Source: Papaver somniferum (taxonomy: Eukaryota > Streptophyta > Magnoliopsida > Ranunculales > Papaveraceae). From it: a stretch of DNA of 64,000 nt. The position numbers were made by a program, and so were the translations under genes. This document shows, one piece after another, positions 1-64,000 of this stretch (positions within the stretch are counted from its first letter, which is position 1; every line of letters begins with the position of its first letter). The stretch covers positions 231,025,560-231,089,559 of the forward strand of contig NC_039358.1 of NCBI RefSeq assembly GCF_003573695.1. The letters run 5' to 3'. The notes beneath the pieces are model-generated. The model was given only the letters and a program-made list of their open reading frames with translations, searched no databases and had not been told where the DNA came from.

Positions 1-880
1 TGAGCCATAGTATCTCTGAATTTACAGAAAACAAAATGATGGCGAAATAGATACATGGACATCCAAATGATTACTAAATAAATATATAACGTTTATACTC
101 TTAAACTTGTTTACTCTTTCCCAACAAAATGGACATCCATTTGCAAAACCCAATTCATATAATTCGACATACAAATCAAGATTTTGTCTAGGAAAAAGAA
201 AACAAGATTATGAATACAAACACATCTTTTCTTCATACTGATCCATCAAAACCAAACCAAATTTTCACGAGTGCACTTTTCTTTACCTACAATTCAGACA
301 CAGCTTTCACATATCACAAACAATCCTAATATATTAGAAACCAATTTTCACTCTAATTGATCATATTAGAAACCACAATCTTCCTCTGGTATGTCAACTC
401 AATCAAAAGAAGTTATACAAATCAGGAAAAAATCAGATTTGCGCAATACAGTATAAAAACCAAACAAATAAAACTCAATTCAATAAACTATCTGATTGAT
501 TGACATTCACCCTCAGAACAAATACTAGATTTCAACATTATTGTTTATTCAGACAAGGCTGAAACTTAAATTATGTATAGTTCATCACAGAGGCAAGATC
601 TCAAATCAAAATTATTCAATCAAATCAAATCGATACAAGAATGATGCAAAAACAAATCAAAGCCTCAGACCGTCCTAGCTCATGATTTTCTGAACATATT
701 GCATTTCTGTCAACCATATTAAAACTATCATCACCGGCTATTCGATTAAAACTTCAATCAAAATTGGTGTCAGAGATTTGGAAAAATCAGCACTGCTTTA
801 CTCAGACAGGGATAACTGTAAATTTCATATTCTCATCATTCACACAATACTGTTTAAGAATCAGAAACAAGAACCTCAAA
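1..880. other. AT-rich stretch without recognised gene
   Basis: No open reading frame or family motif is recognisable. On the minus strand it lies downstream of the promoter-like segment at 880-1040, so it could hold an intron or leader of a gene that continues beyond the left edge. Stops in all frames and an oligo-T/A bias on the minus strand fit intron or UTR sequence. Confidence 0.4.
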
Positions 881-1040
881 AAACCCTAAAACTGAACCTC
901 AAATCTTATAAGATCCAATCAATCCAATTAGATTTGAAGAGATGAATCTAAGATTAGATGCGGCGGTTTTGGAATTGCCAGAGGTTGGAATTGAAGCAGT
1001 GATGGGAGAAGAGGAACTGAGATAACTATAAATAGTTAAA
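880..1040 (-). promoter_or_regulatory. Possible promoter and 5' leader of a minus-strand gene
   Basis: Read on the minus strand, a TATA-like CTATTTATAG lies near 1026-1036, followed downstream by a pyrimidine-rich, ATG-free stretch ending in TTATAAG near 905, which resembles a plant 5' leader. No coding exon follows before the left edge, so the gene it would serve cannot be identified. Basis: motif and composition only. Confidence 0.25.
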
Positions 1041-1420
1041 GGAGGGGTGAGGGACCAAACCCTAACTAATATTAACCATTGGATTCTTACTGTGTCAATT
1101 TGCGGTAGATGGATAAGCGACCGTGCTTTTTGGACTGGCCCAACGAAATAAGGCTTATAGTAGGGCATAGGCCGGTTTTTATGGGGGTGGCTAACCCATC
1201 TATTTGCTTTGTCACGCTGGCAAACTGGCCACGCCACTATAGGAAATAAGTAAAGTGGTCGAGATTACACCGACAGCGGCTTCAACGCGACCGTCCGGTG
1301 GAGTTTGCACCGGTAGCGATTTAAACCATTCCCTTCAGTTTTTATTCACAAAAAAAAAATTATCTCCTTCTCCAGGTAAAAGCAATCAACCCATTTCCAA
1401 CTTCAATAATTTCACAGGAT

Positions 1421-2378
1421 GATTGGTTGGCGTTGATAAATAATAGAGAACCTTGGAAAGAGCTGAAGATTTGATCCAAATCCTAGATGATGACTTTGAG
1501 TACTGCAGTTGGTTTCAAAGGGTATGCAAGCTAAATATTGTTGTTCATCCACAAAACTTAGGTAGCGTTGACTTTCCAGCAATTGGAAATTTTCCACTTA
1601 CAGATCTTTCATCCCAATCTCCACTATCGACGGGCGAAGCATATACGTATCCTAACAGTCAAATGGGGTCGTCAAATATGCCTCAAATATCTTGGGAAGT
1701 CCGGACTTTATCACCGGTGGAGATATTGTTACAGTTCCACTTAATAATGAAACTGGGCAGTAGAGTTATCCATATTATGGTGTGGTGGCATCACCAGAAA
1801 AGTACCAGAACCAGTTGAACAATTTAACGTCTCTTTTCAATGAATTCCAGAGTTTTTACTTGAGACAGATGCAGATACAGAGGAGGAATTTGAGTTTCGA
1901 AATGCCTGAGACTCCATTAGGGTCAAGTTCTCAAATAGGTTTAGGTCATGATGGCGTTTCCTCTGGTGATAGAAGTGTAAAACGTCGTGTAAATGGTGAA
2001 GGTCGAAGAAGTCGTCATTCTACTCCAAATATGGTGGAAGAGATTCATCTACCAACAGCACCAGGAGCAACAACAGCATACATGGAGATGACGGATATTC
2101 AGTTCCAATCTCCTATTGGTTTCATGCCCCAAGGTCCTGTAATTACTCCTGGTGGTGGCGTAAATATGAATGCATTTAGTCAATCTGTAATACATACCCC
2201 AACTACTTAAGTATTTCACCGATTTTAAGCTCTAATTAAACCATCTCCGGTACCTTTTCCAGGCTATGAATCGCCTGATGCTACTCAACCACCATCTCAG
2301 ATTCAAAATAGTGAGTTTTCAGATGATCAAAAATGCTTAGGGGAATACATATTTGGTAATCTTTACTTTGATAGATAA
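1421..2378 (+). pseudogene. Unrecognised broken gene
   Basis: Three stretches of protein-like reading frame follow one another on the plus strand but not in one frame. They are about 1453-1700 (acidic start with DLIQILDDDFEYCSWFQRV, then Ser/Pro-rich), 1693-2210 (NNLTSLFNEFQSFYLRQMQ, then a basic KRRVNGEGRRSRH segment and a Gly/Pro/Thr-rich tail), and 2262-2378 (SDDQKCLGEYIFGNLYFDR). An in-frame TAG near 1758 and a frame change near 1700 break it. A plausible intron (GT at 2211, polypyrimidine and CAG at about 2261) separates the last two pieces, with a TAA lying exactly at the donor. I do not recognise the family. It lies convergent to the PIF ORF1 gene and may be cargo or a second gene of that element. 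Confidence 0.4.
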
Positions 2379-2488
2379 ATGTTAATCGTTAATTTGAATC
2401 GTGGTTTAAATCGTTAATGTAATTGCACTTTTGTTTGATGAATAGTAATCTTCTTTTAAAGTTTTCTATTTAAGTTAACATTGGGAAC

Positions 2489-3001
2489 TTAAAATATATA
2501 CATTAGATTAAATTTGGGCAACACTTTTAAGATTTCATAACAACTTCCATATCGGAACTCCTTTCCGTTGTCACGGAGCCACTTTGCACGACACCTTTGA
2601 TCAATCTCCAGCAGGTTTTCGCCACTTCTCATGTTTCGAGATGCTTCACTTATCATACCAATATACTTGTTAACATTCTTAGAATTTACGGAGAACCGTG
2701 CACTTAACAACAGCGAATCACGATTGTTGAGGTTCGTTGTTTCTTCTTCAAATTTCAGTAAAACGCGTCCCCAAAACGGAATGCCCTGTAGTGCGCCATC
2801 AACGATTGGATGATTAGTGAAGAAAATATAATTCCTGCAGATGCATTCATCCTCTAACGTGCTAAATTTGCGCTGTTGTGCAACTCTTTCACTTCTTGCT
2901 CTTCTTATTTTAATTTGCACATTAGATCGAAGTTCAACTCTTTGATTTTCGGTCGCATGTTGCTCTTCTATGAACTGAGCCATAAACATATTTTGAGCCA
3001 T
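2489..3001 (-). CDS. PIF/Harbinger ORF1-like (Myb/SANT-like DNA-binding) protein
   Basis: 170 residues. After an 40-residue basic N-terminus comes the pattern of the plant 'Myb/SANT-like, NAM-associated' proteins (often annotated glutathione S-transferase T3-like): an EDECICRNYI segment, a hydrophobic-aromatic FWGRVLLKFEEE segment at residues 75-85, and a C-terminal RAKWLRDNGKEFRYGSCYEILK block resembling the EDTGKSF..CWE.L block of the family. The usual RN..SL..RW step is degraded (NNRDSLLLSARFSVNSK). In PIF/Harbinger transposons this ORF1 protein partners the DDE transposase and binds terminal repeats. No transposase gene accompanies it here. The start at 3001 lies downstream of a TATA box near 3056-3066 (minus). 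It may also be a host-domesticated copy; family call is firm at domain level only. Confidence 0.6.
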   Translation of the reverse strand: MAQNMFMAQFIEEQHATENQRVELRSNVQIKIRRARSERVAQQRKFSTLEDECICRNYIFFTNHPIVDGALQGIPFWGRVLLKFEEETTNLNNRDSLLLSARFSVNSKNVNKYIGMISEASRNMRSGENLLEIDQRCRAKWLRDNGKEFRYGSCYEILKVLPKFNLMYIF

Positions 3002-3049
3002 TGAAAAATATAGGAAAATAGGAAGAAGGGGTAAGTTGAAATGAAATTA

Positions 3050-3070
3050 GAATTGGGTATTTATAGACAG
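3050..3070 (-). promoter_or_regulatory. TATA box of the PIF ORF1-like gene
   Basis: The minus strand reads CTATAAATACCC at about 3055-3066, roughly 55-65 bases upstream of the ATG at 3001. Spacing and the short pyrimidine-rich leader between them fit a plant core promoter. Confidence 0.5.
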
Positions 3071-3310
3071 ATGAATTTATGTACGTTGGATTGGATTTAA
3101 CGAACGGTCTTGTTTCCATCGAGAAGACTAGTCTAAGACGCTACCAGTATAAACAACACCGAACAGTGTAGTCTTGATCAAGCGGTCGAGACTCGACCGC
3201 TCGGTAGAAACTTGACCTGGCCTGTCTAAGTGCAAAATTTGCCACTTAGTCAGGCCAGTTTTCCAGTTCTCCTTAGTGGGTGCAAAAATGGCAAACTTTA
3301 TAGATTTCCA

Positions 3311-4168
3311 TGCCCATATGAACCGACCTTAACATTGTAGATTCTTTTTTTAATTTTTTTTTTGGTAATCAGTAGATTTTTTATTACAATACATATTTTA
3401 CCGGTTAGATTACAAGGCTATTTGCTTTTTTTTTTTTCTTTTTTTTGCTAAACTGATCGTATTAGTCTGACTCGTTATGTTTGACTCAAAAATTATAAAT
3501 TAACATAATCGTTATTATGTTAATTTAGTCCAATCAGATACGTGTTCGTCGAGTCAGGTATGAAACAACACCTGACTCAAATAACCTTGAGTCAGATACA
3601 TAAGCGGAGTGACTCAAGTCAGGTCTCTCGAAGACATCAGAAAAATAAAATAAAAAAACGAACGATTTGATATCTATTCGCGCCATGTGAGACTCGCGAG
3701 TCAAAGACAAGATGTAAATTTAAGGATGAATTATACAGTATAGCACGTGGTAAATTTTGCATTACGTGTAATTTTAGTAGATCACATGATAAGTTTTGGA
3801 TCCCAACATCCATTTGGTCGTACTGGCATATTCTATGTCAAGCCATAAAAGTTACATTAACAAATTTATTTATGTGGACATATACATATAGATTTTGAGT
3901 CGCGTGGTAAATTTTTAGTGACAGTGATAAAGTCTGAATTACATTGCATTTTGGGGGTTTTAGGATAATTTTTGCATGTCGATATTAATTTTATTATAAT
4001 GTAGATTTCTTCTCAGGAGATAGATTTTGGAACACAATAATAGATTTTGTTTTATTTCTTTTGATTTGTAAAAAATCAAGATGTTCAACCCACAAAATAC
4101 CCCATATTCGGAATGGTAAAATGATGAATATCATGTTGATTCAAAGTAGCCTTTCGGAAAATATTATA
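3311..4168. other. Intergenic, no gene seen
   Basis: AT-rich sequence with long oligo-T runs (3349-3445) and several GACTCAAGTCAGGT-like short repeats around 3535-3625. No protein-like frame on either strand. Confidence 0.5.
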
Positions 4169-4515
4169 CTCCCTCGGTCCCACTATTAGATGACCTAGAT
4201 AAAGTTTGTATAATTCTTCAGGCAAGGAAAGGGAAAGGGGTGTTTTTTTAAGTATTTTTACAATTATACCCGTATAGATAATAACTAATAAAATTTAGAA
4301 ATAATTTATCTCTCAAACTTTACCATGGATATTCGTAAACTTTATATCAATAATAAACATTATCAAACACCTATGTGATGAATATAAACATGGATATTGA
4401 ATCATACATAGTTCTTATAAACGATAATCAATCAAAATGGCAGGTTTAGAAATATCCCTTGTTTATTGAGATAGGTCAATTATTAGTGGAATAAATTTTT
4501 TTATTAAGTAGGGAG
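4169..4515. mobile_element. Stowaway-like (Tc1/mariner) MITE
   Basis: A 347-bp non-coding element. It begins CTCCCTCGGTCCCACTATTA and ends in the approximate inverted complement (TAATAGTGG.. to ..AGGGAG at 4515), flanked on both sides by TA (4167-4168 and 4516-4517), the target duplication typical of Stowaway elements. No coding capacity; mobilised in trans by mariner-like transposases in this class. Confidence 0.75.
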
Positions 4516-5358
4516 TACGAATAGATCACCCAAAACAATTTCATAACATTCTACAGACTCAAGAGGCTATATTCAGAAACTTTTAGGTTATCAGTTACGA
4601 ATATTCAGAATCAAGATGGATTTCCTTACGAAGGTGGATTAATAATAAATCTCCATGTGAAACTTCATCATCTTCAAAGATGAATGATGAATCTTCGGGT
4701 GATAACTCACTATCCACAAATATGGACGCCGACGACCATATATAATTTGTTATCGGAGATTTTTTTCATGTAGTTATGGATGTCAATTCAAAAATTGACA
4801 TACAGATTAGTACTATATTTTCCAGTCTTACAAATATAGTTTTTTAAGAGACGACAAAAAAATGATAATATATTTAGATTTTTAGATCAAGAAACCCTTA
4901 AAAAATTTTGTTGAGTCTTTTTTCTTCGAGATTTTCATCCCAGAATAGCAAGATTGGGATGAAGAGATTTCAAATTTATTACCTGATCATAATTTTATCG
5001 AGAAGAAACTACTGATGCACGTTTTTCAAAACCCTAGAAATTATTCTTCAGGAAATCGATTTTAGATGGTAGGAAGTATTCAGAAAATATCTGAAAACCA
5101 AAAAACCAACAGAGGGTTATAGCTAGATGTAGTGAGTTTCACTACCATTATTAGAGGGTTGTCTTCACGGGGGACTACTCTCGATAAAAAAAATATTTTT
5201 ATTTTAGAGGAATGGGAAAATGATGATTACTCTAATAACCTTCTATAAAAAAAAAGGAAATTAATTTGTTATTGAAATCTATTAGACTAAAACCATGTGG
5301 AAAATCAATTTGCTAAAATTGCTCTTCATAGTTTATCACAACTCCTATAATTACTCCT
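4516..5358. other. Intergenic, no gene seen
   Basis: AT-rich, short frames only. The stretch 5110-5260 (TAGAGGGTTGTC.../...AATAACCTTCTA) has weak inverted similarity and might be a short MITE remnant, but I cannot set its ends. Confidence 0.4.
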
Positions 5359-6652
5359 TTATCTAAGGTTTTTCCTATTTCCAATCCCTACTTTTCCTAT
5401 TTCACGTCCACATTAATTCCCATCCTCAATAATCCTAAGTATCACCCACATGTATTCTCACAAGTCCTAAGTAACATCTGTTTGACATTTTATTTACACC
5501 CAATAAAGAGAAAAGCCTAAGGCACATCATCACTTCTTCTTCTCCATCTCCGACCAGTACTTCTACTCCGTCTCCACAATCACAGCAACCTTCAATCTCA
5601 TTTTTTCTAATTTTTGTTTTCAGTTTTTGGTTTTGTCTGATGCCTCCTACGGAAACGGGATGTTAAAGCAAATCAAATCCCAAAACGAGGTCAAAACTAA
5701 ACCTAATTGTAATTTTCTAAGCGTGTGACTATATGTAGGAATTCATGTTTAAATTTGATTTTGTTGGTACTATTGGGATGATGAACTAATCGTTCCCTTT
5801 GGGTCGGATTGTTTTTCATTGATTATCTCTATTTTGAGTGCCTACTATAATTTTCTTCTTTTAAGTTTTTTGATGAACTAGTCTCTCCATGAGCTTTCCG
5901 GAGTAGGCCATTAACAATTAAGTTAAATTGGGTACTCGTTGGTTGTGTAAAGTTAGGATACATGGAGAGTTTGGAAGTCCCGTAGTGGTAGATATTATGT
6001 AAGATAAGGATTGTCTGATAGCTAATAGATTAATTGAGCTAAACAATTATCATGGTCACTGATAAGTTGTTTATCTGTATATATGATTAATGAATTAGTA
6101 TATATACTGTTTCTGAATTGTAATATGATACATTCATATCTACTATAGTTTGCCGGTCAGAATTTGTTGACTGTTATCATTTGTAGTCGGTCGTAACTCG
6201 ATCGATAACCGGACGCCTGAAATTTTGAACAGTCGTGTGTAGCTGGATGACTAGTTCTTCAGATTTTTTAACAAGAAGTTACTGCTTGAACATCGGTGAT
6301 GAAAAGGGGTTTATATGTTAATCACTTAATCACGGTTTAATTCATCTTCGTCCTTGGCGAATTAAACCATAGATATAAATTTAAAAAAAAGGTGTGTTAT
6401 GATAATAATAATGATGGATAGGAATTCAACCAAGGATTTTTAACTTGATAGTTTTTTGTTTTGTTTGATGAAAAATGGAGATTGATAAACAAAAAGGCAA
6501 ATATAATTGTAATAGTCTAGTCAGAGTCTATTGACTCTTGTAGGTGATACATAGGAAAAACCAGATTTGAATAGTAAAATGATTTTTGAAATTGTGAAAG
6601 GATGGGAAATAGGAAAAATAAGGATTGAAAATAGGTAAAACCTTATCTAACC
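5359..6652. mobile_element. Element with about 100-bp inverted ends
   Basis: The left end (TTATCTAAGGTTTTTCCTAT at about 5360) and the right end near 6652 (complement TTAGATAAGGTTTTACCTAT) are inverted copies. The match continues inward through CCAATCC and TTTTCCTATTTC, and more weakly for about 100 bases. The interior (about 1.1 kb) has a C/T-rich leader-like segment at 5530-5600 but no recognisable protein. Long inverted ends fit a non-autonomous MULE-type element; I found no clear target duplication, so the class is uncertain. Confidence 0.45.
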
Positions 6653-7310
6653 TCTTAAAATTAATCTTTGTGTAAAAGTCAAAGTTCTTACCCTAATTAG
6701 TTTAATTTAAAAAATAGAATATATGAATTTTCACTTCTTAAGTTTCTTGTTACAAAATAAAAATATTTGTGGAAATTCCAGTTTTTCCATGCAAAACTGG
6801 TGAAAAAGTTTCCATTATTATTAATTACAAACGAAATTGATCCTTTCACTTAAAAAATAAATGAAAACCCCATTTATCACATGAGAATAAAGTGAAAGTT
6901 GGATTTTTCACTTTTAGTAAAAATGAAAATTTCATATTTCATCGGTAGAAATTTGTGAAAAATGGACTTTTCACAATCAATGATGGCAAGGCCCTAAAAT
7001 AAAAAAAACATCATGCACAAAAATCATATGAAAAAGTTATGAAGATCAATAATTACATCAAACAATAATAAGTGGACCTAAAAAAATTTAATTATCTTAT
7101 TAGTAGATTTCTTAGAACTCGTTGTGGAAATCTGTGACTTCAAACACCTTATTATGGAGTTTATCAAGAACAAAAGGTCTTATTTGTAAACATCTTACTA
7201 AAAAAATGTAAATATCTCTACATCCTATCTGTTGTAGAGATTTATCGACAACAAAAGGTCCAACAATGGAGTTTATTATGATTAGAAAAAAAAGAAGAGA
7301 AATAGAGTAT
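6653..7310. other. Intergenic, no gene seen
   Basis: AT-rich. Several loosely repeated words (TTTTTCACTTT, GAAAAATGGA) at 6780-6970 suggest an old degenerate repeat. No coding signal. Confidence 0.4.
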
Positions 7311-7319
7311 AAGAAAATA

Positions 7320-7680
7320 GAGCGAAGATCAAGGAAATTCGTTATTCCTTGAAAAGGTGCATTCACAGTCGAACTCTGCAACAAGGTAACAACCATGTGC
7401 GAGTTGGACTCATCTTGACCCGGTGAGTTAATAAAACCTGTTTGTCTCTAACCTAGCCCCCTGGTTGAGTTACTTTATTAACTACCCTGGTTAGGTTAGG
7501 TTAGGTTATACGGGTGAGGTGTTGAGAGAAAAGAAAGGGGTTAGGATAGGTTATTCCTGTATCTCTATTCTCTAATTTCTGTTTCAGTTTCAGTGCCCAC
7601 TATCCATTATCTTCATCTTCATTTTCTGTTTCACCATCTTCATATGCAAGTTTGCAGAGTCAGAGACTGGTAGATATGAA
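7320..7680 (+). repeat. Left terminal inverted repeat of outer MULE
   Basis: Matches the complement of 17610-17920 over most of its length, including the GAACTCTGCAACAAGGTAAC block (left about 7372), the TTAGGTTA runs, and the GTTTGCAGAGTCAGAGACT block near 7650. Similarity falls off inward. The outermost base is 7320, set by the 9-bp target duplication. Confidence 0.75.
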
Positions 7681-10600
7681 TTCATCAAATACATATGGTA
7701 TATGATGTACTTCTATTTAATTTTTCATTTACATCAGATAGAAAAGTGATTGTAATTAATGTTGGTTCTTTCTTATTTGAAATCCTAACGCTCTTATTAC
7801 TCTTTAAGTTCCTAATCCCCATGCTTCTCTTTTAGATTCCAGCATCCTCATAATAGTTGATGGTGAGGGAACCCAACTGAATTAATTAAAAGGGACCTGT
7901 GGAAATAATGTTTTATGAAGATGCCTGGGCCAATCTTCCAATACAGAGGCAGTTAACCTGTTCACAACAATTGTTTTTGTATGTTGAGTGCGACCATCCA
8001 TCTTTCTGTTCTTGATACTTCGTTGAATCCGTGTATGTTTCAGAATTTCACCTTTATGTCCATGAGGTACGTTTGTTCTATGACTTACTATAGTGTCTTG
8101 GAGTTTTGGAGCAAACCATTCATGGTTATGTTGAAAATGGCATGTATGTGTAAGGTTGACCAGAAAATTGGTGTAGAAGTTGGATGGAACGTAGACGAAA
8201 GAAATTACTCTGGCATCTACGTATTTTTTGGTTCCATGAACACTGTATATATCATATGCGAGAAGAAAATCCAAACAAGTTCATATGCTCACAAACCACA
8301 GACCCAATTTATTTCATACAATCATTTTATTGTTACCCAATTTATTATATACGAGACTTTTACAATTTACCCAGTTTATTTTATTGGATAGTATTGGAAT
8401 TATCTAGTTTATATTATTAGGTAATGGGAGTATATGTTTATTGTTTCATGTCATACTTGGACATCATGTTGAAAAAATATTATGTTATCATTAACCGTAA
8501 TCTATATATGGTGTGTCTAACTATAGTGCCAGCCTAACAGAGCACTCAGAACAATTCTAGTGACGTGGAAAAGATCAGTTGGACGCTCTAAAATGAAAAT
8601 CTACTAAGGTTGTGCGGGTAACGCTTTCTCCCTTTAAGTTTTCTTAGTTTTCACCTCTGCTGATATTTGCCGAAGATAACTTAAATTCTGTGTTCAAGTC
8701 GAAATCTATCTTCAATCCGTTAGTTGTTGGTTGGTTAAACATTTATAGTGTCCACTCTTGTCAAAGCTTATTTTGTACAATTTGATTCGCAAATCTTATT
8801 AATTTTCAAATGGGCAGGTGTATATGGATGTGCTGTCATGTTCATGTTTTTTTACCTTATACTTAGATCTGTGTGTTGGGAAAATGAAAGACATGTAGAC
8901 ACATCGAAGTACGCATCTAACATGTTATATTTAAGGTAGCTATCTATTTCACATATGCCTATTGTACTCGACTGAATTGATATTGTGAATTAAGAGCGGA
9001 TGGGACTCTAGTTTGAAGCGTACTGGTCACTATTTTGAATAAAATGTGGTAAACCCATTACATTTATGAACTTGAATTCATGGAAACATTACGTAACATT
9101 TTTGGTTATCAAGTTATGACACCTTATTATTCTAAGGATGACACATCTCATCTGGAAAATTTATTTTTAGTTTCTAAATTACCTAGTTAATGAATTTTAT
9201 GTTGAACATAGGTTTTGTTCAGTTGCATGAGGTATATTTATTTTTTAATGTATTCAACGTAAATGGATTAGTTAATGAATCCTATCCTTCATTGTTTTGT
9301 GTTTTGGTTTGTGTAGTAAGATTGAAAAACCCTCATATGTTTTGATTTCAGGGTGCAAGAAATTAGATACAAATTCATATGAAATTCATCAGCTAACTTT
9401 GATTTGTTTTTATGAATGGTTAGGTGGTGGCAACAATGATGTGGTTTATGTAATTTTGTAGTCCGGTGGGAGATAACGATCGGTCAGCGGACGGTAGAGA
9501 AAGGTATAATAGTTTCAGAATCCAGCACTTACGAAAAATACTAGGGAAAAGAAGATCAAATGTATATTAGTGTTCCAAATTTCAGTTGTCTTTTTTTTTT
9601 CCTTGGCAAAACGATGTTTCGTTTAATGTGTACTAACGATTTACTCATGTTGTGTCATTTTCAGGGGAGGATCTAGTAAACGTAATGGTCAACCAGAGAC
9701 TGCAGGCATGAAACCCTCGACGACACTAGCAAAACAGATTCTGGTACTTTAATTATGTTTTACATTAATGTTGGTCCTGTCAACAAATGGATATAACTAT
9801 TTACTCTTACAACTAACTAGGGCTTCATTTTTAATTGTTATTATTTTGCACGTAAATCATTTTGCTCCAACATCGCCGAGAAAGAATAGTTCAACATGCC
9901 CCCAAAGGAAAAGCCGAAATCAGTGAAATCTACAGCGGGGACTCGTTTAAACCTCTGTTAAAATAAATAGTTGTGTATCTGTGAAGTATATATTCATTTG
10001 TGGCCGTAATTGTTAAAATATGTGCCAAATATCTTTTTAGTAGCAATTTTATTTTTGGGGCCATGTAATTGCTATTTAATACGATTTTTTCTGGTCAGAT
10101 GAATGTAAAAGTTAATCAACAAACCTGGTGTGGTTCTTGTAAAATTATAATTATTAAAGCAGTACAATATTCTAAGGTTGTGTGTCTAAAGATGTGAAGG
10201 TTCACTGATGTTTAAGGATGTGAAGCATCATATACATCTAATTCTTGAGGTTTTCTTTTGACTTCTACAAGAAATTTAAGAAACTTTGTCAGTAAGTATC
10301 GACTTCCTTTAGTGTTACCAATTTAGTGCCAGTATTTATACCTGTTCAGTTTGTAGTTTCACAACATGTTCTCATTGCACATGTTCAAACTGTAATCTTT
10401 AGTATGAATTTTTTTCATGTGTGCTTTCAATATTTATGAAAAGCTGCGGAGAGTATCTCTGTCAACGAAGTAATGCATAAGGTGATGTCATTTTTTCCTT
10501 TTCATTGCAACTTCAATAATAAATAGCCTCATGTACATACAGATTATTGATTTAGGCACACTTACTGCAAAAACAATTCCATCACCTCCAAAGTCTATCA

Positions 10601-10927
10601 AGTTGGAGTACATATATGCCCGAAGTACAAACCTATTCCACCGGAACTTAAAACAATTTTCCCAATTTGTTTTATGCTACAGACCGGTTTGGGTACCTAG
10701 TTAAATTTATACTACCCTAAAAGTGAGTTATCCATCATAATTTGTAGTACCTTGAAAACTAAGGCGCTCACTGAAATTTATAGACTGTGTTATCGAGGTA
10801 CCCAGTTTATATTACTGGACTATCGGAAAGATGAGAAACACAAGGAGAACAAACAGGATTACACATGTTAACAAACTGAATGTTTTCTGTAATTTGGAAT
10901 CCTGGTGTGAGTACAAAGAAGATCATA
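7681..10927. other. Interior of outer MULE, no recognised gene
   Basis: A few short stretches look exon-like on the plus strand, flanked by plausible splice signals: about 7885-8010 (frame reading FYEDAWANLPIQRQL), 9663-9740 (after TTTTCAG) and 9894-9960 (MPPKEKPKSVKSTAGTRLNL). They are too short and too interrupted to join or name. They could be remnants of captured host exons or of the element's own gene. Everything else is AT-rich without coding signal. Confidence 0.3.
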
Positions 10928-11310
10928 CTCCCTCTGTTTCTGAAAGACCGTCCTCTATTCCATTTTGGTCTGTTTCAAAATTGTGTCCAGCTTCTATTTA
11001 TAGTCATAGTTTTCCAATAAACTCTCTAATATACCCTTAAGGTTTTATATTCATAAATTATTTCTTAATGACCCAACCTAAAATATTAATGAGATTTGTA
11101 TAATTAAGGAAACAAATATATACTTTGTTCCTTTTAGCTTTATTTTTTTATTTTCTAATTACAATTACATAACAATTTTTGGTAGTTTTATTACTAACAT
11201 TTTTATCCAAATAAATTAGGCAAGTAACTAAGGGTATGCATGTAAACTACTACGGTCTCCTTAATATTTTGACAAAGTCAAAGCGGACTGTCTTTTGGAA
11301 ACGGGGGGAG
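10928..11310. mobile_element. Stowaway-like MITE inside outer MULE
   Basis: A 383-bp element beginning CTCCCTCTGTTTCTGAAAGA and ending in the approximate inverted complement (TCTTTTGGAAACGGGGGGAG), with TA on each side (10926-10927, 11311-11312). No coding capacity. Confidence 0.75.
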
Positions 11311-12169
11311 TATATTTTATGTAATTTGGAATCCTGTTTGGAGTAGTAGGCGCTCACATCATTAAGAGAAAATAACAGAGGGATCTTTGGAGTCTAGCGC
11401 AAAGGAGCCTCTGTAACAATCAACAGAACAAAAATGGTATATAGGAATATAAACAGATTTAGGCCTGTTTTTCAATCCGATAGACAACCATAGGCCTGTT
11501 TTTTTCGAATATGAAAATCTAGGCCTCCATCCATGTTTCCATACACATCCGTTTCTTTGGTCAATTTCTCGGTCAAAAAGGTCAATTTCTCATCAGATGA
11601 GATGAGTTAATGAAGCGCAATTACCCCTTTGCCCTTTATACACGTGGATGCTATTAGGCGCAAGTTAGATGCGTGTTATAAATTAGCCACGCGTAAATTG
11701 ACACGTGGTGGTCATCCGAGATGGAAAGAAAAATGGAAGGATAGGATTAACTCACTTCGTAATTAACGACCCCATCATGAGATTTTAGTCGTTTATCTGA
11801 ATTTCATTGGATCTCGATGTTTTCGGACGGCTGAGATGAAATAAACATGCGGGAAAAGAATAAAGTAGAGAGAAAAGGTCTTTCAGTTACTATATTTTCC
11901 CTTCTTCGTCTCTCCATTTCTTCCCTCTGCAACTAATTTTTCTTTTCCTGCAATTTTCTTTCTTCTTTGGGATTTTCACTTCAGTCGTCTGAAATATCAC
12001 TAGTTTTTGTTACTGTGTAAGATGGGTATACCTAATAGATCAAAGAAACTACTTAGTAAGATGGATTCAGAGACTGAAGAGAAGATGGATAAAAGAAAAA
12101 AAACAAAGAAACGACGAGGTAGAACACGAACTGAAAGGTAACAACGAGACCCTTATTGTATTTTTAAGG

Positions 12170-12450
12170 TTTTTGGAAATTTTCGATTTCTAGGATTCAG
12201 GGAAATTTTCGATTTCTAGGGTTTATGGGTGTTTCGATTTCTTTGGGTTATGGGTATTTTCGATTTCTAGGGTTTATGGGTATTTCGATTTTTCTGGGTT
12301 GTCGGTATTCTCGATTTCTAGGGTTAGGGTTTATGTGTTTGATTTTTAGATGATTATGTTGATTTTCGTTTCTCTATGAATTGACCCTTGATTTTTCTAG
12401 GGTTTGTGTTAGATTTCTAGGGTTTGTTTGTGTTAGATTTCTAGGGTTTA
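12170..12450 (+). repeat. Telobox-like minisatellite in intron
   Basis: About eight degenerate copies of a unit close to TCGATTTCTAGGGTTTATGG, spaced roughly 25-35 bases. The embedded AGGGTTT(A) is the plant telobox / telomere-like word. It lies just after exon 1 of the MULE gene and probably arose by slippage. Confidence 0.6.
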
Positions 12451-12580
12451 TTTGTCTCTGTTTATCACTCTGTTTTTCACCTTGTTTATGTAATATGATT
12501 TATGTTCATATGTTGATAGTTGCTGAGAATAGCTAATATGATTTATGTTGTAGGAATGAATCTTCAAGTGTGGAATGATA

Positions 12581-12656
12581 TGTTGACAATTGTGGTCAGA
12601 TGATCTTTGTTGACAATTGTGGTCAGATGATATGTTGACAATTGTGGTCAGATGAT
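12581..12656 (+). repeat. Short tandem repeat within MULE gene
   Basis: Three near-identical copies of TGTTGACAATTGTGGTCAGA plus TGAT (about 22-28 bp each). A related partial copy (TTGTGGTCAGATGATCTTTG) recurs at 12740 inside the exon. This suggests a local duplication of coding sequence. Confidence 0.6.
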
Positions 12657-13434
12657 TTAGAGAGGATATGGGACTTGATAGGTTGAAGGACATGATCAGG
12701 CCAAAGCTGAGACTGAAGGGTGATGAGAAGATAGACATATTGTGGTCAGATGATCTTTGTACTCCCATGTCACTGGATAAAGAAGAAGAGTTCAAGTCTT
12801 TGTGGGATACTGCTGAGTTTGATGAGACAAGTATTGTTGGGTTGACAGCTACAAGAGAACATATGCTCTAGAATTCAACCCATTGTTGGGCCCAGAAGAC
12901 TATGAAAAGGTACATTATCACTATGAAAAGTCTTTGACCCATTCTTGCTTTTGTCATTATCATTTGTTGTGCAATAAATAAAATATCCATATTTGATTCC
13001 TTTAGGGTTTCAGCCTTTCATTTATATATGATACTTTCTTTGTTTTCTTCTTCTTATCCAAACAACATTGAAAGAGATGATTAAACCTCCAGTGAACATC
13101 AGAAAACCAGGTAGACCAAGGGGAAAGAGAATTAGAGCATATGATGAACCTCCACCCACAGGAAAGAAAAGTAGAAGATGCAAGAGATGTGGAGAACCAG
13201 GTCACTATGAAAAGACTTGCGCTGGAGGAGCAGTTGGTTTTAATCCAAAGGTACCAAAGGCTAGAACCTGTGTTGATGGTGATACTTTCACAGCTTATGA
13301 ATCTGGTCCATCAAAGAGGAACAAGAAAGCTGCAAAAGTTGTTCATGGTTCATCTGCAGGTCAAAGTACCAGTGTAAGGGGTGCAACTAAGACCAAATAC
13401 AATATCCAGAGCTGTGTTGGTGAATCATCTAAGC

Positions 13435-14189
13435 TAGGGGTGTAAATTGGGCCGGGCCGGGTAGCCCGGCCTATTTATTAAATGGGACGGTATAGGGCGG
13501 GCCAGAACATCTCTTATCCATGAAATTAAAAGGGCCGGGCGGGCAGGGTTATTTATCTATAGTTAGTACCCATGGCTTATCCAAACCTGTTTTGTAATTT
13601 GGGCTCGGGCGGGTAAGGCCGGGAGGGCCTTGAATATTACAAACAAATATATATTACACATATATATTATTAAAAATAAAATAGTAATAATACACAAGTT
13701 TTACTTAAAATTCATAATCAAATACGAGAATCGAGATGGGAATAAGATAAACTAAACTTCCTATAATTTTTCCTGAATTGAATCATTAGAAAAGGAAACT
13801 GCCTTAGATTTTGCTCAATATTTTCTCTATATGGTTAACAAATTTAGACTCTTATGGAGTAAAAGTTAAGAAATACATATGAGAACTATGAGGGTTGACT
13901 GTATTAAGTATACGTACCAAGTATATTCTAGGATAAAACAAATGAGAACAGTCACTTAAGCTAGCTAAATGGATAACACTGGCGGGCTAACAGGGCGGGT
14001 AACATTGACGGGATAATAGGGAGGGTATTGAGTCGGGCAAGAAAATTTGAATTGTGGCCTGTGCCGGCCCTCTTATTTAAATGAGCTAGGTCGGGCCATC
14101 CCGTAAAGGGCCACGGTCACCCATGGGTTGTCATGGGACAGGGCGGACGGTACTGGGCCTCGGGCTGCCGGGAAAAATTTACACTCCTA
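13435..14189. mobile_element. hAT-type non-autonomous element in MULE exon
   Basis: A 755-bp element with ends TAGGGGTGTAAAT and (complement) TAGGAGTGTAAAT, typical hAT termini. The 8-bp duplication ATCTAAGC flanks it at 13427-13434 and 14190-14197. The subterminal 100 bases on each side are rich in GGGC(C/G)GG words, the kind of motif clusters bound by hAT transposases; the middle is AT-rich. There is no coding capacity. It sits exactly within the last exon of the MULE gene. Confidence 0.85.
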
Positions 14190-14555
14190 ATCTAAGCAAG
14201 CTGCTGCAAGATATGAAAAAGGTGTTAAGGGAAAGACAAAAGAAAAAGTTGGAACTTCTCAAACCTCATGTATGAATCAGAACTTCAAGAAGGTTGGTAC
14301 AGTTAGCAACAATGTCAACTTCACAGTGTCAGATCCAAAGATCAAGAAGAAAACAAAGAAGTATATGAAGATCTGAGTTGGTTATGTTGATTAACTTTCA
14401 TTTTGTGTAGAAGATATGTATGTTGGAAGTTTCTTTTTCACTTTGGATTGTTGGTGCAATTTTAGATAATGAAGTTTAAGACAATGTGTGTTGGAAGTTT
14501 CTTTTGCATAACATTTTATGAAATGTTCAATTACAACTTCTGTTTTATTACATTT

Positions 14556-15104
14556 TCAGATTTTCTTAAACTCATTACATACTTCTAGTACTTTTCCTTT
14601 CAATGTCTCTTTTGTTTCAATTACAAGTGCATCTGAAGCCCATCTGAACGCATCACAGTCTTTTTTCTTACATACCAGATATGCTATATTCAGATTGTGT
14701 TGATTCTTACAAACCTTTAGTTCTAACTTTGAATTGTAGTCTTGTTTGAAGCAGGGGTGATTGTTTAATGGACAATTATTGAAACAGTGGTTCTCATCTC
14801 CATAGGCAATGCAACTATGTTGGCTTGGAAGCTTGATTTGAAGTGATGTAGCTGGAGAAGAAGCAAGATCAAACCACTCAAAGTAGTTGTAGGTGGGATT
14901 CAAACATTTGAAGAAGGCCCTTCCATTTGTTTGATCGGTTTTAGATCTCAATAATGCTCTAACTCCATTACAAGGTACATGTTTGCACCTTGAGTATACC
15001 CAGGGACAACTCTTGGTTTCATGGTCTTCTTTGGCACGCATATCACACTGCACCTTGATGCTGCTAGTGGTGCATTTTGATGAAGGATGAACACCACCAA
15101 CCAT
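14556..15104 (-). CDS. GRF-type zinc-finger protein (TE-associated)
   Basis: Start chosen at 15104 (MVGGVHPSS); a start 28 codons upstream (15188) is also in frame but lies close to the element's end. Residues about 45-85 match the GRF zinc-finger layout: a Cys, then LLRSKTDQTNGRAFFKC (the T..N.GR.FF.C core) and Y..FEW. A second, looser copy (LVCKKKDCDAFRWA) occurs near residues 145-160, and a CIAYGDENHCFNNCP segment lies between them. GRF fingers bind single-stranded or structured nucleic acid and are common in plant transposon-derived proteins. It is convergent with the MULE gene inside the inner element, so it is probably element cargo. Some canonical Cys are missing, so function is doubtful. 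Confidence 0.55.
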   Translation of the reverse strand: MVGGVHPSSKCTTSSIKVQCDMRAKEDHETKSCPWVYSRCKHVPCNGVRALLRSKTDQTNGRAFFKCLNPTYNYFEWFDLASSPATSLQIKLPSQHSCIAYGDENHCFNNCPLNNHPCFKQDYNSKLELKVCKNQHNLNIAYLVCKKKDCDAFRWASDALVIETKETLKGKVLEVCNEFKKI

Positions 15105-15491
15105 TTTTAGATGTGAATGAAAATGAGACAAAGAAAAAGATATGCTTTTATGAGAGATAATCCTGCCGTTAGGTACTGTGGGGGCCACATTTTTACTGAC
15201 ACGTGGCAGAATCTATGACGTGTGCAGTGTACACGTGTTTACACAGTCAGCACCGAGTCCCTGTGCAGAATCGATGATTCAAAGATTAACACGGTGAGTT
15301 TTATGAGTCGAATGGCTTACAAGTCTTTTCCTGACACACTAACGGTGCCAAAAAGGTGGATAACCAAACCGTTAGTCGTTTTTCAATAAAACGGTCAAAA
15401 TCGGCCTAGATTTGTAACTTTCAAAAAAACGGGCCTATGATTGTAACCCTGAAAAAAACATGCCCATATTTGTTTTTCACCCAACAAAAAT

Positions 15492-16756
15492 CAATCATGA
15501 ATTCCTTAAGAAACATATCACAAAAAAAAAAAGATTTTGTTACAGAAAAGGATTAAACATTGATTTTCTTGATGAATAAGAAGATCTCATTACGGCTGTG
15601 AAGTTTGTTTTTTTGGCTGCATATTGTGTACCAAAAATCTAAAGATGGATTCCATACTAAGTGAGTAAATATTTTTGTACCACGATACTTAAAACATGGT
15701 TGACAGAAGATGCAATTTCCAAGGAGGCCAAAATAGCATCCACAACCACACCGGTGAAGTTAAAATTTTAAGTATTTCGTATAGTCTATTCTAAAACATC
15801 TCAAATGTACTGCTTAACAAAAGAAGGTTAACATGGATGTAAAATCTGCCAGGTAATGTCTAACAGTTGCATTATGAAAATGTTAAGAAAAAACATAGCA
15901 GATTGTACCTCATTCCTGTGCTAAGAAATTGAACCACTTCAAGAACGTAAAAATGATTCTTAACAATTCCATATTATTTGCATTATAGATGATATTTCAG
16001 AATTGCATAGTCTCCCAAGAATGCCTCATAACCAAGTGCGTTTACTTACGTTCTTGCTTGGCCGAAGTCATAAATGATGGTTTGTCATCAAACTCTTGAT
16101 TATCTTGCATCCAATTGCTTGGCATCATCGTTGACTTTTAGAATTTACACCTACAGATAACTTTTCAAGACCAAATAACAGATAATTTCCCTTGTACATC
16201 TTAGATTGTTGTAATAATCATCCCTCCCAAAGTAGAATAGATGTATCATTTACTCGGATCTGCAGTCGTAACAAAAAGACATTATTGTTATGTAACGTAA
16301 TATTTGAGTAATAACATTAGAAATTGATTCCGGCAAAAATGAATAATGTGACTCGGATTAGTTCAATACCTAAAGCATATATGAATAACATACCCGGGGT
16401 TAACTCGTTTCCCATTTAAATTACGGGTATTCATATCTCATTTTTAAATCCACCACCAGTATGATAACCCAGTCGCCAATGCTTGAATCATTTTGACATG
16501 TACTAAGCATCTTAAGATGGGTAAAATTTCTATCGCCGATTGTACATTCATCTATCTAGCTAATTTTTAAGCATACACACATCACTACTGAATTTTCACC
16601 ACTAACATTACATTATATAAATAGTTCTTCCAACAATTCCGGTGTAATCCTACAAATTTCATTTAAATAGAAGATTTTCTTTACAAAGAATCCCCGATAC
16701 AGAATTTTAGTTACAAATTCAGATAGATAAATGTAGATGTAGAGCCTTATCATCTA
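15492..16756. other. Interior of outer MULE, right part; no recognised gene
   Basis: Mostly AT-rich. One exon-like stretch on the minus strand (about 16050-16130, reading NWMQDNQEFDDKPSFMTSAK before a GTAAGT donor) looks coding, but I do not recognise it and cannot link it to further exons. It may be part of a captured or native multi-exon gene of the outer element. Confidence 0.3.
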
Positions 16757-17072
16757 CTCCCTCCGTTACTTTTTAATAGACCAGTTTTTTTTTTTTTTTT
16801 GAGAAAATTAAGGAAATTAAGAGAACTAATTATTGAAAGTGGTCCTCTAGACACTTGTCAATAAAAGAAGTGAAATGAAATGGTCCCTATGACACTTGTC
16901 ATCCAAAGAAATAAGTGAAATGGTCCACATAACACTTGTCATCAAAAGAAGTTAAAAGAAAAGTGGTCCCAGAAAATTAAAGTAACATTTGACTTTCCCG
17001 ATTACGAAACTGGGCTATTTTTTTGAAATATTTATTTATAGAAACTGGCCTATTAAAAAATAACGGAGGAAG
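16757..17072. mobile_element. Stowaway-like MITE
   Basis: A 316-bp element starting CTCCCTCCGTTACTTTTTAA, ending in a good inverted complement (TTAAAAAATAACGGAGGAAG), flanked by TA (16755-16756, 17073-17074). Inside, three related copies of a unit with GTGGTCC...ACACTTGTCA at about 16840, 16885 and 16925. Confidence 0.8.
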
Positions 17073-17609
17073 TATATAAATAGCTAAAGTAGTGTTTACA
17101 GGACGTGAGATTTGTTCATCCAACCTTCTAATATCGACCCTCAATCTTACACTAGGCGCAATTGACGGTGAATTAAAATTGAAACTTTAAAATTATTGGA
17201 AGTCTCATGGAATAAGCATAATTGATGTGTAAGTACAACTTTTAAAATATAGAACATTTGAATCTAAAACTACCTTCTTGATTGCCAGATGTTAGATGAT
17301 ATGTGGATGCAACTCCTCCCCATTTTTCTTGTCTTCAAATATGAGTCAAACTGCTACTCCTTTCCATCTTTCTGTAGTTTGATTGCCTGAATAGAAACAA
17401 AAGAGTGTTAAATTGTATAAGAGATTCTATTACACCCTAATTGAAATCATATATACACATTACATGATAATCCTGAAGACAATAACATAACGACAGACAA
17501 TAACAAAATCTAGGTTGAAGCAGAAGAGACTATTGAAAGAATTTAAGGTTGAGGGGAAAGGTAATCGTAGCAGAAGCATGAAAGAGAACACAAAAACCTG
17601 AGCTTAAGT
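17073..17609. other. Interior of outer MULE, no gene seen
   Basis: AT-rich. Minus-strand segments at 17280-17400 have weak coding character, with the word GGCAATCAA repeated, but are interrupted by stops. Confidence 0.3.
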
Positions 17610-17920
17610 TTAGAAAGAATCTCTGACTTTCTGCAAGCTTGCATATCATGAAGATGAATGAAAAACTGAAACAAAAATGGCAAAGGGAAAAGAAGTAACG
17701 CGATAACCTACAACCATATCCTATCCGTGTACACCCTACCCATATAACCTAACGAGAGTAGTTAACCTAACTGACTAGGGAGGGCAAGTTTTGTATGAAT
17801 TGGAACAACTCAGTGGACGGGTTACACTGAGTCCAACTCGAACATTGTTGTTACCTTGTTGCAGAGTTCGACTGTGAGCGCACCTTTTCAAGGAATAACG
17901 AATTTCCTTGACCTTCGCTC
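17610..17920 (-). repeat. Right terminal inverted repeat of outer MULE
   Basis: Inverted counterpart of 7320-7680. The outer end CCTTGACCTTCGCTC stops at 17920 and is followed by the 9-bp duplication AAGAAAATA. Confidence 0.75.
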
Positions 17921-18230
17921 AAGAAAATAAGAGAAAGACGATAGCATAAATGGCGGTGCGGCCTCTTTTAGCTTTTTTTCCTAACTTCCTATTTTTTTCA
18001 AAAAGTAAAACGGTTCAGGGGATAGGTGTCAAAAAAATAAGAAGGGGCCACGTACAAATTAGATGGAGGAGAGTTGATATCAATTAATTGACGCCAACTG
18101 TAAATTGACCATAAAGAATAAAAAATAATTTCTCAACTCCTTTTTGCATCCCGAATTTCTCATATGAACTCATGAACACTACGAAACAGAAGGGTTCTTG
18201 GGACGACCAAGTTTATCAAACCGTCCCAGA

Positions 18231-19032
18231 TAAGAGTGCACAGGAACCGAGCCGGACCGAAGGACCGAACCGGAACCGAGGTACAAGGTACAGGTACCGG
18301 TCGCAAAAATAGGAACCGAGGTCTGGGAGGTACATGTACACGGTCCAATACAAGTACCGTGCCGTACCGGACCGAAAGTCCCGAATTATATAAACCGTTA
18401 GATTTGGGAGATAAGGATCAATATTAACCGTTAGATTAAAGGGGTATATAAACTAAGGGTTAACCTTTACCAAAGAAACATGGGAAGAAAGAGAATACCA
18501 CTGCCTGTGAAGTGATTGATGCCATTGATTGATGATGTGTGTTTGAGAAGGTTTATTAGAATGGGTTTGTTCTAAATGTGAAATGCAATGTAGAGATGGA
18601 GATATTATGAGCTTAAAATCAACAGCAAATTCAAATCTCCATCAACAGCTCAAAGATGCACATCAAGTGTTTGTGTAAAGGCTTGAACGACCAGTGCACT
18701 TACAGAAGTCGTGGCTGTTTTCGGTGGTTCAGTGGCTGAGTACATGGGTTTGTTTGGCAGCAATTAAGACTATTTTTAAGTAGCTCGACAGACTGGTAAT
18801 TGGGTTTCGTGATGTGATCGAAAATACAGTAATGAAAGTATTGCTCACAGTTAAGAAGATGAGATGGAAAAGTACCGACCGGTACCGATCCCGTACCGAA
18901 ACCGTACATGTACCGAATGATACCGGAACCGAGGTACACGGTGCCGGTCCAAAATCTGGAAACCGACCCCTGAGAGGTACAGGTACTCGGCCTCGGTAAG
19001 AACCGAGCCGAACCGTACCGTGTGCACCCTTA
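18231..19032. mobile_element. hAT-type non-autonomous element
   Basis: An 802-bp element. The ends TAAGAGTGCACAGGAACCGA and (complement) TAAGGGTGCACACGG are hAT-like, and the 8-bp flanks GTCCCAGA (18223-18230) and GTCCGAGA (19033-19040) match at 7 of 8. Both subterminal zones (about 18240-18375 and 18870-19020) are packed with ACCGAGG, GGTAC and GGTACCGG words in both orientations, as expected for transposase-binding clusters. No coding capacity. It lies about 100 bp upstream of the first exon-like ATG of the TlyA pseudogene. Confidence 0.75.
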
Positions 19033-19129
19033 GTCCGAGAAGTGTATTATTAGGGACGGCAGAGCAAAGGCAGTCCCGAGAGTCGATAATTATTTCGCAC
19101 ACCCCACAAATAATCAAAGGGAACATCAT

Positions 19130-20950
19130 CATGCTCCCTCCATATTCAGCTCTCTTCACTGTAAACTTTTCCTCGCTCAAATTCCCTCCCTCCGCTTCCC
19201 AAACCGAAGATCGAAGAAGATATCCCCGAAATTTAACTTAATTCTGAAACAAACAACAAATCCCTCAATTTCAACCTAATTCTAACTCAATCGGATCCAT
19301 GAAATTAGTAATTTCAAAACCCTAGATTAAAGATCTACAGCCAAAGTCCCATAGTTTTTCTTCTTTACGTTGCAGGATCGCTCTCTTGATCGTGGCACTC
19401 TTGTAACTCATCAATCACCACCGGATTTTGAAGGTAATATTTGATGATTATTTGCTGCCAACATTTGTTTCATTGAAGCTGAATAATCTTTGTTAGCTCA
19501 TAGACTTGAGTAAGGGAATATATTTGGTCAAGTTTCGTAATTGAGATTTTTGCCTAAACTAATAATAATATGGTACATTTGGATTGTGGATGTTTAATTT
19601 GTGTCGAATTTGGTGATATGATGTTGTTTGTTGCTAATTTGGAATGAAAATTGTGTGAATATCGAATAAATTTACCTGAATTTAGTAGCTGAAATACTTC
19701 TTATGTACTTGAGGTTTGCTGTGGCAACTTTAAAAGCCATACATTGAGCTTGCTTCTGTTATTGACTTATTGTGATTGGTTTCGGAGAAGATGCTAGCAG
19801 GGTTTCTGTTAGACATGTAGAAGTAGAAACCCTATTGAAGTCTGTAGGTGCTAACCAGTCTTAATAACCTTATCCTAACTCTTCCAGCCTGTAAAGCATT
19901 GAGTTAGGTTGGGGGTTTTGTGTGATTTGCAGCAGGGTAGATAATTGTTTCTCCGTCAATTCATGCTTATGGAAGGTGACAGTGATTGATGTCTTCATCA
20001 TTTAACCATGAAGTATTAAAATATCAGGAAAAAGAGACTGGATGAAGTTTGTCCTGAAAGGTTTCAGCAATGCAGTCGAACCTATATGCAATCTTGGATC
20101 ATACAAGGTCAGTAAGTACATCCATCAGTCTTTTACAGTAGCAAATATTAGTTGAATATACAAGTGTATTCTCATATTTTGTCCTCAGAGACAGTACCGG
20201 AAGTCACTCTCTTTTTACTTTATGTCCTGTATCTTTCCTAATCCTACCGAAACCGTTATTTCGGGCAAAGTAATTGTTGATGGAAAAGTTGTAAATAAGG
20301 ATGGAACACAAATTCCTGAGAAAGCAATTGTAGAATAAATGCACAAGTCCCAAAATATGTATGTACATACACTAAATGTAGCAGTTTCAGAGTTCCTACC
20401 CTTTTACACTACCAGGAAAATCATAAAGAGATTGATTTATTGTACTAATTTTCAGGGGAGGGCACAAGTTAGAAGCAGCAATTGAACTGCTAAATGTTAA
20501 TGTTGCTGGAAAAGTAACTCTAGATGCAGGGTTGACGACTGGGGGATTCACTGATTGCTTGCTCCAATATCGCGCCCCATTTGTTTACGGAGTAGATGTA
20601 GGATATGGATAGGTATATTACTTGTTCCTATGATATCTAATGCAAATTTTATTGTAAAATAACAAAGGAAACCACAACGTTCAGTAATATGTTTCAGTAG
20701 CTTCTCATTTTATTTTCTCTACCATGGTTTAGGTATCCTTGTTATGTTAAAATCAACAGATGATCCACACATTGCTGAGTACTAAATGTAAATGCTTATT
20801 TTATCAGGTGGTAGAAAAAGTCCATCGAGATGAACATGTCTCTGACTCTGTTATAGAGAGATCAAATTTGAGATATCTTACTGAACTCCCACAAAAAGTG
20901 AAGGTAGACTTGGTGACTTTCGACCTCTCGTTCATCTCCATACTCCTAGT
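19130..20950 (+). pseudogene. TlyA/FtsJ-type RNA methyltransferase, broken
   Basis: Resembles plant organellar TlyA-like proteins (S4 RNA-binding domain plus Rossmann methyltransferase). Recognisable exons are about 20029-20108 (KKRLDEVCPERFQQCSRT), 20267-20373 (GKVIVDGKVVNKDGTQ, the S4 tail), 20455-20611 (GHKLEAAIELL, then LDAGLTTGGFTDCLLQY, the S-adenosylmethionine-binding motif I, and VYGVDVGYG) and 20808-20950 (VIERSNLRYLTELPQKV...VDLVTFDLSFISILL). An upstream ATG at about 19130 could start a transit peptide; a further short exon lies near 19377-19431. It is dead: a one-base loss gives a TAA at about 20336, and a CAG-to-TAG-like stop sits at the end of the motif I exon (about 20609). The 3' exons are missing: a copia element starts at 21116 and unrelated gene pieces follow it. 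Confidence 0.8.
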
Positions 20951-21115
20951 ATGGTTTAAAATGATATCATACAATTGCTTGTTGATTTATAACTTAGAAG
21001 TGCAAACCCATGAAATGAGTATTTATTCCTCCATCCCTGTCCCAGTACTATTTATTGTTATTCTACTTTTTAGAGCAAACACATGCTTAGAGCTTAATGT
21101 CTGTATATAATGTAG

Positions 21116-21600
21116 TGTTAAAAATACAAGTTAATTTGTGATCATTATTCTAGAATAATCTTGAAGTCCCCTGTACTAGGTAAAGCCCAGTACATTCTAG
21201 AGTTTATGGGCCTCTAGAGTTTTCCTTTTAATCACGTGTAATCTAGAGGAATTTTTTCTCTAGAATTCTCTTAAGGCATAGTCGATCATAGTCCCTAGAA
21301 TTTTCATTTCTAGAGTTTTCTTCATAGTCACTCACTAGGCCTATAAATAGGCACTCCATGATTTCATTTTGATCATCAAAAAACTCAAGTGAGTAGACAA
21401 GAGTTAGAGTGAGAGCTAGAGTTAGAGTAAGAGCCAAAGTGTCTCTTTGTAAAAAACATAGTGAGCCAAAGTGCTACACTAAAAATTCCCCTTGTAATAT
21501 TTTCATTTTCATATTAATAGAAGTCTCACCTTTCAATTAACCAACCTCTCTTCCTAAATTTATTTCCATAAACACACCACATTTCCGCATTGCGCCAACA
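21116..21600 (+). repeat. 5' LTR of copia element
   Basis: Begins TGTTAAAAATAC and ends CGCCAACA. A TATA box (CTATAAATAG) at 21341-21350 marks the element's promoter; direct repeats of GAGTTAGAGT/GAGAGCTAGAG occur at about 21403-21432. Confidence 0.9.
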
Positions 21601-21604
21601 AATT

Positions 21605-21616
21605 TGGTATCAGAGC
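21605..21616 (+). other. Primer-binding site of copia element
   Basis: TGGTATCAGAGC, four bases after the 5' LTR, complementary to the 3' end of initiator-methionine tRNA, the usual primer of plant copia elements. Confidence 0.9.
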
Positions 21617-21648
21617 AAACCTAACACAGTAATCCTAAAACTCTATCC

Positions 21649-24600
21649 ATGGCAATTAACCAAAGTATTCAAGGTTTCAATTATACCCAAAGTCTAATTC
21701 CAATTTTTGATGGTGAGAGTTATGATTATTGGAGTTTACAAATGAAAACATTATTCATTTCACAAGATTTTATGGGATTTTGTAGAAGATGGTTATAAGG
21801 TACCCGAGTCGGCAGAAGCTCTATCGTCATGGACGGATGTAGAGAAAAAGGAGTACAAGGAAAACAAGAAGAAGGATGCTAAAGCACTACTATTTCTACA
21901 ACAAGGGGTAAGCAAAACTATTTTTCCTCGAATTTCGGTGGCGAAAACTTCGAAGGAGGCCTGGAATATTCTCTAAGTAGCATTCCAAGGATCAGAAAAG
22001 GTAATCTCCATTAAACTACAAAACTTATGGCGAGATTTTGATAATCTACTTATGAAAAAAAATGAAACTATCCAGAATTTCTTTTCAAGAGTTACTGGTA
22101 TAGTAAATCAAATTAGTAGTTATGGAGATACCATAGAAAATAAAAGAGTTGTAGAAAAGATTTTAAGGAGCTTACCGTTCAAATTCGATCACATCGTCGC
22201 TGCCATTGAAGAGTCCAAAAATTTATCGACTCTCTCGGTACACGAATTAATGGGTTCACTCGAGGCGCACGAGAAAAGGATAAATAGGTTCGCGGAGCAA
22301 CCGTTGGAGCAGGCGTTTCAAACAAAAATAAATTTCAGTGAAAAGAAAAATACGGAAGCCAGAAAAGAAATCTCCAGAGGGGGATCGTCATCAACATCAC
22401 CTCACGAGAAAGGGTCGACATCAAATCAAGGGCCCAAAAATTTCTACCGCGGACGTGGAAGAGGAAAAGGAAGTTACAGAAACAACAATCAAAGGTACGG
22501 AAAAAATTACTCCTCAAATCTCCATTGCAATGTTTGCAAAAAGTTTGGCCATGCAACTGAAAATTGTAAATATAAGTGCACCAAATGTGATAAATTAAAT
22601 CACATGGAAAAAGATTGTTGGCTTAACGAAGCTAACTATTCCGAGAAAAATGATTCTCAAAATCAAGTATTTTATTCCTGCCTCACCTCGCAACAAGAAG
22701 CGCAAGGTATATGGTATGTCGACAGAGGATGCAGCAGTCATATGACAGGAAACAAAGAATATTTCGTAAAATTGGAGGAGCAAGAGATTCCACCGGTAAA
22801 GCTCGGAGATGGAAAGTTCCAGAATGTTGAAGGAAGATGATTCATATCCGTACGTACAAGGTCAGGTAAAACTCGATACATATCTGATGTTCTTTATGTT
22901 CCTGGCCTAGCTCAAAATTTATTAAGTGTTGGACAACTTATAAGAAAGGGGTACTCACTACATTTCGAAGACGGAGAATGCACAATTTATGATAAAATTA
23001 ACAAGCAATTGGTGGAAAAAGAAAAAATGTCAGGAAATTTTGTCTTTCCTCTATCTATGCCATCAATTGAAAATCGTGCAATGAGTACCAATCATATTGA
23101 TGAATGCAAGTTATGGCATTTGAGGTACGGGCATCTCAACTATAGATCCTTGAAGGTTCTAAAATCAAAGAACATGGTAATTGGTCTTCCCAATATCAGC
23201 GGTGGAGATAAAATATGTGAAGGTTGTATTCTTGGGAAGTTCCATAGACTTCCATTCACAAACAAATCGTGGAGAGCAAGAAGGCCCCTCAAATTGGTGC
23301 ACGCCGATATCTGCGGTCCGACAAGAACAACTTCACTCAACAACAAAAGATATTTTCTCCTATTCGTGGATGATTATACTAGGATGATGTGGGTGTATAT
23401 TCTCGAGCAAAAATCTGAGGCATTCACTAAATTCCTGAAGTTCAAGGCGTTGGCAGAGAAGCAAAGTGGCCATCAACTAAAGGTTTTTCTTACAGACCGT
23501 GGTGGAGAATTTACCTCAAATGAGTTTATCAACTACTGCAAAGAAAACGGTATTAAGAAGGAGCTTACCGTCCGATACACTCCACAACAAAACGGCGTCG
23601 CGGCAAGAAAAAATCGTACGATCGTGGAAATGGCTCGCAGCATGTTGAAATCAAGAAAGCTACCCAACAATTATTGGGCAGAAGCAGTCAACACGGCGGT
23701 CTACATCCTTAATCGTTCGCCAACAAAAGCAGTTCTCAACAAAACTCCATATGAAGCTTGGCATAAGAAAAAACCCGAGGTAACTTCTTTCAGAATTTTC
23801 GGTTGCGTAGCATACTCACATATTCCATCCCAACATAGAGAAAAGTTCGATGAAAAAGGAGAAAAGCTAATATTCATCGGATACAGCGAAGAGTCTAAAG
23901 TGTATAGACTTCTAAAGCCAGATACAAAAGAACTAGTAATTTCAAGAGATGTTATTTTTGATGAATTCAAATCATGGGATTGGAATGATGAAGCAGACAA
24001 CTACGAGTTGCCACTACTCATCGAAGACGAGCCAGATCAGCCACGTCAAGAAGAAACCACTCCACCAGCAAGCCCGAGATCTCCTAGTTCGACACAACAA
24101 AGTACAAGTTCATCTGAATCAAGTGACCCACCTAGAAAGGTGCGTTCCCTAAGAGATATTTATAATGTATCTAATTGTGCTTTTATAGCACTAGAACGTC
24201 AAAAATATGAGGAAGCGGCAAAAGAAGAAAAATGGAGAAACGCCATGGACGAAGAAATGCGAGTAATCGAGAAAAATAAGACATGGGAGCTCGTTAATCA
24301 ACCAATTGACAAAGAAATAATTGGTCTGAAATGGGTCTACAAGACAAAATATAATGAAGATGGGTCAATTCAAAAGCACAAAGCAAGGCTAGTTGAAAAA
24401 GGATATTCCCAGCAACTAGGAATTGACTACAACGAGACATTTGCCCCAGTCGCTCGCATGGAAACAATCCGAATGGTGTTAGCTTTGGCAGCTCAACTCA
24501 AAATGAAAGTCTACCAATTGGACGTAAATTCGGCGTTCCTAAACGGAGAACTTGAAGAAGAGGTGTACGTTGAACAGCCTCAAGGATATGTCTGCAAAGG

Positions 24601-25717
24601 AAAAGAAAAAATAGTATATCGTCTCCGCAAAGCACTATATGGTCTCAAGCAAGCACCGCGTGCATGGAATAACAAAATCGACAAGTATTTCTGAGATAAT
24701 GGATTTGAGAAAAGTCCAAGTGAGCCATCACTCTACATCAAAAAACAAGGTACATATTTTGTAATCGTCTGTCTCTACGTCGATGATTTAATTTATGCCA
24801 GTACAAAACAAGAGATGGCAGAAAAATTTAAGAAGGAGATGATGAAAGAATATGAGATGATAGACTTAGGACTTATGCGATATTTTCTTGGGATTCAAGT
24901 AAAACAATCTCCCGAAGAAATATTCATTTTCCAAGAAAAATATGCAGAAGACTTACTGAAAAGGTTCAACATGATGGATTGCAAACCAATTGCAACTCCA
25001 ATGGGTACCAATGAGAAATTGGTAAAAAATGATGGAGCGACAAAAGTTGATCCAACCTTATTCAGAAGTCTAGTCGGCTCACTGATCTACTTAACAAATA
25101 CAAGGCCAGACATCGTCAATGCTACAAGTATTGTTTCTCGGTTTATGAGCGAGCCAAGCAAATTACATTATGCCGCCGCAAAGAGAATTCTCCGATACAT
25201 CAAGGGAACAAAGGATTTTGGCGTCAAGTATACAAGAGAAGAAGATAATGATTTAATTGGCTTCACAGATAGCGATTGGAAAGGTTCCATTGAAGACCGA
25301 AAGAGCACATCGGGCTATGTTTTCTGTATGAGAACAAAACTTATCTCTTGGAGTTCCAAAAAACAAAGTACGGTAGCACTATCGTCAGCCGAAGCAGAGT
25401 ACATAACATCAACAAGTGCGGCATGTGAAGCAGTGTGGTTGAGTAGAATAATGACCGACCTACAACAAAGGCAAAAACTGCCGACAACTATCTACTGTGA
25501 CAATATGTCTACAATTGCAATGACAAGAAATCCAATCTTCCACGGACGGACGAAGCACATAGAGCTACGACATCACTTCATCAGAGAGCTGGTCGAAAAC
25601 AAGGAAATTGAGCTCCAATTCTATCCAACACAAGAACAAAATGCGGACATTTTCACAAAAGCAGTCACGTTGGATAAGTTCAGTCATTTTAGACACAAGC
25701 TTAACATCACAAATTAA
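21649..25717 (+). pseudogene. Copia gag-pol polyprotein, disabled
   Basis: In order: gag (from 21649) with a UBN2-type region and two zinc knuckles (CNVCKKFGHATENC and CTKCDKLNHMEKDC, about 22533-22620); protease region (WYVDRGCSSHMTG, where DSG is expected); integrase with HHCC finger and DDE core (about 23115-23640); reverse transcriptase with YVDD at about 24777-24788; RNase H (TDSDWKGS, SSAEAEY) ending at 25717. Breaks: an extra base at 21766-21771 shifts the gag frame; in-frame stops at 21974, 22838 and 24692. Key residues are also lost: Arg replaces Ser in the protease motif, and Ala replaces the third catalytic acid of the integrase (NGVAARKNR, normally NGVAERKNR). It cannot make a working polyprotein. 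Confidence 0.92.
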
Positions 25718-25724
25718 GAGGGGG
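25716..25724 (+). other. Polypurine tract of copia element
   Basis: AAGAGGGGG immediately upstream of the 3' LTR, the plus-strand priming site of reverse transcription. It overlaps the end of the RNase H reading frame. Confidence 0.85.
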
Positions 25725-26208
25725 TGTTAAAAATACAAGTTAATTTGTGATCATTATTCTAGAATAATCTTGAAGTCCCCTGTACTAGGTAAAGCCCAGT
25801 ACATTCTAGAGTTTATGGGCCTCTAGAGTCTTCCTTTTAATCACGTGTAATCTAGAGAATTTTTTCTCTAGAATTCTCTTAAGGCATGGTCGATCATAGT
25901 CCCTAGAATTTTCATTTCTAGAGTTTTCTTCTTAGTCACTCACTAGGCCTATAAATAGGCACTCCATGGTTTCATTTTGATCATCAAAAAACTCAAGTGA
26001 GTAGACAAGACTTAGAGTGAGAGCTAGAGTTAGAGTAAGAGCCAAAGTGCCTCTTTGTAAAAAACATAGTGAGCCAAAGTGCTACACTAAAAATTCCCCT
26101 TGTAATATTTTCATTTTCATATTAATATAAGCCTCACCTTTCAATTAACCAGCCTCTCTTCCTAAATTCATTTCCATAAACCCATCGCATTTCCGCATTG
26201 CGCCAACA
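25725..26208 (+). repeat. 3' LTR of copia element
   Basis: 484 bp, TGTTAAAAATAC to CGCCAACA, collinear with the 5' LTR apart from the differences noted for the element. Confidence 0.9.
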
Positions 26209-26289
26209 TGTGGGAGGTGACTGCTGCTTGTAACGGAACTTTCTATGGAAAATGTTTTCATTCCTGTTTAAACAGAGTATAAAGTACAG

Positions 26290-26860
26290 ATGCTTGGCAA
26301 AGATTAAACTTGAGATACAGTTGGAGGGTCTTACATGGAGGTTGAAGCCAAGTCAACAACAAATAGATTAAACTCCTTCTCAGCGTGGATTAACTGGGAG
26401 GGTAGCAGGTGTAAGTAATTATGATGCTATTCCACTTTTACCTAAGGATAGCAGGGCCACTTCTTGGTCTTTGCATCCAGGTGACATTCACATATCTCTT
26501 TTTAGTTTGTATCCATTTTAGATAACTAAACATAACCAGGCATCGAGTTTGTCAATCTCATATTGACCAATTGTCTGGCAGACATCAAAAATTGTGCGAG
26601 GAAATGCTGTGAAATCATCTAAGTCACCTAACAACAACTGGTAAAGTATTATAAAATTCTTGGTTCCTTCATTTTTAATCCTCAAGCTCATTACTCAAGT
26701 ATTTTGGTTCATCAATATACAACTATTCAATAGGTGAAGTTCCGTTCTATCGTGTGAAGCTGCTCAAATTGTTTTCATAAGTTTTATATTTGACCGAGTC
26801 TTTCACTGCGTCGTGAATGTTGTACATTTTCCAACGGGGAATAACAGCAGGTTATAATTA
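26290..26860 (+). pseudogene. Class XI myosin fragments, copy A
   Basis: Short exon-like pieces in myosin XI order. About 26300-26345 reads AKIKLEIQLEGLTWRLKP (start of the coiled coil after the IQ motifs). About 26378-26480 corresponds to the linker before the dilute (DIL) domain and to the GPL-type 'ISPLL.LC.Q' end, with the middle deleted. About 26585-26640 reads TSKIVRGNAVKSSKSP. About 26812-26846 reads LRRECCTFSNGE, the hallmark of the DIL domain, and runs into a stop. These pieces are out of frame with one another and lack the motor domain. They were probably parts of a larger copy, since shortened by deletion. Confidence 0.7.
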
Positions 26861-27000
26861 TCAATTTTTCACTTCGTCGTGAATGACAGTTCTTCAATAT
26901 TTCACTGCGTCGTGAAAAATTAAACCGAGCCTTTCACACGATAGTTCTTGGCAAAGATTAAACTGAGACTTTCACTGCATCGTGAATGACAGTTCTTCAA
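26805..27000 (+). repeat. Repeats of a palindromic word in myosin fragment
   Basis: At least four copies of TTTCACTGCGTCGTGAATG or close variants (about 26809, 26868, 26901, 26969), with shared flanks (GACAGTTCTTCAAT, GGCAAAGATTAAACT). The core TTCAC...GTGAA is palindromic. It partly overlaps the myosin exon encoding LRRECC, so the repeat seems to have been made from exon sequence. Confidence 0.6.
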
Positions 27001-27208
27001 TTTTCCCCCAAGTGGTTTTCATGCCCAGGAATGTACTCGTTATAATTATCTCTTTCAGATTGTTGCGTGCATTTTAATGCTAATTGAATTACAGAATTTA
27101 GGCCCTTTCGGATTTAATGTAGAGTATAGTATATTGGATTAGATAGGATAGGAGTGTTTCATTTGACCACAAAGTAGTCATACTTTTTTCATGTTTTCAC
27201 TCCTTTAG

Positions 27209-27530
27209 GTTTGACGAGAATTGAATGTTGCAAATCGGAATCTGAATGTCGACAAGCTATGGAAGGCTCCCCAGAATAAGGATTTTGTGCCCTGTGTTAA
27301 TCCTAGTCCCTGAGTATTCACATAAGTAACCTGAATTTTTGTTTAATAATTGTGTTTAATTATGCCGTGTAATTCAATTTTGTCGATATATGATTTATTT
27401 ATTTTTTTTTGCTTGTGGTTGTTTGATTCGGTTCCTAAGGAGTCGCGTGGGTACTTGCTTCTACATGCACACAAATGGTGGGCTCAATCAGATGAGAGCT
27501 GCGGTCTGTAATTTTCCTCTCTTTCTCTTT
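27209..27530 (+). pseudogene. GDP-fucose O-fucosyltransferase-like exon fragments
   Basis: Two pieces of the plant DUF246/O-fucosyltransferase family. About 27223-27318 reads NVDKLWKAPQNKDFVPCVNPSP (the 'W..P...F.PC..PSP.Y' region) and ends in a stop. About 27430-27510 contains ESRGYLLLH in one frame and HTNGGLNQMRAA in the next, matching the conserved SRGYLLVHTNGGLNQMRAGI block that helps bind GDP-fucose, split by a frameshift. The remainder of the gene is absent. It lies between two sets of myosin pieces, so it was inserted or joined there. Confidence 0.7.
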
Positions 27531-27648
27531 CTCTGTTGTGTTGTTCTGTTCATAGATTTTCTTTCGTCAGTCGAATAATAAGCAATTGATGTTGATCGTC
27601 TTGTCGCATCGCATGATTACTGAAATGGTGGTTTCTTGTCAACTCATC

Positions 27649-27976
27649 TCAGCGTGGATTAACTGGGAGGATAGCAGAGGTAAGTAATTTTGATTTTATT
27701 CAATTTAAGAAATCATATTCATCAGTTGCCTATCCATGTCAATTTATATTTATATACTGACACAATAAGATTGGTTTTCTGCAGGGATTAAAATCTTCTT
27801 TTAGAGATGCTGGGACGTCGGACGAGAACACATCAAATGAAGTCAGGTATCCAACTGTACTCTTCAAGCAGCAATTAGCTGCATATGTAGAGAAGATTTT
27901 TGGCATGATTCGAGATCTTTCAAAGAAAGAGATAGGGCCACTTCTTAGACTTTGCAACCAGGTGACATTGATTAAA
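27649..27976 (+). pseudogene. Class XI myosin fragment, copy B
   Basis: Begins with the same CAGCGTGGATTAACTGGGAG block as copy A (26380) and continues after a GTAAGT donor and an intron to an exon at about 27786-27960. That exon reads [20 protein letters not shown], then a [13 protein letters not shown] segment, the conserved start of the DIL domain of class XI myosins. The following GTGACATT intron start and the TGTGAAGCTGCTCAAA.TGTT word also recur in copy A. So A and B are duplicates, with A missing the central part of this exon. Confidence 0.75.
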
Positions 27977-29020
27977 TAGGCGAGTCTAGTTCTACCATGT
28001 GAAGCTGCTCAAACTGTTCATTTCAATTTTCTGTTATGAGCAAACATGAACTGAGTATATAACTTAGGATACAATTTGTTTAGCTAATTTCAGGAGCTAT
28101 AAAGGGTCGTTCTCATTTCTAGTGCAGATGGTGCACTATGTATGTCCAAGTTGTGTAAAATTTTGGTAGTTTGAAAATATCACCTTTTGGTTGTTTTCCA
28201 GATTTTTTTTTTATGAGACTTGGTAGTGTAAATGACCGAATCTTTTTTGTCAACAACTTGATTTCATGAACGAGAATCTATTTTGGGATAAAATGCAGTC
28301 CGAATAAATGTTTAACAGGATAAAGGGAAAGGCATCCTGCCTAAGAAACTGAAAAGAACATTCAAATTTTTTCAAACTTTAACAACGCTTTTTACGTTTT
28401 GCTATTAGTCATTATATGACCATTAGAAATTCATCTGGACGGATTTGGGAACCGTCCCTACATCCGCACTTCCGCCCCCAAAAGTATTAATGACGGTTGG
28501 ATCTGGGGATGCTAACAAAACTGTCCCTAACATCTTGTTGGGACGGATTTTTGACTGTCCCAAGAGCCTTCTATTTTGGAGAGAAAAACAAAATTTCGGT
28601 TATAACACGAAGGAAAGGGTTCAATTATTAAGTAGAAGTTATGTACAAGACAGATGCACTGGGAAAACGAGACAAGAACTTAAAAAACTGAATAGATAGA
28701 TAATATTTAAGAATGAGATGTTCATTTTCTATATCGGGCTCTATGTTGATGCCACCTCATGTTGGGTGCATTGGATGCACTAACTTTCGATGCCATGTAT
28801 CATTTTCCAATAAATCATACGCAGTTATTGAGGTGCCACCTGAAATGCCTACTAAATTTGGGGTTGACAGTCTGAATTTGATAGACTATTTTCTGATAAT
28901 AGCCGAAAATAGTCAATGGGTTGATTTCACCTTGTAGTTGGATAATGATTCGTCTGTCAATAACAAATGAACACCAAATTTTAGAATCTATCATTTCTCA
29001 GCAATCAAGTTTTCTATCTC
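27977..29020. other. Intergenic between myosin fragment and CHX gene
   Basis: No gene recognised. At 28435-28565 the words GACGGATTTG..ACCGTCCC and GGGACGGATTTTTGACTGTCCC form imperfect palindromes, resembling transposon subterminal repeats, but no terminal inverted repeat or target duplication could be fixed. Short frames at 28445-28940 lack family resemblance. Confidence 0.4.
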
Positions 29021-29021
29021 A

Positions 29022-29031
29022 TTTATATAAA
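29022..29031 (+). promoter_or_regulatory. TATA box of CHX gene
   Basis: TTTATATAAA at 29022-29031, about 110 bases upstream of the chosen ATG, followed by a C/T-rich leader. This fits a core promoter with transcription starting near 29055. Confidence 0.55.
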
Positions 29032-29138
29032 CCTCGGAAGAAAAGAAGAAACATAAAAACATTTGTTTCCTTTCCTTGTTGCTTCCTTTCTCGCTGCCGA
29101 ACGCTTGCGGTTCCTGCTGCTGCTTAGGAGGGAGAGAT

Positions 29139-30067
29139 ATGTTGAAACCGAGAGGTTATCGGATGTGTACAACTCCAGGCATAGTCGGTTCAGACAAAGG
29201 AGGATTATTTTACGAAGATTTAGATAAGTTCGAGAGTTTTGGTCCTCTACCAAGTATTTGCTTGCAAATTAGTATACTTTCTCTTGTACCCCATTTCATA
29301 CATATGGCATTGTCACGGTTCCATCAACCCTTACTTGTTTCTCAAATACTGGTAAGGCTTGTTTATTATGCTTTCTTTATTTTTTCGAGGACGTATGTTT
29401 TTGTTTTTATGAATATTGATGGCTTGGTCATATACAGTAGAAACTCTGCTGCCGGGACCATCACATTTATTAATTAAATGAGACATTAATCAACCGATAA
29501 ATTAATACTTATTAATTTATAAATAAATTTCATATCAAATAATTAGTTTCTATACAAACAAGATACCATATCATAACTTTTAAATTTTCTATATAAATAC
29601 AATATCAATATCAAATCATATTTTTATAAATATAATATCCAATCATATTTTTAATTTCTTATCAATATCAAATCATTTTTTTTATAAACATAATATCACA
29701 TCATATTTTCTAAATAGATTTTTATCAAAAAAAATAATATTTCATATAGAAATACAATATGAAATCATACTACTAACAAATAAAAAAATATTTTATATAA
29801 ATACAATATGAAATCATACTACTAACACAAACAAATCATACCATAAATATGGCTTCTCATCTTAAAAGTGTTAAAAAGTCAACAATGACCTATGAAATTC
29901 GTAGAACATTACTCAAGCACACAAGAAGGATAATTTAACAATACCAAAAATTCTTGCAATAATAAGAAAAATTAGAGAAGAAATTCAATGCGATATTGAT
30001 TTTAGCAAACAACAGAAGACACCTAAATCATTTTTCAAAAAGTCTTCGTAAATCATATATGTATTAA

Positions 30068-30098
<31 letters not shown>

Positions 30099-32660
30099 CC
30101 AAAAATATATATATTTAATTATATATATATATATAATGCATTATTAATTTATATTTCATACGAGGCCTACATAGGTAATTAAAAAAGTATTAACTTATAA
30201 TTTTAGCGAATTATTAATTTGGCACGGTGTCCACGACTCGGGACCGGCCAAAAATATTATTTAAAAAAGTTTATTAAATAATCGAGTATTAATTAAAAGA
30301 GTTTTTACTGTATGTTTTATACATGTACAGGGAGGGATACTTGTTAGCCCATGGGTTTTTGGCGTTCCGTTTATAAGGGTGCCACATCTCAAGAACCCTG
30401 TCGGAATTGGTTATTTCATATTCCCTCGAGATGGATTTCAAGTAGTAGACATGCTTGCTCATTTCAGTTGCATGTTTTATATATTTAAAGTTGGAGTGCA
30501 AATGGATCCCAAAATATTAAAGAGAGCTGGGTGGCGACCATGCATCATCGGATTCTTTTGTATGGTTTGCTCTTATGTAGCTGGACTTCAAATTTCCCAT
30601 GGACTCGTAAATGAAAATGTACCGGGACTAAAGACATATAATAGGTACTCTGATAGAGTAGTAGATCTATTCGGCATGATATCCTTCCCTGTTATCGTCT
30701 ATGTGCTCGATGATTTTAAAATTCTTAACTCTGAGCTAGGTAATTCAGCGATTCATATATCAATGGTTGCTGATTTTCTTCATCTGGGTTTAAAATTCTG
30801 GAGCATTTTCCACCAAATGACCAGAAGTGGAAACCTAACATATGCGCTACCTGCAGTGTTAATTTTATTGGGGACGGTGATTTATGTGTTTTTTATTGTG
30901 CGGCCGGCAGCGTTATGGATTGTAAAGAATACCCCTGAAGGGAGACCTGTAGATGATATTTACATTACCTTGATAATGATTTCAGTTCTGCTGTGTGGAT
31001 TAGCTAGTGAATATTGTGGATTGAATGGTACAGTTGGGGTTTTCTTACTAGGTTTGGCTATACCTGATGGTCCACCTTTAGGATCAGCTCTAGTTAAGAA
31101 GCTACGCATTGTTTCTGTATTTTTCATGCCTCTTCATATGGGTATCGTTGGATATAAGACGAACATTCACTTAGTTACTTTTGTATATCTATGGCGTGTT
31201 TTACTGATCATCCTCGGTAGTATCCTTGGAAAGTTTATCGGGCTTTTCATCCCAGCTGTGCTTCTTGGAGTCTCGCCGCGAGATAGTTTCTTGCTTGTAC
31301 TTATTATGAATCTTAAAGGCATTGTCGAGGTTTCCACACTTAACACCTGGTTAGACTCAGTAAATACCAAAGTGCGTCTTCAAACACAAAGTTATTTTTT
31401 TTAGTTATTGCAGAATATGTTATAGCATCTTACCAAGTAATTTGAATAATCCATTGACATCTTTTCTTATTTATTCTGCAGGAAATTTTTACTTCATCAA
31501 ATACAATCATGGTTCTCGCACTTGTAGTGCTAGTAGCTATTATTACACCCGCGGTGAAATACCTCTATGAACCTTCATCGAAATATTTAACCTACAAAGG
31601 AAGGTCAATTTTGCAGTCGAATGAAAACAACTCAGATTTTCGAGTGCTTGTATGTGTCCATACCATAGATGATGTTCCCGCCATTATGAGAATCATTGAA
31701 GCCTCCAATCCTACCAAACTCCACCCACTCACCATTTACCTCCTCCATCTCGTTGAGCTTGTGGGTCGTGCTTCTCCTCTCCTTATATCCCACAAATTGG
31801 ATGAACTTGCTTCCACATCAAACCCTACCAAATCAGAAAGGATAATCAATGTTTTCCAAAAATTGCAAAACCGATACAAGAACCTTGTTACGGTTCATCC
31901 CTTCACAACTATCTCTCCATATGCTTCAATGCACAACGATATATGCACCATGGCAGTCGACAAGAAGGCTGCTCTCGTTATCTTCCCTTTCTGCAGGCAA
32001 GATGCAAGTCTGAGGGGTGATCTGGCCAGACCAAATATTTCCAATCGTGCAATAAAAACCCTTCTTCAAAATATGTTGCGGCACACCCCATGCTCAGTCG
32101 GGATCTTAATGGATGGTAGTAATCTGCAAACAAAATCTAGTTGCTTCTTGCCCGACACACCTTACCGAGTGATTGTACTTTTTTTCGGTGGCCCGGATGA
32201 TCGAGAAGCATTGGCTTTTGCAATGAATATGATTCATCATCCGCACGTGTTTGTTACTCTTGTTAGGTTTTATGGTCCTGCAAGTTTATCATCCAACGGA
32301 GTTATTGACCATTACAATGAATCGGTTAGAATTGATATTGAGGGGAGGAACATGTTTCTTGATGATGAATTAGTAGACCATTTCAGGGTTAACACCATGC
32401 ATGATGAAACATTGATATACAAAGAAGTAGAGGTAAAAGATGGTGCAGAAACAATATGGGCCGTCCGGTCACTTCACCAAGATTTTGATCTTATGCTCGT
32501 AGGAAAACAACAAATAGCTGATTCAAAAATAATTTCAGGATTAGATGAAAATTGGGATGAATGTGGAGAGCTAGGAACTATCGGAGATTTGGTAACATCT
32601 CCTGATTATGGTGCCGAGGGCTCAATCTTAATAATTCACCGACGGCAAGACATTAGTTAA
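29139..32660 (+). CDS. CHX-type cation/H+ antiporter
   Basis: Three exons with GT-AG introns in phase 0: 29139-29351, 30331-31359, 31482-32660, about 806 codons, within the usual 780-850 of plant CHX proteins. Exons 1-2 and the start of exon 3 encode the membrane-embedded Na+/H+ exchanger (CPA2) domain, about 12 hydrophobic segments starting at PLPSICLQISILSLV. Exon 3 encodes the long soluble tail (FRVLVCVHTIDDVPAIMRII, LLQNMLRHTPCSVGIL, YRVIVLFFGGPDDREALAFA), the two nucleotide-binding-like halves seen in this family. CHX proteins exchange K+ or other monovalent cations for H+ at endomembranes or plasma membrane. The usual polar-Asp pair in the transport core reads MVADF, so transport details may differ. 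The start was chosen for its position after the TATA box and the MCTTPGIVGSD opening. Intron 1 carries a MITE-like insertion. Confidence 0.85.
29433..30312. mobile_element. Inverted-repeat element in CHX intron 1
   Basis: The ends TACAGTAGAAACTCT and (complement) TACAGTAAAAACTCTTTT are inverted; the inner GCCGGGACC at 29451 pairs with GGGACCGGCC at 30240. The roughly 880-bp interior is almost pure A/T with repeats of ATATCAAATCATATTTTTATA and (TA)n. It resembles widespread plant MITEs with CAGTARAACCTCTATAAATTAATA ends. The target duplication was not resolved (TA or TAT possible). Confidence 0.6.
30066..30137. repeat. (TA)n microsatellite
   Basis: Two TA runs (about 30068-30095 and 30118-30136) inside the intron-1 element of the CHX gene. 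Confidence 0.85.
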
Positions 32661-33643
32661 TCATGGGAACATAACCGTACAGGCTTACTTCTGTTTCGAA
32701 AAAAAGGGTACACGCTTACTGATCTCCAATTTTCAGATTAATGTACACCCTATTACACGGCATTTTACATATTCAAATGTTCTACTTATGGGTGACAAGA
32801 GTAGTCTGAGGAGAACACCTGTTGGTAATGTTTAGGAAGATTGAACAACCACAGAAAAGAAATCTCTCTAAACAAAGATGAATATAAAAAAAAACATCAA
32901 AGGGAAATATAAAAAAGCGGTACTAGTCTAAATCAAGACTTGCCAAAATGTACTAGTGTTGATCAGTATGTACTCTCGTTCTTTCCAAATACCAGTATAT
33001 CTCTTCAGTAAAACCCTTCAAATAAGAAATATCGAAGACAAAAATTGTAGAAGGAACAAATGAAAACTTACTTGAACAAACAGAACAAAGAAATTTCTCT
33101 ATAAGCGAGGAAGATGGAAAGAGAGAGAGTTAGAGAGAGGTAAGAGTAAAGTACTAGTCTAAATCAAGTCTTTACGTACTACTCCTTGTCAACTACAGCA
33201 GAACAACTCCATTTTTCCAAGTTCCTACTCTCCGTGAATCAACCCATTCGAAAACTAATAACATTGCAATTATCTATTTTTCCACCAACGGTACTCGTAA
33301 AGCTTCTTGATCCCACAAAAATTTTAAACGAGCGGTCGTAAGAGATTTCACCTAATTAAGACACCTTCCTCTCCGAATAGACGGCTCCACCAGAAACAAC
33401 AAGAATGAAGTTTTCCTGGCTCTTAGGATAGTTTGCTAGAAACGAAAACTTAGGTATTTATAGACCAAGGATGTTTGGACACCAAGGAATTTCCAAAATC
33501 GAAAATATTCTCAAGATATGCAATGAATAGCAAAATTCGGTTTTCCTCATTCCAATAAATGCTTGTCCAAAATTTCTGAATCTCTCAATATAAAATCTCC
33601 AATTAGTATATGCACATTACTAATTTTTATTCTCTAGAGATAT
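32661..33643. other. 3' flank of CHX gene, no gene seen
   Basis: Contains the presumed 3' UTR of the CHX gene. The words GTACTAGTCTAAATCAAG recur at 32921 and 33152. A minus-strand CTATAAATACC at about 33450-33462 looks like a TATA box, but no gene follows on that strand before the CHX end. Confidence 0.4.
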
Positions 33644-33914
33644 CACTAGTGGAAAACAACAATTCCGCGACTGTCAGGACACGTCATATATACGAGTTAA
33701 ACGATCCGTTGTAGGGTTCTCTGAAAGGGTCGTTTATAAAGCGTTTTTTAATTGAACGACCCCTAAGATGTGGGTCTTTGAACAGAGACGGTTTCTAACA
33801 GTAACTAAACGTTGACCCGCGATATTGGTCGTAGATTTGAATTATAATATAAAAAAAATCAGATTCAGATCAGCTGAATGTCTGAATGGATGAATCTGGA
33901 TTAATCTTACTGGT

Positions 33915-34075
33915 ATTTAAGTCAAACAGTCAAGTCAAGTCTAGTTAAGTCAAACTACAGTCAAGTCAAATTACAGTCAAACTGAAATTGAAATGCAACC
34001 TCAAATTGAACTGAAATTCAAATGCAACTCAATTTTAACTGAAATTCAAGTGCAGCTTCAAATTTAACTGAGAAT
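33915..34075 (+). repeat. Degenerate tandem repeats near CACTA left end
   Basis: Copies of AGTCAAGTCAA / AGTCAAACTACAGTCAAGTC (33915-33990), then three copies of a unit like ACTGAAATTCAAATGCAACT (33990-34075). They lie in the subterminal part of the CACTA element, where transposase-binding repeats are usual. Confidence 0.55.
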
Positions 34076-34596
34076 TTTAACATTCATTCCATTGGGTGTA
34101 AAACTACACAAAAAAAATGAAATACTGAGCTCAGATAACACATGTCCAAGATTGCTAAGTTCTGACAACAACATGGTAAACTAATAAATTGATAAAAAAA
34201 CAAAATGATAATTCAGCTCCTCCTATGACAATACTTCAAAATGATATTAAGCAGAGCATCAATGTGCTATGTCCTTGGTTCACATGCAACTTCCTGCAAA
34301 GAAAATCAACAACAGTACAATGACTTCGTTCAGTTCACAATACACGGTAGAACAAAATAAGTTACTAGATATAGGTCATGTACAACAGTGTCAGGTAATT
34401 CGACAGACATTCTAGCAATGGGTAGTAGCTGAAAGCACATGTACGAGGTAATTTGACATATAAGTGATGTAGATAACAGTTATTGGATCATTAATTGCAG
34501 GGATCAAACCATAATCATTTCCATTCTACCATACCAATCAAAACCACAACTACAATTCACATCATTTGAACAACTTATACAATCCAAGCAAAACTC

Positions 34597-34885
34597 TTTT
34601 TTTTTTTTTGAAGAGAAAGGTTAAATTTCATTCATCATGAAATGAAAAGAAAAAAGAATACAAGATGGAGAACGCCGAAGCGTGACAAGATGGAAGGCAA
34701 AAGCCTAACCACAGACAACCAAAAAGAAAACAAATGGAGTGTACAACTCCTAAACCAAAGCAACAGCAACAGGCTATTGCAGACAGTGCAAGATACTTAT
34801 GCGTAGCCAAAAACAACAAATGGAGTGTACAACTCCTAAACCATAAACAACAGCAACAGGCTATGGTAGACCGAGCAAGTTATTT
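34597..34885 (-). mobile_element. Short retroposon (SINE or truncated LINE)
   Basis: On the minus strand the insert ends in an A-tail (T run at 34597-34609 on the plus strand), preceded by ATGAATGAAATTTAACCTTT, a usual LINE-type 3' end. It is flanked by a perfect 15-bp duplication ATCCAAGCAAAACTC (34582-34596, 34886-34900). The body holds two tandem copies of an about 86-bp unit with AAATGGAGTGTACAACTCCT. No reverse transcriptase. It landed in the 3' part of the CACTA element. Confidence 0.8.
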
Positions 34886-34900
34886 ATCCAAGCAAAACTC

Positions 34901-35353
34901 ATTGAAATATACAATCATAAATACATGCAGTATTGGCCACAAACTGTAGGGAAATCATCACACAACCATAACTACGATAGGAGAAGATTGCAACAAAACA
35001 GAAGCTTCAGGGAAATCGAAGGCAGATACAGGGGAAGAAGAAGATAGTTGCACAAGCTAAACTAGTAATCATATGTGCGTAGGGGAGCTAAACAAGTACT
35101 GATTGTAAAGGTTCTAACTATACAATGCCTTTAAAATGCACAGGAAAACTCACATGTGCGCAGGGGAGCTGCATGATTTCCAATAGTTGAATTATAAGGT
35201 GTTGGACAAGTTCATTCACGTACGTGTATCCCCATTTCTCGTGCCCTTGGAAAGATAACCAATTGTAGAAAATGAAATTAAAACGAAAGTGAAGGTAAAA
35301 AATATGGAATCTACTAGAAGAGACATGTAAGAAGAAATAGAATGAAACCTTAC
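34901..35353. other. CACTA interior downstream of TNPD
   Basis: Lies 3' of the last recognised TNPD exon (minus strand), so probably intron or 3' UTR. The word CTCACATGTGCGCAGGGGAGCT recurs (35071, 35150). No further family motif. Confidence 0.4.
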
Positions 35354-37862
35354 CCGAGCTTCTCCATTCCAATACTCATCATCTCCAACAGTTGTCAAAA
35401 TTGATGGATCTTCATTCGCATTTGCAGTGAAGACAAATGGATCTTCCAAAGCATTCTTATTGGGGTCTGATCTTATTGGAGATTCCAAAACCAAATTCCA
35501 ATGCTCCCTTTTCACATCTCTGCAGTAAAAAACTTGTCTAGCTTGAGAAGCATGGATGAATGGCTCGTCGACTTCTTTTGAGCTTCTCATAAACCTTCTG
35601 AAGTTGACAAACCTCAACTTTGTATCTGCATCCACATAGGATCCATGTATTTTGTCTTCGACTCGCACCCAATCACAGTAAAAAATAATTTCAGTTTAAG
35701 TATACGTTGTAGAACGCCGTAGTATGTAGTATCGTCATCGACCAAGTTAGTATCTCTGGAACTTGCTCTAAAACTGGTGCAAGCTTCCATGGTGACTCCA
35801 CTATTTTGTGTAGTTAAATTTTTTTCTGCATCGGCTGTGTAAAAAAGATAGCCATTAACAAAATATGAGTTGTACGAAACCGTAGTGAAGGTAAGAACAA
35901 TTTCCAGCCTACGAAAATCTTTCATGGGAGTGATTTCAAGTTGTTTCGGTAGCCATTCAATGTATTCTGTAGGTTTTATCCTCCCCGTACGAGTTTGGTT
36001 ACAATTACAGACGTATATCTTGTACTTCCTGTCAAACAACACACAAAGTGACAATTGATATAAGCATTAACTAATATACCTAACAACATAATCAAGTAGT
36101 ACTACTACTCCTAGATAACCTTGCTTCGAGCGAGCACACACAGATTTTTGAAAATGTCATTATAACAATCCCCAATGTTTAAAAATTAATGGCAATAAAC
36201 TGAACCATAAATCAAGAATAGCGACAAAACAATATAAAAGATAATAAGAAACTTTCAGTTTTAGCATGTGGTAGTTAACTTCCGGTTTAAGTTCATTAGA
36301 TGTAATAAAGTAATAAACTAAGATCTATCACTGATTAATACTATATTCATTTCTTTGAACTTAAAATCCAGTGCATAATGCGATGAAACGATCTAAATAG
36401 AAATCAACTTCGGATTTACTTACTCTTCCCATTCAGTATTTTCATCTGAATGTCTCAATATCCACAAACGAACTTGTTCATATTCTACGGTGGTCAAAAA
36501 ATGTGATTTTCCTTGTGAATTAGCTGGGTATGGACCTTCATAAACATCACTAGGCATTGATATCTTTCCACGACACTTCAAAGATTTTCGCCTCACTGCA
36601 GGAAGTATCTCCACGCAATGGCGCGCTCCTTCATTGACATCATACTGTTTGGTAATAGAGCCTTCTACATGATTTTTGTTGCGACCTAGAACCTTGTAGT
36701 ATCTCATCATCCTGCATATGCAGTCAGTAAACAAAGATATGTAATTTTTGCTTAGTTCCAAAAATAATTAACTGGATATTAGCAAACTAAAGAATCGTAT
36801 ATACCTCTCGTAAGGGTACATCCACCTAAACTGAACAGGCCCCAATTGATGTGACTCTTCTGCCAAGTGCACGACAACATGAGTCATACTAACAAAAAAT
36901 GCAGGCGGGAAATACATTTCGAACACACATATTGACTCCACCACACGTTCGTGCATTATAAGAAGCTCAGCACGATCAATAACCTTGAAAGTTAGTACTT
37001 TGAAAAAAAATGATAAGTGTCGAACTGCCTCGCGCAAAGGCTTATGATCTTTGAAACAATGCATTATAAAAATAGGCATTAACCCCTGCATCAGAATGTG
37101 ATAATCGTGAGACTTCAAACCCTTCAATTGGAACTCTTTCAGGCATACTTTCTTTTTCCAATTACCACTGTAACCAATTGGAAATTTAATCGTGCTAAGA
37201 GTTTTACAGATGACTTCCCTTTCTGCCTTAGACATACAATAAGGTGCACGAGGCATCTCCACTTTTCCATTATCTTCCTTCAACCACAAGCTAGGCTTCA
37301 AGTTCAGTAGTTTCAAATCTTTGCGCCAGATGCCGATCCTTGTTCTTGTCCTTATGGCTCATAAAAGTTCCAAACAAATTCTCTGCAAAATTCTTTTCTA
37401 CATGCATGACATCCACATTGTGCCGGATTTGCAGAAACTGATAAGATTAATTAATTACAAAGGAATTTTAAACAACACAAACATATTGAAGTAAGGTAAC
37501 TACAAAGTATAATTGGTCAATACCCTCAATTTACCTTCCAATATGGGAGACAAAAAAATATCGATCTCTTCGACCACGGAGACTCATGTACGGCCGACCG
37601 CTTGATCAACTTCCCCAATTATTTGTCTGCGGTTGTTGTCTCGTTGAATAATTCGACGCCACTCAAATGTCTTGGTGCACCCCTTGTCTCCACACTTTTG
37701 TTGAACTCAGATGTTTTCCGTCTATAAGGGTGAGACTTATCTCTTAGAAACCTTCGATGACCCATATAAGCATACTTAGTACCCCATTTTAGCCTGACCG
37801 CCTCTGTATTTTCTCCACACACACGGAAACCAAATCTTCCAGAAGTACGCACACCAGAAACA

Positions 37863-39453
37863 TGATAGACGCATTTATGTGTCTAATATATCTCTATTGT
37901 ATATAGTGTTAGTGCTTGATTCTATACTTATTTGGTTATCTTATTTATTTGTAGCTGTTTTTAGAAGAATAAGGATTTGCGGCGAAATTGGATGAAAATG
38001 CGGCGTTTGAACCTCCGTTGATAGAGTGCCGGAAGCGCCCCAGAAGTGTACCGGAAGTACCCCAGAAATACCCCGGAGGAACCCCGAAAAAAGTGCGGAA
38101 AATGCCCCAGAGGACACTTGCTATACGGACCCTTGATTTTGGATAAGGGGTAACCTAATTACTAAGGGGTGACCCATTTCCAAGCAGCTGCTAAAGGGAC
38201 ACCAGGTCTGGTTAAGGGGACACCACATTCAAAGTTCAAATAATGGAATTTGGCGGGAAAACTAAGTTCACGTCTGATAATTCTCTGTTGGATTTCTGGG
38301 CAGTTTTGAGGGAGATTAAATCCCTGAAATCAATTGGGCTAGGCCTGTTAATAATAAACAGATCGTATGCAAGTGATTTTATCGATCAACTTGGGCTGGA
38401 ATGGCTGGGAGAAGCGATCAAAGTCCAAACAGAATACGTGTTCTCTGTGAAGTTTTCAAATATATTTTTAGAGATTCTGGGAGAGTTTTACGTTGAAGTA
38501 AAGTGTATCTAGTCTTGTTTAAGGATTAGGAGAATTTTGGAGCGTAAGAAATTGCCAGAAGACGCGTACAAAGCAACAGAAAAGAGATTTCTCTCTCAAC
38601 TGCACGTGAAGAAAAAAGGGAGATAAACTCGGATTTAATCGAGTTATTTGGACCCTATTGGTATATAAAGGCTGGTGGAAGTGAGAGAAAGTTGGGTCGA
38701 GAGTTTGGGGGAGGTTTGGAGGCGAGCAGAGAGGCGCAGGAGGAGTTGCAGAGAAGTTACCTGCTGCTGCTGCTGCCATTAACACGCCTGAAGAACACGA
38801 AGAACGGACTCGCAGAAGCAGTCGTTCCTCAACAGTGAAATCGACTGTCATCTGTGGGTCGTAGTTCTTCAACGACAACAGCACCTCAGCTCTGTCGTTG
38901 ATTCTGGACGCCTTCTGTGGGTCGCAGAGTTCTGTTTTACATCAATTTCTTGTATTTCTCTTCATTGTAAAACACTTTTGAGCATCAATGAAATATTTTG
39001 AGAGCATTTTTACTATGATGAGTTAAACCCCAACACTGGGGCGATGGAGGAGGCCGAGCTTCATAAATGGGTAATTTTATTAATTCTTTTTAAGACTTTT
39101 GCATTAAAAATTAAGTGAAATATGATTTGATTAAATTGGGTGTTATTTGATTAGATGGGTCATGCTTAGCTTAGGTGATTTGATGTTCCATGCTTAACAT
39201 TTACAACCAATGTTTTGAGAATCGACTTTGGCAAAATAAGAGTCCATATATGTTTTGAGCTATTATTGTTGAGAATAAATCATTAAGCCTTATGTTATGA
39301 AGATTGGCCGAATCATTAGTCCCAGTACCTCTCTACCAATTTGTCAATATTTGTATATATATTTTTAAATCTAAAAATCCATTACCTTCACAAGTTCGAG
39401 TTTGAACGATACCCCTTATCATCATTACTACAACCACCAAAAATCACTTATCA
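37863..39453 (+). repeat. 5' LTR of LARD-like element
   Basis: 1591 bp. A TATA box (GTATATAAAG) at 38661-38670 suggests transcription starts near 38695. A GC-rich segment with repeated CGGAAG/CCCCAGAA words spans 38025-38110. An 89-codon ORF (38243-38512) occurs in both LTRs up to a one-base indel and is not believed to be a gene. Confidence 0.9.
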
Positions 39454-40520
39454 TTTTGGCGCCGCCGACGCGGATTTGTGCTTAGGTAGAATTTTTTTTT
39501 TAGGTTTATTATTTTTTTAGAATTATTTGTTTCTTTTTACTTTGTCTTTTTGTCTTTGATTTACAGGTTCAAAGTGGAGCACTAAGGTCTTGGAGAGGAA
39601 AAAGCTTAAAGCGAAAAGCGAAAAGAGAAGAAAAAAAAGGGACAATTTTAGGATTTAATTTTTTTTTTTTTTTTTAGAGTGTGTGAGGAAAACTGTAATT
39701 TTTATTTATTTATTTATTTATTTTGTACTTTGGACTTTAAACAATTGGACTTTATTTATTTTAACCCTACGGAAGGGTATTATTATTATTAAAAAAAAAT
39801 TATTATATACATTGTGTGCAGGGAAGGACGACGATTACTATATCGTCTCGGCCCCTCGGGTTCGTACATGACATAGGAGTCGTGGCCCGAGTCGACGACA
39901 ACGGTTCTTCGCCCGTCTGGTACGGGAGGTAAAATTCTAAACACCCGCGAATCTCCTGCAAGCGGGTTACTGGACTCCTTAAGGTGAATATATGTTGAGG
40001 ACCTGAATATGGACTGTTTTTATTTTCCTAGTAAAGGGCAAGGCCTGTCCTAAACAAGATAAGGGTTCGGATTTCATCACCGTTCTCTTCTTGCCCGCCT
40101 TAGGAAAACGAAACCGAACGCGAACCTAAGCTTAAAATTTGGAATAGAACGAGACCGATAGGGTAACGAGCTTAATAGGAAACTCGTTCGAAAAATATTG
40201 GTTGCTCTTTAAGCACATTTCAAAGTTCATGATGGTTTCTGTGAGTTGAATGCGTGACTGCGCCGCCTTGTGATAGCGGTGAGGCCTTGGGTATCAAAGC
40301 TCCACTGAGCTTCCCTCGCCTCGATTCAACTTACATTAGCTCGGATTGATTCCAGAGGGGTGTGCTCAAATTGTAACGAATTCCTTTTCGAAGGAATAGA
40401 AGCTGGTCTAGAAAACAATCTAAGTGGAGCCATCATGCTTTTTGTTTGCTAGATTCTATAGGTTTGATTTGGTCGAGTCGGACTTGTTTGTGATTGCGTA
40501 GAATTCCCCTGCAATTAAGA
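39454..40520 (+). other. Leader of LARD-like element with primer-binding site
   Basis: The primer-binding site TGGCGCCGCCGACG lies 3 bases after the LTR. The rest is a long untranslated leader with oligo-T tracts (39490-39520, 39659-39676) and GC-richer segments at 39820-39970. Such leaders usually hold packaging and dimerisation signals; none can be pinned down here. Confidence 0.6.
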
Positions 40521-42302
40521 ATGTCGAACTGGTATGATAGAAGCCAATACAATGAATATCGACCTGAATTTGAATATGGACATCATCAGTATTATGACCA
40601 TAGTGAGAATAGTGACTGGGGACGCCAACCTTTTCAAGGTTATGGTTCATACCATGGTGAGCCCAATTATTATCCGCACGCGCATCAGTCATACGAGCAA
40701 GAAGATTATAATACTAGTTCTTCGTCTTTAGAGGATACAATCAAACTATTGAAAAGTAGTCCTTATTATGATCCTTCAGTTCCTATTCCTTCTCTAGAAG
40801 AGACTCTCAGGAATTTAGCTGAGTCATCGCGTCAGTTAGCTGAATCGAAGTATAAATTAGATGAGGTGAATAATGTAGTTATGGACGAAAGAACTGCAAC
40901 AACAACTGAATCTGTAGAAGATATCCTCAATAGATTAACTCAAAACTTAGATCCTACACTAAGGGAACTTTCTTTGGAAGAGACCCTTGAGAGGATAGCT
41001 GAGTCGACACGTAGACTTGAGTTAGAGACGAATGAAAGTATTGCTCGAAATAACTTGAATTGCCAATATAGTGTATCCAATAATACCCTTGAGAATGAAG
41101 ATACTTTTTCACATAATCAAGATAACGAGGTTATAATTGGTAACACTACTTATTTGGATAAGGTTCAATCATCTTCGTACTATTATGATGATGAGGATAG
41201 TAGTGATGAAGAATCTGAAACATGTAGGCATAGTAATCAGGAATCTAGTAATCCAATTGAGCTTTATAGTGATTATATTATTTCTAGTTTAAATCCAAAT
41301 AATTTTTATGATTATTCACCTATTCAAAAGGACGAGGATTTGATTAGGGATACCACCGTTTTAGACGATGTAGTTTTTCCTTTTGATTACGAAGCCGATA
41401 GTGGTTTAGAGGAACGGGTTCATTTCGAAAATACTGTTTTAGAGTCTAGCGACTTAGAAACAATAGTCTTGGAAGAAGAAGATAGACCTGTAGAGATGAG
41501 TAAAGATGCATTACCTGATAATAACTTAGAAGAATCTCTTGAATATTTTAAGGACTATGAAGATACGGAAATTCAAGAAATAATTAGAGGTATATCTAGA
41601 GACACTGAAAACTCTAAGTTTGGGGGTGATTATCACTTCCCTAGTGCCTTATCTTTAACTCTCAGAAAGTCGCCACACTTAGGACTTGATATATGTGCCT
41701 CAACCATCTTACAAGATTATCTTCGTACACTTTTTCCTGAACCTAATGATGTCCAAAGAGAAGCTCAGTTGTTAGAAACCCATCCTCTGGTTGATGTGGT
41801 TTGCCCAGGCTATGATCCCCAGATTGACTTTGTTTTCCCACCAAATAGTTTTCTTCCAACTGTGGGAACGTTTAAATTTCAAATGTGTCACTTATTAAGT
41901 TCTAAGACTAAGCCTAAGTACTTTAGGAAATTAGAATCGACACATTTGCTTCAGAATGACCACTACTCTGACTGTGGTCAACTATGTAAGTCATACCTAA
42001 TTGACTTAGAGGATCCTAAATTATTTAGGTTATTTTGTGATTCCAGGTTCTTATCTGAGTTTTTCCAGACTCTAGGACCTAATAATTTGGATCTTACCTA
42101 TGAGGAAATGCATCCGAGGAAAATAGTCTATTTAGACCCCTTCATAGAACCTGAACCTGAACCGCAATTAGCGATAGTTATCCAGAAACTAGGTAAGGGC
42201 ATGCCAGTATTGTACTTGGTTTACTGCAGTTTCCTTTTGTCAGCTCTTTTTGGTTTTAAAGACCCACAGTTATTCCGGCTACTGTTATACGGTTCGAGTT
42301 GA
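40521..42302 (+). CDS. Unrecognised 593-residue acidic ORF of LARD-like element
   Basis: Starts at ATG 40521 (MSNWYDRSQYNEYRPEF). The N-terminus is Tyr/His/Glu/Ser-rich and low-complexity. Residues about 85-200 contain two copies of a helical motif, SLEETLRNLAESSRQL and SLEETLERIAESTRRL, probably a coiled coil. The middle is strongly acidic (DDEDSSDEESE). The C-terminal third is more globular (LGLDICASTILQDYL, FKFQMCHLLSSKTKPKY, DPKLFRLFCDSRFLSEFF, a PEPEPQLA stretch, DPQLFRLLLYGSS). I see no zinc knuckle, protease or polymerase motif. An intact frame in a young element suggests it is or was recently translated. It may be a gag-like packaging protein acting with a partner element's enzymes; that is inference. 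Confidence 0.7.
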   Translation: MSNWYDRSQYNEYRPEFEYGHHQYYDHSENSDWGRQPFQGYGSYHGEPNYYPHAHQSYEQEDYNTSSSSLEDTIKLLKSSPYYDPSVPIPSLEETLRNLAESSRQLAESKYKLDEVNNVVMDERTATTTESVEDILNRLTQNLDPTLRELSLEETLERIAESTRRLELETNESIARNNLNCQYSVSNNTLENEDTFSHNQDNEVIIGNTTYLDKVQSSSYYYDDEDSSDEESETCRHSNQESSNPIELYSDYIISSLNPNNFYDYSPIQKDEDLIRDTTVLDDVVFPFDYEADSGLEERVHFENTVLESSDLETIVLEEEDRPVEMSKDALPDNNLEESLEYFKDYEDTEIQEIIRGISRDTENSKFGGDYHFPSALSLTLRKSPHLGLDICASTILQDYLRTLFPEPNDVQREAQLLETHPLVDVVCPGYDPQIDFVFPPNSFLPTVGTFKFQMCHLLSSKTKPKYFRKLESTHLLQNDHYSDCGQLCKSYLIDLEDPKLFRLFCDSRFLSEFFQTLGPNNLDLTYEEMHPRKIVYLDPFIEPEPEPQLAIVIQKLGKGMPVLYLVYCSFLLSALFGFKDPQLFRLLLYGSS

Positions 42303-42834
42303 CTAAACCTTTTCTATGTCTGGCTGAAGACTTTAAACTTAGCACTTCTTGGGAGGTAACCCAAACTCATGCGACACGGTAATATCTTCCCTTATCTCTT
42401 TTGCTTCAAATGGTAACAGTTTCTCCTTGTTCATTTTAATTTCATCTTTAGAACATTGAGGACAATGTTAGATTTAAGTTTGGGGGTATGGGAGAAACTT
42501 TTTAGTTGCAGTATGAATAAATAAACTCCAGAGCTTAGAAATTTATGCCTATTTAGGATTGCACTAACTAATCTAAGTGGATGGAAGCATTTTGGTTGTA
42601 GGAGTTGAGGAACCAATCTGATTAGATGACAACATCTAAAGAGTCTATTCATAAAAGCACAGAGCTCAGGTGTTAGAAGTAACAATGATAGTTTCACCAT
42701 ATCTCGTTGAGTCCTTTTCACTTCTATTTTTATTTTATTTTGTTTTTAAACTATGTTTCTCTAAGTGATAGGTGGGGCCCACGATTCAAGTTGTTACCAA
42801 TGCTAGGGTGAATTAGAGTGATTGAGATACCATG

Positions 42835-42865
<31 letters not shown>

Positions 42866-43628
42866 TGAAAAAAAAATGAAAAAAAAAAAAAATGAAAAAA
42901 AAAAAATGGTAGTTACCGAAAAGAAAAGAAAAGAAAAGAAAAAAAAAAAAAAAAAAAAAAAAAGAAAGAAAGAAATTGAGACCAGACCATTGACCAAAAG
43001 GAATAAATTCAATAAAAGTCGAACTGTATTGTATATGCAGTGTGTTGATAGAGTAGGTTATCGACCACTGGTATGGATGCAGTGTGTTGATATTAGTCAG
43101 ACTAGTATCTCAATCCATTAGGATAGGTTCATTTTGCGGAGGCCTTCAGACAGATATGGGAAACGCCGTCACTTAGTGAACATCAAAACCATACATGTTT
43201 TTCTATCCATCTTCTTGATATCCATGTGATTAGTTTTGACTCCGAATATGATGTCCATAGTGCAACTATCTGAGTAGAGCTCTGTCACTTTATATGAATT
43301 TTAGTATGCTTGAGTGCAAACTCGTGTACACAATTGGAATTTCGCATCAGGGTACTTCTTCCTGTAGTCAATAAGTATGCCAACCAAGGAGATTCTTTAG
43401 TGCCTTCCAAGGTTCTGCGTAGATAGCTAAGGTCTGGAGTACAGGTTTTGTGGGTATATCTCTGGTAAGCCCTCCCGAGACTATAACTCGGCCACTAGGG
43501 CCACCTAGGGGTTTAAAGGCTTATTGCATACGCTAAATGCAATCGACGATGCCTGCGACAGTGAGTTAGGATTTTATTTTGTAGTTTTGATTTGCTCGGG
43601 ACTAGCAAATAATAAGTTTGGGGGTATT
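42303..43628 (+). other. 3' internal region of LARD-like element
   Basis: Non-coding. Holds GAACATTGAGGACAATGTTA plus AAGTTTGGGGG at about 42450-42485, a combination common near the 3' end of gag or env-like regions in plant gypsy-type elements. It also holds an A-rich tract at 42834-42975 and a second AAGTTTGGGGG at about 43615, directly before the 3' LTR (polypurine tract). Confidence 0.6.
42834..42975 (+). repeat. A-rich simple repeat
   Basis: Long A runs broken by G and TG, plus (AAAAG)n. The lysine-rich and phenylalanine-rich frames across it are artefacts of composition. Confidence 0.9.
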
Positions 43629-45211
43629 TGATAGACGCATTTATGTGTCTAATATATCTCAATTGTATATAGTGTTAGCAGTTGATTGTACTTATTTGGT
43701 TTTATATTTGTAGTGTTTTCAGAAGAATAAGGATTTGCGGCGAAATTGGATGAAAATGCGGCGTTTGAACCTCCGTTGATAGAGTGCCGGAAGCGCCCCA
43801 GAAGTGTACCGGAAGTACCCCAGAAATACCCCGGAGGAACCCCGAAAAAAGTGCGGAAAATGCCCCAGAGGACACTTGCTATACGGACCCTTGATTTTGG
43901 ATAAGGGGTAACCTAATTACTAAGGGGTGACCCATTTCCAAGCAGCTGCTAAAGGGACACCAGGTCTGGTTAAGGGGACACCACATTCAAAGTTCAAATA
44001 ATGGAATTTGGCGGGAAAACTAAGTTCACGTCTGATAATTCTCTGTTGGATTTCTGGGCAGTTTTGAGGGAGATTAAATCCCTGAAATCAATTGGGCTAG
44101 GCCTGTTAATAATAAACAGATCGTATGCAAGTGATTTTATCGATCAACTTGGGCTGGAATGGCTGGGAGAAGCGATCAAAGTCCAAACAGAATACGTGTT
44201 CTCTGTGAAGTTTTCAATATATTTTTAGAGATTCTGGGAGAGTTTTACGTTGAAGTAAAGTGTATCTAGTCTTTTTTAAGGATTAGGAGAATTTTGGAGC
44301 GTAAGAAATTGCCAGAAGACGCGTACAAAGCAACAGAAAAGAGATTTCTCTCTCAACTGCACGTGAAGAAAAAAGGGAGATAAACTCGGATTTAATCGAG
44401 TTATTTGGACCCTATTGGTATATAAAGGCTGGTGGGAAGTGATAGAAAGTTTTGTCGAGAGTTTGGGGGAGGTTTGGAGGCGAGCAGAGAGGCGCAGGAG
44501 GAGTTGCAGAGAAGTTACCTGCTGCTGCTGCTGCCATTAACACGCCTGAAGAACACGAAGAACGGACTCGCAGAAGCAGTCGTTCCTCAACAGTGAAATC
44601 GACTGTCATCTGTGGGTCGTAGTTCTTCAACGACAACAGCACCTCAGCTCTGTCGTTGATTCTGGACGCCTTCTGTGGGTCGCAGAGTTCTGTTTTACAT
44701 CAATTTCTTGTATTTCTCTTCATTGTAAAACACTTTTGAGCATCAATGAAATATTTTGAGAGCATTTTTACTATGATGAGTTAAACCCCAACACTGGGGC
44801 GATGGAGGAGGCCGAGCTTCATAAATGGGTAATTTTATTAATTCTTTTTAAGACTTTTGCATTAAAAATTAAGTGAAATATGATTTGATTAAATTGGGTG
44901 TTATTTGATTAGATGGGTCATGCTTAGCTTAGGTGATTTGATGTTCCATGCTTAACATTTACAACCAATGTTTTGAGAATCGACTTTGGCAAAATAAGAG
45001 TCCATATATGTTTTGAGCTATTATTGTTGAGAATAAATCATTAAGCCTTATGTTATGAAGATTGGCCGAATCATTAGTCCCAGTACCTCTCTACCAATTT
45101 GTCAATATTTGTATATATATTTTTAAATCTAAAAATCCATTACCTTCACAAGTTCGAGTTTGAACGATACCCCTTATCATCATTACTACAACCACCAAAA
45201 ATCACTTATCA
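43629..45211 (+). repeat. 3' LTR of LARD-like element
   Basis: 1583 bp, nearly identical to the 5' LTR. It differs by small indels near 43675-43710, one-base differences at about 44218 and 44274, and a few bases near 44434-44455. Confidence 0.9.
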
Positions 45212-46109
45212 AAACATGAGCATATGCAGGGAAGTCATGTATGCGCCACAATAACATTGCTTTCATTGTAAAGGATATCTTTGTATGCGCATCATACGTT
45301 ACCGCACCGAGTGTCCACAAATCAATTAACTCGTCGATCAAAGGATGCAAACGAACATCTATGTTATGATTGGGACCAAGTGGACCAGGAATCAGTAGTG
45401 TTAACATCCTAAAATCCTTTGACGTGCATTCAGATGGCGGAAGGTTGTAACAAGTAAGCATAACAGGCCATGTACTATGCACGCTCATCATTCTGAAAGG
45501 GTTAAAACCATCAGTAGCTAGTCCCAGACGTACATTTCGCTTCTCTTCAGCAAAGTCAGGCCACTTCATGTCTATTGACTTCCATTGCGAAGAATCCACC
45601 GGATGTCTCATGTGTGTAGCACTTTCTTCAACCTTAGCATACCATGTCATCAGCTCAGCTATCCATGTTATACCATACATACGTTGCAACCTTTCTGTGA
45701 CTGAAAAATACCTAAGTCTCTTCACTGGAACCTTTTTCGTTGATGTACTGCCTTCTGGTGGTTTCTGCCATCTACTTTCCCCATATTTAGGACACTTATC
45801 TTCATTAACATACTCCTTGCGATAAAGAATACAATCATTGATGCAAGCATGGGTGATATGGACAGGCAACTGAAATGGCTTAATCATGTCCTTTGCTTTA
45901 CGAAAATTAGATGTTAATGTATTCCCTTTCGGTAAAATAATTTTCAAATATCCAAATAATTCAGTCATGAAAACATCAGAACACTAATACCTCGCTTGCA
46001 TACTAAGCAACTCAATTGTTGCTGAAAGTTTTGGATGTTCAGCATCACAAACTGGAAATAGGGGTTGCACCGCATCCTTCAACCTCTTCCTGCTATTGAC
46101 AGTAGCCCG

Positions 46110-46217
46110 ATCTTCAACAACATTACCATCTTCAACAGCAGTACCATCTTCAACAGAAGTACCATCTTCAACAGTAGTACCAACTTCAACAGCAGTACCA
46201 ACTTCAACAGTAGTACC
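46110..46217 (-). repeat. 18-bp coding minisatellite in TNPD
   Basis: Six or so copies of CTTCAACAG(C/T)AGTACCAT and variants on the plus strand, in frame, encoding VE(D/V)GT(A/S/T) on the minus strand. It lies between the transposase-associated domain and the catalytic core and keeps the reading frame. Confidence 0.8.
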
Positions 46218-46639
46218 CGGCTGGTCTTCAGGATTATCAAGACCATCTACACGTCCTAGTGTCTCATTGAATAAGTCAAATATCCTCATAAAAGATGCAA
46301 CTTCCTGATTCAGAACATTATTGGCAGGTAAAGTACGTGCTTGAATATTATTCACACGAGGTCGCTCTCCATGATGGATCCATGTTCGGTATTGGCTGTA
46401 GAACCCATAATCAAGAATATCCCCATGTACATCATCTATACATTTTGGTAAACTATTGTAATTCTTACACTTAACGCAAGGACAACAGAATTCTTTGATA
46501 CCTTCACCAAGACTCTTTGTTGCAAATTGGATGAAAGATTGAACACCTGCAATCCATTGAGGTGAACCCTTGCGTGCAGTCATCCATTCTTTATTTGGAG
46601 TAGTTATAAGATTTTGAGACATCTGCAAAATAAAGGAAT

Positions 46640-46642
<3 letters not shown>

Positions 46643-46670
<28 letters not shown>
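46643..46670. repeat. (AT)n microsatellite
   Basis: A run of alternating A and T just upstream of the TNPD start codon (minus strand). Confidence 0.9.
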
Positions 46671-46689
46671 CATAACCAACTTAATGGAC

Positions 46690-48096
46690 TAATGCTTAAC
46701 AACTTAACACTCCAAAGCAATGTAAACAAATATGTCCTGTATACTTCACATAAAGACTCAAGACACCAAATCAAAGCTGATTTTTCAATCTCGATGCAAC
46801 CAAGTTTACTACCAGTTCAAGCAAGTAATTCTTAATTGCACCTAATATATGCAGTTCACATATACATACACGATACTCTACTTAAGAAAGGATGGGCCCA
46901 AGAGATGAACACTTAAAGTCAAATCCACATAGAAAAGTATGAAAACAGATTAATGAAATTGTGCATCACTCATTGATTACAAATACACCTACTTAGTTTG
47001 ACCTAATTAAACAAAACCCCGAAATTCAATATACATTATTCAGTTAAAAACCAACCTTCCAACTGAAAATGGAATCAATTGGGCTAAACCTTAATAAATT
47101 TTAATTCAGAAAGAGGTACTTACCCTAATAAATTGGTGAGCTAGAGATCTGAGTTCTGAAATCAAATCAGAGTTGTTAAGCCTTCTTCTTACATCCTACA
47201 ATAGTTTAACTAATTAGGTCATCCAGGTACATACCGAGAACCAAAATCCTAACCAGAAACTTCGAGAATTAAAAGCCTCATCAATTTTACCTAGTACAAC
47301 ATCAATTATATTTTCCTGCGATGAGAGTGTTTTTCAGAAGTAGATATCGAGAGAGAATATAAGTTTATTACGAGAGGAGAGAGCTTATTTCCTTTTTCTC
47401 TTTCTTTTTTGTTCTCGGATCGATGGGTAAGAAACTCATGGTGTCAAAAGAGTCAGATTGATAACTAACTAGCTGAATGGGCTGAATCGCCTTTAAAACG
47501 AGTCAGATTTCTTTTTTGATTTTTTTCCCAGATGATTTTTCCCCAGAGAAGTTCTTACTATGGGAAGATTTTTCACCAGAGGAATTTAACTGAGACAGAT
47601 TGATAATAGAAGTTCTTATGTACTTATGAATGATGTAATCTTCTCTTGAATGTAAAAGATTATGGTAAACTGTAGTGTTCATCTCTTGCTAATGGTTTTT
47701 GATGAAGTTAAAATTTGAGTGTAAAAGATTATGGTGATAAAAGGTACCAATTTCTAGCTTTATTTCCTGATTCTCAATTAGTAATGAGTTGAAGTTTCTG
47801 TGCAACATGATCAAAAGACTAGATAAATAGATGCAAAATAGGTCTTGCAGAGATTGAAATTTGAAGTTCCTATAAAATACAAGTTACAAGTTAGTAACAA
47901 TATTGAAACTGAAATGCTCGAAAAATCCGAAAGCTAATAAATGTAGGCTACCAAATATATTTCATTAGATAAAAGCATGGCTCCAAAACATGCTGAAGCT
48001 ACATATCCATATAGTAGTTTACAAAAAAAGAGATGAGACTCAAAACCATACAAACTTGCAAGTTCGACTAAACCCCAAAATACTAACATCTGAAAG
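46690..48096. other. CACTA interior between its two genes
   Basis: No coding frame recognised. Read on the minus strand it lies between the Ptta/TNPA-like gene and the TNPD start, so it would hold the 3' end of the first and the leader/promoter of the second, or a long intron if both come from one transcript as in En/Spm. Confidence 0.45.
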
Positions 48097-49567
48097 TTAA
48101 GCTTCCCAACCCCAAAATACTAACATCTTTAGTGTCTCAACAGTGACCTCAAGAGTACGGAAACGTTCTTCCACAGCTCTAGTCTTCATCACCTGTTGAC
48201 GTAACTGCTCCTTAGGAATGGCAGAAGCGCGCACTTCAGTCTTTGATACCCCACCTCCCATTCCTCGAAAAAAGACCCTACCATCAGTTCCAAGCACCTA
48301 CAAAGAAGTAAACAAAACATTTAGCTAGCAATTGATAAGTTTCTTTTTTGCAAACTGCAATAAAAATTCAAGTTCACCCACCGTGGCCACAACATCTTTT
48401 TCCAAATTAGTTTCATTTATATACTGCTCAGTTTCGTTCAACTCTCTTATATTTTCCTGCAAAGGACATCAGATTATATGTAAGTGGAAAACCAAGTACA
48501 AATAAAACTAAAAGATAAATGTATGTAAGTCGATCAAAAACCAAGAAACAACTTACAACATATTCTCTGCATTTTATTTCATAGCAATTTGGGTCCATTA
48601 ACTCAAGATGTTCTTGAGGGATTTCTTAGTAAACATGTGTTGCCAAGTATACCACAGATCTTGATACACTACCAGTTGGACTTTGTTGGTCCATCAAATG
48701 TCGACGACGAGCAATGCCATCCCTTCCAATAGTGTGGAGAGCTTTATGTTGCTTCGTTGATTCCCTCCCTATCTTCCTTAGTTTCTTGTCTTTGTCTGAA
48801 GCATACAAATCAACAAAGCGTTCCCAATTCTCTCTCCTCACACCTGCAGGTCTATTTTTCTTTTGCTCAGCAATAGTATCAAACTTATCATACCACAATC
48901 TTAGTTTGTTCTTTCTGTTCTTCCATGATTTATTTGCCATTCTTAAAACCTTGCCCTTGATGATTGCAGGTATCTTGTACTCATTGTTAAGGGTCCTCCA
49001 AATTTCTTCCTTAAATTCCACAGGGACGATCCTCCAATCCTCATAATGTGGTGAAACAACATTCCTGCATATCACCCCAATTCTGGAAGCATATGGCTTA
49101 AAAATATCTTCTATTGGTTGTCCCAAGGAATTGAAAGGAATTTCTGGAAGTTGGCCACCTACATAAAAAAAAACAAACAAAAAAAAACAAATTAGATGTC
49201 AATTAATCATATAAATTAATCTGAAAAACAAATTTATATAATATACCGTTGTTCATGCTTTCCTCGGTATCACCAGGATCATTATCCGCCTGATGAAATG
49301 CCTCATGCCATCCATGTTCCTCAGGCTGATTCCAGTACCTTGGCTTGGAGAATGTTCACCATCTGATGAAGACACTTGTCGACTCCCTACACTTGGACTT
49401 CCAGCTGGGTTTGCACCATCAGTTGACGGAGAGCCTTGTGAATTGAGCAAATCCATTGGCCAGTTAGCTTCATTTGAGCTAGGAGTAGTACTTGGTGATC
49501 TAGTACTAGCAGACCTAGTACTTCCAGTCCAAAATCGGATGCTACCTCCAGCACGAGGTGTTGCCAT
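48097..49567 (-). CDS. CACTA second gene, plant transposase Ptta/En/Spm (TNPA-like)
   Basis: Minus-strand exons. About 49567-49247: Ser/Pro/Thr-rich N-terminus (MATPRAGGSIRFWTGS). 49167-48620: the conserved core (FNSLGQPIEDIFKPYASRIG, HYEDWRIVPVEFKEEIW, KSWKNRKNKLRLWYDKFD, RPAGVRRENWERFVDLYASD, LHTIGRDGIARRR) that defines this family. About 48610-48556: EIPQEHLELMDPNCYEIK. About 48458-48382: ENIRELNETEQYINETN. 48297-48097: VLGTDGRVFFRGMGGGVSK, then a predicted coiled coil. Proteins of this type bind CACTA subterminal repeats and assist TNPD. Exon 1 seems to need a frame change near 49330 to join exon 2, so it may be damaged. Splice sites were judged by eye. Confidence 0.75.
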
Positions 49568-50876
49568 ATTTTTCTACAACAAAATCACACATTGAAATAT
49601 TAACAAACTCACTTCAAACAAAGTTATTACCCAAATAATTAAAAGTTGAAGAGAGCCATCACAGAGAAAACTTTGAGCAATAAACTGTAAAACCTATCTA
49701 TGTGCAAACATTAAGTTGCAGCAACGATCACATGACATCCATAAAGTACAAGGTCATTAAGCATAGCAAACCATTTCATCAAAACCAGAGATTACACTAA
49801 GGTCATGCCTTGAATATATGACAGAAAACTTTAACTATTAGTGTTGCACCCTTCACAAGTCATCAAATAGTGAACATAAGGAAGAGGGATAACAGATGCT
49901 CAAACTTGAATAACCTGTTAACCCATCACATAAAACATAAGGAACCAACTGCAAACCAAAAGGAAGAACAAAGAAAAATCTATGGGTAACAGCCATAAAA
50001 CATGATTCTTTTCAACAACACAAAACCTAAAACATGATACACAAACCCAATCAACAATATAATTTAACTAACCATAATACATGATCAACTACTACCACCC
50101 AAATCGATAAAATCTGCTATACCTGATGAGAATCTGAACTACAAAGCTGTTGAGATGTACCTGAAATCAACCAAAAAAACAATAATTATTAAACCCCATG
50201 ACCAAAATCGACTAGTAAAAGAAAAAGAAAACTTCAATCCAAAACCCTAACTGTACCTGTTGATGAATTACAACTAGATCGCTATTGAGATTTACCCGAA
50301 ATCCACCAATAAAACAGTTATTGTTATACCCCATGAGGAAAATCGACCAGTAAAAGAAAAAAAAGAAGGAAAAGAAAACTTCAATCAAAAACCCTAACTT
50401 TACCAGTACCTGATGATTTTGAGAATTAAACCTAACTGCTGCACAATTGAGAGCTGTAACAGGTTAATCTTAGTAAAGATTTTGTGATACAAAGGCTTAA
50501 TTAGTTTTAATGGTGGAGTTCTGGGAGAGGAGGAGAAATTTTAATGGTGTCTGGTTTTTTTCTCTGCAAATGAACTATTGGAGAGAGAGGGACGATATGA
50601 ACGAGATAAATACCATCGTTAATAACGAGGTTTATAAAAATGGAGGGAACCGAGTGAGACTTCCCGCCTTAGAAAATATCACTGAATCAACCACGTGTAG
50701 TAGTCTCGGTGTGGGTTTCTAAATTAGGATATTAATGGAATTAAAAAATTAATTGAACGACGGTTTCTAAGGCTCCAGGATATGCTCCGAAAATTTACCC
50801 ATCAGAGACGGTCTTCAATGGTCAATAGGCCGTTGACTGGTAGTGAGGGTCTCTGATGTGGGTCCATAAAACCCCC
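49568..50876. other. CACTA right subterminal region
   Basis: Holds the presumed promoter and leader of the minus-strand genes. Two related segments with AAACCCTAAC and (A)CCTG(A/T)TGA(A/T) (50240-50280 and 50385-50420) are repeated. The last 130 bases contain GACGGTTTCTAA, GAGACGGTC and GGGTCTCTGATGTGGGTCC words like those at the left end. No gene. Confidence 0.5.
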
Positions 50877-51074
50877 TTTTCCACTAGTGTATGCATTTAA
50901 TTTCTAGTAATTAAAGTATATAAAACCAAAAACCTTAACTAAAATATTCCTTAGTACCCCCTCTTCTTGAAAACTAAGGAATATTTTTGAACAATAAATG
51001 ATAAGATTTACAGTACGTGTTCAAAGTATGTTGGCATTCTTTCACTGTAAATCCTTATTCGTATTTACACGGAT

Positions 51075-51546
51075 TCAAGGTTTTTAAATCGTAAATCGAA
51101 ACGTGAATTGTTTTTTAAAATTTTATAATCGAATCGTATGTTAAATCGTGAATCTTAGATTCATTGTCCACTTTTGAATCGTATATTTGCCTATAAAAAT
51201 AATGAACTAGGTGAAAACCTCAACAAGAATTACATATATTTTCCAAGATTTTTATAAATGAGAAGAAAATACACTACCAATCACAAAAATGAAGCACAAC
51301 ACGATGGTTGGGGTGTTGTCAATTGAATTCAGGATCGCAGGTTCGATCCCTACTAACGTTGTTTTTGCAAAAAATAAAAAAAAGGAGCACAAGATGTGGT
51401 TTGACTGCATCTGAAGCGTGGAACAAGGTTGACTTGTCCGATTCTTTGGAGAAATGCCTCACAAGAGCGTCTCGAATTGAACTTGAAATTTCTGACTCGA
51501 CTCGTACGATTCAACTCGTGAATCGTACCATTTTAAAAACCATGCA
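51075..51546. mobile_element. MITE-like inverted-repeat element
   Basis: The ends AAGGTTTTTAAATCGTAAATCG and (complement) ATGGTTTTTAAAATGG.ACGATTCACGAG are inverted copies. Near the ends the words AATCGTGAATC / GATTCACGA are repeated. About 470 bp including a SINE-like insert. The target duplication was not resolved. Confidence 0.5.
51307..51384 (+). mobile_element. Very short tRNA-like SINE insert
   Basis: About 78 bp holding a Pol III B-box (GGTTCGATCCC at about 51340) and an A-box-like TGGTTGGGGTG at about 51305, ending in an A-rich tail. Flanks GAAGCACAACACGATG (51291-51306) and GGAGCACAAGATG (51384-51396) look like an imperfect target duplication. A decayed tRNA gene is an alternative, but the cloverleaf does not fold convincingly. 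Confidence 0.45.
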
Positions 51547-51619
51547 TGGGTTTATATTCTTGGAATCAGTTATACCATACTTCAAACAAGTTTAGAATTG
51601 GTTCACCTATATTCCAAGA

Positions 51620-52080
51620 TACCTATGTGATTGATCAAGTATCAAATCAATACATGGGTTCAATCGGTTCTACCAATCACTAAGATCAGTTATACCTCAA
51701 TATGGAAATATTTGTGATTGGTCACACAAGTTACCAGGACCGGTTACATCGGTTACCAGGATCGGTTACATCAATTACCAGGACCCGATACCATAATCTC
51801 ATGGTATTTCTTGTGATCGGTCACACCAATTACCAGGATCGGTTATGCCAATTACCATGACATGTTACCAATTACATGGATCGATTATACAATTAACACT
51901 CTGTGATCGGCCACACCAATTACTAGGATTGGTCACACCAATTACAAATATCGATCATACCACATCATGTAGGATCAGTTACGCCACATAATAAAAACCA
52001 GTCATACCAAATCATAAGTCACGCATTGTGATCAGTTATACCAAGATACATAACAAAAATACGATCGGTTCTACCTTTTC
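51620..52080 (+). repeat. Degenerate minisatellite, unit about 22-30 bp
   Basis: About 15 or more loose copies of GATCGGTTACACCAATTACCA and variants (GATCGGTCACACCAATTAC, GATCAGTTATACC). Unit spacing varies, so it is old or gene-conversion-scrambled. No coding frame. Confidence 0.7.
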
Positions 52081-52680
52081 ACACATATTGGTAATCCAAA
52101 GATTTGCAATGACTAGCCATACCAATAAGCCTAATGATTTTCCTTTTGATTCATAAAACAAGTTCATGAATGTACTTCCTTTAAAAGAATGTAAAACAAT
52201 GTTTCCTAGGATGAAATCTTCACCATAACCCATTCACATAATCATAATAGTATATACAAGATTACGTCGATGTCATATCTACGAAGTTCAAAAGATAAGC
52301 GTTATACTTCGTAGTCTAATTCCCTAATACTATGAGCATACAGACAATGTCACGTCACCAGAGTATTATACAATATTTACAGTATATACAGCTTCGCAGT
52401 TATGTTTTCAATACTGTACGACTTGAAAGATACGTTAGGAATGAAACAGTTAAAGTCAATATTACTAACCTCAAGAGGAAGGGTGATGTTGTCGTTGAAG
52501 TTCGCTTCTTCTTCACATTCTTCAGGTATTCGGAGTAATACTTGTATGTCTAAATATTCCTAGACTCTCTAGTCTAATATAAACCAATTTGACCCTGGTA
52601 TATAATCAAGCGACTTTAAATGAGTTTTGACACACTAAAATATGACAACCAAACTTGACATACCAATGCTTGGTGAGTTC
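52081..52680. other. Intergenic, no gene seen
   Basis: AT-rich with short frames; no recognisable features. Confidence 0.4.
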
Positions 52681-52689
52681 AACCGAGCT

Positions 52690-54960
52690 ATGCTCTAACA
52701 ATTTAGTTAGAGTCTAAAAAGTTTGTATGAGATAAGAAATGACATGTAAAACCTAGAATGGTTCAACGTCAGAAATATTTTTTAAGTAAAAAAATTATAT
52801 ATAAAATAAGGTCGGTCTTATGAAAAAATCTAAAGAGGCGGTATGTATTGATTATAAATAGGCACACGATGTATACACTGTAACCTAAGCAAGAATTAAT
52901 AAAAAAGAGTGAGTTTACTGAGAATATTGTTGCTTCACCTACTAGGAGCTTTATAAAAACAACACTAAGGCAATACTATGTTCATATATCTCCAGTAGTA
53001 TCATCGAGAGTTTCCATAAATCTAAAAACCTAACATGATCTCAGAGCTTGTTCGATCTATATGAGGTGTGGAGTTTTCCGATAAGAACCATAGTTGATAA
53101 ATTCAACTACGAAGTTTAAAGAAAGAAAAAGTCGATAATAAATGAAAAGATGCAATGTATAATTGTGAACTATATCTAAAGTGTAAAGTTCAGAGATTTG
53201 TGTGGTTCCCCAACTAACAAGATTTTACCAAATTCAAGGGTTAATAAAAAAAAAAGTACAAGAAGAGAAAAATAACGAAAAGAGATACAATAACATAAGA
53301 TGAAGAATTTGCTACTGAATTTCTAAGTAAATATAAAAGTTGAAGAGACAAAAAAAAAAAAAAAAAAAAAAAAGGAAAACGAGTTTGCTTGTGGGTATAT
53401 ACTAAGTAAATTTATATAAGTTTTTGAAGAATGAAAACCTCTCCATGAAGAAAAAGAAAATAGAAAAAAGAAAAAAGAAAAGAAGTAAAAATCATTGTCG
53501 AATAAGTCATTAGAAAGAATTAGGGAAGAGAGCAATTGAGGGAAGAGTACAACACATAATGCATTCTCAAATATATCAAAAACCAAAATGGCAGGATTGT
53601 CATGTTTGTCATGAGAATACTAACTTCTGCTCGTGGTCAGAAGAAATGGATTTTTTTGGATAGGCGGAATCCCCGAAACCTCTGAAGCAAATAATTGGTG
53701 AAGTTTCGTAAAAACTCCCAACGTTAAGAGTCGTGGGAGAAACTTCTGAACATACTAGTGGTTAAGTTTCGTAAAAGCCTGACATGTAAATAAATGACTA
53801 AAGGCGGATCCTTTGAATCTACGACGATCAATGTTCGTACAGGCTAGGGGAAATCTATTAAGCTAGCTAGCACACTTTGAAGTTAGGTAGAACTAAAGAA
53901 TATAAAAATTAAAAGATGGAAACGAGTACGAGACTATGTGGAGAGGATATGCATGAAAACTTGTCGGACACAAAGAAACTACGACATCACGTAGGAACGA
54001 AGACCATCACAAATTAAGGGGTAGTATCAGAATATTGTTATCTTGTAATGTATAAATGAGTTGCGTCTGGAGTTTTCTAGTTAGAGAACTTGTTAAGTGT
54101 GAACGGAGTTTGGTCTTGAGGTAAAAATATTTTGTATTATCTAGAGTATGTAAAGTTTGTATGAGACAAGAAATGACTAATATATGTTCAGCATGAAAAG
54201 TTTAAGTAAAATAAGGTTGGTATTTTGAAGAAAAATTTAGAGAGATGTTATTGAAGCCTAAAAATAGGCAATGATGGATACAAATTGTAACTTGAGCAAG
54301 AACTTTAAAGAACTAAATCTCGCTTCACCTCCTCTAATCGTCTAGTTTACTAAGAGCTCTATACGAGAAACTTTAATAACTATTGTATATCTCTGAAGTT
54401 ATCATAAGTGTTTAAAGTTTCTAAAAAATTTCAACAATCTTACATTGCATTTTTCTGGTCCTTCAAGTAAATTTTGCGTTACAACGATAATTTTCCCAAT
54501 TATTGTAGTTTCAAAAGAAAGAATAAAATACTTTATTTCTCTCTCTCTCGCTCATTTCTTTTTCGGAAAAAAAAAATCTTTAGAGAAAAAGAAGCTTTCA
54601 TTAACTTCTTGCTCATATTTGTCATTTGTAAAAGATTTTTTTTCCTTTTTAATCTTTTGTTATTAAATAATTGACTAAAACTAGCTTTCTATATATATTG
54701 TATTTGATGTCTTTTAGCATATTTCTGCATTGTTTTGGGCGACTTATTTTCGCTATTTGGGAAAAATTTCTCTTTGAAATGAGGGGATTTATTCAAACCT
54801 TGATTGCTGGTTCATGGATTGCTATAATCGTTTTAGGGCATCTAGGTTTATTTGGTTTTACAAGATTATGAGCAAAAAAATCCATTTCGGAGCATTTCTT
54901 ATTGATGAAAAATGACTAATGGTCGCAATTGGTTCTGGATTATACCATGATTCTTCCCCA
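52690..54960 (+). mobile_element. Segmental duplication, copy 1: small LTR element plus flank
   Basis: Copy 1 of a direct duplication whose second copy is 55559-58745. 52690-53036 is a 5'-truncated LTR, followed by a primer-binding-site remnant ending CAGAGCTTGTTC at about 53042. 53045-54012 is a non-coding interior. A polypurine-like AATTAAGGGGTAG lies at 54013-54025, and 54025-54430 is the second LTR (GAATATTGTTATCTTGTAATG start). 54431-54960 is host flank shared with copy 2. The element has no gag or pol, so it is a short non-autonomous derivative of copia type. Confidence 0.65.
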
Positions 54961-55558
54961 CCACGTACACAAAAATTGGATATCTGGGTTAAACCAGTTT
55001 TAGGCTGGAATGGGTCTCATGGGTTACTGGTCCAACCTTCCAGTTTACCCAAGTCACTAGTTTTTTTTTAACATGTTAGTGGGTCACTATGGAATTATAT
55101 CGTTTTTCCTACTGGTTCACTGGTTTATAGATCCACCCGGCCGGTCTGGTTCCCAAAACACCGCTTTTCAGAAATAATATAAAAACAAAATGATATAAAA
55201 CCTTATACATATGTTGTACATTAATAAGGTGAATTAACACTGCTTAAATATTTCCTTAATTTGGGTCGTGTGGTAAATTTGGCAGATCATAAGGAAAATT
55301 TGAAAGTATTCACAAATTTTGGATCACAATGTCCATTTGGTGGTAATGACAAGTTCCATTTGATGGTAACGATGGAAACACTTACGCACGGATTTTTTTG
55401 CCACGTGGCAAATAAGCAAGATTGCGAATAAGAAGTGTACCAAATTTGATACAATAAAAAATATTTTATGCATTCCGAATGGTGCGTCCCAAGTAAATTA
55501 GTACGTACCCCCGATTGGCCGTCATGATTTTTTTGGCGATATTGCCAAAATTGGGATT
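54961..55558. other. Spacer between the duplicated segments
   Basis: No gene. Contains a run of GGTTCACTGG / GGGTCACT-like words at 55030-55150 and AT-rich sequence after that. Confidence 0.4.
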
Positions 55559-56035
55559 TGTTGGAATATTGTAATTTGTAATGGTTGAGTCCATAGTTTT
55601 TTAGTTAGAGAATTTGTTAAGGGCAAATGAAGATCAGCCTCGAGGTAAGAATGCTTTGGAGTTAGCCAGAGTCTATAAAGTTTGTATGAGATAAGAAATG
55701 ACCTGAAAACCCTGGAATGGTTTAACGCCAGAAATATTTGTTAAGTAAAAAAATTATAGATAAAATAAGTTTGGTCTTATGGAAAAACTCTAGAGAGGCG
55801 GTACATATTGTTTATAAATATGCACACGATGTATACACTGTAACCTAAGCAAGAATTAATAACAAAGAGCGAGTTTACTTGGAATACTGTTTTTTCACCT
55901 ACTAGGAGCTCTGTACAAACAACACTAACAAGATTTTGATTTCATATATCTCCATTAGTATCATCGAGAGTTTCCAAAAATCTAAAATGGTATTAGAGCT
56001 TGTTCGATCTATATATGAGGTATGGAGTTTTTCGG

Positions 56036-57170
56036 TGTAATGACCCGTCTCTCTACCGATATTATTCCCACTTGTCCACTGCGGTTATCCGGCAGTGTGG
56101 GGTTTTCAGCGCGCATCACTACGGTCATCCAGCAACAACTTCCCGGGAAATCACCCATCTCTGGATTGAACCCACACAAGCACGCTTAACTGTAGAGTTT
56201 TGTGTCGTGAAGCCACTGTGCTGAAAAGGCCTCGATGTTAAGAAAGGACAAATTATTACTTATATTCCATTCGGCCAACCACTGCTGAATATCGGGGTAT
56301 TTAATACCACCACCTTAAATTGGAGCCGTCCTAGGCTCCAGAATATATACAAGCCCAGATATTCGACGTTCCCTTCCCCTCATGAGACCAGTACCTAACA
56401 TATCACGTCCAACGTACTCTATCAACCTCGACAGTTGATCCGTTGTCGGCTCTGATACCATTTGTAATGATCCGTCCTTCCACCGATACTATTCCCACTT
56501 GTCCACTGCGGTTATCCGGCAGTGTGGGGGTTTTCAGCGGGCATCGCTGCGGTTATCCAGCAACAACTTCCCGGGAGGTCACCCATCCCTGGATTGCTCC
56601 CAGCCAAGCACGCTTAACTGCAGAGTTTTGTGTCATGAAGCCAATTGTGCTGAAAAGGCCTCAGTGTTAGGAAAGGACAAATCATTACTTATATTCCATT
56701 CGGCCAACCACTGTTGAATATCGGGGTATTACAATACCACCACCTTAAATTGGAGCCATCCTCGGCTCCGAAATATATATAAGCCCAGATTTTCAACGTT
56801 CCGTTCCCCTCATGAGACCAGTACCTAACATATCCCGTCCAGCGTACTCTATAAACCTCGACAGTTGATTCGTCATCGGCTCTGATACCATTTGTAATGA
56901 TCCGTCTCTCCACCGGAACTATCCCCACTTGTCCACTGCGGTTATCCGACAGTGTGGGGTTTTTTAGAGGCCATCGTGGCGGTTATATATCCAACTACAA
57001 CTTCTCGGGAAGTCACCCATCCATTGATTGCTCCCGTCCAAGCCCGCTTAACTGATAGTTTTGTGCCAACTCTGAAGCCAACTATGCTGAAAAGGCCTTG
57101 GTGTTAGCAAAGGAGAAATCATTACTTATATTCCAATCGACAAACCACTGCTGAATATCGAGGTATTACA
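56036..57170 (-). mobile_element. Cassandra TRIM, tandem three-LTR form
   Basis: Minus-strand terminal-repeat retrotransposon in miniature. Three LTRs of about 270 bp (56036-56303, 56463-56733, 56893-57170) are separated by two internal domains of about 159 bp. Each internal domain has TGGTATCAGAGC (complement at 56451-56462 and 56879-56890), the initiator-tRNA primer-binding site right after the LTR. Each LTR carries 5S rRNA-like sequence, the hallmark of Cassandra. Flanks TTCGG and TTCGA match at 4 of 5 as target duplication. It has no coding capacity and depends on other elements' enzymes. Confidence 0.88.
56560..56670 (-). ncRNA. 5S rRNA-like Pol III promoter in Cassandra LTR
   Basis: Best conserved of three copies. 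On the minus strand it shows the internal box A (GTTAAGCGTGCTTGG, 56604-56618) and box C (GGATGGGTGACCTCCCGGGA, about 56569-56588) of plant 5S rRNA in correct order and spacing. The corresponding regions of the other LTRs are about 56135-56235 and 56988-57080, the latter more degraded. This drives Pol III transcription of the element; it is not a ribosomal 5S gene. Confidence 0.85.
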
Positions 57171-58745
57171 TTCGACAAGAACCAGAATTGATAAATTCAA
57201 TTATGAAGCTTAAAGAAATAAGAAGATGACAAGAAATGAGAAGATGCATGTTATGTTTCTGAACTATAGTCTAAACTTCAAAGATTTGTCTTGTTGTTTC
57301 TCATCCCCAACTAGCAAGATTTCACCAATCCAAGGGTTACCCCAAAAATAAAACAGACATACAAGAAGAGAAAAAGACGAAAACAGATACAAAGACAGAA
57401 GATAAAGAATTTGCTACTGAATTTCTCCGAAAATATAAAAGTTAAGAGGAAACATGAAAAAAAAAAGATCGAGTTTGCTCATGGGCATACTAAGTAAAGT
57501 TATATAATTTTTGAAGAATGAGAACCTTTCCATGAAGAAAATGAAAACAAAAAAAAAAAAGAAAAGAAGCAAAAAACACTTCCGAATAAGTCATTAGAAA
57601 GAATTGAGGGAAGAGAGCAACACATAATGCATCCTCAAATATATCAAAAATCAAAGATCGCAGGAGTGTCATGTTTGTCATGAAAATACTTACTTCTGCT
57701 CGTGGCAAGACGAAAAGGATTTTGTTATATAGGCGGAAGCCGCGAAACCTATGAACCAACTAATTGGTTAAATGTCGTAAAACTCCCAACGTGAAGAGTC
57801 GTGAGAGGAACCTCTGAGCCTACTAGAAGGTGAAGTTTCGTAAAATCCTGACGTTTAAATAAATGACTAAAGGCGGAGCGTTTGAATCTATGACGATCAA
57901 TCTTCATACAGGCTAGGGGAATCTATTAAGCTAGCACACTATTAAGTTAGGTAGAACTAAAAAAAAAAAACTTAAAAAGAGATGCAGACCACTACGAGAC
58001 TATGTGGAGAAGATATGCATGAAATCAAGTCGGACACAGAGAACCTAAGACATGACATAGGAACGAAGACCATCACAAATTAAGGGAGAGTATTAAAATA
58101 TTGTAATCTTGTAATGTCTAAATTAGTTGAGGCTAGCTAGAGTTGTCTAGTTAGAGAACTTGTTAAGTGTTAACGAAGTTTGGTTTTGAGGGAAGAAGAT
58201 TACATTTCATTTTTCAAATCATTCTGATAAATTCTGCGTTGCAATGATAGTTTTCTTAATTATTTTCGAAAGGATGAATAAGATATTTTATTTTTTCTCT
58301 CTCTCATTTCTTTTTTTCTTAAAAAAAGAACAACTAGCTTTCATTAATGTCTTGCTCATATTTGATTATTTTTGGACCGGATCATCTGGAAAGATTTTTT
58401 TTTCCTTTTAAGCTTTCGTTATTAAATAATTGACTAAAACTAGCTTTCTATTGTATTTGATGTCTTTCAACATATTTCTACACCGGTTTGGACGACTTAT
58501 TTTCGCTATTTTGGGTAAATTATTTTGAATTGAGGGTGAGTTATTAAAATTTGATTGCTGGTTCATGGCTTGCTATAATCGTTTCAACAACATCGACTAT
58601 TCAACACGATATTGTTTTGAATGAATTTAGGGCATCTAAATTCATTTGGATCTGCAAAGTTATGGACAAAATAAATCTTTTTAGGAGCATCTCTTATCGA
58701 AGAAGAAAGCATAATGGTCGGAATTGATTCTAAACTATACAACAT

Positions 58746-59575
58746 ACACAAAAATTGGATGCGGTTTCTTTCTCTTCCCGATTACTTGCAATTGATGTCT
58801 TTATTTTTGGAGTTTAATCATTTTGTATTTTAATGTTTTTGTAGGCAAATATATACATAATCAGTATTTCGATTGAATAACTTGAAATATGTTGACCGAT
58901 CAAAAATAAAGTAAAATAAAAATAAAAAGAATAAATAAAAAGAAATACTTTGATCAGTTATATTGTACTAGTTTTCGCCTCACGAGCTAGATTTTCCTAT
59001 ACTTTATTGAATCATGTGGTCGAAGTTTTTCGGTTATGCAAATTTCGCGCTACAAGTTGCAATTATAAATTTTAGATGGCGGCGGCCATGTTGATAATGA
59101 TTCACACCCGAAATATTTTGGTCATGCTGCAGATATAATACGTTAGTAGTCTACGGTGATTTACACTGATAATAGTTAATCGTCTTCGCATTATCATCCA
59201 TCATACATACGCCACAAAAACTTGTCTGATCTTGTGACCATATTTGATGCATCTCCCCGGCGGACACACGTGAATTTGGAACACAAGACAGCACGAACAG
59301 TTTCATTTCATTGCATGGAAAATAGAAGCTTGGTGGTATATATGGATTATTAATTACCACTTGCTTGATTTGGTTCAACGACTCTTGTCTTGTTATTATT
59401 ATTTATTGTAAACATATTCTCTCACGTTGGAATTAGCTAAGTAGGAGATGGGAAGTAGTTCTTTCACTTTTCTGAATACAGCTAAACCATTGGGAACCAA
59501 AATGTAGTAGTTGCAGCATGGTGGCCGGGACATTCAAGTAAATCGCAAAGTGGTTCAAGTCGTACCAAGGTTTTC
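58746..59575. other. Upstream region of TPC1, no gene seen
   Basis: AT-rich at 58840-58960 with AAAATAAA runs. Short frames without family resemblance. Presumably the 5' regulatory region of the TPC1 gene. Confidence 0.4.
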
Positions 59576-59576
59576 G

Positions 59577-59586
59577 TTATAAGTAG
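59577..59586 (+). promoter_or_regulatory. Possible TATA box of TPC1 gene
   Basis: TTATAAGTAG about 90 bases upstream of the ATG at 59675, followed by a leader of about 60 bases without ATG. Confidence 0.4.
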
Positions 59587-59674
59587 TCGAGAATTTTAGA
59601 GACTAGACACTAGAGTACGTAGTAGTTAGGTTTCATCTGTCTCTAGTGCAAACAAATTAAGTCATTAGATAATT

Positions 59675-62600
59675 ATGGACAAACCATTATTGATTGATGT
59701 TCAAGGAGAAGGAGATGGATCAACTAGTAATGGCAGAAGGAATTCAATACCATTTCGGAGAAGAAGATTTAATGCCATTTCTCATGGAAGTTCTTACGAG
59801 AGAGCTGTTGCTCTTGTGGTTCTGGTAAACTTTTTTTCTTAGTTTCAACAAATTTATGATTTTTCTGAAAAGGCAATAAATTATTTTCAACATGTATGTT
59901 GTTCTAGGCAGAAGATGGAATTGGATTACCTGAGCAAGTTCTTGAGAGCGAAGATTATGGAAAAGCCGCCAAAATCTACTTCATCTTCATTTGGTTTAAT
60001 CCATTATGGTTCCTCAATTTGTTTTCCCTGTTACTACTCAATTTTCTTGAGGTAAGTTACGTTCATATCCGTTCCTATTTACTATGTGTATCCGTCGACT
60101 ATACTGTAGAAATACAAAACCGAGATTGCATATCCAAATTTTACTTTATGGATCATGTACAAAAATTTGGCCAGGTACTCTAAGATGTAGTGATCCATCT
60201 ATGCACGGTGAAACGTGTACAGTAAATTAAAATCATGTGTCAGGATCCACGACGAATCAACAAAATTGCTACACGGGTTACCAAATTACACAAAAAATTA
60301 CTGATCCAGTGTTATATTCCCCCCAAAAAGGGAAAGTATCACTCTTTCAAACTTTTTTTTCTTTCAAAAATGACGGGCCTTTGAAATAAGGCCAATTCTA
60401 AATGGATATATCATTGGCTGCCGATAGTAAAAAGAAGAACGATTTTTTGGGGATCATGGTTTTTTTGGGGGACCATGGTTTTATTTTGGGTAAAGACATT
60501 AGAAGTAAATCTAGGTCACCCCTTATCTAGATATTTATATTAATACCTAAATTACCCTTCTTGTTAATTTTGGGTGATGATTAGTTAGTGTTAATAGTAG
60601 TTAGTGTAATGATTAGTGAGATGATTAAGTTAAAGATAATTAGTGAGATTAAAAAATCAGATGTTTTTTTTTTTAAAGAAGTAGAATTATTGAGAGAGTA
60701 AAGTTAGAGAAGATGAAGAAGGAAAACATGAAAAACAATGGATTTTACCAACCACAACCGGAGGAAGGGTATTTGGGTACCCAGGTATGCTTCAAACTTA
60801 GATAATGTTGGTTGAATTGCTCCAAACTTTCAAAAAAAATGAAATTTTTTATGTAGATTTGGGCCAGTTCGGTTACCATATGTCAAAAACATGTAACCGA
60901 GCACACCTGAAAGTGTAGTTCGGTTACGTTTTCCAAACACGCAGGTTACCGAACTCGCTCTTTAATGGAGATTTTGGTCGTACAGTGTAATGTTCGGTTT
61001 CCTAGGATAAAATGGTAGGTAACCGAACTTTGAACTTATCAATTTATTTGGGTACATCTTGTGTGTTCAGTTAGTTCGCAAACTTCAACGCAACCAAGTT
61101 CCCAATCGAACTGCAGGTTAAAAGTAACCTAGTGTTAGAAGTTCGGTTGGTTCGCAAACTTCAACATATTTTGCAAATCAACCGAACTGGGCTTATATAT
61201 GCATATATGCAATTAGGAAAACGTTCGGTTACTACAAAATTTATTTCTTGGCGAATTAGGTAGAGTTCGGTTACGAATTTTCAATGGTAGAGTTCGGTTA
61301 CAAAGAAAACTTAACATTTTTGCGAACGAACCAAACTTGTGGACTTCTCATTATTTTCGTAAACTAAAGTTCGGTGATATCCTTATTTTGCGAAGGAACC
61401 GAACTTATGGACTTGTGTTGTTCTAATACAAGGAGTTCGGTTAAAAGTATTTTTTTTTGCGAATCAACCGAACTCTGAGTTCGGTTAAGAAAAAATTAAT
61501 TCATGATAACCGAACTTTTCTCTGAAAAAAAACCCTCCATTAAACCTCTCTACAACTTCCATTTTCAACTCATTTTAATGATTACTTCTCATTTATTCAA
61601 CCAAAAACGAATGACAAGTAATGGGTTTGTGAGAATATATTTGTTAATGTTTTAAATTAAGCTATATATATATATATATATAGTTTAATTTAATCGGTGG
61701 TTGGTGGTGGTGGTAATCGGTGGTTGGTGGTGGTGGTAATCGGTGGTGGTGGACGGTGGTGGTGGTGTAATAGGTGGTTGGTGGTGGTAATAATCGGAGG
61801 TGGTGGTGGGAGGAGATGGTGGTTATATATATAGGTGGTTATTGGACTGGTTTTAAATTAAATTAGGTTAAGGATAGGTTAATCATTTCAATGGTTTAGG
61901 ACACCCCTTATAACTATAGGGAAGAAGGTGACCTAATAAAACTATGATCCCCTCAAAAAGACAACGGTCCCCAAAAAAATCGTTCAAAAAGAATACCCAT
62001 TACCCATTAACATAAATTGCCCCGACTAGGCTCCTGGTTAACCAACCATGCTTTCCGTGATCTTCCTTTTACGGTGTTTTGGATGGTGTTGCTACTGAGA
62101 GAGAAGATGGCGGCGCCGATGATAGAGATAGATAGAGAGAGTACCCTGATGAAGTTAGGAAATTTCATAAAACAAAATTTTAGCCTTGTGAAATCTAACT
62201 GTTTGTGGAAATGTCTGACAGAAAATACCACCATTAACTGCAGGTGGTTCACTTGTACACTAGTAGAAAGAAGAGAGAAGTTTTATGGGTTTAATTTTGC
62301 TCTGTTTGGATTATTAATGCCTTTGCTTAACTTTTGCAGAAGCCCTTATGGTGTGAACAATACAATTCTACACACTCATGTAATGACGACAGAGATTACT
62401 TCTTTCTTGGCCAGTTGCCGTACCTATCTGTTCCTCAGTCTCTCATTTACGAGGTCAGCAGAATTCTAATGTAATATGACATAATGTATTGCTCTCTTTC
62501 GTAAAGAGTTTCTAGATTTGCCAGTGACAAGTTTGCCAATCATTTTAGTTTCTTATTGATTTTCATATGTACTTGATAATATTACATGTGGAGTATAATA

Positions 62601-63946
62601 GATTGGGCCGCTCTTCTCATTTCCTTTTGGTTTTGAGAGAGTTGGAGATGCTTATAAATTTGACATTGCCTAATTTGAGATTATACATTGAACTGGCTTT
62701 GCAGGGCATAACTCTTGTCATACTCACTCTGCACACGTTCTTCCCGTTGGCGTATGAAGGACGCCATTATTTTTGGAAGGACCATGTGTACAAATGGAAG
62801 GTGTGATTGAGGTTTACGTAATTTGTTAATGGTCTGTTGGAACATTTAACAGCTTTGACTTTTATACATGAATATCACATCGTTACCTTTCACATCTGTT
62901 TATTCTGATATGCATTTGTTTTTTGGCTTGTGCAGGTCGTCTTCCTGTTAATTTTAGCGGCTGATGTAGTGGTTTATGCCCTTCTCCCTGTTAATTCTAT
63001 ACCACTAAGGGTTGCACCATATATCCGTGTCGTCTTTGTTATCTTAAACTTAGGTATTATATCAGTTTCACTCCAATCTTTATTTTGCCAAATAATTGTT
63101 GTACGAACAGAGTTTAGAATTTAGCTTTATGGGCCATGTTTAATTTACATGAGTTGTGAATGTTTATTATTCGCCACAACTGGCTTTAGCAAATGGATGA
63201 ATCTGATTTTAATTCGGATTCTAGGGATTTACGAGAATGTTTCGTTCTTGTGGGGGGAATGTTGGTCACATACCTCAATATCTTGGTAAGATTTTGATTT
63301 CTTGCCTTGTGAAGTCATAATTTTTCACCTTTTACATTAGTTGCAAACCTTCTCTAATTTTCTAATATAGATTCTTTTGTAGAGAATATAGTTCTAATCT
63401 CCATTTTTGGTTCATAACTTCCTGTTAGATATATCTCTAAACATTTGAAAATTATGTTTATAACACTCTCTTAGTATGTTTGGACATATAGGCTCTTGCA
63501 CTCTTGTTTTTGGCGTTCTCCAGTTGGGCAGGGTATATCATATTTCAAGGCACACAACAAGGGAGGACTACATTTTATTCTTTCGGTGTCACAATGTATC
63601 AAATGTTTCTTCTATTTAACAGATCAAACGACCCTGATGTTTGGATACCTGCATACAAGTAAGTGATGCTGGCCAAGGCTATTTTCCATGTTGGATAATT
63701 GCAACTAGTATAGCACTATAGCTAAACAGTTGCCTTATTTTCCACATCTCTGTCACCTACTTCTGATTTTGTGTCATTTATATTTAAGTTAAGTGGTACT
63801 GCCCATAAACCTTGTTTCTAATGCTGTATTTTTTTGTCAGGGAATCACGTTGGTATTCTCTGTTTTTTATTCTTTACATCCTACTGGGAGTTTTCTTTCT
63901 CTCAAATCTGATACTTGCTGTTGTATACGATAGGTTCAAAGCTCAG
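59675..63946 (+). CDS. TPC1: Two-pore vacuolar cation channel TPC1-like, 5' part
   Basis: Exons 59675-59824, 59908-60051, 62340-62453, 62705-62800, 62936-63053, 63225-63285, 63492-63658 and 63841-63946; the gene continues past the window. It covers the N-terminus with a dileucine-type sorting motif (DKPLLI), the first voltage-sensor-like domain S1-S4 ([62 protein letters not shown]) and S5-pore-S6 of repeat I ([43 protein letters not shown]). The order matches plant TPC1, the slow vacuolar channel of the tonoplast. Two oddities: exon 5 has 118 bases with the only usable GT donor, one base short of what exon 6 needs to stay in frame; and the loop after S5 reads FQGTQQG where Arabidopsis has FEDTQQG. 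Either a decaying paralog or a sequence error is possible. Confidence 0.85.
60866..61517. repeat. Array of about 20 alternating GTTCGGTT / AACCGAAC words
   Basis: By hand count about 11 forward and 9 reverse-complement copies of the decamer AGTTCGGTTA (several with one mismatch), mostly alternating, about 30-35 bases apart, so neighbours can pair into hairpins. It lies inside the transposon in TPC1 intron 2. Confidence 0.8.
61690..61825 (+). repeat. (GGT)n-rich microsatellite
   Basis: GGTGGTTGGTGGTGGTGGTAAT-type repeats with some longer period (TAATCGGTGGTTGG). Part of the same intron element. Confidence 0.85.
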
Positions 63947-64000
63947 GTACGTACTGTGCTTACATTATAATAGTGTTTAGTCATAGACAATTTGTAGCTA

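Follow-up and report, generated by a model that had tools for sequence, protein, structure and literature searches.

A complete LTR retrotransposon of 7,349 bp (37863-45211), located in the 64-kb stretch of DNA analysed here (hereafter the window), harbours an intact ORF of 593 codons without a Pfam match, whereas neither gag nor protease, reverse transcriptase or integrase was detected in the element by a Pfam scan of this ORF and of 19 of the 20 other internal pieces. A 13-base motif, TAAGTTTGGGGGT, which represents the expected polypurine tract of the element, recurs downstream of the ORF and a further time within it, at the joint between two modules of different composition (Table 1). The explanation that we prefer, while considering it possible rather than probable, is that of a pol-less element likely copied in trans by an Athila-type (Ty3/gypsy) Gag-Pol, the predicted protein of which would be a two-part, membrane-attached accessory scaffold, i.e., neither a capsid nor an enzyme.

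Table 1. Positions in the window of the element, its ORF and associated sequence features
Feature	Position	Strand	Basis or remark
Target-site duplication AAACA, left copy	37858..37862	.	5 bp
5' LTR, 1,591 bp, TG...CA	37863..39453	+	LTR pair alignment
TATA-like box in 5' LTR	38662		
Primer-binding-like site, 3 bp past 5' LTR	39457..39474	+	14/18 to tRNA-Asp type
ORF, 593 aa and stop	40521..42302	+	translation, no internal stop
Module A, residues 1-365 (Y/H/Q/N/G-rich start, repeat block, acidic part)	40521..41615	+	common with P0002
Repeat unit 1, residues 65-106	40713..40838	+	
Repeat unit 2, residues 127-166	40899..41018	+	
TAAGTTTGGGGGT, first copy, within ORF at module joint	41615..41627	+	encodes K-F-G-G of S-K-F-G-G
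Module B, residues 366-593	41616..42299	+	
Candidate membrane segment, residues 561-579	42201..42257	+	predicted, marginal
TAAGTTTGGGGGT, second copy, downstream of ORF	42475..42487	+	
TAAGTTTGGGGGT, third copy, 3 bp before 3' LTR	43613..43625	+	expected polypurine tract
3' LTR, 1,583 bp	43629..45211	+	LTR pair alignment
Target-site duplication AAACA, right copy	45212..45216	.	

Structure, insertion site and age of the element

The element exhibits a pair of LTRs with TG...CA ends, a target-site duplication of 5 bp, a primer-site-like sequence and a polypurine tract, as is characteristic of LTR retrotransposons. It is inserted in a CACTA transposase gene: the two flanks match positions 3-135 and 137-210 of the Transposase_21 profile, and an open frame of 336 codons extends across the insertion site once the flanks are joined with a single AAACA.

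Concerning the age of the insertion, the LTRs differ by 12 mismatches in 1,582 ungapped columns and by 10 gap columns. If two substitution rates of plants are applied to this total divergence, ages of 0.29 or 0.54 My are obtained. Eight of the 12 mismatches (binomial p 1e-7) and eight of the 10 gap columns are, however, situated within the first 100 columns of the alignment (37863-37962 versus 43629-43720), such that the LTR pair appears mosaic; outside these columns, 4 of 1,492 columns differ, corresponding to about 0.10 My. The element is young, in agreement with the initial annotation, which had described an intact ORF in a young element, and, given the clustered mismatches, it could have inserted more recently than the total divergence implies. 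From its sequence pattern, the mosaic LTR pair looks like the outcome of an intermolecular strand transfer or of gene conversion. Three of the four remaining mismatches, together with a 1-base indel, are found at 38676-38695, i.e., 14-33 bp past the TATA-like box at 38662 and near the expected transcription start.

Seven ATGs precede the ORF in the leader (39454-40520), opening uORFs of 2-14 aa. A T-rich GT...AG stretch within it (around 39486-39566) was recognised by eye as a possible intron. Shortly 3' of the ORF, at 42349-42364, lies TTGGGAGGTAACCCAA, a 5-bp inverted repeat that we take to occur in other plant LTR elements as well; the piece containing it folds no better than its shuffles, and no near form of it was found in viral contigs. 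The idea of an RNA signal being the principal feature of the region was set aside, the 11 folded pieces reaching z-scores of -1.94 to 1.01 relative to shuffles. At E<=1, Rfam yielded a single match, in the 5' LTR, with a score under the gathering cut-off.

The open reading frame and its predicted protein

The ORF, which is the only one of at least 150 aa situated wholly within the element, occupies a stop-free run of 602 codons, whereas the longest such run in 300 first-order Markov simulations of the internal region comprised 168. Its product would have a pI of 4.41 and a net charge of -63. The low-complexity start and the acidic middle that had been described for this protein are both confirmed: Y, H, Q, N and G together account for 53% of residues 1-64, and residues 201-365 bear a net charge of -37. 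Concerning the SLEETL-type repeats, which had been described as coiled coils, the repeat as such is well founded, residues 65-106 and 127-166 constituting a duplicated unit with a score of 73 (as high in 0 of 100 shuffles); the coiled coil, however, could not be substantiated, since the heptad contrast was no better than in shuffles in any of four segments (the fewest shuffles that were as good numbered 283 of 2000). An internal repeat in module B was set aside as well, with 3 of 100 shuffles scoring as high.

Simple pattern searches revealed neither a CCHC knuckle nor a basic cluster in the ORF product, and the strings DSG and YYDD, each present once, are not accompanied by a domain match. 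Two AlphaFold2 models, one based on a two-sequence alignment and one of module B alone, reached a mean pLDDT of only 32.5 and 31.5, values too low for a comparison with capsid folds or for bearing out the globular C-terminus that had been described. Near the C-terminus, a hydrophobic stretch at residues 561-579 could constitute a membrane helix, albeit as a marginal candidate: its Kyte-Doolittle hydrophobicity of 1.88 is matched when the entire protein is shuffled (43 of 2000 cases) or when its C-terminal part is (260 of 2000), and is exceeded by the same DNA in a non-coding frame (2.53).

The two modules differ in how clearly they appear to be coding. Codon periodicity is strong in module A (V 0.24, p 8e-24), whereas it is weak in module B (V 0.10, p 0.03). 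Codon usage trained on module A barely favours the true frame of module B (-0.064 versus -0.072 for an antisense frame), and codon usage trained on module B slightly favours an antisense frame of module A (0.029 versus 0.023). We regard the evidence from sequence that module B is coding as weak; its 228 open codons nevertheless exceed the maximum of 168 in the simulations.

Search for gag, pol and relatives

Apart from the ORF, 20 stop-to-stop pieces of at least 50 aa touch the internal region, of which 19 were scanned against Pfam, the omitted piece running across the 5' LTR end. Neither the ORF nor any of these 19 pieces gave a match to a family of gag or pol, the few matches among the pieces all lying below the curated cut-offs, and the designation of the carrier as pol-less in the initial annotation is upheld to this extent. 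The same applies to the reported lack of gag, protease and polymerase motifs: Pfam gave no family for the entire ORF at E<=10 and none for either half, or for the related protein P0002 (see below), at E<=1. A profile match to ordinary gag, which had been named among the observations that would speak against a novel protein, was looked for in Pfam and none was obtained. Only noise resulted from PDB (E not below 0.26), PHROGs (E 0.21) and NCBIfam (P0002: E 0.014, with 13 bits where the cut-off is 1123). Here and below, the absence of a match is to be understood with respect to the libraries mentioned and their search thresholds.

The protein search with the whole ORF gave one match among the best 7,994 scored candidates, namely P0002, a diverged relative of 339 aa from ENA, which is located outside the window on a contig of 1,232 bp. 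Its alignment covers residues 1-365 and stops precisely at the module joint, module B being absent from it, both a stop and the end of the contig being possible at this point. Identical residues amount to 53/61 in residues 1-61, 13/26 in residues 175-200, 123/140 in residues 201-340 and 13/25 in residues 341-365, whereas in the repeat block (residues 62-174) only 29 of 80 aligned residues are identical and 39 gap columns are present. The repeat block is, hence, far more divergent in P0002 than its neighbouring parts, and the frame is still open over 339 codons; as the protein database holds only open frames, this openness supports coding only mildly. Since a diverged relative exists, the ORF is, judged by protein similarity, not a one-off.

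With residues 360-593 as query, no match was found among 595 candidates, and P0002 as query retrieved itself alone among 755. Pattern matches were obtained in 6, 33 and 2 stretches of viral contigs and in 16 and 47 of genome contigs, none of them confirmed as a relative, and two motif scans of viral contigs gave no match; because these contig collections are viral or prokaryotic, missing relatives there constitute weak evidence. Among the literature matches listed, no title or opening of an abstract described the ORF.

The repeated polypurine motif and the module joint

The motif TAAGTTTGGGGGT is present in exactly three copies in the window, all of them on the + strand and inside the element, whereas no non-simple 13-mer occurred in triplicate in any of 300 sequences simulated from the internal region. 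Runs of GGGGG are found in that region at these three sites only. Within the ORF, the motif contains the sole GGG among 19 Gly codons, and its exact sequence has a probability of 0.007 given S-K-F-G-G and the codon usage of the ORF. As an origin of the tract copies, a segmental duplication was tried and rejected, the three inter-motif stretches aligning no better than Markov nulls (60 each).

A few codons from the motif, at residue 371 (best values 364-376), an unsupervised phase-specific scan places the strongest change in composition along the ORF, and in neither of two nulls was a value as high obtained (0 of 300 in each). If third positions alone are considered, the strongest change point, at residue 277, is not significant (equalled in 39 of 300 shuffles), such that the change mainly concerns the amino-acid make-up and does not require a separate origin of the two modules. 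The module joint may merely be a domain boundary.

Primer-binding-like site and lineage

The primer-binding-like site reaches 14 of 18 matches, the first 8 bases being exact, to a sequence that we take to be that of the tRNA-Asp type, a score that is unique among the 127,966 positions of the window that were compared with this assumed reference. The two additional exact copies of the polypurine tract upstream of the 3' LTR correspond to a trait of Athila-type elements, though one not unique to Athila. As the element is without reverse transcriptase, its assignment rests on the presumed primer sequence and on the precedent of extra tracts, from which we infer an Athila-like, pol-less element. 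According to PMC1142308, tRNA-Asp primers are used by two members of the Athila group, Diaspora and Calypso. To the Athila ORF families PF03078 and PF20167, the names of which are taken from PMC11728184, no profile match was found in Pfam, neither with the entire ORF at E<=10 nor with each half at E<=1.

Proposed explanation and its alternatives

In the explanation that we prefer, the LTR promoter would produce the RNA of the element, and an autonomous relative would package, reverse-transcribe and integrate it. Translation of the ORF would take place, perhaps once the leader with its seven upstream ATGs has been spliced. The acidic half with its repeats might then self-associate, the C-terminal half anchoring it via residues 561-579, as is proposed for env-like proteins. 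The polypurine copy at the joint could act as an extra start of plus-strand synthesis and, in addition, as a place where modules are swapped by template switching. The protein would be accessory and perhaps env-like, a role deduced from the features of its sequence.

The strongest rival, which we consider somewhat unlikely, is that the ORF encodes a strongly diverged Gag that forms the particle for the element RNA, such that the autonomous relative provides only the enzymes. Gag sequences diverge fast, and the ORF is the first and only large one past the leader. With 1,782 bp it also approaches the length of the gag ORFs, about 1.9 kb, reported for the Athila families I and II, and gag-only pol-less Athila elements are described in the same source (PMC2410132); however, the missing Pfam match, the missing CCHC knuckle and the pI of 4.41 are not what a Gag would lead one to expect, and the ORF starts 1,067 bp past the LTR, whereas the 873 bp of Diaspora are already termed unusually long (PMC1142308). 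Unlikely in our view is an ORF that is a passenger only, still open because little time has passed since the element was copied from a coding parent, in which case the element would be a pure parasite and the protein idle. The few differences between the LTRs and the weak codon periodicity of module B are in line with such a passenger; P0002, however, has diverged to 29/80 in the repeat block and yet remains open over its 339 codons, an argument that is mild, since protein databases list open frames only.

The initial annotation had proposed a dedicated packaging or nuclear-import factor, and a pol-less element must indeed load its RNA into the particle of another, for which a helper acting in cis is conceivable. 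This proposal fared poorly: a protein with a pI of 4.41 and a net charge of -63, in which simple patterns detect neither a zinc knuckle (CCHC) nor a basic cluster, is very improbable in such a role, and none of the 11 RNA pieces exhibits structure at z below -2 relative to shuffles. Most improbable of all appears the capture of host-gene sequence, be it as module B or as the entire ORF. LTR elements can transduce genes (PMC7264820) and the composition shifts at the joint; module A, however, is common with P0002, and no match was found in Pfam, NCBIfam or PDB. A more far-reaching interpretation, which we hold to be quite unlikely, regards the element as a vehicle for cassettes, in which copies of the polypurine tract both delimit and connect the coding modules, template switching that swaps modules is driven by plus-strand synthesis starting from the inner copies, and the protein belongs to an undescribed modular family special to the pol-less lineage.

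Pol-less retrotransposons that keep a gene pose the question of why a parasite of another element should retain a protein. The element described here constitutes a clean test case for this question, as it combines an intact ORF unmatched in Pfam, a known insertion site, a relative whose repeat block is rearranged and, where two modules meet within the coding sequence, a signal for reverse transcription. If modules were truly exchanged at polypurine tracts, a replication signal would be tied to the emergence of novel element proteins.

Comparison with other elements

LARDs possess an LTR pair and a long internal region without gag or pol, are mobilised in trans and are regarded as non-coding in their interior. 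The element resembles them in its LTR pair, its long internal region, the lack of gag and pol and its probable mobilisation in trans, whereas it differs from them by the 593-codon ORF in its interior.

In Arabidopsis thaliana, pol-less Athila families are described that contain intact gag or gag and env ORFs under purifying selection, are presumed to be mobilised in trans and are linked by recombination, which there yields hybrid ORFs (PMC2410132). The element conforms to this pattern in that, in both cases, a complete LTR element without pol keeps an intact ORF and is presumably moved in trans. There are nevertheless differences from the picture given for Arabidopsis: the ORFs reported there are Gag and Env with measured purifying selection, whereas the ORF studied here is, by its sequence, without a Pfam family, and one copy of the tract forms part of the coding frame and coincides with a module joint.

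Additional ORFs beside gag-pol are reported for plant Ty3/gypsy elements; they are often unlike known proteins, and the env-like ones possess membrane segments (PMC7264820, PMC11728184). While the additional and env-like ORFs described in these sources accompany gag-pol, the present ORF stands alone. For an Athila element of sunflower, a sense ORF with partial similarity to PF20167 and a membrane helix in an antisense ORF are described (PMC11728184), whereas the ORF of the present element has no Pfam match.

Concerning the tract copies, multiple identical polypurine tracts are known from Sireviruses, and one extra tract from the linkers of Athila4 and Calypso (PMC2829016). Equally to the Sireviruses of that study, the element exhibits identical copies upstream of the one before the 3' LTR. 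For Sireviruses, however, 83% of the tract copies are reported at no more than 0.5 kb from the 3' LTR, and most copies after env (PMC2829016), whereas one copy of the present element is placed within the ORF, some 2 kb upstream of this LTR and at the joint of two modules.

Other features of the window

Plant-type families found in the window comprise a CHX antiporter and transposases of the tnp2 and Ptta/En/Spm types, on the basis of which the host of the element is taken to be a plant. A Copia element (21115-26156) has LTR pieces that are 97-98% alike, and its frame with gag, integrase and reverse transcriptase is broken by in-frame stops. An old pair of direct repeats is situated at 53269-54833 and 57371-58584, 81-94% alike in pieces and 3.75-4.1 kb apart; between them lie three tandem units of about 430 bp (56036-57170). 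The repeats at 53269-58584 possibly represent another, decayed LTR element without large ORFs. At 30379-32660, pieces of a plant cation/H+ antiporter (CHX) gene are found in two ORFs.
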